From: Cycloclasticus sp.
Lineage (GTDB): Bacteria; Pseudomonadota; Gammaproteobacteria; Methylococcales; Cycloclasticaceae
DNA length: 64,000 bases
NCBI GenBank assembly: GCA_040743155.1
Contig: JBFLJU010000001.1
Coordinates: forward strand, 2,291,144 to 2,355,143
Reading direction: 5' to 3'
In this document: one piece after another, positions 1 to 64,000 of the stretch
Position numbering within the stretch: the stretch's first letter is position 1
Layout of the letters: each line of letters opens with the position of its first letter
Notes under the pieces: generated by a model
The model's input: only the letters and a program-made list of their open reading frames with translations
Told to the model about the DNA's origin: nothing
Database searches by the model: none
Program-made: the position numbers and the translations under genes

Positions 1-100
1 ACAGAGTCTTAACGCCCGTGCGCGCAGCCGCCAACGCCGCTTCTGTTCCTGCGTGCCCGCCACCAACGACGATGACATCAAATTTTTGGGGATGTTGCAT
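1..100 (-). CDS. mnmG: MnmG/GidA, tRNA uridine-5-carboxymethylaminomethyl enzyme (N-terminal fragment)
   Basis: Only the first 33 codons are in the window; the gene runs off the left edge. The translation begins [20 protein letters not shown], which holds the FAD-binding Rossmann motif [10 protein letters not shown] typical of MnmG. With MnmE, MnmG modifies U34 of certain tRNAs (cmnm5U) in the cytoplasm. The ATG start is at 100-98. In most gammaproteobacteria mnmG directly follows mnmE; here mnmE is at 43667-45022 on the same strand, so about 43 kb of other genes separate them. The identification rests on a short but characteristic N-terminus. Confidence 0.85.
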
Positions 101-193
101 AGCTCTAACGATTAAATGTAAGCCGTTAATTTTAACACCATTCGACGAATTTAGTTATTCGCTTCAAAACACTCACTAAATCTATTTGCTAGA

Positions 194-1147
194 ATGAGTT
201 CTTTAGTCAATCAACCCTTACCGTTAATAGACATCATGCATCATCCCATTGAGACTTTTTTAGAGCAGGCAAATTCCATTATCCTGGGCAAAGAAAAAAC
301 CATAAAATTAGCACTTGCCTGCATTCTAGCTAAGGGCCATTTATTAATAGAAGATATTCCTGGCGTTGGCAAAACCACGCTGGCTCATACTTTCGCGACG
401 TTACTTGGCCTCGATTTCCAACGCATTCAATTTACCAGTGACTTATTACCCGCCGACATTGTGGGCTCTAGTGTTTTTGACCGCGATAACAACACCTTTG
501 AATTCCACTCTGGACCCATTTTTTCTAATTTCATATTGGCCGATGAAATTAATCGTGCGACACCAAAAACGCAAAGCGCCTTACTTGAGGCAATGGAAGA
601 GCACCAAGTAACCATTGAGAAAAAAACACACCCAATGACAAACCCTTTCATTGTGATGGCCACTCAAAACCCTGGCTATCAAGTCGGCACCTTTCCTCTA
701 CCGGAATCTCAACTAGATCGATTCTTAATGCGCCTCTCCATCGGTTATCCTGATACCGAGTCGGAGAAAAAATTACTTAATGGCACAAATACTCGTCGCC
801 AGCTCGAGTCTAGCAAACCCGTTATCAGCTCTGATCAGCTGGTTTCTCTACAACAGCAGGTGCTAGATATTAATGCTGCCGAACCACTCATTGCCTACGT
901 ACAAGCGCTACTTGAATTTTCACGAAGTTCGCCCTTGTTCACTCAAGGCTTATCGCCTAGAGCGGGCATTGCCTTAATCCAAGCTGCAAAGGCATGGGCG
1001 CTAATTGATGGCCGTGACAGTGTTTACCCAGAAGACATACAAGCCTTACTGCCTTCCATCACCGAGCACCGGTTACAGCTTCAAAATAATGTTGCTGCAA
1101 ACCAAGGGGCATCCAGCACATTACTCAACGAGGTTGCCATCCCATAG
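194..1147 (+). CDS. MoxR-family AAA+ ATPase
   Basis: 317-residue MoxR-type AAA+ ATPase, the usual family length. Walker A GVGKTT lies at residues 57-62 and Walker B LADEIN at 115-120, followed by ATQNP (sensor 1 region) and a C-terminal lid. MoxR proteins act as chaperone-like ATPases, usually with a DUF58 protein and a transglutaminase-like membrane protein encoded next door. Here those partners are at 38214-41121 on the same strand, far away, so the ancestral operon appears split. The stop codon overlaps the GTG of the next gene (TAGTG), so the two are probably co-translated. It is divergent from mnmG, with a 93 bp intergenic region. The exact client is unknown. Confidence 0.88.
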   Translation: MSSLVNQPLPLIDIMHHPIETFLEQANSIILGKEKTIKLALACILAKGHLLIEDIPGVGKTTLAHTFATLLGLDFQRIQFTSDLLPADIVGSSVFDRDNNTFEFHSGPIFSNFILADEINRATPKTQSALLEAMEEHQVTIEKKTHPMTNPFIVMATQNPGYQVGTFPLPESQLDRFLMRLSIGYPDTESEKKLLNGTNTRRQLESSKPVISSDQLVSLQQQVLDINAAEPLIAYVQALLEFSRSSPLFTQGLSPRAGIALIQAAKAWALIDGRDSVYPEDIQALLPSITEHRLQLQNNVAANQGASSTLLNEVAIP

Positions 1148-1578
1148 TGCTAAGCTTTAGATTAAAAACAGGCTCTTGGGATGAACTTAAGGAATTTTGC
1201 ACGCCTGTCCGACTCTCTGTTTTTATCACGGAGCAAAACGTTCCCAGCACATTGGAATTAGACGACCGCGATAATAGCTGTCAGCACCTTGTTATTTTTG
1301 ATGTCAATGACAAACCAATCGCCACGGCAAGATTGGCCAACAACGGTAAGTTTGGCAGAATGGCTGTGCTAAAGGCATATCGTCGACAAGGACTAGGGGC
1401 TGAACTGCTAAAACACCTCACAAAACTGGCCGTCGATCTCAAACTTAAACAGTTATTTTGCCACGCTCAAGCTGATGCCCGCCCATTTTATGAAAAAAAT
1501 GGCTTCCAAATAATAGGGAAGCCATTTGAAGAAGCCAATATTTCTCATATCAAAATGATAAAAGCTCTGGCCGCTTAG
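1147..1578 (+). CDS. GNAT-family N-acetyltransferase
   Basis: 143-residue protein with the GNAT fold signature. The beta4-alpha3 acetyl-CoA pyrophosphate loop is visible as RRQGLGAELL in the middle of the protein, preceded by IATARLAN and followed by a C-terminal HAQADARPFYEKNGF segment typical of the ElaA/YjcF-like GNAT group. The substrate is unknown. The GTG start overlaps the moxR stop by one base, giving translational coupling with MoxR. It ends ten bases before the end of the convergent isomerase gene, so it marks the left edge of the catabolic block. Fold assignment is confident; function is not. Confidence 0.8.
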   Translation: MLSFRLKTGSWDELKEFCTPVRLSVFITEQNVPSTLELDDRDNSCQHLVIFDVNDKPIATARLANNGKFGRMAVLKAYRRQGLGAELLKHLTKLAVDLKLKQLFCHAQADARPFYEKNGFQIIGKPFEEANISHIKMIKALAA

Positions 1579-1587
1579 CATCTAAAC

Positions 1588-2178
1588 TTATCGTTGCTGT
1601 AGATACTCTTCAATAAATGCAAAACGGTCATTACCCCACCACGCCTGGTCATCCAGCATCATAATAGGTGCGCCGAATACGCCGCTTTGATGCGCTTCAA
1701 CGCACGCTTTGCGAAAACGAGTTCTGCCCTCATTTGATTGCACATAAGCAATAAATTCATCAGCATCCCAACCTAAAGCCTTTGCCACCTGTGATAACTC
1801 AGCCATATCTGTTGGGTCACAACCTTCACCCCAAATTTTTGCATATGCTGCATCTACATACGCTTCTGCCTGGTCTTTATCATTGGCATAAAGCACAGCG
1901 ACGTTCCAAGGCTCAACGTCTAAGTTTGGCGGGAACGTGAAGGGAACTTTATAGTGGGCAGCCCAGCGCTTTATATCGGCCATCATGATTTTTATTTTAG
2001 CTGGCACCTCTCGATTTGACGGCCCATAATTACCCGCGGCAACCTTTGCCTGTGGAATATCCATCGGCAAATAATTCACCGTCAAACCATACTTCCTCGC
2101 CAAATCAGGTAATTGAGTATGCGCCAAATAACTAAACGGGCTCATCATGTCAAAATAAAAATCTATGCCTTGTTGCAT
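1588..2178 (-). CDS. 2-hydroxychromene-2-carboxylate isomerase (kappa-class GST/DsbA fold)
   Basis: 196 residues, the length of NahD/PhnD-type isomerases. The N-terminus IDFYFDMMSPFSYLA is the kappa-GST thioredoxin-like start with the conserved Ser-Pro-Phe-Ser turn, and GVFGAPIMML with WWGNDR near the C-terminus are family hallmarks. The enzyme uses glutathione to interconvert 2-hydroxychromene-2-carboxylate and trans-o-hydroxybenzylidenepyruvate after extradiol cleavage in naphthalene or other PAH degradation. It is the last gene of the minus-strand run reductase-ferredoxin-isomerase and lies 15 bp after the ferredoxin. It fits the extradiol dioxygenase at 7984. The hydratase-aldolase that would follow it is not in the window. 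Confidence 0.85.
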   Translation of the reverse strand: MQQGIDFYFDMMSPFSYLAHTQLPDLARKYGLTVNYLPMDIPQAKVAAGNYGPSNREVPAKIKIMMADIKRWAAHYKVPFTFPPNLDVEPWNVAVLYANDKDQAEAYVDAAYAKIWGEGCDPTDMAELSQVAKALGWDADEFIAYVQSNEGRTRFRKACVEAHQSGVFGAPIMMLDDQAWWGNDRFAFIEEYLQQR

Positions 2179-2193
2179 TTTAAATGCTCTTAC

Positions 2194-2508
2194 TTATTCA
2201 GCAGCGGGAATGCAAACATTGCCGTCTTCAATGGTAACCGGGTATGTTTTAATCGGTATTTGGCAAGGGAATGATGTCGCCTCACCTGATTTTATTGAAA
2301 ATGCACCACCATGGAATGGGCACTCGACCTCATCACCATCTTGGTAGCCATCGGTTAACATCGCCATGCCATGTGTACATAAATTATCGGTGACAAAATA
2401 CTCATCTTCAAACACATAAACTGCTAGTGCTGGGAAACCATCTGGTGCTACAGAAATAGGTGCTTCGTCTTTAACCTCTTCTGTTTTACATAAAATTATA
2501 TTGCTCAT
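2194..2508 (-). CDS. Rieske [2Fe-2S] ferredoxin of aromatic dioxygenase
   Basis: 104-residue soluble Rieske ferredoxin, the usual size of NahAb/BphF-type proteins. The cluster ligands are visible as C44-T-H46 (CTHG) and C63-P-F-H66 (CPFHGG). It carries electrons from the flavin reductase to the terminal Rieske oxygenase in the cytoplasm. It lies downstream of the reductase gene on the same strand, separated by a gap of about 110 bp with a strong GC-rich hairpin. No other ferredoxin gene is seen in the window although six oxygenase alpha subunits are present, so this protein probably serves several of them (inference). Confidence 0.9.
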   Translation of the reverse strand: MSNIILCKTEEVKDEAPISVAPDGFPALAVYVFEDEYFVTDNLCTHGMAMLTDGYQDGDEVECPFHGGAFSIKSGEATSFPCQIPIKTYPVTIEDGNVCIPAAE

Positions 2509-2575
2509 AGTTTTAGCTCTTTATTTATTCATTAATAAAAAATATTTCTTATGATCACAGACCATAATATTCAGT

Positions 2576-2595
2576 ACCGGCGGCAAGCCGCCGGT
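2576..2595 (-). other. GC-rich stem-loop between reductase and ferredoxin genes
   Basis: ACCGGCGG-caag-CCGCCGGT forms a perfect 8-bp stem with a 4-base loop. No U tract follows on the minus strand, so it is unlikely to be a simple terminator. It may be an RNA-processing or stabilising hairpin that sets the reductase:ferredoxin ratio (inference). Confidence 0.5.
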
Positions 2596-2618
2596 TATTC
2601 ACTTTGCTCTGCTTAAGC

Positions 2619-3641
2619 TTAATAAAAACGATCGTAGTGGATTTGATCAAATGGAACTTTGTACTCCATCATCAACATACGCGTTAACGCATCAGTCATC
2701 GGAGGTGGGCCACAAAAATAGAATTCGTGCTCTGGCAACTTATCACCCAGCGTCTTGCCTAATAATTCGTGAATAAAACCAATATCTCCATCCCAACCAG
2801 CGGCTTCAGCGGCTTCTTTATCTGATACTGCATTGAAATTCTGAACCCTGCCTTTTAAATCTGCATCTGCCTCAATCAGTGCAGGAGGGCAGATATCCTT
2901 CGGAGCACGGCCTCCATAGAACAAATAGATATTTCTATCATTCAGGCGAGAATCTTTCGCCGCTGCTTTAATAATTGACATTTCAGGTGACAAACCAGAA
3001 CCACCACCAACACAAACAATATCTCTAGGAATTTCAGGTCTCAAATACGCCAAGCCATAAGGCCCATCAATCACAATTTCAGCACCTACTTCGTATTCTT
3101 CAAATAGAACCCCGGTTGCGCTGCCACCTGGCATCTTTTTGATAATAAAATGCCATTCGCCTTCTTCATTAGGCAAGTTACACATTGAGTAACCACGTGA
3201 GCCGGTAATGCCAGGGAAGTCTAATAAGGCGAACTGTCCTGCCTCAAAACGCGCTGCGTGCTCTGTTTTGAAACGAAATTCAGCCATGTCATCGGTCAAC
3301 ATATTTATTTCATATAAAACGGCTACAGACTTAATTGGCTTATGCACGGGCATCGCCTCAGGGCTTAAACGAACCTTTATTTCACAGTCTTCGGTTGGAA
3401 TGCACTGACAGCTTAATTTACGTCCTTTTTTGATATCACGAGGGGATAGTCCAGGCGCCCCTTCCCAAATATCGTCCACATTACCGTCCAACACTTCAAT
3501 CTTACAACAACCGCAACCACCCGAATTGCATTCGTAAGGCATACCTAGTCCAGCGCGCAATGCAGCACGTAAAATCGTATCGCCTTCCTCACACTGAAAC
3601 TCAAACTCCTGCTCGCTTATCTTTACGTTAAAACTTGTCAT
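2619..3641 (-). CDS. Ferredoxin-NAD(P)H reductase with N-terminal plant-type [2Fe-2S] domain (aromatic dioxygenase reductase)
   Basis: About 340 residues. The N-terminal chloroplast-type ferredoxin domain has C-x4-C-x2-C (CNSGGCGCC) and a distal Cys in LSCQC. It is followed by an FAD domain with RGYSMCN and an NAD domain with GGGSGLSPEMS and the C-terminal YFCGPPPM. This is the NahAa/PhnA4 architecture, which passes electrons from NAD(P)H to a Rieske ferredoxin. I chose the ATG at 3641 because AAGGGG sits just upstream of it; an in-frame TTG at 3659 has no such site. It is the first gene of a minus-strand operon with the ferredoxin and isomerase, and a TATAAT box with an FNR-like site lies upstream. 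Confidence 0.88.
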   Translation of the reverse strand: MTSFNVKISEQEFEFQCEEGDTILRAALRAGLGMPYECNSGGCGCCKIEVLDGNVDDIWEGAPGLSPRDIKKGRKLSCQCIPTEDCEIKVRLSPEAMPVHKPIKSVAVLYEINMLTDDMAEFRFKTEHAARFEAGQFALLDFPGITGSRGYSMCNLPNEEGEWHFIIKKMPGGSATGVLFEEYEVGAEIVIDGPYGLAYLRPEIPRDIVCVGGGSGLSPEMSIIKAAAKDSRLNDRNIYLFYGGRAPKDICPPALIEADADLKGRVQNFNAVSDKEAAEAAGWDGDIGFIHELLGKTLGDKLPEHEFYFCGPPPMTDALTRMLMMEYKVPFDQIHYDRFY

Positions 3642-3676
3642 GCAACCCCTTTTATTCAAATACCATTAATTAATAA

Positions 3677-3724
3677 TAAGGTTATTATATTCAACCTAAA
3701 CAAACAAGCTGTGTTTTAAATCAA
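3677..3724 (-). promoter_or_regulatory. Putative FNR-type class II promoter of the electron-transfer operon
   Basis: On the minus strand a perfect -10 TATAAT lies at 3689-3684. The 14-mer TTGATTTAAAACAC (3724-3711) matches TTGAT-N4-ATCAA at 8 of 10 positions. Its centre is about 40-41 bp upstream of the predicted start near 3677, the geometry of FNR-activated class II promoters, and there is no good -35. Inference from pattern only. Confidence 0.5.
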
Positions 3725-3744
3725 ATTTGAGGACCGTTAATCCT

Positions 3745-4431
3745 ATGAGTACCCGTTTTTTTAATCAACAAACGTTTGATTTTCTCCAGCAATTATCCAA
3801 TAACAATAACAGGCCTTGGTTTAATGAGCGCAAGCCCCTGTATGAAGACACTGTTCGGCTACCGGCGCTCGATTTTATTGACGCCATGGAGCCTAATATC
3901 AAATCGCTCTCACAGCACTTTACCGCCGTTCCAAAAAAAACAGGCGGATCGCTGATGCGAATCTATCGCGATGCGCGTTTTAGCAAGGATAAAACACCCT
4001 ATAAAACCAATATTGGCATTCAGTTTAGACACGTTGCCGGCAAAGACGTACACGCACCGGGGTTCTATCTACATATCGCCCCTGACGAGTGCTTTGTAGG
4101 TGCCGGCATTTGGCGCCCCGACAGCAAAGCCCTCAGCAACATCAGAGAAATGATCAGCGACAGCCCAAACGGTTGGAAAAACATCACACGCAATAAAACC
4201 TTCAGTCGTTACTACACGCTTGCTGGCGATTCGTTGAAAACCTACCCGCGTGGTTATGCGAAAGATCACCCAATGATTGACGATTTAAAACGAAAAGACT
4301 TTATTGCGATCCACCCATTAAGCCGTGATGAAGTGTTAAGCCCCGATCTTGTAAAAACGATTCATCACCGCTTTAAGATTGCCAGTGAGCTGATGGATTA
4401 CCTTTGCAACGCACTGGAATTGCCTTACTAA
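3745..4431 (+). CDS. DUF2461 / TIGR02453 family protein
   Basis: 228 residues from the ATG at 3745 (a TTG at 3727 would add six). The sequence matches the DUF2461 family, with an N-terminal FLQQLSNNNNRPWFNERK, a central RIYRDARFSKDKTPYKTN block and a GFYLHIAPDE strand. These are the most conserved segments of this family of bacterial and fungal proteins of unknown biochemical role. GAGGA upstream could act as ribosome binding site at a longish spacing. It is transcribed away from the reductase operon and converges on trpB. Nothing in its context ties it to aromatic catabolism; it may be a passenger. Confidence 0.8.
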   Translation: MSTRFFNQQTFDFLQQLSNNNNRPWFNERKPLYEDTVRLPALDFIDAMEPNIKSLSQHFTAVPKKTGGSLMRIYRDARFSKDKTPYKTNIGIQFRHVAGKDVHAPGFYLHIAPDECFVGAGIWRPDSKALSNIREMISDSPNGWKNITRNKTFSRYYTLAGDSLKTYPRGYAKDHPMIDDLKRKDFIAIHPLSRDEVLSPDLVKTIHHRFKIASELMDYLCNALELPY

Positions 4432-4532
4432 AGTATTTTGTTGAATGCCATTGACCTTCGACAACACTGCTTATCTGGTTAAGTTCCTTTTAAGGGACGC
4501 AAAAAAAGAAGCTCCCAGAGCCGCATTAAATG

Positions 4533-4552
4533 CCCCATAGACTCCTATGGGG
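4533..4552 (-). terminator. Hairpin downstream of trpB
   Basis: CCCCATAG-actc/gagt-CTATGGGG is a perfect 8-bp stem placed 13 bp after the trpB stop codon. On the minus strand no T-run follows (on the plus strand GGGG is followed by aaaact), so intrinsic termination is only possible, not clear. Confidence 0.4.
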
Positions 4553-4564
4553 AAAACTCAATAC

Positions 4565-5758
4565 TTACAAACCCAGCTTATCGGCAATAAAGTCCGCGTC
4601 CTTATCACCTCGACCCGATAGGTTGACCAAAATTGACTCGCTAGGGCTCATCCTTGTCGACCTTTTCATCGCATAGGCCACTGCGTGCGCACTTTCTAAG
4701 GCAGGAATGATCCCCTCAACGCGAGACAAGGTCATAAACGCATCAACACATTCATCATCATCTACTGCAATGTATTCCACACGACCTAGGTCTTTTAACA
4801 AGCAATGCTGCGGGCCTACGCCGGGGTAATCTAGGCCTGAAGCAATAGAATAAACCGGCAACGGCTCACCCGACTCATCTTGTAGGTTGTAACACTCAAA
4901 CCCATGCAGAGCCCCTTTAACGCCCTTACTCATGGTCGCCGCATGGTCACCCGTCTCTAATCCACGCCCCGCCGGCTCTACCCCAACCATTTCCACTGAT
5001 TCGTCATCCAAAAATGCTGTGAACAGCCCTATCGCATTTGAGCCACCACCCACACAGGCTGTTATCACATCCGGTAGTTTTCCTTGTTGTTCAAGAAACT
5101 GCGCTCGGGCTTCTTCGCCAACGATACTTTGAAAGTCACGCACCATCATCGGAAATGGGTGCGGCCCCACCACCGAACCAATCGCATAAATAAAATTAAC
5201 GGGGTCCTTTAAGTATTCTTCAAATGCGCTATCTACCGCATCCTTCAACGTTTTTGTGCCACGGCTCACTGGAATCAGCTTACAACCTAGAATTTTCATC
5301 TTGGTAACATTTGGGTGTTCTTTAGCGATATCCACTTCACCCATATGGATTTCACAATCAATACCGACTAAGGCACAGGCGGTCGCAAGCGCAACCCCAT
5401 GTTGACCCGCCCCTGTTTCGGCCAACACCTTGGTTTTCCCCATGTGTTTAGCCAACAGCGCCTCACCGAGGCAATGGTTAATTTTATGCGCACCCGTATG
5501 GTTTAGATCTTCACGCTTAAGGAAAATTTTAGCGCCGCCCAATTGCTCACTTAACCGCTTGGCATAGTAGATAGGGCTAGGACGGCCAACATAATTGGCA
5601 TACAGATCATTTAACTCATCTTGGAATTCCTTCGTTTGCGAGATCTCTAAATAAGCGTCTTTTATCTCATCCATTATCAACACTAGTTCCGGGGGTATAA
5701 TTTGACCACCGTATTCACCGAAATAACCTCGCTCGTCTGGCATTGGAATATCTTGCAT
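4565..5758 (-). CDS. trpB: Tryptophan synthase beta chain-like PLP enzyme (stand-alone)
   Basis: 397 residues, normal for TrpB. The PLP lysine sits in GAHKINH (the HKTNQ region of E. coli TrpB), the catalytic Glu in AETGAGQHG, and the phosphate-binding loop is GGGSNA; the C-terminus holds [11 protein letters not shown]. TrpB condenses indole with serine. No trpA or other trp gene is near. Several family positions diverge ([14 protein letters not shown] instead of the usual MGAxDxERQxxN), so this may be a specialised second TrpB that salvages indole or acts on another nucleophile. It is divergent from the globin gene across an FNR box. Start: ATG at 5758, directly after an in-frame GTG. Family sure, physiological role unsure. 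Confidence 0.8.
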
Positions 5759-5858
5759 CACGTTAAGTTCCTTGTCGTTTAGTTTGCTGGTTAAATTTAT
5801 TATTAATCAATAACCCCGTCAACGGCTACCCCAAAAATAGCCACAAAAGTAGCCACCC

Positions 5859-5872
5859 TTGATTTAAATCAT
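5859..5872. promoter_or_regulatory. FNR/Anr box between trpB and the globin gene
   Basis: TTGATTTAAATCAT matches the FNR consensus TTGAT-N4-ATCAA at 9 of 10 positions and is palindromic except at its ends. It lies in the divergent intergenic region and could serve either gene. A TATTTT -10-like element on the minus strand at 5839-5834 would put the box roughly 38-41 bp upstream of a trpB start. Confidence 0.65.
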
Positions 5873-5930
5873 GGCACAAAGTGGAAATAAGTGAGAAAGT
5901 TAGTCAACACAATAACTATTGGTAAAAAAA

Positions 5931-6335
5931 GTGTCTACAGCAACCCAAGCAGAAAACAAACAAGGCACTATGTACGACTGGATTGGCGGCGAAGAGGGTG
6001 TTCGCAGGCTCGTCGAACGGTTTTACGAATTAATGGACCAAGAAGCTCAAGCGAAAACCGTACGAGCCATGCATAAAGAAGACTTATCCGATATTCGTGC
6101 CGGTTTATTTGACTACTTATCCGGCTGGTTAGGCGGCCCACCATTGTTTATTATGAAACATGGAAGCCCTTGCATCAGCAGTCAACACAAACCCTTTAAA
6201 ATTGACCAACAAGCCGCCGATGCTTGGATGCATTGCATGAATAAAGCCATGATAGATGTTGATATTGAAGAGAAATATCGCGAGATGTTAACCCCTGCAT
6301 TTCAACGTATGTGTGACACCCTATTAAATTATTAA
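5931..6335 (+). CDS. Group II truncated haemoglobin
   Basis: About 134 residues from the GTG at 5931. In-frame alternatives are TTG 5919 and ATG 5970; the latter has AAGG just upstream, so the start is uncertain. The sequence has the trHb2 pattern: IGGEEGVRRLVERFYELM at the start, DYLSGWLGGPPLF with the distal-pocket Trp, the proximal HGSP/HKPF His region, and AWMHCMNKAM. Such globins bind O2, NO or CO. The gene shares an FNR-box intergenic region with trpB and converges on hemN. In this oxygenase-rich locus it may handle oxygen or NO for the FNR response or for oxygenases (inference). Confidence 0.85.
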   Translation: MSTATQAENKQGTMYDWIGGEEGVRRLVERFYELMDQEAQAKTVRAMHKEDLSDIRAGLFDYLSGWLGGPPLFIMKHGSPCISSQHKPFKIDQQAADAWMHCMNKAMIDVDIEEKYREMLTPAFQRMCDTLLNY

Positions 6336-6464
6336 GGATCAGGAAAAGCCATTTGCTTAAAACTCGAACGCGTGATCAATTGCGATCAAGCGGTAATTCC
6401 CTCTACTTTATCGATGCCTTTTTATTGCAAATTTCCACTCTAAGCAATCCAACATAAAGCAAAA

Positions 6465-6498
6465 CCCAGCGACTCTCCGCGTGCATAGAATCACTGGG
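6465..6498 (-). terminator. Terminator of hemN
   Basis: Read on the minus strand, an 11-bp stem CCCAGTGATTC/GAGTCGCTGGG with two G-U pairs is followed by TTTTGCTTTA. It lies 9 bp after the hemN stop, in the convergent gap with the globin gene. Confidence 0.6.
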
Positions 6499-6506
6499 CA
6501 AAGGGC

Positions 6507-7886
6507 CTAAATAACTTTTGAGTACTGCGTGTTTTTTTGAGCTAAATGCGCGTCAAACACCATACAGATATTTCGAATTAACATTCTCCCAATCGGCTTA
6601 ACACGTACGCCTTCTTGCCTACATTCCAGCAAGCCATCTACCGCCATTGTTTTCAGCTGCTCGATTTCTTTGGAAAAATATTGATGGCTATCAATGGCAT
6701 AGCGTTTATTAACCGCCGTAAAGTCAACTTCAAAATGGCAGATTAACTCATTAATAACCATCCGTCTTATTTGATCATCTAGGCTTAACACATAGCCCTT
6801 TTGAATTGGCAATGAGCCTTTTTCAACGATTGTTTGGTAGGACTCTAGATCCTTGGCATTTTGCACGTAAGCATCCGCTACCCGACCTATAGAGCTCACA
6901 CCAAAGCCAATCAAATCACAATCGGCATGTGTCGAATAACCTTGGAAGTTACGATATAACTCACCACGCTGTTGCGCGATCACTAGGTCATCACTTGGTT
7001 TCGCATAATGATCCATACCGACATAAACATAACCTGCCGATATAAGTCGCTGCGTCGTCATCTGCAAGATCTCCAGCTTACTGGCTGCACTGGGCAAATC
7101 TGGTTCATTTATTTGCCGCTGCACCTTAAATAGGGCCGGCATATGTGCATAGTTAAAAATAGATAAGCGGTCTGGCTCAACCGCAAGCACCTTATCCAAG
7201 GTTTTTTCAAACGATGCGACTGTTTGCAATGGTAGGCCATAAATTAGATCCATACTAACCGACTTAAAACCCTCTGAACGAGCCGCGTCTAATACAGCAA
7301 ACGTTTCCTCTTCAGACTGAATACGGTTCACTGCTTTTTGCACAGCGCTATCAAAATCCTGCACGCCGAGACTGATACGGTTAAACCCAAGCTCTCTAAG
7401 CTCGGCTATTATCTTTGCGTTTGCTTCACGAGGATCAATTTCGATCGAATACTCGCCGCTATCATCCGTATGCAAGTTAAAATGTTGTCGCGTAACCGCC
7501 ATCAGTTGGCGCATTTGCTCAGTACTTAAAAAAGTAGGTGTGCCGCCTCCCCAGTGCAACTGATCTACTATCCGTGACGAATCAAACAACTCGGCCTGAT
7601 GGGCTACTTCTTTGAACAAACTCTTTAAGTATGTGTCAGCATGCCGCCTGTTTTTAGTAATTATTTTGTTACAGGCGCAATAAAAACATACCGTATCGCA
7701 AAACGGTATATGAAAATATAACGAAAGCGGGCCGCCTCTATTATTAGACAGCTCAATCTGCTGCCAATAATCGGCTTCTTTAAACGACTCCGTGAAATTT
7801 GGCGCAGTAGGATAAGAGGTGTAACGCGGCCCAGACCTGTCATACCGGCTGATTAATTCAACATCAAACTGTAACCCTTGCTCCAC
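6507..7886 (-). CDS. hemN: Oxygen-independent coproporphyrinogen III oxidase (radical SAM)
   Basis: 459 residues, the usual HemN length. The radical-SAM cluster motif is CDTVCFYC (C-x3-C-x2-C), followed by CNK, HWGGGTPTFL and the N-terminal RYTSYPTAP signature of true HemN rather than HemW. It converts coproporphyrinogen III to protoporphyrinogen IX without oxygen and needs SAM and a [4Fe-4S] cluster. hemN is a classical FNR/Anr target. A weak FNR-like site (7909-7922, 7 of 10) lies too close to the start codon for normal activation. It is followed by a good terminator and converges on the globin gene. Confidence 0.92.
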   Translation of the reverse strand: MEQGLQFDVELISRYDRSGPRYTSYPTAPNFTESFKEADYWQQIELSNNRGGPLSLYFHIPFCDTVCFYCACNKIITKNRRHADTYLKSLFKEVAHQAELFDSSRIVDQLHWGGGTPTFLSTEQMRQLMAVTRQHFNLHTDDSGEYSIEIDPREANAKIIAELRELGFNRISLGVQDFDSAVQKAVNRIQSEEETFAVLDAARSEGFKSVSMDLIYGLPLQTVASFEKTLDKVLAVEPDRLSIFNYAHMPALFKVQRQINEPDLPSAASKLEILQMTTQRLISAGYVYVGMDHYAKPSDDLVIAQQRGELYRNFQGYSTHADCDLIGFGVSSIGRVADAYVQNAKDLESYQTIVEKGSLPIQKGYVLSLDDQIRRMVINELICHFEVDFTAVNKRYAIDSHQYFSKEIEQLKTMAVDGLLECRQEGVRVKPIGRMLIRNICMVFDAHLAQKNTQYSKVI

Positions 7887-7931
7887 AAGCTTTCCCCAAT
7901 ATCAACAAATGATTTAATTGAACCATACAAC

Positions 7932-7961
7932 AAAAAAGGGCGCACTTAAAAGTGCGCCCTT
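7932..7961 (-). terminator. Terminator of the pdxA-to-extradiol-dioxygenase operon
   Basis: AGGGCGCACT-taaa-AGTGCGCCCT is a perfect 10-bp stem. On the minus strand it is followed by TTTTTTG. It sits 22 bp beyond the stop of the extradiol dioxygenase gene. Confidence 0.9.
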
Positions 7962-7983
7962 GATCAATCAAATATGACTACAA

Positions 7984-8880
7984 TCAAATATCGATGTTCA
8001 TACCATAACCTGTTGCTTCAGGCTTATGACCAAAGATATCACCCGTGTAGTGTTCCTGTTCACGCATCGCTGTGCGAGCGCCATGGCCTAACTCTAGAAG
8101 CCAACCTGATGGCGTTGCAAAATAGAAGGTGTACGCTTGGTCATTAGAGTGCTTGCCTAATTGCATCGCAACGTCAATACCTCTGCTGCGAGCCGTGTCA
8201 TGTGCAATGCCTAAATCATCAAGCTCTGTGTATTCCAACATCATATGGTTAATTTTTTTATCCATTGGGCCAAGACCAAATGCCAATGAATGTTGGCGAT
8301 CATTACAATGCATAAAGACCGGTTTAGCGATGATGCCGTTTGGCAGTTTGATTTTATATTCTACCGAACCAACAAGTCCCAACATTGAATAGAAGTCATA
8401 CGTCGCTTCATCATCCAGTGAACGAATAATAAAATGACCAATACCTTGGTTACCCGTTAAAAACTTACCGTACATAGGTCGGCCAGGGTGAAAAGGCTTC
8501 ATCACGTCCATTTGAGGACTGTAGAAAATTTCTGTCGGGTTACCTGATGGATCTTCAAGTTTTAACAAGCCTAATACAAAGCGCTCTTCACATTCTTCTT
8601 CTGAAGCAACACGAAACTCAACACCGTTATCTTTCAAGTGTTGCTGCATTGCCTTAAATTCTTCAAAACCACGTACTCTCCAACCCGCATATGCCAAATC
8701 ATCTTCGTTTGATTGGTGAATAGTAAAACGGTGGTGCTGACCATCCATTCTTAAGTAGAAACGGTCATCACGATCGCCTTCTTCAATTTCAAGTCCAACA
8801 CATTCTGTTGCAAACTTACGCCACGCATCAAGATCCGTCACGTTAAAACCCATGTAACCTAATTCTGTTACTTTAGACAT
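7984..8880 (-). CDS. Extradiol ring-cleavage dioxygenase (BphC/NahC/PhnC type I, vicinal oxygen chelate)
   Basis: 298 residues with the two-domain VOC architecture of 2,3-dihydroxybiphenyl or 1,2-dihydroxynaphthalene dioxygenases. The Fe(II) ligands appear as H149 (GIGHF), H212 (INHMM) and E263 (LLELGHG); the second-shell His is in RQHSLAF at 197. It opens the catechol ring of a bicyclic or polycyclic diol next to the hydroxyls, using O2. It is the last gene of a minus-strand operon pdxA-like, alpha, alpha, beta, dioxygenase, ending in a terminator. Its product class matches the isomerase at 1588-2178. Which ring system is preferred cannot be read from sequence. Confidence 0.9.
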   Translation of the reverse strand: MSKVTELGYMGFNVTDLDAWRKFATECVGLEIEEGDRDDRFYLRMDGQHHRFTIHQSNEDDLAYAGWRVRGFEEFKAMQQHLKDNGVEFRVASEEECEERFVLGLLKLEDPSGNPTEIFYSPQMDVMKPFHPGRPMYGKFLTGNQGIGHFIIRSLDDEATYDFYSMLGLVGSVEYKIKLPNGIIAKPVFMHCNDRQHSLAFGLGPMDKKINHMMLEYTELDDLGIAHDTARSRGIDVAMQLGKHSNDQAYTFYFATPSGWLLELGHGARTAMREQEHYTGDIFGHKPEATGYGMNIDI

Positions 8881-8928
8881 TTTTTAAATCCTCTTTTCTA
8901 GTTTAATTAATATCAATACAATTCAAAT

Positions 8929-9462
8929 TTAAAAGAATATGTATAAATTCTTATCTTCCGTTACTCTGGCATCCAACGTAATTTTTCTACGCGCAAGCTG
9001 GTAACCATTATCTACCTTACGTAATACATCTCGCCGGCAGCCTACGTGCTCAGAATGCTCTAATTGCGCACGATTCCTGATGATAGCAAAATTACTCAAA
9101 ACAACAAATTCATCTGCTTTATCTGTATGGAAAGCCTCGACATTGGTAATTAAATATCGAATTGATGACGGTGGATTTTCCATCCAAACCGTGCCTGTAC
9201 CCAATCGATCCACACGTTGCTTCACCTCATCATAGTCATCGTTAAAAATAGCCATATCGTTTGGTGTGGGCTCTTGCCGCTTGTCTTTAACGTAGCGCCG
9301 CTCAACAACGGGCATCCAATAATGAATATCTGTTGCCACCATGCTCTCTAACCAAGCACTAAAATCACCATTTTGTAACAGCGTTGCTTCTTGGTAATAA
9401 TGCTGAGTCACGTCATAGTGCAATTGCATCGACACCCGTTCTTGCGCTTCTATAGTATGCAT
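8929..9462 (-). CDS. Aromatic ring-hydroxylating dioxygenase, small (beta) subunit
   Basis: 177 residues from the ATG at 9462, which has AGGAGA at the right distance and lies one base past the alpha stop. A longer in-frame reading to 9633 lies wholly inside the alpha gene and is not believed. The SnoaL/NTF2-like beta subunit fold is indicated by an N-terminal EAxLLxxxDFSAWLESM helix, HYWMPVVERRY, SSIRYLITNVEAF and the closing RRKITLDARVTEDKNLYIFF that is highly typical of NahAd/BphA2. It forms the alpha3beta3 hexamer with the alpha subunit encoded immediately upstream. Structural role; no catalytic residues. Confidence 0.9.
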   Translation of the reverse strand: MHTIEAQERVSMQLHYDVTQHYYQEATLLQNGDFSAWLESMVATDIHYWMPVVERRYVKDKRQEPTPNDMAIFNDDYDEVKQRVDRLGTGTVWMENPPSSIRYLITNVEAFHTDKADEFVVLSNFAIIRNRAQLEHSEHVGCRRDVLRKVDNGYQLARRKITLDARVTEDKNLYIFF

Positions 9463-9463
9463 A

Positions 9464-10843
9464 TTACTGTTCTCCTGCTTTCGCTTTAGCCGCAAGCCGG
9501 TCTTTCCAGTAGTCTTTATTGGGAAAGCAATCCGCCCACTGCGAGTCTTTGGCGCGAATCGCTTCCCAACTCTCTGCCGACATGATTTCTTGATAAAAAC
9601 GGTAAAACCCTCGATACGACGTTTCGCCGACAAAGCTTGAGCCTACAATACCTGGGTAATCCGGATGCGGACCTTCGTAACCCACGCCCATACGCGAATC
9701 CATTGTATTGGATCGTGTATAACGGCCTTGATTATTGTGTGTGGCGTTAACCATATTGTCGCCATCATCACTTTCTAGCGTACCGGCTGTGCCAAAACTT
9801 CTCGCCGCCTCCTTAACAATTTCTCTTTTGGTCTCGTCATCCATGTCTTTATGCACAATAACCCACGACCAAACTTCAATCTCATGTGGGCCTCTAGGGT
9901 GCCATACTTTAAAAATATTGGTGCCATACAAGAAAGAACAATTTGGGAAGGTCGTGCAATTCCAATGACCGTTATATAAAGCAGCCCTTGGCCCACCCAT
10001 TTTTTCAGCCACCCCGGGTGTTGTTTCTTGCATAAACTTGGCATACCCATCACGTTTTTTATGAATAGCAATCGCTGCGTTATCAATAACTCCAAAGCCA
10101 TGGCCATGGCGCATTGTTACTTGGATACCTAAGTCATCAAACGGCATATCAGCACGATTCCCTGCCAAGCCACCCAACTCACCGCCTAACATTTCTAGCG
10201 CAGAGGCATGCGTCCACCCGACGTGGTAACCATCACCCACAAAATTCTCTGCGGGTACTTTCCAGTTACATTTAAGGATTGATTTCATCGGTGGCCCAAT
10301 CAGTTCAACACCATCGCCAGCACCCACCATCCAAGTATCTAAGTACCAGCCCCAGTCACCTAAGAAATCGGCGAGTGGAGGTGCGCTTTCGTCAAAACAA
10401 CCAAACACAAAACCACGGTAGCTTTCTACACGAACCGAAGGCAAGCCCATTGCTGACATGTCTATATCATCGTGATAACACTTCTCTTTTAACGGCACAT
10501 CAACTAGCGCCCCATCTGTACCATATACCCAGCCATGGTAGTTACAAACAAATGACCTTGTATTACCACTATCCGCACTACAAACACTATTGCCTCGGTG
10601 CGTACAGGAGTTAACAAACGCTTTTAATGAGCCGTCTGTGTGCCTGACCACGATCACACCGTCTTCACCCATTTTTGTACTGAAAAAATCGCCCGGCTTT
10701 TCAAGCTGGCTTTCATGCGCTAAAAATAACCAACAACGACCAAAAATTCGCTCTAATTCACGATCATAAATATCTTGATCCCAAAACACCTGTTTGGACT
10801 GAGTGGATTTATCAAGATCCACCAGTTTATCCATATCAATCAT
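9464..10843 (-). CDS. Aromatic ring-hydroxylating dioxygenase, large (alpha) subunit, naphthalene/biphenyl group
   Basis: 459 residues, normal for NahAc/BphA1. Rieske ligands are C80-T-H82-R-G and C100-N-Y-H103-G-W. The mononuclear iron triad is H207, H212 and a C-terminal Asp in ESDDGDN, with the bridging Asp at D204 (FVGDGYHVGWTH). It inserts O2 into an aromatic ring to give a cis-dihydrodiol, fed by the ferredoxin and reductase at 2.2-3.6 kb. Paired with the beta gene that begins one base after its stop. The pair sits between two other oxygenase genes and the extradiol dioxygenase, consistent with the upper pathway of a PAH or biphenyl-like substrate. Confidence 0.92.
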   Translation of the reverse strand: MIDMDKLVDLDKSTQSKQVFWDQDIYDRELERIFGRCWLFLAHESQLEKPGDFFSTKMGEDGVIVVRHTDGSLKAFVNSCTHRGNSVCSADSGNTRSFVCNYHGWVYGTDGALVDVPLKEKCYHDDIDMSAMGLPSVRVESYRGFVFGCFDESAPPLADFLGDWGWYLDTWMVGAGDGVELIGPPMKSILKCNWKVPAENFVGDGYHVGWTHASALEMLGGELGGLAGNRADMPFDDLGIQVTMRHGHGFGVIDNAAIAIHKKRDGYAKFMQETTPGVAEKMGGPRAALYNGHWNCTTFPNCSFLYGTNIFKVWHPRGPHEIEVWSWVIVHKDMDDETKREIVKEAARSFGTAGTLESDDGDNMVNATHNNQGRYTRSNTMDSRMGVGYEGPHPDYPGIVGSSFVGETSYRGFYRFYQEIMSAESWEAIRAKDSQWADCFPNKDYWKDRLAAKAKAGEQ

Positions 10844-10867
10844 CTCTCACCTCATTAAAGTATTTTA

Positions 10868-12115
10868 TCAATCCGCCATTATTTGACGGTAACCCTTCCA
10901 AAACCCACGCACTGCATTTTCATCCATTCCCATTGGTGACACCATATCTCTGACATCGGTTCCACCCATCTCGATCAGTGACTTCTCACTTTCATCGCGG
11001 TGCACGCCTTGCTGCACTATTTCTACGGCTTCGCCATCCTCCATAGAAATAAACCCTGCAGGGCCCACCAAATTTATATTACGCAGACGGTGGGTGGTCA
11101 TCGCCTCATCATCGTCTTCATAGCCAAAATATGTCCAAACCAATTCTGTTTCATTAACCGATTTAGGTAATACTTGGCGAGTCGCTAAGGTATTTTGTAT
11201 TTGCTGTAAGACCACCGATGGGAATAACGACTGAATACTCAGGGCAACACGATCATCCCTTTCTGGAATAAAGTCCAAAACTCGAGTGTCTTGCAATTGA
11301 TGAGTTCCCGTCATCTCCCTATTGGCTTCACTTTGATACTCAGTGTAATCAACATCACCTTTCGGGGCTGAAACATTAAAGTAATTATGGCAACCAACAC
11401 TATCGGTTATCCCTATACTTTCTTGACCTTGGCGATAGATCCCAAATGTTGGATAGAACAGGTGCAGTAACCCACCGTGGTAGCTATCCCTACTATTTTC
11501 AGAATAGGCTTTCCAGTTGCCCTGCATAAATTGACGTGCATAACCGATCACTTTTATCGGCTTGTGCATAATACGATTAATATTTGCACACATTTTTTCA
11601 CCTAAGAAGCTCGCCAGTTCGGGCGCTGCTTCATCAAAGCTAGCAAACACCATCTGCGCTATGGTTTGCACTCGCAATTGACGCAATCCATGCTGCTGCA
11701 TATCAAAATCTTTAGTGTAGCCGCCTTGCCCCTTCAAGCCTCGACGGAAAGGAACGCCTTTGAGGTCACCCTTGGCATCATAGGCCCACTGATGATAAAC
11801 GCAGGTAAACACACCATCGTCAGAGTGCCCATGCCGTTCTCGGCACACTAATGCGCCCTTATGGGCACAGCGATTAACCCACGCATTTAACTTTCCATCT
11901 TCGCCACGCGTTAATACAATGGGCGTATCGCCAATGAACGTGGATTTATAATCGCCGGCATTCGGCACCTCAACATCAAGCCCGATATAACACCAGATGG
12001 GGCCGCGATAGAGGTTTTCTTGCTCTAGCTTATAGATGCCTTCATCCAAATACACCGAATAGGGCGCATGGTTGCCCTCCGAATCGATCTTATTTAGCTC
12101 CGCTTGTGATCCCAT
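10868..12115 (-). CDS. Rieske oxygenase alpha subunit (salicylate/anthranilate/terephthalate-type) without its own beta
   Basis: 415 residues. Rieske ligands are C83-A-H85-K-G and C105-V-Y-H108, and the iron site is D210-S-Y-H213 and H218 (RDSYHGGLLH) with a C-terminal Asp in SMEDGE. The CAHxG and SMEDGE forms fit the benzoate/salicylate/anthranilate-type group rather than the naphthalene group. It resembles the alpha at 14374-15627 over its whole length (for example the IGDTP, CVYHQWAYDAKG and LFPS(L/V)VLQQIQNTLA blocks are shared). No beta gene is adjacent; it follows the PdxA-like gene by 14 bp, so the two may act on the same aromatic acid. It may borrow the beta at 13873 (inference). Confidence 0.88.
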   Translation of the reverse strand: MGSQAELNKIDSEGNHAPYSVYLDEGIYKLEQENLYRGPIWCYIGLDVEVPNAGDYKSTFIGDTPIVLTRGEDGKLNAWVNRCAHKGALVCRERHGHSDDGVFTCVYHQWAYDAKGDLKGVPFRRGLKGQGGYTKDFDMQQHGLRQLRVQTIAQMVFASFDEAAPELASFLGEKMCANINRIMHKPIKVIGYARQFMQGNWKAYSENSRDSYHGGLLHLFYPTFGIYRQGQESIGITDSVGCHNYFNVSAPKGDVDYTEYQSEANREMTGTHQLQDTRVLDFIPERDDRVALSIQSLFPSVVLQQIQNTLATRQVLPKSVNETELVWTYFGYEDDDEAMTTHRLRNINLVGPAGFISMEDGEAVEIVQQGVHRDESEKSLIEMGGTDVRDMVSPMGMDENAVRGFWKGYRQIMAD

Positions 12116-12129
12116 CTGGTAACCTCGCT

Positions 12130-13104
12130 TTATTCAAAAAAGCCCTGTTCAGCGGCTAAATTCCCGGTCAATTTGATCGCTTCTAACATCATCGTATGAT
12201 CTGCCTTACCCGTTCCAACTAAATCATATGCGGTGCCATGGGCAACAGACATATGCAAATACGGCGGCCCCATAATCAACGCGCAATTACCAGAAAAGCC
12301 CCATGTTTTTACTGCAATATGACCTTGATCGTGGAACATCGCCAACACCACGTCGTATTTACCTTCTATACATTGGCGAAAAACCGAATCCGGCGGAAGC
12401 GGCCCATCTACATTGATGCCGAGTTGCTTTGCAGTTTCTACACCGGGGCGTATTTCTTCATCTTCTTCTTTGCCGCTAGCGTGTGGATTTAACCCAGCCA
12501 CCGCAATTCTTGGCTTGCTGATACCCCAACTAATGAGTGCATCATTTAACTGGCTGATCGCTTTACTGACTAACTCCGCGGTAATTAATTCGCACACCTG
12601 ACGAAGAGGCAAGTGATCCGTTAAATGCATGACCCTTAACGGCCCGCTGATTAGAAACAAATAGCTGTGCCCTGGCTCCATGTTAATAACCTTATCAAGC
12701 ACACCAGCCATTTTCATCGACACTGAACTTATCGGTGCCATAACGCTTGCATCGACCTCACCAGCACGGGCCAACGCGTCCATTTCATCTAACCAATCAG
12801 CACTAATTTGGCCACAAGACGCATTATCTATTCCCATTTGAAAGCTGTTCATATCAAATTTGCCCGAATCAATAATATCGATAATGGCGGGGTCATCATT
12901 AAGATCACTGACAGATGATATTTTATTCACCCTCAACTCTAACTCACAAACCTTAACGGCCTGCTCCATTACCTCGACACTGCCTACCAACACCGGTTTG
13001 CAGTATTGGTGTAATTCACCGGTCGCCCAAGACTTCGCCGTCACTTCGGGGCCAATTCCAGCTGGATCCCCTATCATTGTTGCTACAATTGGTTTTTTAC
13101 TCAT
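12130..13104 (-). CDS. PdxA-family dehydrogenase, probably a TphB-like cis-dihydrodiol carboxylate dehydrogenase
   Basis: 324 residues, PdxA length. Visible signatures: TMIGDPAGIGPE at the N-terminus and three metal-binding His regions, HLTDH, GLNPHA and MFHDQGH. PdxA oxidises 4-phosphohydroxy-threonine in vitamin B6 synthesis. However, the paralogue TphB oxidises and decarboxylates the cis-diol made by terephthalate dioxygenase. This copy leads an operon with a benzoate/terephthalate-type Rieske alpha 14 bp downstream and is not near pdxJ or ksgA, so I favour the catabolic role (inference). It is the first gene of a five-gene minus-strand operon that ends at 7932. Confidence 0.8.
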   Translation of the reverse strand: MSKKPIVATMIGDPAGIGPEVTAKSWATGELHQYCKPVLVGSVEVMEQAVKVCELELRVNKISSVSDLNDDPAIIDIIDSGKFDMNSFQMGIDNASCGQISADWLDEMDALARAGEVDASVMAPISSVSMKMAGVLDKVINMEPGHSYLFLISGPLRVMHLTDHLPLRQVCELITAELVSKAISQLNDALISWGISKPRIAVAGLNPHASGKEEDEEIRPGVETAKQLGINVDGPLPPDSVFRQCIEGKYDVVLAMFHDQGHIAVKTWGFSGNCALIMGPPYLHMSVAHGTAYDLVGTGKADHTMMLEAIKLTGNLAAEQGFFE

Positions 13105-13157
13105 TTTTAAGATAACCCTGATACTTGTCTAAAAAAAATTACAATTCCAAATATTAG

Positions 13158-13206
13158 CATAGCATTATCTTTGAATCATTTGCCATTAATAAATGACCCA
13201 AGTCAC
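13158..13206 (-). promoter_or_regulatory. Possible promoter of the pdxA operon with variant FNR-like site
   Basis: On the minus strand a GATAAT -10 lies at 13169-13164. The symmetric element ATGAC-ccaa-GTCAC (13193-13206) is centred about 41 bp upstream of the expected start near 13158. It matches TTGAT-N4-ATCAA at only 6 of 10 positions but keeps the TGA...TCA cores. Weak evidence, noted because the spacing fits class II activation. Confidence 0.35.
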
Positions 13207-13335
13207 TTCCTTTTAAGTCAGCCCCGCTTTAGCCAATAAAAACAAAATAAGCGGTTGCCTTAGTCCTAGATCGTGCGCTAACCTCTGTAGTCAATAACAT
13301 CAAAGTATACTCATTCAAGACTTTAGGAGAATTTT

Positions 13336-13731
13336 ATGTCTACACCCATACCTTTTGAATCCCTATTAGAAATTGATGGCGTTGTTGGTGCTGTCCGTTG
13401 GCGTGAAACTGTCGCAGGGAAGGGCGCAGTCACCCCACCCTTTCTAACCGAATTTATTGGCGGCATTACTGAAGATCGTGCCGAACGTCTTATGGCGCAC
13501 TCAGAAGCGGCTGGCTTAGCTGTGATGGGCATAAGTCAGCTCAGTTATCATCGCGCCTCACAAGACCCAACGGTTGTTTACCCCCTAGACGGCTATTATG
13601 TACATAGCATGCGAGGCTCTGTAGTTTGTACCATCAACCGCGTTTCCGTTCTGCTAGATAACGCTATCAGTGTAAATGTCCAAGACCTTATTTCTAAAAT
13701 GATTCTGGTTGATAATCGCCCCAGTTCATAA
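13336..13731 (+). CDS. Small roadblock/DUF2173-like protein
   Basis: 131 residues, cytoplasmic, no signal peptide. The start LLEIDGVVGAVRWRE, the central RLMAHSEAAGLAVM helix and the LDGYYVHSMRGSVVCTINRVSVLLD strands resemble the roadblock/LC7-like DUF2173 pattern (a first strand with GVVAAG, a helix, then a G(x)YSVCV-type strand and a final FV strand). That assignment is by eye and only moderately sure. ATG with AGGAG upstream at good spacing, and a TATACT -10-like box at 13306-13311. It is divergent from the pdxA operon and is followed by a 42-bp palindromic terminator, so it is a single-gene unit. Function unknown; perhaps a small ligand-binding or scaffold protein. Confidence 0.7.
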   Translation: MSTPIPFESLLEIDGVVGAVRWRETVAGKGAVTPPFLTEFIGGITEDRAERLMAHSEAAGLAVMGISQLSYHRASQDPTVVYPLDGYYVHSMRGSVVCTINRVSVLLDNAISVNVQDLISKMILVDNRPSS

Positions 13732-13752
13732 TAAACCGCTAGTTTCAAACGT

Positions 13753-13794
13753 ATCAAAAAAAGGCCTCTTCATATGAAGAGGCCTTTTTTTGAT
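13753..13794 (+). terminator. Perfect palindromic terminator (42 bp)
   Basis: ATCA and seven A residues, then GGCCTCTT-catatg-AAGAGGCC, then seven T residues and TGAT: a perfect inverted repeat from 13753 to 13794, able to terminate in both directions. Its right end provides the TTGAT half of the FNR box at 13790-13803. Confidence 0.93.
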
Positions 13795-13837
13795 CATAAT
13801 CATTTCCTTATATAACTAAGCCCGTATACTCAACTGT
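13790..13837 (+). promoter_or_regulatory. FNR box and class II promoter of the beta-alpha oxygenase pair
   Basis: TTGATcataATCAT (13790-13803) matches the FNR consensus at 9 of 10 positions. A TATACT -10 lies at 13825-13830, giving a start near 13837-13838 and a box centre (13796.5) about 41 bp upstream, the classical FNR class II spacing. There is no -35 element. The regulator encoded at 15762 is the obvious candidate (inference). Confidence 0.65.
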
Positions 13838-13872
13838 GTAATTCATCCCAAACATCTTAACGAGGAGACCCC

Positions 13873-14358
13873 ATGGCAAGCAATGCACTAACCCTTGAGT
13901 TAAAAAGTGAAATAGACGCACTTTTAAATGAATATGCTCAATGCATTGATAATGACGAACTTGAAAGTTGGCCCGATTTCTTTACTGACGAGTGCTTATA
14001 CCGCGTCATCCCTAGAGAAAATCATGAAGTGGGTCTGCCAACAGCCGTTATGTGGTGTGATAGCCGCGGCATGTTACAAGACCGCATTACCGCTTTGCGT
14101 CACGCTAACGTATATCAAGTGCAATGGTACCGTCATATCATCAGCAATCCCGTTATCACAACAGAAGATGGCGAAACATTTAATGTTCAATCTAATTATG
14201 CCGTGTTTAAGACCTGTAATGATGGTGAAAGCACCGTCTATAACGTTGGTCGCTATGTCGATGTTATCGTTCGAGTGAATGGCGCTTTAAAGTTTAAAGA
14301 AAGAACTGCTATCTATGATACTCACCGCATTACCACATTAATGGTTATCCCCATTTAA
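13873..14358 (+). CDS. Rieske oxygenase beta subunit (salicylate/anthranilate dioxygenase type)
   Basis: 161 residues, matching the shorter beta subunits of salicylate hydroxylases and anthranilate dioxygenase (AndAd/NagH-like). Key segments: LLNEYAQCIDNDELESWPDFFTD at the N-terminus, MLQDRITALR, WYRHIISNPVI, and a C-terminus KERTAIYDTHRITTLMVIPI. The ATG has GAGGAG at good spacing. It precedes its alpha partner by 15 bp, reversing the common alpha-beta order. An FNR box with a TATACT -10 lies about 70 bp upstream. It may also serve the orphan alpha at 10868 (inference). Confidence 0.88.
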   Translation: MASNALTLELKSEIDALLNEYAQCIDNDELESWPDFFTDECLYRVIPRENHEVGLPTAVMWCDSRGMLQDRITALRHANVYQVQWYRHIISNPVITTEDGETFNVQSNYAVFKTCNDGESTVYNVGRYVDVIVRVNGALKFKERTAIYDTHRITTLMVIPI

Positions 14359-14373
14359 GATAGGAGCAAGATA

Positions 14374-15627
14374 ATGAATGCCATAACACCCGAACATTTA
14401 AAATGGCCCGCAAATGCTGGTTGCACTGCTGTGCCTTATTCCGTTTTTAATAACCAAGAAGTCTACGACCTAGAACAAGCAAAGCTTTATAACGGTAAAA
14501 CGTGGAATTTCTTAGCCGCCGAGGCTGAACTCCCGGAAAAAGGCAGCTTTAAATCAACTTATATTGGCGACACCCCAGTAGTGGTTACCCGCGGGCAAGA
14601 TGATGAAGTTTACGCCTGGGTTAATCGTTGCGCGCACCGTGGCGCAGAGATTTGCCGCGAACGTCACGGCAAATCTGAAGATGGCGTATATACTTGCGTG
14701 TACCATCAATGGGCCTATGATGCAAAAGGTGAGCTACGTGGCGTACCCTTTCAACGTGGGCTTGCCGGCAAAGGTGGCATGCCAAAAGATTTTGATAAAA
14801 AACAACATGGCTTACGTAAAGTTCGTGTGGTGAATTACCACGGTGCTATTTTTGGCACCTTTAGTAATGAAACGCCTGATATCGAAGAATATATGGGCGA
14901 AGATGTGGCGTATCACTTCAAGCGCCTCATGCACAAGCCCATCGAAATACTAGGTACAACGCGTCAGCATATTGCTGGAAACTGGAAGTTTTACTCAGAA
15001 AATACTAAAGATCCATATCACGCGAGTTTATTACACCTATTTCATGCGACCTTTGGCTTATACCGTTCGTCTCAAAAAGGCGCATCTATTGTCAACAACG
15101 ACTTCCATTCCGTTCTTTGGGCCAGCAGCGGCACCGAAGATGAAAACGCCTTGGATGACATGAAAAAGGACAAACTCAGAACACTTCAAACTGGTGAATA
15201 TAAGTTACGAGACGCGTCTCTACTAGCGGGTACCCAAGAATTTGATGATGGCATTACCTTAGTTATTTTGTCATTATTTCCTTCGTTGGTTTTACAGCAA
15301 ATTCAAAACACCTTGGCGTTTCGTCAAATCTTGCCGAAAGGTAAAGATGAGTTTGAATTAGTCTGGACCTACTTTGGTTATAAAGATGATACTGAAGAGC
15401 TACGTAATTACCGCCTAAAACAATTCAATCTTATTGGACCAGGTGGACTTATTTCTATGGAAGACGGCGAATCCACAGAATTGTGTCAAAATGCCATCAT
15501 CCGAGACGGCGAATACACTAATGTTATTCAGATGGCTGGCACCGAACCTAGTGGCGATGACCACCTAGTGACCGAAGGTTTGATTCGTGGTTTATGGCAA
15601 GGCTATCAAAAAATAATGGATTTTTAA
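14374..15627 (+). CDS. Rieske oxygenase alpha subunit (salicylate/anthranilate type)
   Basis: 417 residues. Rieske ligands are C86-A-H88-R-G and C108-V-Y-H111; the iron site is D213-P-Y-H216 and H221 (KDPYHASLLH), with the C-terminal Asp in SMEDGE. It is the close paralogue of the alpha at 10868-12115 and follows its beta by 15 bp with AGGAGC as ribosome binding site. Enzymes of this three-component group hydroxylate salicylate, anthranilate or substituted benzoates, which would link bicyclic upper-pathway products to catechol or gentisate. A strong terminator follows. Substrate assignment is inference from group features. Confidence 0.9.
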   Translation: MNAITPEHLKWPANAGCTAVPYSVFNNQEVYDLEQAKLYNGKTWNFLAAEAELPEKGSFKSTYIGDTPVVVTRGQDDEVYAWVNRCAHRGAEICRERHGKSEDGVYTCVYHQWAYDAKGELRGVPFQRGLAGKGGMPKDFDKKQHGLRKVRVVNYHGAIFGTFSNETPDIEEYMGEDVAYHFKRLMHKPIEILGTTRQHIAGNWKFYSENTKDPYHASLLHLFHATFGLYRSSQKGASIVNNDFHSVLWASSGTEDENALDDMKKDKLRTLQTGEYKLRDASLLAGTQEFDDGITLVILSLFPSLVLQQIQNTLAFRQILPKGKDEFELVWTYFGYKDDTEELRNYRLKQFNLIGPGGLISMEDGESTELCQNAIIRDGEYTNVIQMAGTEPSGDDHLVTEGLIRGLWQGYQKIMDF

Positions 15628-15649
15628 CGCCTCTTCACCATCCTAAAAC

Positions 15650-15683
15650 AAAAAGACCCTAGCTTTTAAACTAGGGTCTTTTT
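15650..15683 (+). terminator. Terminator of the beta-alpha oxygenase operon
   Basis: AAAAAGACCCTAG-ctttta aa-CTAGGGTCTTTTT: an 8-bp GC-containing stem GACCCTAG/CTAGGGTC flanked by A and T tracts, 22 bp after the alpha stop. Confidence 0.92.
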
Positions 15684-15761
15684 GCATCTCTTAAAAAACC
15701 TTTTAACTCTCGTTAATTATAGTTTACAGTGAGCTATAAGTAATCAGACACACCTTCATCA

Positions 15762-16478
15762 ATGCCAATACAAACGACTAAATCAAACTGTGCCGATTGC
15801 ATACTTGCAAAGAAATGTGTCCCGTCAGGGATGCCAGCCGAAAAGTTATTCCGATTTGAAAATATCGTTCAGACCAACCTCCCCTATAAAGCAGGTGACA
15901 TCTTGTTTGAACAGCACAATAAAGCCGGTTACCTATATATAGTTAAAACAGGCTCATTTAAAACTAAAATGATCTCACCTCAAGGTACTGAGCACATTCA
16001 TAACTTCTTTTTACCCGGTGAATTTATCGGTTTAGACAGCCTCGCGTTTGGAGTCACGCTTAATAGCGCTGACGCACTTGAAAATAGCTTGGCTTGTAAG
16101 ATTAACTACCCTCAACTTCGTACGATAAGAAAGGAATTTCCTAGCCTGTCTGATTTTTCGGTTAAGTTATATAGCTCAGCACTGGCGGCGATGACTCAAG
16201 TACAAAACATCATTGCTCTGCAAGCCGCTTCATCCCGATTAGCTGCTTTTTTAATTTTTTACCATAGCCGTATTAATAAATATGGCTCACAAAACAACAG
16301 CTTTCAATTGCCAATGGCTCGACAAGATATTGCAAACCATCTTGGTCTTGCGGTTGAAACCGTCAGCCGATCCTTCTCCAAATTAATTGATTCGGGATGC
16401 ATTCATAAAGAGGGCCACAATATCAAAATTATTGATCATGCAATGCTTCAACAACACGCCAATACCTCTACGCGCTAA
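15762..16478 (+). CDS. fnr: FNR/Anr-type oxygen-sensing transcription regulator
   Basis: 238 residues of the Crp/Fnr superfamily. The N-terminal cluster cysteines C10, C13 and C19 (CADCILAKKC) and a fourth at C112 are all present, and the 93-residue distance from the third to the fourth equals that in E. coli FNR. So it should bind an O2-labile [4Fe-4S] cluster. A cNMP-fold domain comes first, then a C-terminal HTH whose recognition helix VETVSRSFSKL keeps the E..SR residues that read TTGAT. It lies alone between two oxygenase operons, with terminators near both flanks. FNR boxes at 5859 and 13790 are probable targets (inference). Confidence 0.9.
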   Translation: MPIQTTKSNCADCILAKKCVPSGMPAEKLFRFENIVQTNLPYKAGDILFEQHNKAGYLYIVKTGSFKTKMISPQGTEHIHNFFLPGEFIGLDSLAFGVTLNSADALENSLACKINYPQLRTIRKEFPSLSDFSVKLYSSALAAMTQVQNIIALQAASSRLAAFLIFYHSRINKYGSQNNSFQLPMARQDIANHLGLAVETVSRSFSKLIDSGCIHKEGHNIKIIDHAMLQQHANTSTR

Positions 16479-16576
16479 CCAGTTTAGTGACTAATATCAA
16501 ATTCTCATCGAATAGATATAGGTTGCCCAAAAAAAATTATATATAGTATTTTTACTACAATTTTACAGGGGGAAAC

Positions 16577-17767
16577 ATGACGCAAGAATCTAACAATAAC
16601 GCCACTCTAGAGTGGCCTGCTAAATATAATGAAGTGCCTAAAGAAGTTTTTGAACGAGCAGACTTATGGCCGCTTGAACTTGAGAAAATATTCTATGGTG
16701 ATGAGTGGCATCCCATTGTTCACCAAAGCGAGATCCCAAATATTGGTGATTTCAAAGCTGCTGATTTAGGCGACATACCTGTTTTTGCGGTACGTGGCCA
16801 AGACAATAAAATACGTATTTTTCAAAACTCTTGTACCCACCGTGGCACAACACTTGTTACTGAAAGCATAGGTAATAAAACCGAATTTGAGTGCCCGTAC
16901 CATCGCTGGCTGTTCAACCCTGAAGGCGAGTTAGTTGGCTGCCCAAACAGCCGTGAATATGCCCCTGGCTTTGATAAAAAGAACTTTGGCCTAGCGACCT
17001 TTCGTACTGAGGAATATAACGGTCTTTACTTCATTACAATGAGCGACACAGTTGCTCCGCTAAGAGAATACCTTGGCGAAGATTTCTATGAGCCACTTGG
17101 CCGTATTCTAGGTGGTGACGGACGGATGAAGTTTGTCGGTTATCAAAAAGTTTATTATAACTGTAACTGGAAAGCCTATTGCGATAATGATGGCTACCAC
17201 GCGCCACTACTTCACCTAGCCTTTAAAATGCTAAATTGGCAAGGCGGTAAGGGTGTACAAAACGTATCTGAAAATGGTCATTTATCATTTGAATCTGAAC
17301 TTAAAATCCCTGACGACATTACGGCCTTAAAGGACCCTTCCATTCTTGACTTTAAAGGCACTGAAACCAGTACCGGCTCTATTGTGCAGATGCAATTTCC
17401 CGTCACTGTTTACTCTAAACACATGGATATGTTGAATATTCGTTATGCATACCCAAAAGGTCCAAAGGGTATAGAAGTACATTACGCTTATTTCACTCAT
17501 GAAGATGACGATGACGAAATGGTCGCACACAGAATACGTCAATCCAGTAACTTATTAGGCCCCTGTGGTCTTATCAGTATGGAAGATGCCTCTGTTTTCT
17601 CTCGTATTGATAAGGGCAATAAAACGCCCGGCATGGCGATTTTCCAAAAGGGTGTAAAAGACGAGTACAAATTAGAACTTCAGGTTGGACAAAATGATGA
17701 GTCTGGTAATTTACCAAGGTGGGAACATTATAGAAAAACCATGGGCTTTAAGAGGGCGACATCATGA
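16577..17767 (+). CDS. Rieske oxygenase alpha subunit (third subgroup)
   Basis: 396 residues, shorter than the other alphas here. Rieske ligands are C86-T-H88-R-G and C106-P-Y-H109-R-W; iron site D205, H208 and H213 (NDGYHAPLLH), with the C-terminal Asp in SMEDAS. The CPYHRW form and short length set it apart from both the naphthalene group and the 415-417-residue pair. The substrate is not predictable, though the features lean to monocyclic or carboxylated aromatics. GGGGG ribosome binding site and ATG at 16577. The stop overlaps the ATG of its beta by four bases (ATGA), so the two are translationally coupled. It follows the FNR gene by 98 bp. Confidence 0.88.
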   Translation: MTQESNNNATLEWPAKYNEVPKEVFERADLWPLELEKIFYGDEWHPIVHQSEIPNIGDFKAADLGDIPVFAVRGQDNKIRIFQNSCTHRGTTLVTESIGNKTEFECPYHRWLFNPEGELVGCPNSREYAPGFDKKNFGLATFRTEEYNGLYFITMSDTVAPLREYLGEDFYEPLGRILGGDGRMKFVGYQKVYYNCNWKAYCDNDGYHAPLLHLAFKMLNWQGGKGVQNVSENGHLSFESELKIPDDITALKDPSILDFKGTETSTGSIVQMQFPVTVYSKHMDMLNIRYAYPKGPKGIEVHYAYFTHEDDDDEMVAHRIRQSSNLLGPCGLISMEDASVFSRIDKGNKTPGMAIFQKGVKDEYKLELQVGQNDESGNLPRWEHYRKTMGFKRATS

Positions 17768-18252
17768 GTGAAATTGAACCAAGTGTTATTTTTAGTATTG
17801 AAAATTTAAACCGTGATTACATCTGCTCATTGGACAAATTGGACATGCATAAGTGGCTCGCTTGTTTTAATAAGCAGGGAACTTATACATTAATTTCAAA
17901 TGAAAACGAGCGCAATGGCTTCCCCATTGGCTTTATGCTAGATGATAAATATGAGCGTCTACAGGATAGAGTAAAGCAAGTCACAGAAATTCAAGAAGAC
18001 TCTACTGAACATTATCAAACAAGGCATATGACTCAATTAACGTCTATCACGTCTTTAGGAAATAATCGTTACCAAGCAGACTATAATTTCTCGACTTTTT
18101 ATACTCAAAACCTTATTGAAACAACTGATATCTTATGCGTTGGCCGCTATGAGGACATTGTCTTAATAGAAAACGGCTCTGCCAGCTTTATTCAACGTAA
18201 AGCCGTTATCGACACCAATGTACTACCTCGCTATATAGCTTACCCTATATAA
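17764..18252 (+). CDS. Rieske oxygenase beta subunit
   Basis: 162 residues, NTF2-like beta subunit partner of the alpha that overlaps its start by four bases. Characteristic segments: LNRDYICSLDKLDMHKWLACF, ERLQDRVKQV, HYQTRHMTQLTSI and the final IQRKAVIDTNVLPRYIAYPI, parallel in layout to the beta at 13873. A bidirectional terminator starts 8 bp after the stop. Together with the alpha it forms a two-gene unit on the plus strand facing the SDR operon. Confidence 0.85.
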   Translation: MSEIEPSVIFSIENLNRDYICSLDKLDMHKWLACFNKQGTYTLISNENERNGFPIGFMLDDKYERLQDRVKQVTEIQEDSTEHYQTRHMTQLTSITSLGNNRYQADYNFSTFYTQNLIETTDILCVGRYEDIVLIENGSASFIQRKAVIDTNVLPRYIAYPI

Positions 18253-18259
18253 CAAGCCA

Positions 18260-18293
18260 ATAAAAAAGCCCGCTAGTCGCGGGCTTTTTTATT
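18260..18293. terminator. Bidirectional terminator between convergent oxygenase operons
   Basis: AATAAAAAAGCCCGC-tagtc-GCGGGCTTTTTTATT: a GC stem (AGCCCGC/GCGGGCT) with A and T tracts on both sides, so it can end the plus-strand beta gene (17764) and the minus-strand SDR gene (18308). Confidence 0.93.
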
Positions 18294-18307
18294 GCATTAC
18301 GTCTGAC

Positions 18308-19102
18308 TTACTCTGGACGCACTCCAATACCAATACCACCATCAGAATTAATAATACTACCCGTGATGTAGCCACTATTTTTATCCGAAGCCAATAACAG
18401 ATAAATACCGGCGTGTGCTTCAGGTTCTGAAATAAAGCCCAACGGTGTCATACTACTAATTATTTTATCCACATCCGGTATTTCACTCAATTTCGCTTCG
18501 GCTTGACCCGCTACCGCACTGCCACCCAAACTGGTCATGGTTCCGCCAGGTGCAACACCATTAACTCTAATATCGGGTGCCACTTCATGGGCTAATTGCT
18601 TGATCATACCAATAACCGCATGTTTTGAAGCAACATAGATTGGCCCACCACCGCCTGTATAAAAGCTAGAACTCGATGCAGTGAAAACCATATTCCCTTT
18701 CGTCTTTCTCAATTCAGGTAACGCGGCCTTCGCCCCCAATAAATACCCCTTTACATTGACGGCAAAAACTTCATCACAAATACCTTCCACCTTATCGTCT
18801 TCTTGAGCTTCAAGCGGCACCATATAGTCCCAAATACCCGCATTACCAATAAATGTATCTAACTGGCCAAAACACTCAATTGTTTTAGCAACCGCCGCTT
18901 TATTATCTGCGAACGAACGAACATCGCCGGTAATACCTACCACCTTACCGTCAAACTTCGCTTCAAGAGCATCGACTCCTTCTTGAGACCTATCCATAAC
19001 GCACACGCGAGCCCCTTCTTCTACAAAACGCTCCACAACCGCCAAGCCTATACCCGACCCACCACCTGTAATCAGCACTACTTTACTATCCAACCATCCC
19101 AT
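18308..19102 (-). CDS. cis-Dihydrodiol dehydrogenase (SDR family, BphB/NahB-like)
   Basis: 264 residues, classical SDR. Cofactor motif TGGGSGIG near residue 12, NAG motif FIGNAGIWDY, catalytic S-Y-K with ASSSSFYTGGGGPIYVASK, and the C-terminal GSIINSDGGIGIGV seen in aryl cis-dihydrodiol dehydrogenases. It rearomatises the dihydrodiol from the dioxygenase to a catechol-type diol, using NAD+. It lies 26 bp after the beta gene of the oxygenase at 19129-20996, so the three make dioxygenase plus dehydrogenase in one operon. A terminator follows. Substrate range may cover products of several of the oxygenases here (inference). Confidence 0.9.
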   Translation of the reverse strand: MGWLDSKVVLITGGGSGIGLAVVERFVEEGARVCVMDRSQEGVDALEAKFDGKVVGITGDVRSFADNKAAVAKTIECFGQLDTFIGNAGIWDYMVPLEAQEDDKVEGICDEVFAVNVKGYLLGAKAALPELRKTKGNMVFTASSSSFYTGGGGPIYVASKHAVIGMIKQLAHEVAPDIRVNGVAPGGTMTSLGGSAVAGQAEAKLSEIPDVDKIISSMTPLGFISEPEAHAGIYLLLASDKNSGYITGSIINSDGGIGIGVRPE

Positions 19103-19128
19103 AAAAATTGCCTTATTTTATTTATAAT

Positions 19129-19650
19129 CTAAAGAAAAAAGTTCATATTGCTATCAAGCACCACACTATCATCCAATGTCATCGAACGGGTGAGTAATTT
19201 ATAGCCTTCAGCTGATTTTATCCAGGTATCTTCACGTCCAACAGTAAAGCGCTTCCTATCTGAATCTAATCGACTTCTATGTAATTCAACAATTGAATAT
19301 ACCTTAAACTGATCTTTCTCATCGGTCTCAAACACCTCTACGTTACTAATAATGTGACGTGATGCATTCATTGGGTTCTCAGCCCAGACAAAACCTGTAC
19401 TGTAGCGTCCAACCCTAACTTTGAGTGACTCCATATCATCCTTAAATATAGGTGTTTTAGCGGGTGCTCGTTGCCCAGACTTATCTTCCCTAAAACGCCT
19501 CTGCGGCATATCCATACAGTAGTAAATATCGTCAGATAATATAGTATTTAACCAATCATCATATCGTTCAGCACTTAGAATACGAGCCTCTTGGAATAAG
19601 TGTTTTTGTAGGTCTAAATAAATATCATTTTTTGCATGTACTAAGTTCAT
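19129..19650 (-). CDS. Aromatic ring-hydroxylating dioxygenase beta subunit
   Basis: 173 residues, same class as the beta at 8929: LQKHLFQEARILSAERYDDWL, YYCMDMPQRRF, ASRHIISNVEVF and the closing SMTLDDSVVLDSNMNFFL. The ATG shares bases with the stop of the upstream alpha (TAATG), indicating translational coupling. Partner of that alpha in an alpha3beta3 enzyme. Confidence 0.88.
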   Translation of the reverse strand: MNLVHAKNDIYLDLQKHLFQEARILSAERYDDWLNTILSDDIYYCMDMPQRRFREDKSGQRAPAKTPIFKDDMESLKVRVGRYSTGFVWAENPMNASRHIISNVEVFETDEKDQFKVYSIVELHRSRLDSDRKRFTVGREDTWIKSAEGYKLLTRSMTLDDSVVLDSNMNFFL

Positions 19651-20996
19651 TACTTACCCTCCGTAGCTTGTGCCTCTTCTAGGCTATTATAAAAGGGAAT
19701 ATCCGCCCAACTATCTGCTTTCATCATTTCTAGCCAGCGCCGGTACACATAGCGCTGATTTTGCTCACAGACCAGCCCTTCACTAATCACTCCAGGCATT
19801 TCTTCTCGGCTATGTTCACCACCAAGCGCCATATTGGTGTACACATCCATTTGCCCCGTTCTCCAACCGCGTGATTGCTCGGTAGCCGCCTGCAGGTTAT
19901 CTCCATCGTCATTGTCGAACATACCAGCTGGACCAAACGTTCGGCTAACATTATCAAGAATGACTTGTTTGAGCTCATCCGACATTTCTTTGTCTACCAT
20001 CGCCCAAGTCCACATTTCAAACTTTCCGGGGCCTTTGGGGTGGTAAACACGAAACCAATTAAGACCAGGCAAAAATTGCAAGTTGGGGAATACAGTCATA
20101 TTGACTTGTGAGCCCCACATCTTTTCACCACGAAACTTGCCTAAGCGCTCAACAACCGTTGCTCTGTTCGCATCTAGATAATCCCAGGCTTTCTGATATT
20201 CATTGTAAAAAGCATAGCCTGACTTACCGTCTAAAGCCGCCAGTACTGTGTGCCCATTCAATCCAGCAACAGATACCGCCGCAGCGTTGTCAACCTCACT
20301 ATTACCGACAGACAAGCCAGCTATACCTGATTCTGCTGTAACCGTCATAGCTCCTGCATGCGCCCAGCCCAAATGGTAGCCATCACCTGATACATTCTCT
20401 ACTGCAAGCTTCCAATTGACCGGTAACTCCACTTTCATTGCTGTACCAATAAGTTCTGTTCCTTCAGGCATCGCGTCCAACCAAACATCCATATACCACT
20501 TCATTTCACCTAGAGAATCTTCTAGGCTTGGCGCTTGTTCGTCAAAGGTAGCAAATATTAAGCCTTTATAACTGGCAATTTGCGCGACCTCAACCATGCC
20601 AAATTTAGATTTATCTAAATCATTACCATAAGCAGCTTCTTCAAGTGGTACACCGGTTAACTCCCCACTAAAATTAAAACTCCAGCCGTGGTAATTACAA
20701 ACAAATGTTTTACTGTTTCCATGGTCGGCCTTACATAAACGATTACCACGGTGTGTGCACGTATTCAAAAAAGCTTTTACACTCTTATCTTTCTGCCTAA
20801 CCACCAACACTTCATCCTCCCCCATAAAGGTACGAATGAAATCACCCGGTTTTTCAAGCTGGCACTCATGGGCTAAAAAAAGCCAACTGCGGCCAAATAT
20901 CTTCTCCATCTCTTGCTCATAAATATCAGCATCTGAATAGATAAGCCGTTTCTGACGGCCCGTTTTAAAATCTATTAAATCATCTAACTTTTCCAT
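19650..20996 (-). CDS. Aromatic ring-hydroxylating dioxygenase alpha subunit (naphthalene/biphenyl group)
   Basis: 448 residues. Rieske ligands C80-T-H82-R-G and C100-N-Y-H103-G-W; iron ligands H208, H213 and the C-terminal Asp in DNDDGDN, with the bridging Asp at D205 (SGDGYHLGWAH). It is clearly paralogous to the alpha at 9464, sharing RSWLFLAHE-QLEKPGDF and CTHRGN blocks, so the locus holds at least two enzymes of one subgroup. It sits 30 bp downstream of the PQQ alcohol dehydrogenase gene on the same strand and upstream of beta and dihydrodiol dehydrogenase genes. The alcohol dehydrogenase and this oxygenase may therefore be co-expressed. Confidence 0.92.
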   Translation of the reverse strand: MEKLDDLIDFKTGRQKRLIYSDADIYEQEMEKIFGRSWLFLAHECQLEKPGDFIRTFMGEDEVLVVRQKDKSVKAFLNTCTHRGNRLCKADHGNSKTFVCNYHGWSFNFSGELTGVPLEEAAYGNDLDKSKFGMVEVAQIASYKGLIFATFDEQAPSLEDSLGEMKWYMDVWLDAMPEGTELIGTAMKVELPVNWKLAVENVSGDGYHLGWAHAGAMTVTAESGIAGLSVGNSEVDNAAAVSVAGLNGHTVLAALDGKSGYAFYNEYQKAWDYLDANRATVVERLGKFRGEKMWGSQVNMTVFPNLQFLPGLNWFRVYHPKGPGKFEMWTWAMVDKEMSDELKQVILDNVSRTFGPAGMFDNDDGDNLQAATEQSRGWRTGQMDVYTNMALGGEHSREEMPGVISEGLVCEQNQRYVYRRWLEMMKADSWADIPFYNSLEEAQATEGK

Positions 20997-21026
20997 CTCT
21001 CTTCCTCTATTAATTTAATTATTTAA

Positions 21027-23057
21027 TTATTTAACAACATACTCATATATGGCATTCACTTCGTCTGCTGATAGCTTATTACCCCATGCCGGCATTGAAC
21101 CCTTTCCATTGATAACTGAATCGTTAAACCGTGCCTTATCATTTTTAGGGAACGTACGAAGATCAAACGTTGTGCCCGCGGTTTTCATTTCTACACCATG
21201 GCAGTGCGAGCAAGCCTGCTCATAGAGCTCCGCACCGTGCTTTACGAGATCAGACCATTCTGCTTTATTGGCCACCGTTGAATCTATTTGATGCTCTTCT
21301 GGCGGCCGATTAGTTTCAGCATGAATAGTGCTATGGTCTGCGCCTTCAGCCAATTCAAACACCCAAATGGAACCGCCGGGGTTAACATTTTTTAGATCTA
21401 TATCACCTGAAAAATTGGTGTATACCCCGCCGATTCCACTGGCTACAGCAATATACTGCTTACCGTCAATTTGATAAGTAATCGGCGGCGCAATAATCCC
21501 TGAGCCGGTTCTAAATTCCCATAATTTCTCGCCGCTTTGTGCATTTAGTGCATACAACTCGCCCGTTTGAGCACCCGAAAAGACGACATTTCCTGCTGTC
21601 ACTAACGTGCCCCCATTCATTGGCACCGTTGTTGGGAATTCCCATTTTGCCTGACCGGTCAACGGGTCTATAGCTCGTAAATAACCTTTATTTCCTTCGG
21701 GAAATATCCACTTAAAGCTCGCCCCAATATAGAACATCCCTTGTTTATACTCTTGTTTTACGGGTGTGTATTTCCAGCCCACGTTAAATGTGTTGGCGTA
21801 GGCAAGCCCTGTTTTAGGGCTATAAGACATGGGTGCTAGGTTTTTACCGCCAAATGCAGATGGCCAAATTTCGGTCGTTTCACCCGTCTTCAACATATTT
21901 TTTACACGCTCGGACACGATTGGCCTACCGGTTTCCATATCGATACCGTCAGCCCATGTCACCTTATCAACGAATTGATTGGCTTTTAGTAGCTTTCCAT
22001 TGGTGCGGTCAAGTACATAAAAAAATCCATTCCTGTTTGCTTGCATCATGACTTTGCGTTCAGAGCCATCAATCATAATATCCGCAAGAATCGGGTCATT
22101 GACCCCGTCATAGTCAAAACCATCGTTTGGGGTAAATTGATAATGCCAAACCAACTCGCCGGTTTTTGGTTTTATGGCGATGACACTCTCAGTAAACAGG
22201 TTGTCACCCGGGTGCATGTTTGCATTCCATGGTGCCGTATTACCCACACCCCAGTACACAATATCCAGTTCTTTATCGTATGAACCAATAAGCCAAGTCG
22301 GGCCACCGCCGCGCTTCCAGTCGTCCCCTTGCCAAGTATCATTACCAAGCTTTCCAGGTTCTGGCACGGTATAAAAACGCCATAAATGTTCACCCGTACT
22401 GGGATCCCAGCCATCCAAGAAGCCCCTTGCACCAAATTCTCCACCGGCAATGCCCGTAATCATTGTGCCGTTAGCTATTAGCGGTGCGCTGGTCATGGAG
22501 TAACCTTCTTTTACGTCTGCCGCACGCTTTTGCCAAATAACCTTGCCATTTTTTGGGTCAAGGGCCTGAACCCGATTATCCAGCGTTACACGGTATAAAA
22601 TACCTTCATGCCATGTCGCTCCTCTATTGGTGATACCACAGCAAGTCAGTGTATCTGGTGGGTATTGAATCTTGCTTTTCCATAATTGACGCCCTGTTTT
22701 TGCGTCAATCGCATAGCTTGCATTATGCGTGGTTGCATACATAACGCCGTCTATAATTATCGGCTGCGTTTGTTGCCCGCGGTTATCACCTAGGGATAAG
22801 ATCCATGCCGGCTTTAATTGCGCAGCATTGCTCTCGTTAATTTGCGTTAAAGCAGAATAGCGCTGTAAATTTTGCTCTAACCCGTAATACCTAACGCCGG
22901 TATTTTGATCAGCAATATCAGTGTTGATAGCCTCATCAGCTGAAGTCGTTACACCCGCAGGTTCTTTACTGGCTATCTGATCAGGTTGATCATTGCTACA
23001 GCCAAGTAAGATAATGAACAATAGAAGATATGCCAGTTTTTGTTTTATATTAAACAT
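21027..23057 (-). CDS. PQQ-dependent quinohaemoprotein alcohol dehydrogenase, predicted lipoprotein
   Basis: 676 residues. The N-terminal 20 residues form a lipoprotein signal with lipobox LLGC (Cys20), unusual for this normally soluble periplasmic family. Then comes an eight-bladed PQQ propeller with the vicinal disulfide motif TCCGIT and NDGFDYDG near the catalytic and Ca2+ site. A C-terminal cytochrome c domain carries the haem motif CSHCH and the distal Met region GSMPAWG. It oxidises an alcohol in the periplasm and passes electrons to the respiratory chain through haem c. It is followed directly by an oxygenase operon and preceded by the DUF1329/DUF1302 module, so the substrate may be a hydroxylated aromatic or alkyl-aromatic compound (inference). 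Confidence 0.9.
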   Translation of the reverse strand: MFNIKQKLAYLLLFIILLGCSNDQPDQIASKEPAGVTTSADEAINTDIADQNTGVRYYGLEQNLQRYSALTQINESNAAQLKPAWILSLGDNRGQQTQPIIIDGVMYATTHNASYAIDAKTGRQLWKSKIQYPPDTLTCCGITNRGATWHEGILYRVTLDNRVQALDPKNGKVIWQKRAADVKEGYSMTSAPLIANGTMITGIAGGEFGARGFLDGWDPSTGEHLWRFYTVPEPGKLGNDTWQGDDWKRGGGPTWLIGSYDKELDIVYWGVGNTAPWNANMHPGDNLFTESVIAIKPKTGELVWHYQFTPNDGFDYDGVNDPILADIMIDGSERKVMMQANRNGFFYVLDRTNGKLLKANQFVDKVTWADGIDMETGRPIVSERVKNMLKTGETTEIWPSAFGGKNLAPMSYSPKTGLAYANTFNVGWKYTPVKQEYKQGMFYIGASFKWIFPEGNKGYLRAIDPLTGQAKWEFPTTVPMNGGTLVTAGNVVFSGAQTGELYALNAQSGEKLWEFRTGSGIIAPPITYQIDGKQYIAVASGIGGVYTNFSGDIDLKNVNPGGSIWVFELAEGADHSTIHAETNRPPEEHQIDSTVANKAEWSDLVKHGAELYEQACSHCHGVEMKTAGTTFDLRTFPKNDKARFNDSVINGKGSMPAWGNKLSADEVNAIYEYVVK

Positions 23058-23142
23058 TCCCTTCCCCTTATATTGCTACATACTATTAATTTCTATCTCG
23101 TCTTACTATACTTTTTCCTTTTAAAATTGATTTCAGGCATAA

Positions 23143-23176
23143 AAAAAGCAGTGAAGCTTTCGCCTCACTGCTTTTT
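23143..23176 (-). terminator. Terminator of the first DUF1329 gene
   Basis: GCAGTGA-agctttcgcc-TCACTGC flanked by A and T tracts, 22 bp after the stop of the gene at 23198. Its upstream flank (GATTTCAGGCATAAAA) is nearly the same as that of the terminator at 24959, consistent with duplication of gene plus terminator. Confidence 0.9.
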
Positions 23177-23197
23177 AACGCTAACTACTTGTTTGCT

Positions 23198-24616
23198 TTA
23201 TTGATAATCGCGTAATTGATCAATATCAAACATTTCGTCCGAAACTTCCTCACCACGATCGTCCCATGATGAATTCATAAGTAACGTTGATACACGTTGA
23301 GTAACTTGGTTTGAAATGATCGTTGAACGCCACTGCATATCGCCAACAGATGGACGGAAATCACGCACTTCATCCCAGTTTCTAAATGCGTTTCCACGAG
23401 GGTCCCATGTCATTTGATACTGCGCATAATAGTACTCTTTATCAATATAAGAACGACGTTTTGAATATTGGTATTTGCCTGTTTTATCAGTAATTTCCAA
23501 AATCCATGTTGGGCGAAGTTCAAGTTCAACACTTTCCCAATTACACTTGTCCGCTGTTAATACTTGCGAATCATATGCGTGACCCACTTCAGGTGACGAA
23601 AGAATTAATGCTTCTCCTACTAACTTGTAGTCAAACATAGTTGTATCTGTCTTAACCCAGTATGCACGCCAATCATCCCATGTGAGCTCTAAACCAGATG
23701 CCAAAGGATCCTGAGAATCAGAACCTGTTAATAGTCTCGTTCTTCTTAAGCTTGGAATAAATACTTTAAAGTCATCTTCTTTACCTGACTCAGCGTATCG
23801 TTGTCTAACACCAGCAAGACCCCTAACATCGTTGGGCTCTAAGAAGAATACAGAACCACCTTCAATAAATTTCTCTTTACCGTATATGTCGCCCATAGGA
23901 GCTACATTCGTGCGGTTGTGATAGTGCCACCACCATAAGTCCGCTTTATATTCTCTATCAAGCTTACCGTCGCTAGTACATGCATTCATTGTGACTGCGT
24001 TAAAGCTCAAGGTATCTGAATTAGTAGAATGTGCTACATAATCCCAATTTAGCTCAATACCATTTTTAGGATTTAAAAAAGGAATCGCTGTACTAGCGTC
24101 ACCACTCATCAGTGCATATGAACCGTCTTCATATAACAGGTTTCCATCTTCACCAATGACTAGCTTAGTATTATTTTCTTTAATTGCTTTGGTACCTTTT
24201 AAGTAACCTTCATGCATATAGTAGGTGTTAGTCGGCACAATTTTAAATTGCTTAATGTTTGCCCACTTATTTCCTAGTGCTTCATACATCTCTTTTGGTA
24301 AGTAGTCTTTTAACCATGGGTAATCGGCTTTATTTTCATTGGTGATGATTAACCCAGGCTTTAGCTCTGCAGGAATCTCAGCTTTTTCAATAAGATCATA
24401 CGCATCGTAGCCACGTAGTTCTTTCCACTGTTTTGCTAATTTAATAGCTTTAGGGTCTGAAATTAATTTAACCCATTTGTCATAATTTGGGTTCTTTTCA
24501 GAAGCAGCAAATGCTTTCCATGCTTCTAGCGCTTTATTGGTATCCGCCAATACAGGCGATGCCACTGATACAGCTGCTGCGAATCCAATCGCTGCTGCAA
24601 ATTTACTCATCTTCAT
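23198..24616 (-). CDS. DUF1329 family periplasmic protein, copy 1
   Basis: 472 residues with a Sec signal peptide (MKMSKFAAAIGFAAAVSVASPVLAD, cleavage after VLA). The family is defined by blocks such as RRTRLLTGSDSQDP, FFLEPNDVRGLAGVRQRYA and MTWDPRGNAFRNWDE, all present. DUF1329 is predicted to have an LolA/LolB-like lipid-carrier fold and is usually found with DUF1302 and an RND permease in degraders of hydrophobic compounds; the exact function is unproven. A close paralogue lies just upstream at 25021. It has its own terminator and, given the 404 bp gap, may have its own promoter. Likely a soluble periplasmic shuttle (inference). Confidence 0.88.
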   Translation of the reverse strand: MKMSKFAAAIGFAAAVSVASPVLADTNKALEAWKAFAASEKNPNYDKWVKLISDPKAIKLAKQWKELRGYDAYDLIEKAEIPAELKPGLIITNENKADYPWLKDYLPKEMYEALGNKWANIKQFKIVPTNTYYMHEGYLKGTKAIKENNTKLVIGEDGNLLYEDGSYALMSGDASTAIPFLNPKNGIELNWDYVAHSTNSDTLSFNAVTMNACTSDGKLDREYKADLWWWHYHNRTNVAPMGDIYGKEKFIEGGSVFFLEPNDVRGLAGVRQRYAESGKEDDFKVFIPSLRRTRLLTGSDSQDPLASGLELTWDDWRAYWVKTDTTMFDYKLVGEALILSSPEVGHAYDSQVLTADKCNWESVELELRPTWILEITDKTGKYQYSKRRSYIDKEYYYAQYQMTWDPRGNAFRNWDEVRDFRPSVGDMQWRSTIISNQVTQRVSTLLMNSSWDDRGEEVSDEMFDIDQLRDYQ

Positions 24617-24958
24617 TTATTGCTCCTTCATATTACTTATGTTTATATCAATCAAAATAGCCACGCATAACCAATCCTTCAATTGGTTTATTCAAACAGT
24701 TAAATAAGTAATTTGGTAATCAATTAAGTTTACCTCATCCAATTTGATCAGCTTGAGTCTTCTATACAAGCTAGCTACAGATAATCCTCAACAAATCTAT
24801 CTGTCATGCACTTATAGATATCAAGTCTTCAGGAATGTTTACTAGTGGATAATTCTATACAAGCTTTAATTATTTAGTTCTTAATGCTAGTTCAAGGTCC
24901 TCTAACATCATTTACATATTATAAGAGCTTTTAACGTCTGCATTATTGATTTAAGGCA
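24617..24958. other. Intergenic region between the two DUF1329 genes
   Basis: About 340 bp of A+T-rich sequence between the start of copy 1 and the terminator of copy 2. I see no open reading frame or RNA gene. It includes AGGAGC at the expected ribosome-binding position for the gene at 24616, and probably a promoter for it, but I could not pick a convincing -35/-10 pair. Confidence 0.5.
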
Positions 24959-24997
24959 TAAAAAAAGCAGCGAAACCGAAGTTTCGCTGCTTTTTTG
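24959..24997 (-). terminator. Terminator of the second DUF1329 gene
   Basis: AAGCAGCGAAAC-cgaa-GTTTCGCTGCTT: a 12-bp stem followed by T residues on the minus strand, 24 bp after the stop at 25021. Confidence 0.93.
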
Positions 24998-25020
24998 TAT
25001 CTCTGTTTAACTATTAAGCT

Positions 25021-26436
25021 TTACTGATAATCACGTAATTGGTCAATATCAAACATTTCTTCTGTTACATCTTCTTCACGATCTGTCCAAGCACCATCTA
25101 ATCGAAGTGTTGTATGTCTTTGCGTAGCTTCATTCAAAATAAGCACGTTTTTCCACATAGCATCACCAACGCTTGGTCTCCAATCACGCGCATCATCCCA
25201 AGTACGGAATGGATTACCGCGTGGATCCCAAGTCATTTGATATTGTAAGTAGTAAAACTCTTTATCAATATAGGTTTCACGCTTTGAGTACATATACTTA
25301 CCAGACTTATCAGTTACTTCTAGAACCCAAATCGGTCTAAGTTCTACATCCATATTATTAATTCCACACTGATCTTCAGTCCAATCTATAGGGTCATATG
25401 CATGTCCAACTTCTGGCTGAGCAAGAATAAAGCCTTCTCTTACAAGTTTGTAATCAAAACTTTTAATATTTGTCTTCGCCCATGAACCACGCCAGTCATC
25501 CCAAGTAATCTCAAGGCCTGAAGCCATAGGATCTTGTGAGTCAGAACCTGTTAACAAGCGAGTACGACGCAAACTAGGAATAAACACTTTAAAGTCATCT
25601 TCTTTATCTGGACCTGCGTAACGTTGTCTAACAGCAGCCAAGCCGCGAATATCGTTTGGCTCTAGGAAGAATACTGATCCACCTTCAACGTATTTTTCCT
25701 TACCTTCAATCTCACCCATCGGTGCAGTAACTGATCGGTTGTGATAATGCCACCACCACAAATCGGCTACATAACCACGCTCATGCCCATCAGGTGAACA
25801 TGCATCAAATTTAACAGGGTTAAATGCAAGCGTGTCATTATTGGTTGAATGAGCTACGAAGTCCCAGTGAAGCTCCATGCCATTTTTAGGATGAAGAAAC
25901 GGTATAGCCGTAGCGCCAGGACCAGACATTAGCGCTCTCGTGCCATCGTCATACTTAAGGAAACCTGTCTCATCAATAGTGATATTAATATTCTTATCAC
26001 GAAGTTCTTTAGTGTTTTTCAAATATCCTTCATGCATATAGTAGGTATTTGTTGGCACAATTGTAATTTGTTTAATATTAGCCCATTCACCACCTATATG
26101 AGCATATACCTCTTCTGGTAAATATTTCTTTAACCAAGGGTAATCGCCTTTGTTTTCACCATTAATAACCAAACCAGCCTTTAGGTCCGCAGGTATATCT
26201 GCCTTATCCATTAAATCGTAGGCATCATATCCACGTAAGTCCTTCCATTCTTTCGCTAAAGCAATTGCTTTAGGGTCTGAAATTAGAGTGACCCATTTAT
26301 CATAATTAGGGTTATTTTGCTCTGCCGCAAAGGCTTTCCAAGCATCTAAGGCCCTATTTGTATCCGCCATAACCGGCGCCGTAACTGATACAGCCGCTAC
26401 AAAACCAAGCGCTGCTGCTATTTTATTTAATTTCAT
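25021..26436 (-). CDS. DUF1329 family periplasmic protein, copy 2
   Basis: 471 residues, with signal peptide MKLNKIAAALGFVAAVSVTAPVMAD. It aligns with copy 1 along its whole length: same start of the mature chain (DTNxALxAWKAFA), same RRTRLLTGSDSQDPxASGLE block and the same last residues EEMFDIDQLRDYQ. The duplication is therefore in tandem and includes the terminator. It is preceded by the DUF1302 gene on the same strand (134 bp, with a terminator) and belongs to the envelope module. Two carriers may differ in ligand or may form a heterodimer (inference). Confidence 0.88.
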   Translation of the reverse strand: MKLNKIAAALGFVAAVSVTAPVMADTNRALDAWKAFAAEQNNPNYDKWVTLISDPKAIALAKEWKDLRGYDAYDLMDKADIPADLKAGLVINGENKGDYPWLKKYLPEEVYAHIGGEWANIKQITIVPTNTYYMHEGYLKNTKELRDKNINITIDETGFLKYDDGTRALMSGPGATAIPFLHPKNGMELHWDFVAHSTNNDTLAFNPVKFDACSPDGHERGYVADLWWWHYHNRSVTAPMGEIEGKEKYVEGGSVFFLEPNDIRGLAAVRQRYAGPDKEDDFKVFIPSLRRTRLLTGSDSQDPMASGLEITWDDWRGSWAKTNIKSFDYKLVREGFILAQPEVGHAYDPIDWTEDQCGINNMDVELRPIWVLEVTDKSGKYMYSKRETYIDKEFYYLQYQMTWDPRGNPFRTWDDARDWRPSVGDAMWKNVLILNEATQRHTTLRLDGAWTDREEDVTEEMFDIDQLRDYQ

Positions 26437-26530
26437 TCTGTTCTCCTGTTATTACTTTTTACTTTATATATTTAATTAGTCCTTACTTTCTATATTGCCT
26501 CTTGCCTCTTTATTTGCATTTACGCAAAAT

Positions 26531-26565
26531 AAAAAAAAAGCGGGGAATTAATTCCCCGCTTTTTT
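26531..26565 (-). terminator. Terminator of the DUF1302 gene
   Basis: AAGCGGGGAATT-AATTCCCCGCTT: a perfect palindromic stem, with seven A residues before it and T residues after it, just beyond the stop at 26571. It may allow partial read-through into the DUF1329 genes. Confidence 0.93.
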
Positions 26566-26570
26566 ATTTC

Positions 26571-28634
26571 TTAGAACTGGTATGTTAAAGATAGTTCAAC
26601 ATAATCAGAGTGGTCGTACATTCCAATTGGTGGGCTTTCTGCGTCACCTGATAAATGCAACCATTCTAGACGTGGGCGCCAGCTGTCACCGAAGTAGTTG
26701 AAGTCGATACGTTGACGATATAGTGTTGCATCATTTGTAAAGTCTTCAATAACTAAACCTTCAAGAACTAATCTTTGACTGTCTAACGGCATGCTCCATA
26801 AGAACGTCATATAGTTCTGGTGGTCTGACACTTCGTCTAATGCATAAGGTGCTTGAGCTAACAAACCTTCATCTGCATCGTGTGTATAAATATCAAACAA
26901 TTGAAAGCTTGTGAAGATTGATTTTTCCTGACCTTCCCAACCTGGTACCCAGAACGGGAAATCTATACCAATCATCGCTGAAGTAATGTCTGATTTAGTA
27001 ATCGCATTACTAGGTATAACAGCCAATGCACCAGAACTTCCTTGATCTATATTTGCCGACCCATCTAGATTTATGGTCGCATCTAGCCCAGCAAAATTTT
27101 CTGTAGGATTAACAATTGAACGGTTGAACGGGTGATCAAATTCATGGCTTACTTCTAAACGTATAGAAGGTGATGAATTTTTACGCCCAAAAGCCATAAA
27201 GTCTGACAAGTCACGAGTAAAGGTTGCACCTACCACCATTTGTCTGTAGTCGTAATCTAGTTCTACACCTGCTCTTACAGAACAAAAAGCTACTGAATTG
27301 TCTCCATCTGCATCCAATACTGGATCATTACATGCCCCTAACCCAAATCCAAAAGCTGTCGTAGCTGCTGTTAATGGGCTTCCTTGTGGTAAACCACCCG
27401 TTAATACATTGCCACCGACAGACAGGTCACGTAACCAATCTAAGTAACCGCCAGCACCATGCACAATCGCCTCTGTTTGGGAAGCTGAAAATGTGTAACG
27501 ACCTCCTGTCGCAGAAGGTAAAGGGGCCAAACCGCCAGTTCCCCAAGTACCAAAACCAGCTCCTGCACCAGTTGTAACATCACCACCGATAAATAAATCC
27601 AGCCCTCTTAATTTGAGTACCGGCAAATCTTGCATGCCGTAAAAAGCATTTAGTGTTGCAACACCCCCAAGTGTTTCAAATTTCAAACGCAATGAGTATT
27701 CGGCGTCTGAAAAGCTCAGTCTTTTGGATTTATGCTCAGGTGTTGCAAATGCAAAACCAACTAAACCACTACCGGAGGGCTCATCTAGTGTTACTGGCCA
27801 AGGCAAGCCAAATAGACCACCGGCTGAGTCAGACTCGCCAGGTGTTGGATTGTTAACGATAACATTCGAATGGAAAACTTCTGGTGTGAAGTTAAACTCA
27901 ACTGTTGGCCGGTGCATACCGAGTGCTTCGAACGGCGCCGCCATTCCAAGTTTCTTTAGGTTAAAGTCCACTGATAGCATTAATGCCGGGATACGTAGCT
28001 CATCTGAGTCTCTAAAAGCAAAGCGCTCACGTAAGTCTTGTGCGTGCAGTAAATCGATTAAACGTAGACCATCTGACTCACCCCAGCCACGCTGTTGTTT
28101 ACCAAATTTAACACTAAAGCGTCCTTTTCTATCACGATATTTAACCGATAACTCACGAATAACTTCTTCCCAGTCATTAAGGATTTGCACCTCACTGGTT
28201 TCACGACAGGTGTAACCCACATTGCCCTTACAATTATTGAGTTTAAACGGCACAGTACCAGGGAAAGTAATATTTGGAAATGATAGCGGATCCGTTGGAT
28301 CTAAACCTGGTTCAAACGCAAAACTCGGAGTTTGATCAGTTACACCACCAACTGAATTAAAGCTGGTAAATTCTGTTGATAAATCGCCTCGTAACCAGAA
28401 ATTTGCTACGAATGTCCATTTTCTACTTGGACGGTATGTCGTTTTTGATTCGATGATCCATTGCGACGGACCCATTTTATTACCTTGATCTTTAAGATCA
28501 TACAACACGGATGCACCAACTTTGATACGACCGTTTTGTGTTAGACCTTTAATACCGGTATCTAACGCAAAAGCAGGCGCAGCTATTGCTAACCCTAATG
28601 CGGCCGCTAGGCCTGTTTTTATTATTGACTTCAT
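26571..28634 (-). CDS. DUF1302 family outer-membrane beta-barrel protein
   Basis: 687 residues. Signal peptide MKSIIKTGLAAALGLAIAAPAFA, then a long chain rich in alternating hydrophobic/polar strands and ending in F (LSLTYQF), the C-terminal signature of outer-membrane barrels. The segment SVKFGKQQRGWGESDGLRLIDL is typical of DUF1302. These proteins are found with DUF1329, an RND permease and a Ycf48-like protein, and are thought to form the outer-membrane part of a transport system for hydrophobic substrates. Next upstream gene is the RND permease (117 bp away). The family function is not proven biochemically. Confidence 0.88.
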   Translation of the reverse strand: MKSIIKTGLAAALGLAIAAPAFALDTGIKGLTQNGRIKVGASVLYDLKDQGNKMGPSQWIIESKTTYRPSRKWTFVANFWLRGDLSTEFTSFNSVGGVTDQTPSFAFEPGLDPTDPLSFPNITFPGTVPFKLNNCKGNVGYTCRETSEVQILNDWEEVIRELSVKYRDRKGRFSVKFGKQQRGWGESDGLRLIDLLHAQDLRERFAFRDSDELRIPALMLSVDFNLKKLGMAAPFEALGMHRPTVEFNFTPEVFHSNVIVNNPTPGESDSAGGLFGLPWPVTLDEPSGSGLVGFAFATPEHKSKRLSFSDAEYSLRLKFETLGGVATLNAFYGMQDLPVLKLRGLDLFIGGDVTTGAGAGFGTWGTGGLAPLPSATGGRYTFSASQTEAIVHGAGGYLDWLRDLSVGGNVLTGGLPQGSPLTAATTAFGFGLGACNDPVLDADGDNSVAFCSVRAGVELDYDYRQMVVGATFTRDLSDFMAFGRKNSSPSIRLEVSHEFDHPFNRSIVNPTENFAGLDATINLDGSANIDQGSSGALAVIPSNAITKSDITSAMIGIDFPFWVPGWEGQEKSIFTSFQLFDIYTHDADEGLLAQAPYALDEVSDHQNYMTFLWSMPLDSQRLVLEGLVIEDFTNDATLYRQRIDFNYFGDSWRPRLEWLHLSGDAESPPIGMYDHSDYVELSLTYQF

Positions 28635-28751
28635 GGTTTCCCCTTTATTTTCTTGTCAATTGCTTATATATATTTTCTAACACTTGTTTTATACACTAAT
28701 TTTTTAGCGCCACATAGTGTTTTTTATCTTTTTTACAACACTGTTGTTTTA

Positions 28752-31085
28752 TTATTTCGTAGCAGCATCCTTGATGGTAAATAACGCTTTCGGGTGGAAT
28801 GCTGCAATTGCTGCTGGTACAAACAGTAACGACCCCAACATATTCATGAATAACACCATTGACAATAACATGCCCATTTCAGCTTGGAACCTTAGTGGTG
28901 ATGCAACCGCCCATGGAATTAACGGCGCTATCATTGTCACCGCTGTAATAAAGATCGCGTTACCCGATGTTAAGAAGGCATGGTGAATCGCTTCGTGCAC
29001 ATCTTTTACTTCTAAGTTCCGGTATTCTTCTTTAATTCTATCGATCATGTAAATACCGTAATCCACCCCTAGACCTACACCCAGCGCAGCTAGCGGTAAA
29101 GTACTAACGTTTAAGCCCACTTCTTTCCACGCCATAAAGGCGTAAGTTAGTGAGTTAGCCGTTGCCAAACTAAATAATAGAATCAAGCCAGTAGTAACCG
29201 AGCGGTAGTACAAGACAATACAAAAGAAAATAACAAAAGCGATCGCCACCATTGTTTTAACGTTTGAATTAACGATTTCTTTATTAAGTGCCTCGACGAT
29301 ACCAACTTGCCCACCCATATATAAGAACTTGGCATCACTGACCACTTCTTTTTCACTGGCAAAGAAAGCGTCCAAGTTATCTCTTAACTTTTGGATTGTT
29401 GGTCGACTATGATCTTCTAGGAAGAACGATATATTACCAATTTCCCAGTCGTTGTTTGTGTAGGCCGCAAAATCACCCGGCTCACCCCTTGAACGGAACA
29501 TGTAGATATCAAAACCTACTTCTTCTTTAGTATCTGGAATGAGCGCGTACGACGGATCCCCTTCAAACAACACCGAGTTAATTAACTTAATGATGGGCAC
29601 TAAGCTGATGGCTGGACGTACTTCAGACATATGCTCAAATACATAGCGATCAAGCGCTTCTGTTTGGTGATACACAGACGGATCCAACATGGTGTCCTTT
29701 TCACCTTCCACATAGACTTGCATCATATCGGTTCCCAAAAATGAGAATCGAGTATTAATTGATTCAACGTCTTTATTAAAGCGAGCTTCTGGCCACAAAA
29801 TAGCACTACCTTTTGTATCACCAACCGTTAGGTTTTGTGAATACCAGCCACCCATTGCTAATAAACTCGCTGTGATGAAGACCATTGTCCACTTGTGATC
29901 TTCCATATTAATCACAGCAGCCCAAATTTTATTGAGAATAATTGAACCCGTTTTGTGCGACTTTGGTGGTTTGATTAAGCACATAACCGCTGCAGCAAAT
30001 ATAAGTGCAGGTACAACAGATAGTAGCCATAAACCACAAATTACCGCCAGTGATTCGATACTTGGAATAGCAACTAGCCCTAACACACCAAAACCGGCCG
30101 CATCAGTAATAATCGCCGCTGTACTTGGTACCAACAATAACGCCAAACCATCTCTAGTACAGACACGACAATCTGTTGGTCGCTCATCACAGGCATCAAT
30201 ATTATCCAATATTCGCGTAGTGAACTGCACACCATGCGATAACACGATGGCAAAAATAAAGGCCGGTAAGAGAATGAGCAGTGGATCAAGGTTATACTCA
30301 ACCGCACCCATTGCACCTAGACCCCAAATTGTCGCTACTGAAGCTGTAAACATTGGAATAAACACGCCAACCCATGTTCTAAAGTATAAGAACAAAATAA
30401 TCGCAATAATTACCAATGACGCCGCTAAAATATTAAACACAGCATCTAGTGATTGGTAGATGTAACCAAGTAGTATCGGGCGACCCACAAAGTTAATTTC
30501 TAAATCATCCCCTTCATATTTTTCGCGTAAATCTAGGAAAAAGTTAAGGACTTCTAACTTGTCTGCCTCATCTCTAAAGTCTGCAATGATAATAGCTGAG
30601 GTTTCATCATTAGAGACTTGAAGACCTCTATATTGTTTATTAACAAACTGACGCATACGCGTCATATCTTTTTCGTTTTTAGGTAGATCTGGCCACAGCA
30701 AAGCATCCACACCCACACGACCGCCACCACCTGAAATCGCCTTTGTTTTTCTAAGCACTAAAGACTGGCTTAAATGGCGATATGTACTCTTGTTGTAGTA
30801 CACATCTTCAGCAATCTGCTTGTAGTTTTTTAAATAATCAAGGTTATAAATATTTCCCTTCTTATTTTTTACTTCAATTAAGGTCGTATTCGCGCCGCCA
30901 AACTGCTCACCAAACCTCAAAAACAATTCAACATTATTTGAGTCTGCTGGTAGCATTTCTTCTAATACAACATTCAGCGACAGGCCTTTATACGCATAAT
31001 ACCCAGGCACAATTGTTATTAGTGCCAACAATGAGGCAACAAATACCGGATGCCTTGAAATAAAACTGGATAATTTATTAATCAT
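28752..31085 (-). CDS. RND/MMPL-family permease
   Basis: About 777 residues from the ATG at 31085, which overlaps the stop of the upstream Ycf48-like gene (TAATG) and has GGAG upstream; a longer start at 31100 is less likely. The protein has the HAE3/MMPL layout: one N-terminal membrane helix, a periplasmic loop of about 170 residues, five helices, then the same repeated. The GVGLGVDYGIYMIDRIKEEY motif is in the second half. Such permeases use the proton gradient to move lipids or hydrophobic compounds. Genetic coupling with the Ycf48-like and DUF1302/1329 proteins suggests one trans-envelope complex. Confidence 0.9.
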   Translation of the reverse strand: MINKLSSFISRHPVFVASLLALITIVPGYYAYKGLSLNVVLEEMLPADSNNVELFLRFGEQFGGANTTLIEVKNKKGNIYNLDYLKNYKQIAEDVYYNKSTYRHLSQSLVLRKTKAISGGGGRVGVDALLWPDLPKNEKDMTRMRQFVNKQYRGLQVSNDETSAIIIADFRDEADKLEVLNFFLDLREKYEGDDLEINFVGRPILLGYIYQSLDAVFNILAASLVIIAIILFLYFRTWVGVFIPMFTASVATIWGLGAMGAVEYNLDPLLILLPAFIFAIVLSHGVQFTTRILDNIDACDERPTDCRVCTRDGLALLLVPSTAAIITDAAGFGVLGLVAIPSIESLAVICGLWLLSVVPALIFAAAVMCLIKPPKSHKTGSIILNKIWAAVINMEDHKWTMVFITASLLAMGGWYSQNLTVGDTKGSAILWPEARFNKDVESINTRFSFLGTDMMQVYVEGEKDTMLDPSVYHQTEALDRYVFEHMSEVRPAISLVPIIKLINSVLFEGDPSYALIPDTKEEVGFDIYMFRSRGEPGDFAAYTNNDWEIGNISFFLEDHSRPTIQKLRDNLDAFFASEKEVVSDAKFLYMGGQVGIVEALNKEIVNSNVKTMVAIAFVIFFCIVLYYRSVTTGLILLFSLATANSLTYAFMAWKEVGLNVSTLPLAALGVGLGVDYGIYMIDRIKEEYRNLEVKDVHEAIHHAFLTSGNAIFITAVTMIAPLIPWAVASPLRFQAEMGMLLSMVLFMNMLGSLLFVPAAIAAFHPKALFTIKDAATK

Positions 31086-32338
31086 TATTTTTCTCCCCAA
31101 CGACTAGATATCAGCTTAACCGCTTCAGACCCAGCTATATTTAGTTTCTGCCCGAAGGACATATCATTCAAATTACCTTTTACAATCATGCCGCGTAAAC
31201 CTGCTGCCCAAAAGTCACCTGACGGTGTTACAGCAATCCCACCCATCCAAACGTATGGAAGCGGGAAGCCTTCTTGAGGCGTTAGACTTGTCACTGTAAA
31301 TGTTGGCTGTAATACTTGTTCTACTGCCTCTGCTTCTACCACAGCATCATCCATAGACACTTTAAGTACGATTGACGCACCCGTAACCAACACATCATTG
31401 TTGCTTGCGCTGGCGACGTCATATAAGTGATTGCTGACTCCACTGTCTATTTCGCTAACGAAATAATCAATCTCTGTTTCTGGCAATACCGCTACTTCTT
31501 TAGCCACATATTCTTTGCCACGCCGCTCTGCTTTCTTTCTCGCTCTGGCTTCTTTTTTTGCCAGCTTTGCATCTTTAATTGCTTTTACTGACTCTCGTTG
31601 AGCGTCTGTCGCTAGCGTAAGGGAATAAATACCGCCATCCAAGCCAACCGCAACCGCACCATCTCCCTGAGTTGCTATTGAAAGTAAGGTTCCTGAACTT
31701 CGGTTATACGTAACCATCCATAGTTCACCACCGTTTTCGGTATGCGCGATCGTTCCAAACTCACCCACCAAAATTGCAGTATTAGCATCTTTTGCAACAA
31801 CGCCATGTAATCTTGGTAAATCGCGGCCGTCAAAACCCGTTAACGATTGCTTTTGCCAATTTTTACCGCCATCCTTTGTATGCCAAATCGCCGAGTCATG
31901 GCCAACAGCCCAGCCATTGTTTGCATCTGCAAATGCAATGTCTCTCAAATAAGTGCCGGCGTCTTGTTTTTGAACTTCCCACGTTATACCAGCGTCTGCT
32001 GTATGTAGGATTGATCCGCGATGACCTACGGCCCAGCCATTATTCGCATCGACAAATGAAACGTGACGAATAAGTTCATTGACCCCCATGTAAACTGCGC
32101 CCCATGACTCACCGCCGTCCTCTGTTCTAAAAAGGGAACCAGAATAACCTGCTACAAAGCCAAGCTTGTCATCAACAAATTCAACTGCGTATAAATTATC
32201 AGGCCAAAATCGGTGGAACTGACTTTGTTCGGCCGAATCGCCATTTTCTGCTATAGCAATTCCACTTATTAGGAACGCCAATACAAGCGCGAATAAAAGG
32301 CGCGAGCCTTTACTTTGTTTAATATTTATCGATTTCAC
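31085..32338 (-). CDS. Ycf48-like/BNR-repeat periplasmic protein
   Basis: 417 residues with a cleavable signal (LFALVLAFLISGIAIAE). Repeated blocks such as GYSGSLFRTEDGGESW, GHRGSILHTADAGITW and GHDSAIWHTKDGGKNW show the bladed BNR/Ycf48 propeller. Ycf48 is a photosystem II assembly factor in phototrophs; in heterotrophs this protein accompanies DUF1329/DUF1302/RND genes, where its role is unknown (perhaps an assembly scaffold). A lysine/arginine-rich, probably coiled segment (about residues 235-265) interrupts the propeller. First gene of the minus-strand module; a good sigma-70 promoter lies upstream. Confidence 0.88.
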   Translation of the reverse strand: MKSINIKQSKGSRLLFALVLAFLISGIAIAENGDSAEQSQFHRFWPDNLYAVEFVDDKLGFVAGYSGSLFRTEDGGESWGAVYMGVNELIRHVSFVDANNGWAVGHRGSILHTADAGITWEVQKQDAGTYLRDIAFADANNGWAVGHDSAIWHTKDGGKNWQKQSLTGFDGRDLPRLHGVVAKDANTAILVGEFGTIAHTENGGELWMVTYNRSSGTLLSIATQGDGAVAVGLDGGIYSLTLATDAQRESVKAIKDAKLAKKEARARKKAERRGKEYVAKEVAVLPETEIDYFVSEIDSGVSNHLYDVASASNNDVLVTGASIVLKVSMDDAVVEAEAVEQVLQPTFTVTSLTPQEGFPLPYVWMGGIAVTPSGDFWAAGLRGMIVKGNLNDMSFGQKLNIAGSEAVKLISSRWGEK

Positions 32339-32642
32339 TATCTTCCCCTCATCAACGGAATCTATTTTTTATAGATTTGTTTACAATTTTCAATCTAACA
32401 AGCGTTCAAATTTATAATAATTGGGCTGTTACTGTCAATGACAATTATCACTAATTGAGAAGCATCATCATAACTCTTAGCCGGTTTACCAAATTCTAAA
32501 CACTTAACTTTGCAAACCGAATATATATGAATTCTTTAACTTTGTACCCCTTTTTTTTCAAAAATTAAATTTAATATTAGGTTTTACTTAATTAACGAAT
32601 TTTGTTACTTTCATCACCCACCTTAACCACCTTGGAAGCACC
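32339..32642. other. Divergent intergenic region (Ycf48-like gene / quinone oxidoreductase)
   Basis: 304 bp, A+T-rich, non-coding on both strands. It contains the sigma-70 promoter for the envelope module at 32411-32438. The inverted repeat TGTCA-a-TGACA at 32433-32443 overlaps the -35 and could be an operator. Nothing else clear. Confidence 0.6.
32411..32438 (-). promoter_or_regulatory. Sigma-70 promoter of the envelope transport module
   Basis: On the minus strand TTGACA (32438-32433), 16-bp spacer, TATAAA (32416-32411). The start would be near 32404, about 66 bp before the Ycf48-like ATG. A perfect -35 and near-consensus -10 suggest strong basal expression. Confidence 0.65.
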
Positions 32643-33620
32643 ATGTACTCAAGCCTTTCTGCTAAGATTTATCAAACCGGCGACTCCAGTGTTTTTCAAC
32701 TTGAATCAACTAACGTAAACCCGCCGAAAGCTCATCAAGTGCTCATTAAGCAAACCGCAATTGGTGTCAACTATATAGATACCTATTTTCGCTCTGGTCT
32801 TTACCCGGTTGAATTACCGTCTATATTAGGTGACGAGGCTGTTGGCGTCGTTGAGCAAGTAGGCGAGGGCGTTAGCGAATTTTCTGTTGGTCAACGTGTT
32901 GCTTATTCAGCTGCAAAAGGTGCTTACACTCAATATAGAGTCATCGATATAAACGAGCTTGTGCCTGTGTCCGACGGTATTGAAGATAGCGCCATCGCCA
33001 CCAGTTTGCTTAGAGGCATGACGGTTGAATACCTGCTCTGTCGTTTGTATGAACTAAAAGCCAGCGACACCATATTAATTCACGCGGCGGCCGGTGGAGT
33101 AGGCCAGATTGCCTGCCAGTGGGCCCGTACAATTGGTGCGACCGTTATTGGCACCGTTAGCTCTGCCGAAAAGGCTCGTATTGCTGAGAAGTGTGGCTGT
33201 GATTTTGTCATTAATTACTCTGAGCAAGATTTTGTGCAAGCTGTTGACGAGATAACAAAAGGTCAAAAAGTAGATGTTGTGTATGACGGCGTGGGCAAAA
33301 CTACTTTTATGAAATCGCTTGATTGCCTCCGCCCGCGCGGACTGATGGTCAGTTTTGGCAATGCGTCTGGTAAACCGGACCCCTTTGACGTATTGGAGCT
33401 GTCAAAAAAAGGCTCTCTTTACTTAACCCGCCCGACGCTATATCACTACACTAGAAATCGGCAAGAGATCCTTGAAAGCGCCGCTCGTTACTTAGATAAA
33501 CTTGAGAAAGGGCAGATCAAAATACAAATAGGCGCGACTTTTTCACTCTCTGATGTTGCTAAGGCACATGATTATTTAGAACAGCGAAATACAACGGGCA
33601 GCCCTGTCTTAATTCCTTAG
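32643..33620 (+). CDS. NADPH:quinone oxidoreductase (zeta-crystallin/MDR family)
   Basis: 325 residues, the length of QOR/zeta-crystallin. GVNYIDTYFRSGLYP near the N-terminus is the quinone oxidoreductase signature, and AAAGGVGQIACQWA is the NADPH-binding loop; no structural zinc cysteines are seen. These enzymes reduce quinones and protect against redox-cycling products, plausible beside aromatic oxidation. ATG with a GGAAG site upstream. It is divergent from the envelope module and converges on the EamA permease. It could equally be a housekeeping gene. Confidence 0.88.
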   Translation: MYSSLSAKIYQTGDSSVFQLESTNVNPPKAHQVLIKQTAIGVNYIDTYFRSGLYPVELPSILGDEAVGVVEQVGEGVSEFSVGQRVAYSAAKGAYTQYRVIDINELVPVSDGIEDSAIATSLLRGMTVEYLLCRLYELKASDTILIHAAAGGVGQIACQWARTIGATVIGTVSSAEKARIAEKCGCDFVINYSEQDFVQAVDEITKGQKVDVVYDGVGKTTFMKSLDCLRPRGLMVSFGNASGKPDPFDVLELSKKGSLYLTRPTLYHYTRNRQEILESAARYLDKLEKGQIKIQIGATFSLSDVAKAHDYLEQRNTTGSPVLIP

Positions 33621-33677
33621 CCTAAACGCTAGCTAAGCCTGTTAAGCCGTTTTTAATCACGGCATCTGCCTTAATTT

Positions 33678-34574
33678 TTAAGTCGGTTTTGATGTTTTAA
33701 AACCAGCATAAAAGCTACCGGCAAATATTAGCAACATACCGACCAGTTGATATTGCTGCGGCATAACGTCCAAAAACAATGCGTTGATCACGATTATATA
33801 GACCGGCACCGTGTTTAGAAATAACGACGCTCTTGCCGGTCCTATCAACAGGACACCCTTATTCCAAAATAATAGCGATAAAACGGTTGGCCCCGTGCTA
33901 ATAAACAATACCGCAAGCATGGACTGGAGAGTCAATGTGGGCTCCTGGACATATTGCGTTTCCCATAAACCTAATGGCACCACAACAACCAATGAAATGA
34001 GCACGCCCAACGAGGTAATCAGCAACGGTGTTAGCTCCCTCATCGCCACTTTTGCAATAATGCTATAAGCCACCCAACTGCACACTGCTGCCAAAATGAA
34101 GAGGTCACCGAGGTTGAATTCCAATACCATGAGATTTGAAAGCTGTCCTTCACTGAGAATAAAGGCCAAACCTAATACCGTCACCATTGCGGCAAGCCAA
34201 TGTTGATAGGTTAGCTTTTCTTTAAAGTAAATACCCACCACGATAGCGGTTAATAACGGCGTTAATGAGTTAATTAGGCCGCCATTTGTCGATGTAGTCA
34301 GGCGGAGTCCATAATATATTAAGAACTGAAAAGCGATAACGCCTGTGATCGCCAACGCGATGATTATCCGCCAGTTAGTGATGTCTCTGATTTTTTTTAA
34401 CTCACCACTTTTTATCAACAAGATAAGAAAGATGGCCCCGCCTATCAGCAAGCGAGTGCTAACAATGGACCAAGGGCCAAAGTAATCTTTTAAATAGTGC
34501 CCCAAAATCATATTCCCGCCCCAAAACAAACCGGCAATATTTAATAATAAAACTGCTTTTAACGTATTACTCAT
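33678..34574 (-). CDS. EamA/DMT-family transporter
   Basis: 298 residues with ten predicted membrane helices arranged as two EamA repeats. Signatures: GLFWGGNMILGHYL at helix 1, NGGLINSLTPLLTAIV at helix 4, and SFLLF-like ALFISTGPTVLSLLFWNKGV in the second half. It is a drug/metabolite exporter-type inner-membrane protein of unknown substrate. It lies downstream of the oxygenase at 34633-36486 on the same strand but is separated from it by a terminator. Could export or import aromatic intermediates; no direct evidence. Confidence 0.85.
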   Translation of the reverse strand: MSNTLKAVLLLNIAGLFWGGNMILGHYLKDYFGPWSIVSTRLLIGGAIFLILLIKSGELKKIRDITNWRIIIALAITGVIAFQFLIYYGLRLTTSTNGGLINSLTPLLTAIVVGIYFKEKLTYQHWLAAMVTVLGLAFILSEGQLSNLMVLEFNLGDLFILAAVCSWVAYSIIAKVAMRELTPLLITSLGVLISLVVVVPLGLWETQYVQEPTLTLQSMLAVLFISTGPTVLSLLFWNKGVLLIGPARASLFLNTVPVYIIVINALFLDVMPQQYQLVGMLLIFAGSFYAGFKTSKPT

Positions 34575-34582
34575 CGTTTAAT

Positions 34583-34609
34583 AAAAAGCCCTGTTTTAAC
34601 AGGGCTTTT
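34583..34609 (-). terminator. Terminator downstream of the oxygenase beta gene
   Basis: AAAAGCCCTGTT-tt-AACAGGGCTTTT: a perfect stem with A/T tracts, 24 bp after the beta stop at 34633 and just before the EamA start. Confidence 0.9.
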
Positions 34610-34632
34610 CCTCTTACTTGTTATGAAAATAT

Positions 34633-35157
34633 TTACAAATAAACATTTAAGCTTTTGTTTTTAAAGATATTCTGATCCAGAATAATCTTACGCTTAGCCA
34701 ACTTCAACTTGCCATTAACTCGGCGTATTAAATCGGTACGATGACCCAACATCGTATGCTCTTCATCTTCATTTATGTTTCTATGTACGGTGGTTAATGA
34801 ATACACCCGATATTCAACGGGATTATCCGTTAATTCAACTTCGATATTGGTAACAACATGAGCGCTACGTGTTGCCGGATCTTCAGACCAACATGTACCT
34901 GTTTCAGTACGAATAATACGCTTAACCAAACACTCCATATCATCGTTGTAATACGCGGTGTCATAAATAGAAGGTTCTTTTTCATTTTTACGGTAACGTT
35001 GATAACGATAAGGCATCCAGTAATGGATATCTTCGGTCAACATCTCCAGCCATTCTCTGAATTCTTCATTATCGTGATGTCGCGCTTCACGGTATAAAAA
35101 CTGCTGAACCTCGTTAACGAGCTCTAATGAGGCTGTCTGTGTGTTTGCATTTGTCAT
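34633..35157 (-). CDS. Aromatic ring-hydroxylating dioxygenase beta subunit
   Basis: 174 residues, naphthalene/biphenyl-type beta: LVNEVQQFLYREARHHDNEEFREWLEML, HYWMPYRYQRYR, RSAHVVTNIEVEL and the closing KRKIILDQNIFKNKSLNVYL. GGAGGC upstream of the ATG gives a strong ribosome binding site. Its alpha partner ends 10 bp before it. A terminator follows. Confidence 0.88.
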   Translation of the reverse strand: MTNANTQTASLELVNEVQQFLYREARHHDNEEFREWLEMLTEDIHYWMPYRYQRYRKNEKEPSIYDTAYYNDDMECLVKRIIRTETGTCWSEDPATRSAHVVTNIEVELTDNPVEYRVYSLTTVHRNINEDEEHTMLGHRTDLIRRVNGKLKLAKRKIILDQNIFKNKSLNVYL

Positions 35158-35166
35158 CTGAGCCTC

Positions 35167-36486
35167 CTATACGGTCTTTTTGCCAGCGTAACGCGGCGTA
35201 TATCGTGAAGGAACATCATCCCAGCTTTTAGCATTCATCATATCTGCCCAACGCTCATAAAACAGACGCTGGTTGGCATCATTGAATTGCCCCGCATGGA
35301 CAATACCTGGTAGCTCCTCGTGTTCAATTCGACTACTTATTCCACAGCCATAATGCAACTTACCTTTACGCGTCACCACGCCCTTATTTACGATGGTATT
35401 GCCTTCCCAGTTTTCACCGTCGTCCATTTCCAATACGCCAGCCGGGTTAAAGGTTTGCATACAACCAATATTAATCGCTTGTTTAATCTCATCGGGCATA
35501 TTTTTGTTCACGATCGTCCACATACGCATTTCAAATTTATGTGGCCCTCTAGGCAACCAAACACGGAAGGTTTGAATACCCGGTAAAAATGAACAGTTAG
35601 GGAATAGCGATACAGAAGCCAACGAGCCAAATATCTTCGAGCGCATTTCACCTAAGCGCTCAGCCATTTGGGGACGTATTTTTTCATAATATTCCAGCAC
35701 CTTAGGCTGGCCTAAAATAGCGATATCCGCTAAACCATCGGTACCAAATTCCCAACCATGTCCATTGACACTGGCGTGGTAGCTACCCGTTGGGTCTGCT
35801 GGTGGGAAGCCTTCATTATTGTTCATCGCTTTAAAGCCAGAATCATGTGTCCACAAGGCGTGATAGGCATCGCCAACAAAATTCTCAACGCCAAATTTCC
35901 AGTTAGCATTGATATAATTTTTGATACCGCCGCCAATAAATTCCGTGCCGCCTTCGTCTTGATCCAAGATAATGTCTAAATACCAACGGAAGTCACCCAA
36001 AAATTCTTCCAGAGATGGCGCCTCATCGTCAAAGGTCGCAAATATCATGCCTTTATAGTTATCTACGCGGGCCTGCTGTAAGCCCCATTTGCTTTTGTCT
36101 ATATCACCTTCATTATATACGTGCTCATTCGACAGACCTTTTAACTCGCCGTCTGTGCCAAACGCCCAACCGTGGTAGTTGCAGGTGAAGTTACGTGTAT
36201 TGCCATCATCGGCGTAACAAATTTTATTACCTCGATGCGTACAAGAGTTAAGAAATACTTTGACGCTACCATCTCTTTGGCGCGCAACAATCACTCCGTC
36301 TTCACCCATGTAGGTGGTATAAAAATCATTGGCATTCGGCAACATTGAGTCGTGAGCGACAAACTGCCACGCTTTGGCAAAAATTTGTTCTAATTCTTGC
36401 TGATATATTTCCTGTTCCCAAAAAATACGGCGGTCTATCCAGCCTTCTTTGGTATTAACAAATTGCTTACAATCTATATTTTTCAT
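35167..36486 (-). CDS. Aromatic ring-hydroxylating dioxygenase alpha subunit
   Basis: 439 residues. Rieske ligands C82-T-H84-R-G and C102-N-Y-H105-G-W; iron ligands H209, H214 and the C-terminal Asp in EMDDGEN, bridging Asp D206 (VGDAYHALWTH). It belongs to the same broad group as the alphas at 9464 and 19650 but differs in the pocket (AYHALWTHD instead of GYHxGWTHA) and lacks the QLEKPGDF block (here MLPNANDF), so a different substrate is likely. No ferredoxin or reductase is nearby. An SDR gene of BenD type lies upstream on the same strand. Promoter TTGAAA-N17-TATACC at 36579-36607. Confidence 0.92.
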   Translation of the reverse strand: MKNIDCKQFVNTKEGWIDRRIFWEQEIYQQELEQIFAKAWQFVAHDSMLPNANDFYTTYMGEDGVIVARQRDGSVKVFLNSCTHRGNKICYADDGNTRNFTCNYHGWAFGTDGELKGLSNEHVYNEGDIDKSKWGLQQARVDNYKGMIFATFDDEAPSLEEFLGDFRWYLDIILDQDEGGTEFIGGGIKNYINANWKFGVENFVGDAYHALWTHDSGFKAMNNNEGFPPADPTGSYHASVNGHGWEFGTDGLADIAILGQPKVLEYYEKIRPQMAERLGEMRSKIFGSLASVSLFPNCSFLPGIQTFRVWLPRGPHKFEMRMWTIVNKNMPDEIKQAINIGCMQTFNPAGVLEMDDGENWEGNTIVNKGVVTRKGKLHYGCGISSRIEHEELPGIVHAGQFNDANQRLFYERWADMMNAKSWDDVPSRYTPRYAGKKTV

Positions 36487-36578
36487 GATGAGGTTGCTCT
36501 CCTAAATTAAATCAAAGGCTTTCGCCATTTTGCCCCTGCAAACCTTTACGGTTAAGACACACATTATTTTTATACGGG

Positions 36579-36607
36579 GGTATATTCCCATACTCTACTA
36601 CTTTCAA
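36579..36607 (-). promoter_or_regulatory. Putative promoter of the oxygenase at 35167-36486
   Basis: On the minus strand TTGAAA (36607-36602), a 17-bp spacer and TATACC (36584-36579). It lies between the SDR stop and the alpha start and would give the oxygenase a start separate from the SDR. Confidence 0.45.
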
Positions 36608-36629
36608 CAACACAGAAACATTGCTTTAA

Positions 36630-37412
36630 TTACCCGATCCCACCACCCGCAACGTTAATAATCTCACCGGTGATATACGATGATTCGTCCGCCGCTAAAA
36701 AGCAGATCGCCGCCGCTTCTTCTTCTGGCGTACCATATCGTTTCATCGGGGTATCTCGCAATGTTTGCTCAACAACCCCTTCCATACCTTTTTTATCAAC
36801 ATCTGTCAGCGCATCGGTATGTCTGGGTATCGCACGTTCACCTTGGTCGATGCCGCCTGGGTTGACACAATTAACGCGAATACCGTGCTCAGCTAGCTCT
36901 AACGCCATACAAGTCGTGATCGCCTGCACACCGCCTTTAGCGGCGGAGTAGGGTACACGGTTAATTCCCCGCGTTGCAACCGAACCAACATTTACAATGG
37001 CGCCATATTTTTGCTCCATCATAAAAGGTATAACCGCACGGCAACACCACAACGTTGGCCACAAGGAGCGGTTTATTTCTTTTTCTATTTGATCGTCTGG
37101 GTATTCCCAAAAGGGCTTTGCCCAAATCGTGCCGCCTACATTGTGAACCGACACATCTATGCGCCCATATGTATCCATCGTTGCTTGCATTACTTCTTTT
37201 GCGCCCGCGCTCGTTTCAAGGTCTACAATGCAAACACTGGCCGTTCCACCTTGCTCAATAATCTCTTGTTGAACAAGCCGCGCCTGCTCTTTTGCACGGT
37301 CAGCAATCATCACACTGGCGCCTTCTTTCGCAAACCGTAACGCACACGCTTTGCCAATACCTTGCGCCGCACCGGTCACCACCACTACTTTCTTCTCAAA
37401 ACGTCGAGCCAT
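36630..37412 (-). CDS. SDR-family dihydrodiol (carboxylate) dehydrogenase, BenD-like
   Basis: 260 residues. Cofactor loop TGAAQGIG near residue 14, HNVGG in place of NAG, catalytic serine in NVGSVATRG and YSAAK. The WAKPFWEY segment and the C-terminal GEIINVAGGGIG resemble benzoate dihydrodiol (BenD/XylL) dehydrogenases, which oxidise and decarboxylate cis-diols of aromatic acids. It lies upstream of the oxygenase at 35167-36486 on the same strand, 143 bp apart, and probably acts on its product (inference). Divergent from the GST gene. Confidence 0.85.
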   Translation of the reverse strand: MARRFEKKVVVVTGAAQGIGKACALRFAKEGASVMIADRAKEQARLVQQEIIEQGGTASVCIVDLETSAGAKEVMQATMDTYGRIDVSVHNVGGTIWAKPFWEYPDDQIEKEINRSLWPTLWCCRAVIPFMMEQKYGAIVNVGSVATRGINRVPYSAAKGGVQAITTCMALELAEHGIRVNCVNPGGIDQGERAIPRHTDALTDVDKKGMEGVVEQTLRDTPMKRYGTPEEEAAAICFLAADESSYITGEIINVAGGGIG

Positions 37413-37500
37413 CTTTCCTCTCTATATTGTTATTTACAGCAACACTCTAATTACTTATATTAATCAGTTCATATTTAAGCAAAATAATGGGATAAATAAA

Positions 37501-38109
37501 ATGATCGAGATTACTTTATATGGTTTTCCACTAAGCACCTACGTTAGAACAGCCCACATGGCGCTGATTGAAAAAGGGGTAAATTTTGAGCATCTGCAGC
37601 ACGCACCGAATACCGATGAAATGCGTGTCGTCAGCCCAACGGGAAAAGTCCCTGCTTTTACCCACGGTGATTACACCTTGTACGAAACTCTTGCCATTGT
37701 TAATTACATTGATGAAGCCTTTGACGGCCCATCATTGCAACCTGATAACGCTAAACAGCGTGGCGTTATGAACCAATGGATTAGCTATATTAATGCCTAT
37801 ATTTTTCCGACTATCGTTCATGATATTGTTTTATTCAGGTTTGAAATCATGCCAATGGATCAAACAGTTCTAGACGCCGCCATTCCAGCCACAACAGAGC
37901 AACTCGCCTTATTGGAAAAAACCTTAGCTAGCGATGACTATTTAGCCGGTAATACTGCCTCGCTTGCCGATTACTTCTTGTACCCGATCATCGCCTACCT
38001 TGGCATGGTGCCAGAGGGCTCATTACTGGCCGATTATCCAGGCGTAAGCGCGTGGAAAGCTCGTATGGAAGAGAAAGCTAGCGTTAAAGATTCTGCTCCG
38101 GCTCTTTAA
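37501..38109 (+). CDS. Glutathione S-transferase
   Basis: 202 residues from the ATG at 37501 (ribosome-binding GGGA upstream). A longer in-frame start at 37351 would overlap the SDR gene on the other strand and add a chain unlike any GST. Thioredoxin-like N-terminal domain ITLYGFPLSTYVRTAHMALIEKG, the Pro of the cis-loop in GKVPAF, then an all-helical C-terminal domain ending with DYFLYPIIAYL and YPGVSAWKARM. GSTs are common in PAH-degradation loci, where they may conjugate epoxides or remove toxic intermediates. Divergent from the SDR; followed by a terminator. Confidence 0.85.
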   Translation: MIEITLYGFPLSTYVRTAHMALIEKGVNFEHLQHAPNTDEMRVVSPTGKVPAFTHGDYTLYETLAIVNYIDEAFDGPSLQPDNAKQRGVMNQWISYINAYIFPTIVHDIVLFRFEIMPMDQTVLDAAIPATTEQLALLEKTLASDDYLAGNTASLADYFLYPIIAYLGMVPEGSLLADYPGVSAWKARMEEKASVKDSAPAL

Positions 38110-38125
38110 AAAAGAACCTATTTCC

Positions 38126-38159
38126 TGTGTAAAAAGCCGCTTTTGCGGCTTTTTACACA
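38126..38159 (+). terminator. Terminator of the GST gene, right edge of the catabolic block
   Basis: TGTGTAAAAAGCCGC-tttt-GCGGCTTTTTACACA: a 15-bp perfect stem including A and T tracts, active in either direction. It separates the GST gene from the DUF58 gene. Confidence 0.92.
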
Positions 38160-38213
38160 TCGGGGGCCAACAACGCGTGCTACAGTTAAATGACCTAACC
38201 CCTCACACAGCCA

Positions 38214-39173
38214 ATGTCATTAACGCTTTCACAACGACTATCGTTAAAACGCTTTATAAAAGGCGAGGCAGCGCAGCAGCCTGTTATTGAGTTAAATCAC
38301 CGACGCATCTTCATACTCCCTTGCAAGGGTGGCTTTTCCCTAGCCCTAGTCATTTTACTGATGCTAATAGCCTCCATTAACTACAACAACAGCATGGGCT
38401 TTATCTTTACCTTTCTATTAGCTGCTGCCGCACAAGCGTCCACCTTTTACAGTTATAAAAACCTATCGGGTCTCGCTATATCGCTCGCTAAGACACCCGC
38501 TTGTTATGCCGGTTCAATCGGTCACATTAATATCTCAGTAAAAGAACGGGATGAACGCGAACGCTTTGTTATTAAGGCCTCCCATCTCGAGCAACAAACA
38601 ACCTTTAACCTAAAAAAGGAACAGTCTTTACTGATCAGTTTGCCCGTGAAACTTAAAAAACGCGGATGGTATAGACCCGAAACCATTACCCTTTCTACAC
38701 AATTTCCGTTTGGTTTTTTTCAAGCATGGTCTCCCTTATTATTTAACCAAGCTATTTTGGTTTACCCGCAAGCTATCGATGCAGGAATACCTTTAGCGTT
38801 CACGCAACACGACGAGGAAGCAAACGGCACCGCTAGCAATCAAACTGGTGCCGATGACTTTGCCGGACTTAAACCCTATCAACAAGGACAAAATTACAGA
38901 CATATCAATTGGAAAGCACTAGCCGCTGAAAAAGGCTTATACAGTAATGATTTTAGCGCCGAACAATCCGCTAACGTTTGGTTAGACTGGCAGTCTTGCG
39001 ATCAATTAGCCATTGAAGAAAAAATATCCCAATTATCTTTTTGGGTACTAAATTGTGAAGAAAAGGGTGCGGAATATGGTTTGCGCTTGCCCAATATTGA
39101 ACTTCTGCCAAACCATGGCAGCAGCCATCAACACGCCTGCTTAAAAGAATTAGCACTGTACGGGCAGTCATAA
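38214..39173 (+). CDS. DUF58 domain protein (MoxR partner)
   Basis: 319 residues. Two membrane helices near residues 35-75 (FSLALVILLMLIASINYNN, FIFTFLLAAAAQASTF) are followed by a cytoplasmic region with the DUF58 signature YQQGQNYRHINWKALAAE. DUF58 proteins are encoded with MoxR ATPases and transglutaminase-like proteins, probably as a chaperone or peptidoglycan-linked system. Its transglutaminase partner starts 2 bp downstream; its MoxR partner is at 194-1147, about 37 kb away but on the same strand. This suggests that the catabolic block was inserted between moxR and this gene. Confidence 0.88.
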   Translation: MSLTLSQRLSLKRFIKGEAAQQPVIELNHRRIFILPCKGGFSLALVILLMLIASINYNNSMGFIFTFLLAAAAQASTFYSYKNLSGLAISLAKTPACYAGSIGHINISVKERDERERFVIKASHLEQQTTFNLKKEQSLLISLPVKLKKRGWYRPETITLSTQFPFGFFQAWSPLLFNQAILVYPQAIDAGIPLAFTQHDEEANGTASNQTGADDFAGLKPYQQGQNYRHINWKALAAEKGLYSNDFSAEQSANVWLDWQSCDQLAIEEKISQLSFWVLNCEEKGAEYGLRLPNIELLPNHGSSHQHACLKELALYGQS

Positions 39174-39174
39174 G

Positions 39175-41121
39175 GTGCAAGCAATCCCTCTTCAGCCCAC
39201 ACTTATTAAGTTATTAGTCGCCATTGGTGCGTTACTCATTACCCCGCATATTGGCGAATTAAAGCCCTCGTTTATTACCATTGGTTTTGCCTTATTGGCT
39301 TGGCGCTTGTTAACACTACGGTTTCCCAAGGCCCTGCCGAATAAATGGCTACTATTACCCTTAGCCATCGGGCTGGTTTTTTTTGTGTCAAAAACATTCG
39401 GCATGTCGTTAGGGCGCGACGCGAGCAGTAGCTTATTAATTGTATTAATGGGCCTAAAGTTACTTGAAAGCAAATCTGCGCGCGATGCCCAAGCGGTGAT
39501 TTATATGAGCTTTTTTATGCTCATCACCCCATTCTTATTTGATCAACGGATTGAACTGGCTTTCTACGCTTTAGGTGTATTTTTCATGCTGCTGTTTGCC
39601 CTGGTTATTAATACCACTCAAACCAATACCTTAAAAAATATACCGCTATTACGCTTATCAAGCATTGTGTTATTACAATCCATTCCATTAATGCTGGTTT
39701 TTTTCTTACTCTTTCCACGCATGATAGGTCCCTTATGGGCTATGCCGAACAGTAGCTCCGCTGTTAGCGGGATAAGCGACTCGATTAACCCTGGACAGGT
39801 GTCTAATTTAGCTTTATCGGATAAAACAGCTTTTCGTGTTTTATTTAATGGCCCCGCACCGGCGCAAAAAGACCTCTATTGGCGTGGTCCTGTTTTTTGG
39901 GAAACAGACGGGCGGTCTTGGTCCCTCACCCCACCAAGAAAAGCAGCCTTTGAGCAAGCCAGCCCAATACCCAAAAGCCCTAGCGACTATCAATACACCT
40001 TAATGATGGAGCCCCATCAGCAATTCTGGCTATACGCATTAGATGTTCCAATTAATGCGCCGAATAAAGCACGGCTAACTCACGATCACCAATTAATACT
40101 TAAGAAAAAGTTACGCCGTAATATTGCGTTTCAAATGACCTCGTCAACACAGGCCCACCTCAAGCAGCTTTCAAACGACGACCGACAGCGCGCGTTAAAA
40201 TTACCCGATAATCTCGACCCTAGGATTGATAAACTGGTTAAAAATTGGTCACAAAACGCGACAACTAATAGAGATATGATCAATAAAGCCCTAACCTTTT
40301 ATAATCAAGAGTTCTTTTACACGCTTAAACCGCCTTCGTTACACAAAAACCCAGTGGCTGAGTTTCTATTTGAAACCAAACGCGGCTTTTGTGGTCACTT
40401 TGCTACCAGTTTTGCCACGCTCATGCGCGTCGCCAATATTCCTGCTCGTCTAGTCGGCGGTTATCAAGGCGGCGTTTTCAACAAAGTAGGGGGCTTTTAT
40501 AATATTCGCCAAGCAGATGCCCACGTATGGGTTGAAGTTTGGTTGAAAAAAACCGGTTGGACACGCATCGATCCTACCGCTGCTATTTCACCCGACAGAA
40601 TTGAACACTCCATTGACGCGTCTTTGCAACGGGTTAATGGTGACGTTAATTTCCTAATAACACCGCCTGACGGCTTAAGGAAGTGGGCTCAACAACTCAC
40701 GTGGATGATCCATAGCATTGATTATTATTGGCAAAATTCTGTGCTGGCCTATGGCCCAGAAAAACAACTCGATTTCCTTTCCAAGTTTGGCATTATGGAT
40801 TGGGGTGATATGGTGCTTTGGCTAGCAACGCTTAGCGGCTTAATCCTGCTGATATCCATCTGTGCCATGCTGCTATTTAAAAAAGAAACGCTCGACCCGG
40901 TACAAAAAAGCTATTTAGAGCTTTGTATAAAACTGGCTAAAAAAGCGGGGGAGAGGCAAAAGCACGAAACCACTACCGACTACTTTAATCGTGCAATACA
41001 ACATTACCCAGAAAAAGCTGAGACCTTAAAAACCCTTCAACTTCTGTACCTAAAAACTCGCTATGGAGAGGGCTCCGAACAGCATTTTATAAAAAAAGTA
41101 GCTAATTTTAGCTTACGCTAG
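39175..41121 (+). CDS. Transglutaminase-like membrane protein (TgpA-like, DUF3488)
   Basis: 648 residues; GTG start one base after the DUF58 stop. The N-terminal third has five or six membrane helices (DUF3488). A periplasmic transglutaminase core follows, with catalytic Cys in RGFCGHFATSFATLMR, His in DAHVWVEVW and Asp in RIDPTAA. A further membrane helix (WLATLSGLILLISICAMLLF) and a short DUF4129-like tail close the protein. This matches P. aeruginosa TgpA, an essential periplasmic-facing transglutaminase. With DUF58 and MoxR it forms a conserved trio that is split in this genome. Confidence 0.88.
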   Translation: MQAIPLQPTLIKLLVAIGALLITPHIGELKPSFITIGFALLAWRLLTLRFPKALPNKWLLLPLAIGLVFFVSKTFGMSLGRDASSSLLIVLMGLKLLESKSARDAQAVIYMSFFMLITPFLFDQRIELAFYALGVFFMLLFALVINTTQTNTLKNIPLLRLSSIVLLQSIPLMLVFFLLFPRMIGPLWAMPNSSSAVSGISDSINPGQVSNLALSDKTAFRVLFNGPAPAQKDLYWRGPVFWETDGRSWSLTPPRKAAFEQASPIPKSPSDYQYTLMMEPHQQFWLYALDVPINAPNKARLTHDHQLILKKKLRRNIAFQMTSSTQAHLKQLSNDDRQRALKLPDNLDPRIDKLVKNWSQNATTNRDMINKALTFYNQEFFYTLKPPSLHKNPVAEFLFETKRGFCGHFATSFATLMRVANIPARLVGGYQGGVFNKVGGFYNIRQADAHVWVEVWLKKTGWTRIDPTAAISPDRIEHSIDASLQRVNGDVNFLITPPDGLRKWAQQLTWMIHSIDYYWQNSVLAYGPEKQLDFLSKFGIMDWGDMVLWLATLSGLILLISICAMLLFKKETLDPVQKSYLELCIKLAKKAGERQKHETTTDYFNRAIQHYPEKAETLKTLQLLYLKTRYGEGSEQHFIKKVANFSLR

Positions 41122-41158
41122 AACGCACCCTAATCGACCTTAATAACCTTGCCGATCC

Positions 41159-41815
41159 TTATATCCGCAGTAAAATACTGTTTAAGCTACGCCGTGACTT
41201 AGGTAGTTTTGCATTATAGTCCTCTTCTGGGTGGTGGTAGCCAATCGCTAACGCCACATCGCACTGATAGCCAGCTAACTCTTTTTTAAACTCTTCATTA
41301 ACTAAGTCCGTATCAATGCCTTCTAGGGCCGTTGAATCAATTTTAAGACGAGCCAAGGTGTGCAAGGTATTACCAAGCGCAATATAGGTTTGCGCCTTTG
41401 TCCAACGACTCGTATCACCCGTTTTATCGGTATTGAGCTTGGCAAACGCAAAGCTAGTAAACGCAGCTTCACGATTTTCAGGCTTTGTGCGCTTATCCTT
41501 AATGCCTTTATCCACTATTTCGACAAAATCATCGTGCGTGTATTGCGGGTTATGGGCAAAAAGAATAACTTGCGAACTATCAAAAACGTGTGGCTGATTA
41601 AACTGGTATTTATTAGCAAATGTCTTATTCATTCGCTGTTTTGCTTCGTCACTCTCTATGATGACAAACTTCCACGGCTGAGAATTAATCGACGATGGCG
41701 ATAGCCGCATCGCCTCAAAAAGCACGTCAAGATCCTCTTGCGGAACCTTTTTTGTCGTATCGTATTTTTTTGTGGTGTGCCGCCATAAAAGGCTTTCAAT
41801 AATGGGGTGTGTCAT
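41159..41815 (-). CDS. Oxygen-insensitive NAD(P)H nitroreductase (NfsB-like)
   Basis: 218 residues, NfsB length. RHTTKKYD near the N-terminus (FMN phosphate contact), RLSPSSINSQPWKFVIIES, the dimer segment FAKLNTDKTGDTSRWTKAQTYIALGNTLHTLA, and a C-terminal ALAIGYHHPEEDYNAKLPKSRRS identify the nitroreductase family. It reduces nitro-aromatics, quinones or flavins with FMN. It converges on tgpA, with a 37-bp gap. It could contribute to aromatic metabolism or be a general reductase. Confidence 0.88.
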   Translation of the reverse strand: MTHPIIESLLWRHTTKKYDTTKKVPQEDLDVLFEAMRLSPSSINSQPWKFVIIESDEAKQRMNKTFANKYQFNQPHVFDSSQVILFAHNPQYTHDDFVEIVDKGIKDKRTKPENREAAFTSFAFAKLNTDKTGDTSRWTKAQTYIALGNTLHTLARLKIDSTALEGIDTDLVNEEFKKELAGYQCDVALAIGYHHPEEDYNAKLPKSRRSLNSILLRI

Positions 41816-42081
41816 TTCTATTATCTATCGTTGGGTTGAACTTATATTTTCGCCGACCGTACAGCAAATCAGCTGATGAGTGCATATATGATTAAAGCGT
41901 CTTAACCTTTTCTTCTCATTTTTTGATGACTGAAATTTAACGCTATATTTATATTTTCAAATCATAAAGCATTTAAATTAGAAGATGATGATTTTAATCA
42001 CCCACCTACTTATCGACTTCATATAGAATGCCGCGTTAGCTGAATTTTAATGAAATAAAAAATAATTATGGGGATTATAAA

Positions 42082-43464
42082 ATGGACTTAACGTCGCAGA
42101 AAAAAAAGGGGTTTTTTTCTAATTTAACACGCTCTCGCAGTAGCCTTCTTGGCCTTGCTTTACTTACTGCATCATCACTTCCAGCAACGGACGTATACGC
42201 TAGTGGTGTTAACCTTGAGGGTTTAGGCATTCGCGCAATGAGCATGGGTGGCGCATTTGTTGGCTTGGCAGATGATGCCTCAGCAATTTTCTGGAACCCT
42301 GCTGGCTTAAGCCAGTTAAAAGGCTCTGGCTACACTCTTGGTGTTTACTCAATGACCGCTAAAATTGATGCTAAAAATGGCGTTACAAATAACGGACTTG
42401 CCGACCTTGATAACCCATATGATCCTAACAAAGGCGACCTGTTTCCAGGCTTCTATCCATCCGAGCCAGATCATTTTGATGATGATGAAGAGCTCTGGTT
42501 AGGTGCGGCTACCATGCCGTCATTTGTCGCCTTCAAAAATTATGGCCGTTACACATTTGCTGGTGGTCTCTATGGATTAGGCGGAGCATACTCAAGCTAT
42601 AACGATAAAATAACTGACCCTGTTACAGGCGCAGAAATCGAAGCTGACGTGTTTGCCCTTCTTGCGCTGATGACGGTAAACGGCTCCGTAGGCTATCAAG
42701 TCACTGAAAAACTTAGTGTTGGTGTTGGTGTTGACGTTATCCTTAGCCTTTGGCGAGGCGACGTCGATAAGAATTACCGAGCACCGGACCCCGATCTTGA
42801 CTATAACTTCGACATGCAAATACGCAAGTGGGGCTATGGTGTTCAGGGTAACTTTGGCATGCTCTACAAATTTAATGAGCAGTGGAGTGTTGGCGCAACA
42901 TACCGCACCGGTACCGACATTAAGCTAAAAGGTGACACACGTGTGAAACTGAAAGGCGGCACTGCTATCGACCCGTTCAAAACCGATGAAAAAAGCGATG
43001 GGCATACTGATTTTGTATATGGCGCTTCATGGGCTGTAGGCGTTGCTTATAAACCAACAAAAAGGCTTACCTTCACTTACGATTATAAAGAAAACGACTG
43101 GAGCGACTTCAATTGGCCTGGCTCTAATGCAAAATACGATGATCAAGGTCCATTCTTACAAAATGCTGACGGCGATCCAGGCTGGCACCGTGGTCACGGC
43201 TATAGCATTGGTACAGAATATCTACTAAATGACAAAATAACGTTACGAGCTGGCTACACAAATGAGTCGTCAGGCGTACCCTCTGAGTTTGAAAACCCTG
43301 CAACCATTACGCTTGGCGATTTACAAATTGCCAGCGTTGGAATGGGCATACAGTACGAGACTTGGAAGGTGGACGTTTTAGTTGGCACAATGTGGGGCGG
43401 CACGGGGTATAAAGTCGATCACCGTTGTTATGATTTCGGTATCAGCTTTATGCGCATGTTCTAA
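42082..43464 (+). CDS. FadL/TodX-family outer-membrane hydrophobic-compound porin
   Basis: 460 residues. An N-terminal basic stretch and hydrophobic signal end at VYASG. The mature start GVNLEGLGIRAMSMGGAFVGLADDASAIFWNPAGLSQLKG is the diagnostic FadL/Toluene_X plug region with the NPAGL motif. A 14-strand barrel follows, and the protein ends in phenylalanine (FMRMF), as outer-membrane barrels do. FadL proteins take up long-chain fatty acids or, in TodX/TbuX, monoaromatics. The location at the edge of a hydrocarbon catabolic region fits aromatic uptake (inference). GGGGA ribosome binding site; own terminator. Confidence 0.92.
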   Translation: MDLTSQKKKGFFSNLTRSRSSLLGLALLTASSLPATDVYASGVNLEGLGIRAMSMGGAFVGLADDASAIFWNPAGLSQLKGSGYTLGVYSMTAKIDAKNGVTNNGLADLDNPYDPNKGDLFPGFYPSEPDHFDDDEELWLGAATMPSFVAFKNYGRYTFAGGLYGLGGAYSSYNDKITDPVTGAEIEADVFALLALMTVNGSVGYQVTEKLSVGVGVDVILSLWRGDVDKNYRAPDPDLDYNFDMQIRKWGYGVQGNFGMLYKFNEQWSVGATYRTGTDIKLKGDTRVKLKGGTAIDPFKTDEKSDGHTDFVYGASWAVGVAYKPTKRLTFTYDYKENDWSDFNWPGSNAKYDDQGPFLQNADGDPGWHRGHGYSIGTEYLLNDKITLRAGYTNESSGVPSEFENPATITLGDLQIASVGMGIQYETWKVDVLVGTMWGGTGYKVDHRCYDFGISFMRMF

Positions 43465-43476
43465 AGACGTGTTTTA

Positions 43477-43511
43477 GAAAAAAATCCCGCAGGAGTTCCT
43501 GCGGGATTTTT
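43477..43511. terminator. Terminator of fadL-like gene
   Basis: AATCCCGCAGGA-gt-TCCTGCGGGATT with A and T tracts: an 11-12-bp stem starting about 12 bp after the fadL stop. Symmetric enough to work from both sides. Confidence 0.93.
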
Positions 43512-43666
43512 TTTGTCTTGGGTAAACGCTATAAGCACAGCATACAGCTCACCAGCCTACTTTAATTTCTCAGCATCAATAGCTAACCACAGTTATACAA
43601 GCATTCAAGCTCACGCTTATTCCCTCAATGGAATGTTCATTGCTAATAAACGGTATTCAATCAGTT

Positions 43667-45022
43667 TTACTTGCCAATACAAAACGAAGAGAATATTTCT
43701 CCCAGCAAATCGTCTGGCGTCATTTTTCCGGTAATTTCAGATAGCGCGTTTTGCGCTAAACGTAGATCTTCTGCGAACATTTCACCCGCTTGATAGCTGA
43801 GCAACTGTTCAATACCATCATTTAAAAAATCATTCGACCTTGCTAAGGCGTCTAAATGACGACGGCGCGCTAAAAATATATTTTTTTCTTCTGGGTTGAA
43901 ACCCATTAATTCTTTCAAGTGTTGAGTTAACAAGTTAAGACCGTCACCGTGTTTCGCAGACAACTTTATGATTGTTTGCCCATCACTCGACTTAACTTCT
44001 TCAATTTTCGCCCCGGTAATATCTACTTTATTAAATACAATCGTAATTGGAATAGCGGGGGGGATGTCTTTTAATAAAGTTAAATGCTCTTCTGATCCTG
44101 CTTCCCGATCATCCACCACGAGTAGTACTTGATCTGCCGCTAAAATAGCTTGTTTTGCGCGCTTTACGCCTTCTTGTTCAATAATATCGCTGGTTTCACG
44201 AAGTCCCGCAGTATCTATGATATGCACCGGCATACCGTCTATTTGTATCTGCTCTCTCAGCACATCACGCGTTGTACCCGCAACCTCGGTCACAATGGCG
44301 GTATCGCGCTTTGCTAAGGCGTTCAAAAGACTCGATTTACCCGCATTGGGCTTACCCGCCAAAACAACGGTCATGCCGTCCCTTAATAAACTCCCTTGCT
44401 TTGCGGTTTCTGTCAGTGTCGCGAAGGCTTGTTTTAGCTTATTAATGATTTGTTGTAGTTCATCACCCGCGAGAAAGTCTATCTCCTCATCACTAAAGTC
44501 TATTGCTGACTCTACATATAAGCGAAGGTGCGTTAGTTGTTGTTGCAGCTCGTTGATATGCTGAGAAAAAGCGCCTTGTAAGGAACGCTGTGCAGATATC
44601 GCTGCAGCCGCTGTACCTGCATCAATAATATCGGCAACTGCCTCTGCTTGGGCTAAATCTAGCTTATTGTTTAGAAAGGCTCTCTGGGTGAACTCGCCGG
44701 GTTCTGCAAGACGAGCACCTAATGCCAATACCCGTTTTAGCAACATATCTAAAACAACTGGGCCACCATGGCCTTGCAGCTCAAGTGTATCTTCACCGGT
44801 GTAGGAAGCAGGGGACTGAAAGAACAAAGCAAGACCACTGTCGATAACCGTGTTGTCTTGCTCTTTGAATGATTTAAAGCAGGCTTGTCGCGCGGGTATT
44901 TGACCGCCTAACAGCTTTTCGCTTATTTGCTTTGTATTTGGACCACTAATCCGAATAATGCCAATGCCACCACGGCCACTTGCTGTTGCAACGGCCGCTA
45001 TCGTGTCATTATTGTTCGACAT
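43667..45022 (-). CDS. mnmE: tRNA modification GTPase MnmE
   Basis: 451 residues. N-terminal tetrahydrofolate-binding domain (IAAVATASGRGGIGIIRISG), central helical domain with the inserted G domain: P-loop GKPNAGKSS, switch region VAGTTRD, DTAG (LIDTAGLRET) and NKVD. The C-terminal FCIGK with the invariant Cys is intact. With MnmG it makes cmnm5U34 in tRNA. It follows yidC by 9 bp in the ancestral rpmH-rnpA-yidD-yidC-mnmE operon. Downstream, mnmG is missing from its usual place; it is at the left end of the window. Confidence 0.95.
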   Translation of the reverse strand: MSNNNDTIAAVATASGRGGIGIIRISGPNTKQISEKLLGGQIPARQACFKSFKEQDNTVIDSGLALFFQSPASYTGEDTLELQGHGGPVVLDMLLKRVLALGARLAEPGEFTQRAFLNNKLDLAQAEAVADIIDAGTAAAAISAQRSLQGAFSQHINELQQQLTHLRLYVESAIDFSDEEIDFLAGDELQQIINKLKQAFATLTETAKQGSLLRDGMTVVLAGKPNAGKSSLLNALAKRDTAIVTEVAGTTRDVLREQIQIDGMPVHIIDTAGLRETSDIIEQEGVKRAKQAILAADQVLLVVDDREAGSEEHLTLLKDIPPAIPITIVFNKVDITGAKIEEVKSSDGQTIIKLSAKHGDGLNLLTQHLKELMGFNPEEKNIFLARRRHLDALARSNDFLNDGIEQLLSYQAGEMFAEDLRLAQNALSEITGKMTPDDLLGEIFSSFCIGK

Positions 45023-45031
45023 AACCGTCGC

Positions 45032-46678
45032 TTATGTATCTTTTCCTGCTTCAATTCTTTTCATGATGAAAGTTTGTTGAGCAATCGTTAATAGATTATT
45101 CACAATCCAGTACAACACAAGACCGGCTGGGAAAAAGGCAAAGAAACCGGTAAACATAATTGGTAGCATTTGCATCATTTTCTTTTGCATTGGATCCACG
45201 GGTGCAGGGTTTAAGCGCTGCTGGAAGAACATAGTGATACCGTAAATAACCGGAAGAACAAAGTATGGGTCTGCTGATGAAATATTATCGATCCACAAGG
45301 CAAACGGTGCTTGCCTCAACTCGACACTTTCAAGCAAGGTCCAATACAAGGCAATAAACACGGGTATTTGAACCAGAATCGGTAAACAACCACCAAGCGG
45401 GTTAATTTTTTCTGTTTTGTATAGCTCCATCATCGCTTGATTAAGCTGTTGCTTATCATCGCCATAACGCTCTTTAAGCGCAACAATTCTTGGCTGAACT
45501 ATCTTCATATGAGCCATAGACTTATAGCTTTTTTCAGATAATTTGAAAAACAGCGCCTTAATGGTGAACGTCACCATGATGATCGCAACACCCCAGTTTC
45601 CAACAAAGTCGTAGAAGAAACTGAGTAACCAAAAAATAGGTTCAGCAATAATAGTCAGCTTGCCGTAATCAACCATTAACTCAAGACCTGGAGCCACACC
45701 GGTTAACTGCTCTTGAAGCTTAGGTCCCGCAAAAAGAACGGTGTGAATAACCTCTGTCTCACCAGCCTGAACTGTTTTATTAGGGGAATAGGCACCTATC
45801 ACATACAAAGCACCTTTTAGCGACTTGGTGTAATAACTGTATTGGTTTTCTTTTTCTGGAACCCACGCAACACCGAAATAGTGTTGGATCATTGCAGCCC
45901 AGCCACCTATCGCGACACGGTTTAGGTCCTCATCTTCCATGTCACCAAAATCAATTTTTTGGTACTTTTCTTCATCTGTATACAGTACGCCGCCGGTATA
46001 AGTATGAATCATTGAGTTTGCTTTTTTATCAGCGTAATCATTACGCTTTATTTGCACATACTCTCTCGCTGACCAACTATTAACAGCGTTATTTTCTATA
46101 CGTGTTTCAACACCAACCTTATAACTTCCTTTAGCAAACACATATGTTTTCGTGACTTTAACGCCACTAGCATCTTGCCACGTTAACGGCACTCTTAACT
46201 CATCACCCGTCATTACATATTCACTTTCAGACGCGCTCCAAAGAGCATGGTGATTTGGGCTATCGCCGTTTTGCGCGATTAAACCCGACTCAACAACAAA
46301 CGTTTTCGCTGCTTCATTATTTAACAGCTGTACTTTTCTCTCTTCACCTTTTGTTTCAGGATATTGAGACAAGCCTAATTGAACAACGCTTCCGCCGACT
46401 GTACTAATTTCAAGCTCATACACGTCAGTGCTAACACGTACAACACCACCGCTTACTTGCACACCTTCATTAGCGGCAACAATAGCACCGCCACCCAACA
46501 ACCTATTATTTGCCGCTGCTGTATTCGGTACGTCATTTGCCTGTACTGGCTGCCCATCAACACCGGCAACTTGAACCGGTACTTCAGGAGGAAGAACGTA
46601 GTCTTTTTGCCACGCTTGCCAAATAAGTACCGATATAAAAGCTAAGGCTGCAAAAAGTAACGTTCTTTGATTATCCAT
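45032..46678 (-). CDS. yidC: Membrane protein insertase YidC
   Basis: 548 residues, typical for gammaproteobacterial YidC. N-terminal membrane helix (TLLFAALAFISVLIWQ), large periplasmic beta-sandwich domain, then the conserved C-terminal five-helix core (WGVAIIMVTFTIKALFFKLSEKSYKSM, NPLGGCLPILVQIPVFIALYW, GLVLYWIVNNLLTIAQQ). It inserts and folds inner-membrane proteins alone or with SecYEG. It overlaps the end of yidD by eight bases. Confidence 0.96.
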   Translation of the reverse strand: MDNQRTLLFAALAFISVLIWQAWQKDYVLPPEVPVQVAGVDGQPVQANDVPNTAAANNRLLGGGAIVAANEGVQVSGGVVRVSTDVYELEISTVGGSVVQLGLSQYPETKGEERKVQLLNNEAAKTFVVESGLIAQNGDSPNHHALWSASESEYVMTGDELRVPLTWQDASGVKVTKTYVFAKGSYKVGVETRIENNAVNSWSAREYVQIKRNDYADKKANSMIHTYTGGVLYTDEEKYQKIDFGDMEDEDLNRVAIGGWAAMIQHYFGVAWVPEKENQYSYYTKSLKGALYVIGAYSPNKTVQAGETEVIHTVLFAGPKLQEQLTGVAPGLELMVDYGKLTIIAEPIFWLLSFFYDFVGNWGVAIIMVTFTIKALFFKLSEKSYKSMAHMKIVQPRIVALKERYGDDKQQLNQAMMELYKTEKINPLGGCLPILVQIPVFIALYWTLLESVELRQAPFALWIDNISSADPYFVLPVIYGITMFFQQRLNPAPVDPMQKKMMQMLPIMFTGFFAFFPAGLVLYWIVNNLLTIAQQTFIMKRIEAGKDT

Positions 46679-46901
46679 GTGTTTTTTCTGATGTTGGTAA
46701 GGGGTCTACGCCACCTTTACAAAAAGGCTGGCAACGGACAAGCCTTTTAACGGTTAAATAAAGCGCTTTGATCACACCGTATTCTTGAAATGCTTCAAGA
46801 GCATACTCTGAGCAAGTGGGGTAGAAGCGACACCTGCTAGCAAGCAGTGGGCTAATAAAACGCCGATAAAATTCAATTAAACAAATAAAAAACTTATTCA
46901 T
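46671..46901 (-). CDS. yidD: Membrane protein insertion efficiency factor YidD
   Basis: 76 residues with the conserved LIEFYRRFISPLLASRCRFYPTCSEYALEAF and CHPFxxGGVDP-like CQPFCKGGVDPLP motifs. It helps membrane protein insertion alongside YidC. The ATG lies inside the last codons of rnpA (stop of rnpA at 46896-46894) and its 3' end overlaps yidC, as in many proteobacteria. Confidence 0.95.
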   Translation of the reverse strand: MNKFFICLIEFYRRFISPLLASRCRFYPTCSEYALEAFQEYGVIKALYLTVKRLVRCQPFCKGGVDPLPTSEKTHG

Positions 46902-47259
46902 TTATTATTAGTTTTTCCCAGTGCTGTTGAATTGATAAAGCCAGCTCTTTTTTTGTAGCTGTTGCTGCTTTATTCCGACATAACACAACAAAGTCACAAC
47001 CAAATAGCGTTGCTTTTCTTTGTCTAAACGACTCTCTAATAACTCGTTTTATAAGATTTCTTTTTACTGCTCTTTTTACGCTTTTCTTCGCTATGGCAAG
47101 ACCAAGTCTTGCCTTAGATAAGGTTTTCTTTTTTACTAAAACGGTAAAAAAATTGTCCGTACTTCTTTTTGCACCTTTAAAAACTCCCGCGTATTGAGAT
47201 GCGCTGTTAAGCCTATCTGCTTTTGTAAACGAGAGTTCTTGCCCTTTATTTAGGCTGAT
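46894..47259 (-). CDS. rnpA: Ribonuclease P protein component, non-canonical start codon
   Basis: The frame gives an intact RnpA of about 121 residues: LSFTKADRL at the start, then the RNA-binding [29 protein letters not shown] signature (conserved KxxxxAVxRNxIKRxxRE), and FVVLCRNKA. It is the protein subunit of RNase P. An in-frame TAG lies at 47271-47269, and between it and the conserved RNR region there is no ATG, GTG or TTG codon. The most plausible start is ATC at 47259-47257 (inside the 3' end of rpmH), preceded by GAG at suitable distance. CTA at 47253 is less likely. The position between rpmH and yidD is normal. The start is my inference; a sequencing error upstream would be the alternative. 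Confidence 0.85.
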
Positions 47260-47384
47260 AAACGAACTCTACCTTTAGCGCGTCTTGCATTAATGATTTT
47301 ACGGCCAGATTTAGTTGCCATTCTAGCTCTAAAGCCGTGTGTTCTTGCTCTTTTTAAGTTGCTTGGTTGGAATGTTCTTTTCAT
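47250..47384 (-). CDS. rpmH: 50S ribosomal protein L34
   Basis: 44 residues, the normal L34 length: starts [19 protein letters not shown] and ends [10 protein letters not shown], rich in Arg and Lys. First gene of the rpmH-rnpA-yidD-yidC-mnmE operon, divergent from dnaA across the origin-proximal region. Its 3' end overlaps the proposed rnpA start. Confidence 0.97.
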
Positions 47385-47471
47385 GCTAAATACCCTATAA
47401 ATACTTAATTAAAATGTTACAAAAGATAACATCTTGTTTTAGATGCTTTTCTTTCGAGAAAAAGACTGCGC

Positions 47472-47500
47472 AGGTTAAGTTTTTTTACTGCAAAAGTCAA
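47472..47500 (-). promoter_or_regulatory. Putative rpmH operon promoter
   Basis: On the minus strand TTGACT (47500-47495), 17-bp spacer, TAACCT (47477-47472), about 90 bp before the rpmH ATG. Confidence 0.45.
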
Positions 47501-47544
47501 TGTTTATATGAAGATTAAGTGTTTTCCCTGTTTCATTCTTTTCC

Positions 47545-47553
47545 TGTGGATAA
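47545..47553 (-). promoter_or_regulatory. DnaA box upstream of dnaA
   Basis: TGTGGATAA, the exact complement of the consensus DnaA box TTATCCACA, about 60 bp upstream of the dnaA start; likely used for autoregulation. Confidence 0.8.
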
Positions 47554-47610
47554 CTTGTGTATTAAGGTATATTCTTAGCGCCAGTTAAACTTAATTTCAT
47601 AAGGATCAAT

Positions 47611-48936
47611 GTGTCATCTCTCTGGGAACAATGCCTACAACGCTTAGAAGAGGAAATCCCTCCGCAACAAATAAACACCTGGGTTCGCCCTTTACAAGCT
47701 CAAAATAATAACGATGATTTGCTTTTATTCGCCCCAAATAAATTCGTATTAGATTGGGTTTCCGATAATTACATTGTGAAAATTACTAATATAATCAATG
47801 ATTTAACAAATAGTAAAACTAATATCTATTTAAAAATTGGTAGCTCTAAAGTTCAACAACCGATTCGTTCAATCAAACAGAGCACTCCTTCTAAAATCTC
47901 CAGCTCGCCAGCGGTTTCACATAATTTAAACAGCGCATTCGTCTTTGACTCGTTTGTTGTTGGTAAATCTAATGAGTTGGCTAAAGCTGCTGCCATCCAA
48001 GTTTCAGAAAACCCTGGTACTGCTTACAACCCCCTTTTTATTTATGGTGGTGTTGGTCTTGGAAAAACCCATTTAATGCATTCTATTGGCAACAGCATTA
48101 TCAAAGCTAACAAAAACGCAAAGGTCAACTTCTTGTCATCTGAACGTTTTGTATCCGGCATGGTGCAATCACTACAAAAGAACACAATTAATGATTTTAA
48201 AAACCATTACCGCTCTTTAGACCTTTTACTGATTGATGATATTCAGTTTTTTGCCAAGAAAGAGCGCTCTCAAGAAGAGTTTTTTCATACATTTAATACG
48301 CTGATAGAAAATAACAAACAAATTGTCTTAACTTGTGACTGCTACCCCAAAGAAATTAATGGCTTAGAAGAGCGCCTAAAATCACGTTTTGGTTGGGGTT
48401 TACCTATTCCTATTGAGCCACCTGATCTTGAGACCCGCGTGGCTATTTTAAAAAGTAAAGCGGCTCTAAGTGGTGTTGACCTAGCGGACGAGGTAGCTTT
48501 CTTCATGGGTAATCGAATTAGGTCTAATGTCCGAGAACTTGAAGGTGCATTACGAAGAGTGTTGGCTAATGCAAACTTCACCGGCCAACCCATCACCCTA
48601 GATTTTACAAAAGAGGCTCTCCGAGACTTAATCGCTCTGCAAAATAAACGTATCGGTATTGATAACATTCAAAAAACGGTAGCTGAATATTACAAGATCA
48701 GAATGTCTGACTTACTGTCATCCAAACGTACGCGTTCTATTGCTCGACCTCGACAAATTGCAATGGCATTATCTAAAGAACTAACTCAATACAGTTTGCC
48801 CGAAATAGGTAGCCAATTTGGCGGCCGCGATCATACGACTGTTTTACACGCTACACGCAAAGTAAAAGAGCTAAGAGACTCGGATCAAAAAATCGATGAA
48901 GATTATATTAACCTGTTGAGAACTCTATCTCATTAA
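47611..48936 (+). CDS. dnaA: Chromosomal replication initiator DnaA
   Basis: 441 residues. Domain I ([27 protein letters not shown]), a short linker, AAA+ domain III with Walker [11 protein letters not shown] and Walker [10 protein letters not shown], and domain IV with the DNA-binding signature [36 protein letters not shown]. It binds DnaA boxes and opens the origin. GTG start with AAGGA at good distance. A degenerate copy of its 3' end is found downstream between two origin-like segments. Confidence 0.97.
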
Positions 48937-49108
48937 CTAGGTGTAAATTGTGGATAACGTTAGCTGGGTGCTTATAAACAATTTATCCACAAAGCTATTT
49001 GAATTTAACAACACCTTTTGTTGTTTATTAACTCATTGATATAAAAAAGAAATTTAGACTTAATAACTGATTTTTCATCCCTAATAACTATAATAAGTAT
49101 TAAAAGAT
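48893..49108 (+). repeat. Origin segment, copy 1 (dnaA 3' end plus DnaA boxes)
   Basis: From the last codons of dnaA through the A+T-rich sequence ending near TAATAAGTATT. It matches copy 2 at a constant offset of 633 bp over more than 200 bp, with scattered differences. Features kept in both: ATTAACCTGTT, a minus-strand DnaA box, a plus-strand DnaA box, TTTAACAACACCTTTTGTT and GACTTAATAACTGATTTTT. The unit may be part of oriC. Confidence 0.9.
48949..48991. promoter_or_regulatory. DnaA box pair in origin copy 1
   Basis: Two inverted consensus boxes: TGTGGATAA at 48949-48957 and TTATCCACA at 48983-48991, both perfect. Confidence 0.88.
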
Positions 49109-49299
49109 TTAATTAAATAATAATTAAGATGTTTGATTAAACGTTAGATTTAACTCAATTTAAGCCACTTTTACCGGTGTTTCTCTTATTTTGTACTTAC
49201 TCCGGTTCAATCCAATACACCTATGCTTTGGATTGTTATAAAAAATACATTATTTATATTTAATACAAGTATCTCTAGCTAAGCGCTAACGCTTATTTT

Positions 49300-49571
49300 T
49301 ATCAAAAAGTTTGTTAGAGGTTTTATGACTCTTCAAATTTAATGTATTCGTATCGATACGATAAAAATCGGTCGCTAAAGTTTTTCAAATCCAAGGATCT
49401 AATTATTTTTTTCCTTAACGTACGCGTTCTATTGCTTGAGAAAAGTTGTACATTTTAAAATCTTGAACATGCAACAGTTTTACGTGAAGAAAAAACTACA
49501 ACACTTGAGAAATCTTGATAACAATTTGATGAGAAATTCATTAACCTGTTAAGAACCCTAGCTCATTAATA
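49300..49571 (+). pseudogene. Decayed duplicate of the dnaA 3' end
   Basis: Recognisable by stretches shared with dnaA: AACGTACGCGTTCTATTGCT at 49417 (identical to dnaA at 48725), CGTATCG before it, then GTTTTAC, and GATGAG...ATTAACCTGTT at the end followed by CATTAA. About 59 bases are lost internally relative to dnaA (offset falls from 692 to 633), and stop codons and frameshifts run through it, so no protein is made. Its left boundary is blurred. Confidence 0.75.
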
Positions 49572-49741
49572 AGGTGCAAGTTGTGGATAAAATAAGTAGG
49601 ATGCTTATAAACAAATTATCCACAAAGCTTTGGGGATTTAACAACACCTTTTGTTACTAACTAACCTTTTGATTTTAAAGGATAATACAGACTTAATAAC
49701 TGATTTTTTATCCCTTATAACTATAATAAGTATTTAAAATA
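49526..49741 (+). repeat. Origin segment, copy 2
   Basis: Second copy of the segment at 48893-49108, directly upstream of dnaN. Both DnaA boxes are kept; the sequence between them is slightly changed. The end of copy 1 (TTTAATTAAATAATAATTAAG) also resembles the first codons of dnaN, so the original tandem duplication probably spanned dnaA 3' end, origin and dnaN 5' end. Confidence 0.88.
49582..49624. promoter_or_regulatory. DnaA box pair in origin copy 2
   Basis: TGTGGATAA at 49582-49590 and TTATCCACA at 49616-49624, both perfect and spaced as in copy 1. Confidence 0.88.
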
Positions 49742-50841
49742 TGAAATTAAATATTACTAAGAACGATTTATTAGAACCTTTACAAAAAGTATTCGGTGTT
49801 ATCGAACGTAGACAAACATTGCCTATATTATCGAATGTTTATTTATCCATCACAGATGGAAGGTTAAAGTTCACAGGGACAGACCTTGAAGTTCAAGTAA
49901 GCTCTGAATCCGCTATTAATAGTAATGAAATTTTTAATACGACCATTCCAGCAAGAAAGCTTTTGGACATCTGCCGTTCATTACCGGACGATTCAGATAT
50001 TAATATGTCGTTTGATCAAAATGTTTTAGTTATTAAATCAGGCAAAAGCCGATTCACCTTAAGAACGTTAAGTGCTGATGAATATCCTTTGTTTGATGAA
50101 TCTAACTACATTAACCAAATAACAATAAGCCAAGAAGTTTTGGCAAAAGCATTTAGTAAAACCATCTTTTGTATGGCGCAACAAGATGTTCGTTATTATT
50201 TAAATGGTTTGATGATGGAAGTCGTTGATGGGGAATTGCAAACGGTTGCATCTGATGGCCACCGCTTAGCATTGTCAAAAAATAAAATTGATAATGAGAG
50301 TCAATCAATAAGCCAGATAATTATTCCTAGAAAAGCGGCTCAAGAGCTATTAAGGCTGATTGATAAGTTTGAAGGCGCTGTAGAACTTAAAGTAGCAAAA
50401 AACAACATTAAGTTTACATTAGGCGATGTTCAACTAAACGCAAAATTAATTGATGGACGTTTCCCTGATTTCAAAAACGTTGTTCCCGAAGAGAGCAAGC
50501 ACAGCTTCACAATTGATAAGTTATCTTTTAAATCTGCCTTATCTCGAGTATCAATTTTATCCAATGAAAAATACAAAGGTATACGCTTAGATTTATCTAA
50601 TCAATTAATGACAATAAATGCCAATAACCCCGAGCAAGATGAAGCGGAAGAAGAGGTGTCGGTAGATTATGAAAGCGAAGAGATGAGCATGGGCTTTAAC
50701 TCCAGTTATTTAATGGACGCGTTAAATGTTATTGAATCTGAAAGTGTTCAAGTATCTTTTACCGATACCAACAGTAGCTGCTTACTTGAGAACCCGAGTG
50801 ATAAAAGCAGTCGCTTTATTATTATGCCAATGCGTATATAA
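49741..50841 (+). CDS. dnaN: DNA polymerase III beta sliding clamp
   Basis: 366 residues, the standard length of the beta clamp. Starts MKLNITKNDLLEPLQKVFGVIERRQTLPILSN, contains the three clamp domains and ends IIMPMRI, the C-terminal MPMR motif that is a family hallmark. It encircles DNA and tethers polymerase III. The start codon directly follows origin copy 2. recF follows by 27 bp. Confidence 0.97.
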   Translation: MKLNITKNDLLEPLQKVFGVIERRQTLPILSNVYLSITDGRLKFTGTDLEVQVSSESAINSNEIFNTTIPARKLLDICRSLPDDSDINMSFDQNVLVIKSGKSRFTLRTLSADEYPLFDESNYINQITISQEVLAKAFSKTIFCMAQQDVRYYLNGLMMEVVDGELQTVASDGHRLALSKNKIDNESQSISQIIIPRKAAQELLRLIDKFEGAVELKVAKNNIKFTLGDVQLNAKLIDGRFPDFKNVVPEESKHSFTIDKLSFKSALSRVSILSNEKYKGIRLDLSNQLMTINANNPEQDEAEEEVSVDYESEEMSMGFNSSYLMDALNVIESESVQVSFTDTNSSCLLENPSDKSSRFIIMPMRI

Positions 50842-50868
50842 ATAATTCACAGCCTAAGCTTTAATTCT

Positions 50869-51948
50869 TTGTCTTTAACTGATGTTCAAATTAGGGATGT
50901 TCGGAATATTGAATACCTAAGATTCCAACCATCTCCAAAACTCAATATTATTGTTGGCCCTAATGGGAGTGGTAAAACATCTCTACTGGAGGCGCTGTAC
51001 ATATTGAGCAGGGCTCGTTCTTTTAGAACACAAAACATCAGCAAGGTTTTATCCCACAATAAACAAAAACTAATAGTTTTCTCTGAATTAAATTATTCTG
51101 GGTCGAGTCATAAAATAGCGATAAAAAAAAACCAACTTGAAACAATCATAAGGATCGATGGCAGAACTGAAAAAAAATCATCGGAACTATCGAAACACCT
51201 ACACACACATTTAATTAGGCCAGAATCGCAGACGTTACTTGAGCACGGTGCTGCAGTTAGGCGATCATTCATTGATCTAGGAGTGTTTCACGTGAAACAC
51301 TCTTTTTTGGGTATTTCAAAGAAGCACAATCAACTATTAAAGCAACGAAATAAATTATTAAAAACCAAACAGTTTGATACATTAGCTGTTTGGACTAATA
51401 AGCTCATTGAATACGGTACAATGGTAGGTTCTGAGAGAAGCGCTTACGTTGATTTACTGCAGAAAGAGTTAAAGTTGATCTTTTCTACGTTTATCGGAGA
51501 CGGTGATGTAGAGATTAATTACTTGCAAGGCTGGGATAAAAAAATCACCTTATCTGACGCCTTCAGTAAATCCTACTCTAGAGATACTCTGTATGGTTAT
51601 ACGACCTTAGGTGCGCATAAGTCGGATATCAAGGTTTTGGTTGATGGGAAATTAGCACAAGACTATTTATCTAGAGGTCAGATGAAGTTATTAGTTATTG
51701 CGATGTATTTAGCGCAAATTAAATTAATGAGTCAGCAGTCGGCTAAGTCTGTTTGTGTTTTGCTGGATGACTTGGCAGCAGAGCTGGATAAAGAAAGTTT
51801 TAGAAAAGTAATGTTGTTTCTTAAAGATTTGGGTATTCAGGTTTTTGTTACAACGACAAACAATGATTTGTTTTTAGAATTTATTGAAGCAAAAGAAACA
51901 AAAGTGTTTCACGTGAAACATGGTGTTATTCAGAATGAGGAAGGCTAA
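50869..51948 (+). CDS. recF: DNA replication and repair protein RecF
   Basis: 359 residues. Walker A GPNGSGKTS near residue 32, the signature LSRGQMKLL and Walker B VCVLLDDLAAELD: an SMC-like ABC ATPase that loads RecA at gaps. TTG start (MSLTDVQIRDVRNIE) matches the family N-terminus; ribosome binding site is weak. The coding sequence holds two parS-like palindromes, and both encode the hexapeptide VFHVKH. The gene ends directly at the gyrB GTG. Confidence 0.95.
   Translation: MSLTDVQIRDVRNIEYLRFQPSPKLNIIVGPNGSGKTSLLEALYILSRARSFRTQNISKVLSHNKQKLIVFSELNYSGSSHKIAIKKNQLETIIRIDGRTEKKSSELSKHLHTHLIRPESQTLLEHGAAVRRSFIDLGVFHVKHSFLGISKKHNQLLKQRNKLLKTKQFDTLAVWTNKLIEYGTMVGSERSAYVDLLQKELKLIFSTFIGDGDVEINYLQGWDKKITLSDAFSKSYSRDTLYGYTTLGAHKSDIKVLVDGKLAQDYLSRGQMKLLVIAMYLAQIKLMSQQSAKSVCVLLDDLAAELDKESFRKVMLFLKDLGIQVFVTTTNNDLFLEFIEAKETKVFHVKHGVIQNEEG
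51281..51302. promoter_or_regulatory. parS-like centromere site 1 inside recF
   Basis: TGTTTCACGTGAAACA (51284-51299) is the 16-bp parS palindrome recognised by chromosomal ParB; the perfect symmetry extends to 22 bp (51281-51302). Confidence 0.88.
51905..51920. promoter_or_regulatory. parS-like centromere site 2 near the recF 3' end
   Basis: Second perfect TGTTTCACGTGAAACA, 621 bp after the first and about 30 bp before gyrB. Confidence 0.88.
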
Positions 51949-54363
<2,415 letters not shown>

Positions 54364-54808
54364 AGTCACAGGCTTGCTCAATAAAGAGCCTTTGTAACTT
54401 ATCTTAAAACCGCCCGATAAAAACAGGCGGATAAAAACTCAAAACCGCCTATAAAGCATTTATAGGCGGTTTTTTTGCAAATAAAGGCGAGAGCATGGGT
54501 TTGGTTGAGAAAGTCTCTTATATCGCATCTCAGAGGGTCTTTTTTGGGGCTTTAGGCTGTTTATTTGTCTGCCAGCGGCATGGCGAGACTTGATTGATGA
54601 TTAGGAGCTGGCGAATGCTAAATCAGAGCATGTCAGACATTGTAGTTAGCAAATTACGAATAATGCTAATGCATCGATGAAAAACCGCAAAAGCAATTTT
54701 TGAAAGTCGCTTAAGCCTACTTTCAACATCGCTTATTTATTTGCCTAATTACAATATACTGTGTCTCACAATATTAAAAACCCAACCATATAAGCAGGGA
54801 AGCAATTC
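54364..54808. other. Intergenic region gyrB-hsdM
   Basis: 445 bp. The first part carries the gyrB terminator; beyond it no open frame of note. The TATACT at 54755-54760 could be a -10 for hsdM. In Pseudomonas the next gene after gyrB is plsC, which is here 6 kb further on, so this gap holds the left junction of the inserted restriction-modification island, but I found no clear direct repeat. Confidence 0.5.
54441..54476 (+). terminator. gyrB terminator
   Basis: AAAACCGCCTATAAA-gcat-TTTATAGGCGGTTTT followed by further T residues: a 15-bp stem about 78 bp after the gyrB stop. A partial GCCGCCTGTTT-like repeat at 54410-54430 precedes it. Confidence 0.92.
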
Positions 54809-56263
54809 ATGTTCGAACAAACCTTCAAAAATATCGATGATGTACTTTGGAAAGAAGCGGGCTGTTCTTCAGAACTCGATTACACCGAACAAACCTCATG
54901 GATGCTATTTCTCAAATACCTAGATGACCTAGAAGGCGAAAGGGCGATTGAGTCTGAGTTAATGGGCAAGCAATATAACTTCATAATTGATCAAGCGCAT
55001 CACTGGTCAAAGTGGGCTGCGCCTAAACGCTCCGATGGCAGTTTTGATCACGATACGGCACTCACCGGTGATGATCTAATTGAGTATGTTGATAATGAAT
55101 TGTTCCCGTATCTAAAAGGTTTTAAACAAAGAGCCACCTCATCCGATACCATCGAATACAAAATTGGAGAAATCTTCAGCGAAATTAAGAATAAATTTCA
55201 AAGCGGATATTCCTTAAGAGATGCGCTAGAACTAATGGATCAGCTGCACTTTAGGTCACAAAAAGAAAAACACGAGTTATCCCATCTTTACGAAACTAAA
55301 ATCAAAAACATGGGCAATGCCGGGCGTAATGGCGGCGAATATTACACCCCAAGGCCGTTGATTAGAGCGATGATTCAAGTGATAAAACCGACCATCGGCG
55401 AAACCATTTATGATGCCGCGTGTGGATCAGCCGGTTTCCTATGTGAATCGCACGACTACCTAAGAGCCGATAAAAAGCTTACTACCGATCAATTGCAAAC
55501 CCTGCAAACGGCAACTTTTTACGGGAAAGAAAAGAAGAGTCTGGCGTATGTTATCGCCATCATGAATCTTATTCTGCATGGTATAGATACCCCTAACATC
55601 CTGCATACCAACACTCTGGCAGATAACTTAGCCGATGTTCAAGAGAAAGATCGTTACGATATTATTCTAGCCAATCCGCCTTTTGGCGGAAAAGAACGCA
55701 AAGAAATACAGCAGAACTTCCCAATTAAAACCGGCGAAACGGCCTTTTTATTTTTACAGCACTTTATCAAATACCTAAAAGCTGGCGGCAGAGGTGCGGT
55801 GGTTATTAAAAACACCTTCCTCTCAAATTCTGATAATGCATCAAAAGCACTGCGTCAGGAACTGCTAGAAAGTTGTAATTTACATACCGTATTAGATTGC
55901 CCCAGTGGCACCTTCCTAGGGGCAGGCGTTAAAACCGTGGTGTTATTTTTTGAAAAAGGTGCACCAACGCAAAACATTTGGTACTACCAGTTAGATCCTG
56001 GGCGCAATATGGGCAAGACCAATCCGTTAAATGATAATGACCTAAAAGAATTTATAGAACTACAAAAAGGCTTTAAAGATAGCGATAAATCTTGGTCTAT
56101 CAGTGCTAATGATATTGATCAGAGCAGCTTTGATTTATCAGTTAAAAACCCCAATGCGGAAGAAGAAGCACCGCTAAGAGATCCGCAAGAAATACTGGCT
56201 GAGATAACAGCTTTAGATGCTGAGAGCGCTAAGCTGCTTGAGGGTATTAGGGGTATGTTGTGA
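54809..56263 (+). CDS. hsdM: Type I restriction-modification DNA methyltransferase (M subunit)
   Basis: 484 residues. HsdM_N domain (FKNIDDVLWKEAGCSSELDYTEQTSWMLFLKYLDD), then the N6-adenine methylase domain with SAM motif DAACGSAGFL and catalytic motif NPPFGG near residue 288, and TPRPLIRAMI before motif I. It methylates adenine at the sequence set by HsdS. ATG with AGGGAAG upstream. The stop overlaps the start of hsdS by four bases. Confidence 0.95.
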   Translation: MFEQTFKNIDDVLWKEAGCSSELDYTEQTSWMLFLKYLDDLEGERAIESELMGKQYNFIIDQAHHWSKWAAPKRSDGSFDHDTALTGDDLIEYVDNELFPYLKGFKQRATSSDTIEYKIGEIFSEIKNKFQSGYSLRDALELMDQLHFRSQKEKHELSHLYETKIKNMGNAGRNGGEYYTPRPLIRAMIQVIKPTIGETIYDAACGSAGFLCESHDYLRADKKLTTDQLQTLQTATFYGKEKKSLAYVIAIMNLILHGIDTPNILHTNTLADNLADVQEKDRYDIILANPPFGGKERKEIQQNFPIKTGETAFLFLQHFIKYLKAGGRGAVVIKNTFLSNSDNASKALRQELLESCNLHTVLDCPSGTFLGAGVKTVVLFFEKGAPTQNIWYYQLDPGRNMGKTNPLNDNDLKEFIELQKGFKDSDKSWSISANDIDQSSFDLSVKNPNAEEEAPLRDPQEILAEITALDAESAKLLEGIRGML

Positions 56264-57456
56264 GTGAAGGTTGGAAAACTGTATCACTAGATGAAATATG
56301 TGATATTGCTCGAGGAGGTTCTCCGCGTCCGATTAAAGAATTTATTACAGATGCTGCTGATGGTGTTAACTGGATCAAGATAGGTGACGCAACCGCTAGT
56401 AATAAGTATATATATAAGACTAAGCAAAAAATAAAAAGGGAAGGTATTCAACGGTCACGGTTTGTTCAGGCGGGAGACTTTCTGCTATCAAACTCCATGA
56501 GTTTCGGTCGTCCGTATATTATGAAAACTTCCGGCTGTATTCATGATGGATGGTTAGTCCTTAGTGATAAATCGGGTGCATTCAATCAAGACTACTTATA
56601 TTATTTTCTTGGTTCAAATGCTGCTTATAAACAGTTTGATGAACTTGCTGCAGGCTCAACAGTTCGCAATCTTAATATCGGCTTAGTGAAGCGAGTTAAA
56701 GTATTACTTCCCGCACTCACAGAACAAAAACGCATAGTCTCCATTCTAGATGAAGCCTTTAAAAGCATAGATCAAGCGATTACAAATACAGAGAAGAACC
56801 TAACTAATGCGCGTGAGTTGTTTGAGAGTTATCTTAATAATGTCTTTAATTATGACAATAAAGACCCTCTTGTTTCATTATCAGAAGTAACTTCATGTAT
56901 TACTGATGGTGATCATTCTGCTCCACCTAAAGCCCCTAGTGGTATTCCATTCATCACGATTTCTAACATTGATAAGAACACTAAATTGATCGACTTTTCT
57001 AATACCTTCAAAGTGCCTAAAGATTACTTCAATAAATTAAAGCATAGAAAACCTATAAATGGTGATGTCTTATATACAGTGACAGGATCATACGGTATTC
57101 CTGTTAAAGTGCCTGACGGAGTTAATTTCTGTTTCCAGCGGCATATCGGCTTATTAAGGCCAAAACCAGGTGTAAATAGTTCATGGCTTTATTATGCTTT
57201 GTTATCGCCTATGGTTTATCGTCAAGCAACTGATGGTGCAACAGGAACTGCACAGAAAACAGTTTCACTAAAACTTTTAAGAAGTATGATTGTTCCGAGT
57301 ATGAATGAGAGGAAACAAGCCTCTATTGTTCGTGACTTAGATGACCTATGTTTAAAGTCACAAAAGCTGAAATCGATCTTTAAAAGAAAGAGTGAAGCAC
57401 TTAATGAACTCAAACAATCTCTCCTACAAAAAGCCTTCTCAGGCCAATTAAGCTAA
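56260..57456 (+). CDS. hsdS: Type I restriction-modification specificity subunit
   Basis: 398 residues with two target-recognition domains, each followed by a conserved helical spacer: first LPALTEQKRIVSILDEAFKSID, second NERKQASIVRDLDDLCLKSQKL and LNELKQSLLQKAFSGQL. The TRDs begin WKTVSLDEICDIARGGSPRP and PLVSLSEVTSCITDGDHSAP. It determines the bipartite recognition sequence, which cannot be predicted here. Overlaps hsdM by four bases. Confidence 0.93.
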   Translation: MSEGWKTVSLDEICDIARGGSPRPIKEFITDAADGVNWIKIGDATASNKYIYKTKQKIKREGIQRSRFVQAGDFLLSNSMSFGRPYIMKTSGCIHDGWLVLSDKSGAFNQDYLYYFLGSNAAYKQFDELAAGSTVRNLNIGLVKRVKVLLPALTEQKRIVSILDEAFKSIDQAITNTEKNLTNARELFESYLNNVFNYDNKDPLVSLSEVTSCITDGDHSAPPKAPSGIPFITISNIDKNTKLIDFSNTFKVPKDYFNKLKHRKPINGDVLYTVTGSYGIPVKVPDGVNFCFQRHIGLLRPKPGVNSSWLYYALLSPMVYRQATDGATGTAQKTVSLKLLRSMIVPSMNERKQASIVRDLDDLCLKSQKLKSIFKRKSEALNELKQSLLQKAFSGQLS

Positions 57457-57480
57457 GACGATATCAACAAAGGTAAACGG

Positions 57481-59910
57481 ATGAACCTAGATTTAAATGA
57501 AGCTGAAACACGTGCCGAACTGATTGACCCAGCGCTGGCTTCTGCCGGTTGGGGTGTGCTTGATAATAGCCGTATCCGGCGAGAAGAAGTAATTGCACCG
57601 GGGCTGCTTATTGGTGCCGGTAAACGCAGTAAAGCCGATATTGCCGATTATGTATTGGTGTATAAAGGGCAAAAGCTGGCGGTTATTGAAGCCAAACGAA
57701 TGAGCCTTGCCGATACTGAAGGGCTTGCTCAAGCCAAACGATACGCCACAAGGTTACAAGCTCGCTATGCGTATTCAACCAATGGTAGAAAAATTTACAG
57801 GGTTGATATGCAAACAGGTGTTGAAGGCTATGTGGATAACTACTCAACACCAGATGAGCTTTGGGCCGAAACGTATGTTGAAAAAGAGGCATCAACCCAA
57901 CACTGGCGCGATAACTTTTCGGCGGTACCGTTTGAAGATAAGGGCGGAAGTTGGGAAGCGCGTTATTACCAACATAATGCGATTAACCAAACCTTAGAAG
58001 CGATAGCGGCAGGGCAAGAACGAATTCTTTTAACGCTGGCCACCGGCACGGGTAAAACCTTTGTTGCGTTTCAATTAGCGTGGAAGTTGTTCCATAGCCG
58101 TTGGAATCTTAAAGCGTGGCAGGGCGATGCTGAGGCAACGCGTAGGCCTAGAGTGCTGTTTTTGGCTGATCGTAATATTTTGGCCGATCAAGCTTATAAC
58201 TCTTTTTCCGCCTTTCCTGAAGATGCCTTGGTGAGAATAGATCCTAAGACTATCCGTAAGAAGGGGATGGTGCCGAAGAACGGAAATATCTTCTTCACCA
58301 TCTTTCAGACCTTTATGTCGGGTACCGATGCAAACGGTCAAGCGGCTCCCAATTTTGGTGATTACCCCGCTGACTTTTTTGATTTTATTATCATTGATGA
58401 GTGCCATAGAGGCGGTGCGAATGATGAGGGTAATTGGCGCGGAATTCTTGAATACTTTTCGCCTGCTGTTCAATTAGGCCTTACCGCTACGCCTAAGCGT
58501 AAGGGTAATGTGGATACGTATGCTTATTTTGGTGAGCCTGTTTATGTGTATTCTCTGAAAGAGGGTATTAATGATGGCTTCCTCACGCCTTTTAAGGTTC
58601 AGCAAATTGCCACGACCTTGGATGATTATGTTTATACCGCCGATGATGCGGTGCTTGAAGGTGAGGTAGAGGCGGGCAAACGTTATACCGAATCTGACTT
58701 TAATAACGTTATTGAGATTAAAGAACGCGAAGCTTATCGGGTGAAGTTATTCATGGAAAAGGTTGATCAAAACCAGAAAGCGATTGTTTTCTGTGCGACC
58801 CAAGATCATGCCTTAGCGGTAAGGGATTTGATTAATCAGTATAAGACCCATACCGACCCTAATTATTGTGTGCGAGTAACTGCCAATGATGGGGCAGAAG
58901 GGGAGCGCTGGTTAAGAGTTTTTCAAGATAATGAGAAGACGATTCCGACCATACTCACCACCTCACAAAAATTATCCACCGGTGTGGATGCACGTAATGT
59001 GAGAAACATTATCTTGATGCGGCCTGTTAATTCAATGATTGAGTTTAAGCAGATTGTCGGTAGGGGAACGCGCCTGTTTGACGGCAAAGATTACTTCACC
59101 CTGTATGATTTTGTTAAAGCCTATGAGCACTTTAGCGACCCTGAGTGGGATGGTGATCCACTAGAGCCTGCAATATGTGAACAATGCGGTGATAACCCTT
59201 GTAGTTGTTCAATAGTGTTGCCAGAAGCTTGTGCTGTTTGTGGTTCGATTCCATGTGAATGCTCTTCCGTTACTGAGCCTTGTTCTGAGTGCGGTGAAAA
59301 ACCATGTGTTTGCGAAAAGAAAAGTAAGCTGGTTATTAAGCTGGCAGATGGCAAGGAACGGACAATTCAAAGCATGACGGCGACTTCTTTTTGGAGTGCC
59401 GATGGTACGCCCATTTCTTCTGCGCAGTTTATTGAACGCTTATATGGTGAACTCCCTGACTTGTTTAAGAATGAAGATGAGTTAAGGGCAATATGGAGCA
59501 AGCCTGACACGCGTAAGAAGCTGTTAGATGGGCTTGAGGAAAAGGGTTACGGCATAGAGCAATTGCGCGAGTTAAGCCGAGTGATAGAAGCGGAGAAAAG
59601 TGACCTGTACGATGTGCTGGCTTACGTGTCTTTTGCGGTGCCTGCGGTGACGCGTGCGGAACGGGTGAGTCATCATAAGGCTAAAATTTATAGTCATTAC
59701 TCTGATCAGCAGCAAGAATTTCTATCTTTTGTGTTGGAGCATTATGTGACGCAAGGAGTCGGCGAGCTAGATAAAGATAAACTGCCTAATTTGTTAGAAC
59801 TAAAGTACCACTCCATAAGGGATGCGATGTCGGAACTTGGGGGTGTGCCTGAAATAAGTCGGGTATTTATTGGGTTTCAAAAACACCTCTATGCTGAATT
59901 GGGTCAGTGA
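57481..59910 (+). CDS. hsdR: Type I restriction endonuclease subunit (EcoEI-like) with triple cysteine repeat
   Basis: 809 residues, the short EcoEI/type IB class. N-terminal nuclease domain with the IEAKR (D/E-x-K) motif near residue 66, then an SF2 helicase with Walker A TGTGKTF and DECHRGG, and the C-terminal EcoEI_R_C domain (LYDVLAYVSFAVPAVTRAERV). Between helicase and C-terminal domain, about residues 560-616, three repeats of C-x2-C-G-x2-P-C-x-C occur (CEQCGDNPCSC, CAVCGSIPCEC, CSECGEKPCVC): probably zinc-binding knuckles. It translocates and cleaves unmodified DNA. Confidence 0.94.
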   Translation: MNLDLNEAETRAELIDPALASAGWGVLDNSRIRREEVIAPGLLIGAGKRSKADIADYVLVYKGQKLAVIEAKRMSLADTEGLAQAKRYATRLQARYAYSTNGRKIYRVDMQTGVEGYVDNYSTPDELWAETYVEKEASTQHWRDNFSAVPFEDKGGSWEARYYQHNAINQTLEAIAAGQERILLTLATGTGKTFVAFQLAWKLFHSRWNLKAWQGDAEATRRPRVLFLADRNILADQAYNSFSAFPEDALVRIDPKTIRKKGMVPKNGNIFFTIFQTFMSGTDANGQAAPNFGDYPADFFDFIIIDECHRGGANDEGNWRGILEYFSPAVQLGLTATPKRKGNVDTYAYFGEPVYVYSLKEGINDGFLTPFKVQQIATTLDDYVYTADDAVLEGEVEAGKRYTESDFNNVIEIKEREAYRVKLFMEKVDQNQKAIVFCATQDHALAVRDLINQYKTHTDPNYCVRVTANDGAEGERWLRVFQDNEKTIPTILTTSQKLSTGVDARNVRNIILMRPVNSMIEFKQIVGRGTRLFDGKDYFTLYDFVKAYEHFSDPEWDGDPLEPAICEQCGDNPCSCSIVLPEACAVCGSIPCECSSVTEPCSECGEKPCVCEKKSKLVIKLADGKERTIQSMTATSFWSADGTPISSAQFIERLYGELPDLFKNEDELRAIWSKPDTRKKLLDGLEEKGYGIEQLRELSRVIEAEKSDLYDVLAYVSFAVPAVTRAERVSHHKAKIYSHYSDQQQEFLSFVLEHYVTQGVGELDKDKLPNLLELKYHSIRDAMSELGGVPEISRVFIGFQKHLYAELGQ

Positions 59911-60341
59911 AATATAACGGCTTAACCTAACGATTAATTCCGGCGTTTAAACAATTGGGGATGCAAAATTTCAACGATGTTTACCGTATTGGGGTATTAA
60001 AAAACCAATAAATGGATTTTAGCTAAGAAGAGAGCTTTATTATTTATAGGAAAATAATATGTCTGTTTGTATAGGCGAGTTAAACGATTCAAGTACCAAT
60101 CAGCAATGTTTTCAAATGACGTTAAATAAACTAACGGCTTAGAAATATTAAGAAACGCCTGTATAGTAATTTCCGTGGTTATTTGATAATGAACCCGAAG
60201 TTATACGTCATTCGCTATTAGAATTAGTTGTCCTTAATCGGGGTGGCAGAGATTAGTTTTTTTATTAAACGTTAATAAAAAAGTTAGATACCTCAACCGA
60301 TGGGAAACTAAATAAATTAAGAATTAAGACAAGGTGCTGAT
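59911..60341. other. Gene-poor stretch after hsdR
   Basis: 431 bp, A+T-rich. The only plausible frame is a 27-codon one at 60059-60142 (ATG after AGGAAAATAAT; product begins MSVCIGELNDSS), perhaps the 5' remnant of a lost gene. No repeats, hairpins or RNA gene recognised. Confidence 0.4.
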
Positions 60342-60707
60342 GTGGAAAACAACCAAATATTAAAAGAAGAAAATATTTTCCTGACAGAAGATGAAATTAT
60401 TGTTGGCAAAAATAAAATATCGTTGGCTGATATCGAGTCTATTTATATAGGGGAGCAAAACCCAGCAAAGGATCGAGCGTATGCTTATGTAGCGATAGGT
60501 ATCGTATTGATAATTTTTACAACACGGTGGTTTATGGCTGGCGGTGTTTTAGCAATATTAGCGGGAATAGTTACTTTTTTTGATTCTAGAAGAAAGTATA
60601 CGATTCTTTTAAAAAATAAAGAAAAGGAAACACCGGTTGCGGTTAGTCACGATTTGAGGCGAATTAAGCAAATTGAAACGATATTGAAGGAAAAAATAGG
60701 CTTCTGA
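60342..60707 (+). CDS. Small membrane protein, DUF6232-like
   Basis: 121 residues. The N-terminal half (EENIFLTEDEIIVGKNKISLADIESIYIGEQ) looks like a PH-like beta domain, then two short membrane helices (AYVAIGIVLIIFTT, FMAGGVLAILAGIVTFF) and a basic C-terminal tail (DSRRKYTILLKNKEKE...). This is the DUF6232 layout: a membrane-anchored domain of unknown role, sometimes linked to defence loci. GTG start with AAGG upstream. It sits between the restriction-modification system and plsC. Function unknown. Confidence 0.7.
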   Translation: MENNQILKEENIFLTEDEIIVGKNKISLADIESIYIGEQNPAKDRAYAYVAIGIVLIIFTTRWFMAGGVLAILAGIVTFFDSRRKYTILLKNKEKETPVAVSHDLRRIKQIETILKEKIGF

Positions 60708-60715
60708 AAGCTCGC

Positions 60716-61465
60716 CTACGAAGTTTTATTGGATATCTCGTCCATCTGGCCTTCAATCCATTTTTCAGCCTTCTGGTTAAGCTCTCTGGCCGAAATAGAT
60801 TTGCTGTCGATCATTTCACCTATTCTTACCTGTATGGTGCCTGGGTATTTAATGAAGGCTTTCCGCCTCCAAAATTCGCCAGCATTGTGGGCAACGGGAA
60901 TAACAGGGTAACCCGACTTTTCAGCCAGTAGCGCACCACCAACCATATACTTGCCTTTTTCACCGGGAGCGATACGCGTACCTTCAGGAAAAATAACAAC
61001 CCAGCGACCCGACTGCAAACGCTGTGTTCCTTGTTTAATGATTTGTCTGAACGATTTGCTCTTTTTAGAGCGGTCTATGGCAATCGGTTGAATAAGTGCA
61101 AGCGCCCAACCAAATAAGGGAATCCACAATAATTCACGTTTTAGCACCCAGCACTGTTCCGGAAACATGACCTGTAAGGCAAAGGTTTCCCACGCGGATT
61201 GGTGCTTACAAAAAATAATGCCATTACCTTTAATGTTTTCAGCACCGGAAACTTCGAAGTCTAAATTACAAATGACTTTGAGGGCTTTAATAACAAGCTT
61301 TGCCCACGCGCTGGCAATGGCGTAGCGGGTGCGATAAGAAAAGGGGAAGGATAACAGAACGAGCGGTGCAAAAATAAACAGCGTGATAACCTGAAACCCA
61401 AAAAACAACACGGATCGAATGCCGAGAAGAAACATATTATGCGAGGATGGCTTGGGTTGCGTCAT
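60716..61465 (-). CDS. plsC: 1-acyl-sn-glycerol-3-phosphate acyltransferase (PlsC/LptA-like)
   Basis: About 249 residues. Acyltransferase motif I HQSAWE (an HX4E variant of HX4D, also seen in Pseudomonas homologues), motif III FPEGTR, and YPVIPVAHN. One N-terminal membrane helix (SVLFFGFQVITLFIFAPLVLLSF). It acylates lysophosphatidate at the inner membrane. Start chosen at ATG 61465, with GAGA upstream; ATGs at 61477 and 61435 are possible. Follows gmhB with overlap. The plsC-gmhB-glyS order matches that after gyrB in Pseudomonas. Confidence 0.9.
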   Translation of the reverse strand: MTQPKPSSHNMFLLGIRSVLFFGFQVITLFIFAPLVLLSFPFSYRTRYAIASAWAKLVIKALKVICNLDFEVSGAENIKGNGIIFCKHQSAWETFALQVMFPEQCWVLKRELLWIPLFGWALALIQPIAIDRSKKSKSFRQIIKQGTQRLQSGRWVVIFPEGTRIAPGEKGKYMVGGALLAEKSGYPVIPVAHNAGEFWRRKAFIKYPGTIQVRIGEMIDSKSISARELNQKAEKWIEGQMDEISNKTS

Positions 61466-61988
61466 AGAGGTTCTCATATATGGGGTAAGGCAGTGACGGG
61501 TTGTCTTGCTGCGTTTTTTTTCCTTTGCCGGTTAAAACGAGTATCGCGCTTGAGCCGACTTTATCTGCGGCTTGCAGGTCTCGCAAACTGTCACCAACGA
61601 CAATCGCGTGAGTTAAGTTAATGCTGTGTTTATGGGCAAGGGATTCGAGCAAACCGGCTTTCGGTTTACGACAGTCGCACTCATCTTCAGGAGCGTGTGG
61701 GCAAAATGCGATGTCGGTAATAATGCCACCGGCTTCATTAATTAAGCCGCGCATTTTTTCATGCATGGCATTGAGCGTAGCAAGGCTGAAATAGCCGCGG
61801 CCAATGCCGGATTGGTTAGTAGCAACAAAAACGCGGTGACCGGCCTTGTGCAACTGAGCGATGGCTTGAATACTGCTGTCTATCGGTAGCCATTCGTCAG
61901 CACTTTTTACATAGGCGTCGCTATCAAGATTAATAACACCGTCGCGATCTAAAATAATATCTACAGTTTGAGTTTTATTTAAGCCCAT
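61437..61988 (-). CDS. gmhB: D-glycero-beta-D-manno-heptose-1,7-bisphosphate 7-phosphatase
   Basis: 183 residues, HAD-family phosphatase. Catalytic DRDGVIN, then VATNQSGIGRG, a zinc loop with CPHAPEDECDC, KPKAGLLES and VVGDSLRDLQAA. It removes the 7-phosphate from heptose bisphosphate in lipopolysaccharide core synthesis. Five bases follow the glyS stop, so glyS-gmhB-plsC form one minus-strand operon. Confidence 0.94.
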   Translation of the reverse strand: MGLNKTQTVDIILDRDGVINLDSDAYVKSADEWLPIDSSIQAIAQLHKAGHRVFVATNQSGIGRGYFSLATLNAMHEKMRGLINEAGGIITDIAFCPHAPEDECDCRKPKAGLLESLAHKHSINLTHAIVVGDSLRDLQAADKVGSSAILVLTGKGKKTQQDNPSLPYPIYENLYDATQAILA

Positions 61989-61993
61989 TTGTT

Positions 61994-64000
61994 CTATATC
62001 ATTGAAATATCAGCAATTTTTATGAAATTAGCATGAATATTAGCGAGTAGTGCTAAACGGGTATTTTTAACTTTCTCATCATCAGCCATGATGAAAACAT
62101 GTTCAAAAAAGTCGTCAATCGGCTGTTTAAGAGTCGATAGCGCCTTTAGTGCATCAATGTAGTTGTTCTGCTCAATAAGCGGGTTAATTTGCAGTTCAGT
62201 TTTTTGTAGTTCTTTATGTAGATGAATTTCTTGGCTATCAGATAAAATCGCTTCGTTGAAGTGTTCAGCAACATTATTAGGCGCTTTCTTTAATAGGTTT
62301 TGAATACGCTTATTGGCTTCGCCTAGGCTTGCCGCTTCATCAAGTAGGGCAAATTCTTTAACCGCTTGAAGGCGGTTCATAAAATCTACCGGCTCGGTAC
62401 AGTTCACCGAGGTTACCGCTGCAAACTGCTCGGGGCTGAACCCTTGGCTCAAGCAATAGCCTTTTAGGCGATCAAGCATAAAACCAATAACTTGCTTTGT
62501 GGTGCTATCTTCGTCGAAATCATGGTTAAAGTGTTGGCATGATAGCGAAACGAGTGATTTTAGGTCTAATTTAATATTGTGTTCAATCAATATTCTTAAA
62601 ACACCCAACGAAGCGCGACGTAGCGCAAAAGGATCTTTGTCGCCGGTTGGCAGTAGTCCAATACTAAAAATACCCACCACTGTATCGAGCTTATCCGAAA
62701 GCGCTAAAATTTGCCCCGTTTGTGTGCTGGGCAATGTACCACCGGATTGTTTTGGTAGATATTGTTCTTGTATGGCAGTGGCGACTTCTTCCGGTTCAGC
62801 ATTTTCAGTGGCATAGTAACGGCCAATAACGCCCTGTAAACTGGCGAATTCGCCGACCATATCGGTCACTAAATCAGTTTTACTGAGGAGTGCCGCACGT
62901 GAAGCATAATCAAGATTATGGCCAAGCTGTTTCGCCAGTTCGCTTGATAGCTTTTCAATACGACGGGTTTTATCGCCAACGGAGCCGAGTTTATGTTGAA
63001 AAACGACATTGTCTAGAGAGGCAATACGATCAGCCAAGCTGGTTTTTAAATCTTGTTGCCAGAAAAACTCTGCATCGGACAAACGCGGGCTAATGACGCG
63101 TTCATTACCATGGCTTACAGAGGCAGGGTTGGTACTTTGGATGTTACTGATGGTGATGAAAAAAGGCAGTAACGCGCCAGCACTATCAAGCACAGGGAAG
63201 TACTTCTGATTAATTTGCATGGTGGTAATGAGCACTTCTTTTGGTAAAGCTAGAAAGTGTTCATCAAATCGACCGGTAACGGCGACTGGAAATTCTACCA
63301 AGGCGCTAATTTCATCCAATAAGCTAGGTTCGATATGCGCATTACCGTTAACCGCTTCAGCGGCTTGAATGGCTTGTTTTTCAATAGCGGCCTTGCGCTC
63401 TTCAAAATCAGCAATAACCATGGCTTTACTCAGTTGCTCACTGTAATCGCTTGGTTTATCAATAGAGATGCCAGCCGGTGCATGAAAGCGGTGGCCAAAG
63501 GTAGTATTAGACGCGGTAATACCATAGAACTGGCTGTTGATTACATCGTTGCCAAATAATAGAACAACCCAATGGACGGGGCGCACAAAGGCTTCGTTAG
63601 AACTGCCCCAACGCATACGTTTTGCAATGGGTAAGCGGTTGAGTGACTTTTCGATAATGCCGGGAATAAGTGCTTCAGCGGCTTGGCCTTTTTCAAGTTT
63701 TTTGTACGATAGCCATTCGCCTTTATCGGTTTTTAACGTGCCTAAGTCGCTAAACTCAGCGCCGCAACCACGGGCAAAGCCTAAAGCGGCTTTACTGGGG
63801 TTGCCTTCTTTATCGTAGGCGGCTGCAACAGCGGGGCCGCGTTTTTCAACGGTCTCATCTGCTTGAGCGGTTTCAACGCCTTCAATCCACACGGCTAAGC
63901 GACGCGGGCTGGCAAAACTATGGGTCTTTCCGTAGCTTAAATTAGCGTCATCTAGGCCTGCACAAATACCGTTTAACAGGTGGTCGCGTAGCGTTTTTAG
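61994..64000 (-). CDS. glyS: Glycine-tRNA ligase beta subunit (partial, runs off right edge)
   Basis: At least 668 residues are encoded; the frame stays open to the edge of the window and the N-terminus lies beyond. Visible signatures: SPRRLAVWIEGVE near the N-terminal side, KRMRWG, FVRPVHWVVLLFG, the HRFHAP block and the C-terminal anticodon-binding region (FFEHVFIMADDEKVKNTRLALLANI). With GlyQ it charges tRNA-Gly. Core gene that marks the resumption of the ancestral order after the inserted hsd island. Confidence 0.96.
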   Translation of the reverse strand, partial: LKTLRDHLLNGICAGLDDANLSYGKTHSFASPRRLAVWIEGVETAQADETVEKRGPAVAAAYDKEGNPSKAALGFARGCGAEFSDLGTLKTDKGEWLSYKKLEKGQAAEALIPGIIEKSLNRLPIAKRMRWGSSNEAFVRPVHWVVLLFGNDVINSQFYGITASNTTFGHRFHAPAGISIDKPSDYSEQLSKAMVIADFEERKAAIEKQAIQAAEAVNGNAHIEPSLLDEISALVEFPVAVTGRFDEHFLALPKEVLITTMQINQKYFPVLDSAGALLPFFITISNIQSTNPASVSHGNERVISPRLSDAEFFWQQDLKTSLADRIASLDNVVFQHKLGSVGDKTRRIEKLSSELAKQLGHNLDYASRAALLSKTDLVTDMVGEFASLQGVIGRYYATENAEPEEVATAIQEQYLPKQSGGTLPSTQTGQILALSDKLDTVVGIFSIGLLPTGDKDPFALRRASLGVLRILIEHNIKLDLKSLVSLSCQHFNHDFDEDSTTKQVIGFMLDRLKGYCLSQGFSPEQFAAVTSVNCTEPVDFMNRLQAVKEFALLDEAASLGEANKRIQNLLKKAPNNVAEHFNEAILSDSQEIHLHKELQKTELQINPLIEQNNYIDALKALSTLKQPIDDFFEHVFIMADDEKVKNTRLALLANIHANFIKIADISMI

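Follow-up and report, generated by a model that had tools for sequence, protein, structure and literature searches.

A five-gene unit in a 64,000-nt stretch of Cycloclasticus sp. DNA (GCA_040743155.1, contig JBFLJU010000001.1, positions 2,291,144-2,355,143, forward; hereafter the window) is a new member of the AmeABCD kind of system, with another gene order. It encodes what is probably a four-protein machine, with one component present twice, that bridges the two membranes of this marine oil degrader and moves greasy aromatics for the adjacent enzymes. New here is that one genome holds four distantly related units of this kind, and that their lineages tend to keep their own catabolic partner across the genus.

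The unit and its neighbourhood

The unit comprises a propeller, a permease, a barrel and two DUF1329 proteins, in the order C-D-A-B-B' in the letters of the Ame proteins (Table 1). A sequence-only reading of this DNA had described five envelope genes on one strand, and all five do lie on the minus strand and match their Pfam families. The end which that reading gave to the unit, 32338, stands, but the start does not, as position 21027 lies in the adjacent PQQ dehydrogenase gene and the unit starts at 23198. The TAATG overlap it noted between the propeller and permease genes is real in the sequence. So is the neighbourhood it described: downstream lie a PQQ alcohol dehydrogenase gene and then a Rieske dioxygenase/dihydrodiol-dehydrogenase set, as confirmed by matches to TIGR03075, PF00355/PF00848 and PF00866.

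The best PDB relatives of the propeller are the Ycf48 structures 5ojr/2xbg (E 7e-20). The best NCBIfam match of the RND permease is HAE3 (TIGR00921) at 138.8 bits, under the cut-off of 351.9 for that model, and a crude scan gave 12 hydrophobic peaks, with the peak at residues 489-507 in the presumed second periplasmic loop. The DUF1302 protein has a signal-like N-terminus and ends in ...LTYQF; its predicted model, of medium confidence (pLDDT 68.5), is porin-like with porins as its Foldseek matches, in agreement with the outer-membrane barrel that had been proposed. The predicted model of the first DUF1329 protein, E1 (pLDDT 89.5), consists of an N-terminal helical region and a LolA-fold domain at approximately residues 184-471, and fold comparison gave Z scores of 24.8 to LolA3 (9tp6), 23.2 to 4z48 and 22.8 for the third match. 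The LolA-like carriers of the sequence-only reading are thus upheld for E1, the one DUF1329 protein modelled, and since this model has the LolA fold, a lipid-carrier-like role fits the family. Among the adjoining enzymes, the Rieske alpha subunit has biphenyl dioxygenase 2gbw as its best PDB match and HcaE as its best NCBIfam model (393.7 bits, under its cut-off of 830), and the SDR scored 302.8 bits with the BphB_TodD model, under the cut-off of 459.85. The whole genome contains one PqqD match.

Table 1. Genes and hairpins of the unit and the adjoining catabolic set (positions in the window)
Feature	Position	Strand	Basis
Ycf48-like (BNR) beta-propeller, AmeC-like	31085..32338	-	PF14870 98 bits; N-terminal signal sequence by eye
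MMPL/RND permease, 777 aa from ATG in TAATG, AmeD-like	28752..31085	-	PF03176 84 bits
DUF1302 outer-membrane barrel, AmeA-like	26571..28634	-	PF06980 28.6 bits, cut-off 23.2
Terminator-like hairpin and T-run, bidirectional, between barrel and E1	26534..26565	-	Pattern scan; fold z -5.3
DUF1329 carrier 1 (E1), AmeB-like	25021..26436	-	PF07044 77.3 bits
Terminator-like hairpin and T-run between E1 and E2	24961..24996	-	By eye, absent from pattern scan; fold z -6.3
DUF1329 carrier 2 (E2), 69% identical to E1	23198..24616	-	PF07044 94.6 bits
PQQ alcohol dehydrogenase with C-terminal cytochrome c	21027..23057	-	TIGR03075 638.7 bits, cut-off 480.05; lipobox LLGC by eye
Rieske ring-hydroxylating dioxygenase alpha subunit	19650..20996	-	PF00355/PF00848
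Ring-hydroxylating dioxygenase beta subunit	19129..19650	-	PF00866
SDR, cis-dihydrodiol dehydrogenase type	18308..19102	-	NF004849 373.8 bits, cut-off 330
Terminator-like hairpin closing the dioxygenase/SDR set	18258..18294	-	Pattern scan and folding

Because hairpins with T-runs flank the E1 gene on both sides, the five genes probably do not form one simple transcript, and a single operon is doubted. Over the whole stretch terminator-like sites showed no excess (13, compared with 12.9 in shuffles), and the number of promoter-like sites (25, compared with 39.0) is uninformative.

Co-occurrence of the families and their catabolic partners

The proposal that these families form one set was borne out. 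All four were present in at least 48 of the best 80 of at least 560 relatives' loci, ranked by likeness to the RND of the window; this is a lower bound because the family models were built from 1-8 sequences of the window genome, many loci end at contig ends, and three (L024, L052 and L094) had no RND from ORF calling. In 229 genomes of the class, the RND type (>400 bits) was found in 37, and all 37 also carried a strong DUF1329 match (≥76 bits) and a DUF1302 match (Fisher p 1e-39, kinship ignored). With the same RND and DUF1329 thresholds there were 56 RND places, 42 of which had both DUF families no further than 10 kb away, in 41 cases on one strand; the other 14, some of them near a contig start, lacked one or both partners within that distance. 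Recurrent gene orders of the families were seen across phyla.

As at most eight DUF1329, five DUF1302 and four RND candidates were scored per genome, copy numbers are lower bounds, and the three further genomes with strong DUF1329 in which no such RND was found (G153, G179 and G193) may be misses. DUF1302 was matched at E 1e-8 in 58 genomes; weak rows, mostly from genomes without strong DUF1329, were dropped, so that the 40 genomes counted as having DUF1302, among them the window's own, which the genome search missed and which was added, are a selected set. The result of 37/37 is independent of this dropping. Several details were noted in passing: the RND match of G193 is interrupted by a contig end; some dropped DUF1302 rows adjoin lower-scoring MMPL genes and short LolA_like-type matches (e.g. 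G102); the gene order of L029 depends on a weak, opposite-strand Ycf48 match; L021 has a long RND with a C-terminal extension, ankyrin-like by eye; and Pseudomonas relatives among the loci have Ycf48-RND pairs.

The 2.56 Mb genome contains four complete, diverged units, E (that of the window), B, C and D, together with an RND-less pair, A. Unit B has the Ame order A-B-C-D. Four of these five loci (E, B, C and pair A) have a Rieske alpha gene no more than 5 kb away, a result matched by 8 of 5000 rotations, or by 42 of 5000 at 10 kb. For the complete units alone the count is three of four, matched by 14 (5 kb) and 36 (10 kb) of 5000 rotations; no Rieske gene lies closer than 139 kb to unit D.

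Partners were then counted across the genus with the window genome included and loci ending at contig edges set aside; neighbours here, as at the other loci discussed, were named by best BLAST match, our own models or eye unless a Pfam match is given. The E lineage is accompanied by the PQQ dehydrogenase and the SDR in 5/5 loci and by the dioxygenase in 4/5. In the remaining one, from G229 (L106), the transporter is kept, yet the PQQ dehydrogenase and SDR genes have no dioxygenase genes between them. The C lineage has its own Rieske gene (5/5), the D lineage hydantoinase-type genes (2/2), and the B lineage AlkB-like and Rieske partners in five of eight loci, L110, L115 and L116 being without them. 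Outside the genus, relatives of the E lineage adjoin diiron monooxygenases (L017, L018 and L019), and in L018 and L019 also XylR_N regulators. Four Cycloclasticus genomes had no Rieske alpha match. Two of these, 99-100% complete, gave neither such an RND (E 1e-60) nor a DUF1329 protein (E 1e-10); the other two, G231 and G234, carry one and two RNDs. RND and Rieske copy numbers were correlated over 18 genomes (Spearman 0.67, uncorrected for kinship and incompleteness).

In a quick RND tree, with rows cut to the first 850 residues, long branches and poorly supported deep forks, E formed its own seven-row clade apart from a clade with 39 of the 40 Ame-order units. In the carrier tree, from which L103 and L105 were omitted because they duplicate the records L015 and L016, E1 grouped with L015 and L107 (99/99) and E2 was unplaced. 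Carriers are in tandem in the window genome, L104 and L018, and single in L105, L106 and L107; the second copy of L018 pairs with the lnt-linked copy G.

Relation to described systems

The sequence-only reading had regarded this as the least-described system in the window. This did not hold, and the idea of an undescribed system was rejected: the same kind of system is described in the available portions of four papers, as AmeABCD (PMC6394551), the AphS/AphT/AphR sets (PMC6449761), the P. putida set for Tween 20 (PMC10866462) and the 'Nanopod' cluster (PMC13101534). AmeABCD of Castellaniella defragrans 65Phen, as described there, combines a DUF1302 barrel, a DUF1329 protein of the LolA superfamily, a COG4447/Ycf48-like protein and an HAE3-type RND in one cassette within a hydrocarbon-catabolic island (PMC6394551). 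The window unit likewise has DUF1302, DUF1329 (twice) and Ycf48-like proteins, with the four genes together among catabolic genes; it lacks the A-B-C-D order that is conserved in the AmeD lineage when strictly defined. The two were likened by families and order, and the pathway beside AmeABCD is for monoterpenes whereas that beside the window unit is for aromatic ring dioxygenation.

In P. putida, PP_0765/PP_0766 and PP_2018/PP_2019 comprise DUF1302, DUF1329, a periplasmic protein and an RND-type efflux transporter; the set has a Tween 20 phenotype and is split over two places, whereas the window unit occupies one (PMC10866462). Co-folding reported in the same text was strong for PP_2018-PP_2019 and weak for DUF1329 to the barrel and the RND. 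Sets of COG4447, COG1033, PF07044 and DUF1302 in Betaproteobacteria are predicted, from binding motifs, to be co-regulated with phenol/aromatic catabolism by AphS/AphT/AphR (PMC6449761). The 'Nanopod' cluster of the benzene degrader ORM2a has DUF1329, Ycf48-related, MMPL and porin-like proteins, which are highly detected during benzene degradation; it differs in that the benzene is degraded anaerobically and in including a universal stress protein and a further hypothetical protein (PMC13101534). The same paper's second-hand statement that deletion of a Delftia DUF1329 gene impairs growth on phenanthrene found no support in a term search of PMC3958437 and carries no weight here.

The MMPL-LolA_like systems, found in this genome at 2115-2120 kb and in Thalassolituus as TOL_3187/3188 (PMC6304351, in the part available), share an RND, a LolA-fold carrier and a third, possibly barrel, protein. 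They differ in that a small LolA_like protein replaces DUF1329 and that no Ycf48-like gene is among the listed neighbours. The Thalassolituus RND carries its LolA-like domain as a fusion (PMC6304351); among the relatives of the window unit, 0 of 77 RND proteins matched the two carrier models. The ten proteins encoded at 18308-33620 include, by Pfam, no membrane-fusion protein or TolC-like channel of an HAE1 tripartite pump. A LolA-fold carrier is common to the Lol lipoprotein-sorting system and the window unit (E1 model), but no ABC transporter, such as the LolCDE that serves the Lol carrier, is present among these ten, the permease of the unit being an RND. Scores with models of the hopanoid transporter HpnN (TIGR03480, 41.8 bits, cut-off 751.85; NF052374, 21.6, cut-off 1100) and of BstA from the sterol transporter BstABC (NF045600, 22.6 bits, cut-off 1400) were far under the cut-offs.

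Cargo and direction of transport

Leaving direction aside, we think it quite probable that the genes encode a single, carrier-based unit that transports an apolar substrate of the adjacent pathway. A hydrophobic aromatic cargo is favoured because the linkage to oxygenases is conserved, in keeping with the hydrophobic substrate of the sequence-only reading, and the aromatic that feeds that pathway is the most likely cargo. The fuller proposal, an AmeABCD-type tetrapartite transporter that is dedicated to this pathway and has net inward delivery, we put a shade below even. Under it, the DUF1302 barrel would pass the apolar aromatic through the outer membrane, the LolA-fold DUF1329 protein would ferry it over the periplasm, and the Rieske dioxygenase and dihydrodiol dehydrogenase would act on the delivered aromatic, with the periplasmic PQQ dehydrogenase acting too were the cargo an alcohol. 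Contacts between the parts and energy coupling would be part of such a machine. Counting against the proposal are the RNDs of the Rieske-less G231 and G234, the transporter of L106 beside a set that lacks the dioxygenase genes, the three B units without B partners, and the distance of unit D from any Rieske gene.

We give inward delivery about an even chance and favour it over net efflux, against the published reading of AmeABCD. Efflux, in which the RND would extract a toxic hydrocarbon or pathway product from the inner membrane and pass it by way of DUF1329 to the barrel for release, protecting the degrading cell, is the strongest alternative, though we consider it somewhat improbable. Outward transport is canonical for LolA carriers and for the characterised RND exporters of bacteria, which counts against inward delivery. 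Castellaniella without ameABCD showed lower limonene tolerance and kept slightly more Nile Red, with slightly more uptake in CCCP-treated cells, and its authors read this as export; yet in the same available text the mutant hardly differed from the wild type in its Nile Red efflux kinetics, and acetate restored growth of the mutant at up to 5 mM limonene, which also fits failed substrate supply (PMC6394551). The predicted co-regulation with aromatic genes was similarly interpreted as a means to withstand toxic concentrations and solvent stress (PMC6449761). Detoxification, however, hardly accounts for the need for the P. putida set in Tween 20 metabolism (PMC10866462) or for the induction by n-C28, which is presumably hardly toxic, of the MMPL-LolA fusion and a porin in Thalassolituus (PMC6304351), both as given in the accessible text. 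Diverged lineages each tied to one pathway also suggest a narrow cargo, unlike that of general solvent pumps.

An improbable alternative is that the unit exports a self-made lipid, surfactant or envelope component required for hydrophobic food, as HpnN does hopanoids, the cargo then not being the food. The HAE3 match of the permease and its weak match to HpnN point this way, as do the many Shewanella, Rheinheimera and Pseudoalteromonas loci whose commonest neighbours are housekeeping-like (by eye), with no recurring catabolic set. Against it, the HpnN and BstA scores are far too low, no lipid-synthesis enzyme is among the ten proteins of 18308-33620 (Pfam), and the two nearly complete Rieske-less Cycloclasticus genomes gave no match to the RND type or to DUF1329, which one would not expect if the function were a general one of the envelope. 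That the four families are mere neighbours with unrelated functions, as the 14 RND places lacking a partner might suggest, is very unlikely in view of the 37/37 genomes, the orders recurring across phyla, and the co-folding and correlated fitness data reported for P. putida in the available text of PMC10866462.

Inward delivery of aromatics bears on the question of active hydrocarbon import by bacteria, as opposed to outward pumping alone. The four diverged copies, each beside a different catabolic set, constitute a natural experiment on cargo and direction, and the unit offers a testable joint role for DUF1302 and DUF1329, Pfam families that have yet to receive a functional name. An analogy for carriers that run inward is NPC2, which passes sterol to the RND-related NPC1. 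A wider and rather doubtful reading is that obligate hydrocarbon degraders may carry cargo-matched, proton-driven aromatic importers, one old lineage per oxygenase pathway, with LolA-fold carriers running inward; if true, active and substrate-specific hydrocarbon import over both membranes would be a general trait, replacing passive diffusion. The window also encodes a FadL/TodX-family barrel at 42082-43464, an alternative hydrocarbon route.

Unit E, its published relatives and its four families

The five genes of unit E (Ycf48-like propeller, RND permease, DUF1302 barrel and two DUF1329 proteins, E1 and E2) were found by coordinates and Pfam matches on one strand, where the sequence-only reading had placed them, within a window that spans bases 2291144-2355143 of one 2,563,313-base contig. 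Its other observations also held: the propeller stop codon overlaps the permease start (TAATG), and profile matches confirm that a PQQ dehydrogenase and a dioxygenase set adjoin the unit. Hairpins with T-runs flank E1 on both sides and another lies 3' of the SDR gene (fold z -5.3, -6.3, -6.5). Because of the flanking hairpins, E1 may have an expression level separate from the rest of the unit; terminator-like sites across the 64-kb window show no excess (13, with 12.9 expected by chance).

Genes of unit E and its neighbours (window coordinates) and further DUF1302/DUF1329 loci (genome coordinates)
Feature	Position	Strand	Remarks
Ycf48-like propeller	32338-31085	-	first in transcription order
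RND permease	31085-28752	-	second
DUF1302 barrel	28634-26571	-	third
DUF1329 E1	26436-25021	-	fourth
DUF1329 E2	24616-23198	-	fifth
PQQ alcohol dehydrogenase with cytochrome c	3' of E2	-	lipobox by eye
Rieske dioxygenase alpha, then beta	3' of PQQ alcohol dehydrogenase	-	profile matches
SDR, dihydrodiol-dehydrogenase type	3' of Rieske beta	-	profile match
Unit B	2270-2277 kb		Ame gene order
Unit C	438-445 kb		complete unit
Unit D	766-773 kb		complete; Ycf48 match weak (23.1 bits, cut-off 27)
Locus A	2250-2254 kb		lacks the other families; its DUF1302 and DUF1329 share 61-62% identity with those of B

The claim that this was the least-described system in the window did not survive, as several published sets are of the same kind. 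Unit E is a system of known kind, more described than the sequence-only reading took it to be. AmeABCD of Castellaniella defragrans comprises the same four families (PMC6394551). In Pseudomonas putida PP_0765/0766/2018/2019 are tied to Tween 20 metabolism and have been co-folded, strongly for periplasmic PP_2018 with the RND and weakly for DUF1329 with the RND and with the barrel (PMC10866462). In Betaproteobacteria, genes of all four families have been predicted to share regulation with aromatic genes (PMC6449761). A cluster of similar make-up is expressed by a benzene degrader (PMC13101534), and the DUF1302/DUF1329 pair is mentioned in further hydrocarbon degraders (PMC3110197, PMC7012976).

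The four families recur together. Of at least 560 matches, the 80 best, all at named loci, were analysed; 48 of these loci had all four, in the order DUF1302-DUF1329-Ycf48-RND (39 loci), Ycf48-RND-DUF1302-DUF1329 (7) or RND-DUF1302-DUF1329-Ycf48 (2); the closest named relatives in this sample were two Cycloclasticus MAGs, with RNDs 92% identical. The RND type was present in 37 of 229 class genomes, all 37 of which also had a strong DUF1329 match and a DUF1302 match, and three of the 229 had a strong DUF1329 with no RND type found. Both DUF families lay within 10 kb of the RND at 42 of 56 places, the other 14 being without one or both. DUF1302 had no match in any of 14 named control genomes, and DUF1329 had one in a single genome, below the cut-off. 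At locus L021 (1280-4342) the RND has 1020 residues, with a C-terminal extension that appears ankyrin-like by eye.

Probable transporter units and neighbouring pathways

Searches and reading identified four complete units in this genome, E, B, C and D, the RNDs of the other three being 23-28% identical to that of E. In a quick tree, whose deep forks are poorly supported, E clusters with L015-L020, C joins L031 and D joins L029, with C and D as neighbours (support 97), and B falls within a large clade of Pseudomonas, Shewanella, Desulfuromonadales and others.

Each unit has its own neighbours. E adjoins a dioxygenase set; among PDB entries, its alpha subunit comes nearest to biphenyl and naphthalene dioxygenases. 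Beside C lie a Rieske gene, a phenol hydroxylase and a XylR_N regulator. Next to B are a Rieske gene, a gene for an AlkB-like FA_desaturase-family protein and, by eye, a CoA-ligase-like gene, and next to D hydantoinase-type carboxylase-like genes. Of the five loci, A included, all but D have one of the 14 Rieske alpha genes no more than 5 kb away; for D the distance is 139 kb. Rotation gave as good a result in 8 of 5000 trials at 5 kb and 42 of 5000 at 10 kb, and for the four complete units alone in 14 and 36 of 5000. A dense group of further Rieske oxygenase genes occupies window 7984-18252; a PdxA-family gene, a BphC-like extradiol dioxygenase and, by eye, small-subunit-like genes accompany them.

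Across 18 Cycloclasticus genomes, this one included, all 28 other RND places were retrieved and their neighbours labelled by best match to this genome. Lineage E occurred in 8 genomes, C in 7, B in 9 and D in 3; five further RNDs were more distant. At loci reaching far enough, own genome included, E kept its PQQ dehydrogenase (5/5), SDR (5/5) and dioxygenase (4/5, the exception in G229), C its own Rieske gene (5/5), B its partners (5/8) and D its partner (2/2). Loci with a contig edge before the partner were excluded (L103, L108, L118 for E; L095, L099 for C; L101 for D; L113 for B). At the G229 locus (L106, G229:C1:2356000-2374000) alpha and beta are absent between the PQQ dehydrogenase and SDR, and the transporter genes are present. 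RND and Rieske copy numbers were correlated (Spearman 0.67, p 0.002, n=18, uncorrected). Four of the 18 genomes (G231-G234) had no PF00848 match; G232 and G233, 99-100% complete, had neither the RND type (threshold E 1e-60) nor DUF1329 (threshold E 1e-10), and despite the missing match G231 has one RND and G234 two, none of E or C type.

Outside the genus, lineage E was found at four loci (L017-L020) of the 80-locus sample, which is capped at the best of at least 560 matches. PF02332 diiron monooxygenases lie near the units in L017, L018 and L019, a XylR_N/V4R sigma-54 activator adjoins those in L018 and L019, and L020 has a truncated gene clustering with this activator by BLAST. These neighbours support an aromatic cargo for the E lineage. 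The new point is a pathway-matched transporter repertoire, of which a literature search, mostly at passage level, found no statement.

Proposed carrier, route and direction

The AlphaFold2 model of E1 (59 sequences, mean pLDDT 89.5) resembles LolA3 from Porphyromonas gingivalis (Z 24.8 over 237 residues), the crystal structure of a DUF1329 protein (4z48, Z 23.2) and further members of the LolA superfamily, in line with the LolA-like carrier proposed earlier. The LolA part comprises approximately residues 184-471; the N-terminal part is helical and barely tested by the comparison. The DUF1302 model is of fair quality only (pLDDT 68.5), and every one of the 50 Foldseek matches listed is a porin or a porin-like barrel. 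The five DUF1302 proteins found in the genome end in aromatic-X-Phe, an outer-membrane-protein signature. A membrane-fusion role was suggested for the DUF1329 protein of AmeABCD (PMC6394551); given the modelled folds of DUF1329 and DUF1302, we prefer a carrier role. Another DUF1329 protein, of the same type as those in the window, shares 49% identity with E1 (L013:6545-7951, genome about 272544-273950). Its gene overlaps the end of an apolipoprotein N-acyltransferase gene (lnt) by 4 bases, and in a carrier tree it pairs with the second carrier of L018; no barrel or RND was recognised beside it.

Barrel, LolA-fold carrier, propeller and RND, all encoded here, would provide the parts for a full trans-envelope route, the complete path proposed earlier. 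The closest experiments bearing on its net direction are those on AmeABCD (PMC6394551). Deletion of ameABCD impaired growth on apolar monoterpenes, limonene among them, but left that on perillyl alcohol, aldehyde or acid unimpaired; with acetate added, the mutant grew again at up to 5 mM limonene. The authors conclude export, to which their tolerance data and the slightly greater Nile Red accumulation in CCCP-treated mutant cells point, but Nile Red efflux kinetics were nearly identical in mutant and wild type. We lean towards inward delivery, because the transporter lineages match pathways, because acetate rescue also fits failed supply, and because cells require or induce related systems on lipidic food that we take to be barely toxic, namely Tween 20 or n-C28 (the latter inducing an analogous MMPL-LolA fusion, PMC6304351). 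A FadL/TodX-family outer-membrane protein at window 42082-43464 (+; PF03349, 137 bits) is a possible further hydrocarbon entry route.

A second set built on similar lines, with MMPL, LolA_like and a further protein that looks secreted, lies at 2115-2120 kb of the genome (L014:3430-7712, genome 2115.4-2119.7 kb). It suggests that RND, LolA-fold carrier and barrel may form a general scheme. The third protein of this set has 402 residues and no Pfam match, and may be a barrel.

Elsewhere in the window, DnaA followed by dnaN, recF and gyrB (these three by eye) at 47611-54363 (+) coincides with a sign change in GC skew; this is therefore probably the chromosome origin, though contig numbering begins elsewhere. 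A type I restriction-modification set follows at 54809-59910 (+), with HsdM- and HsdR-type genes recognised by Pfam and an HsdS-like middle gene by eye.
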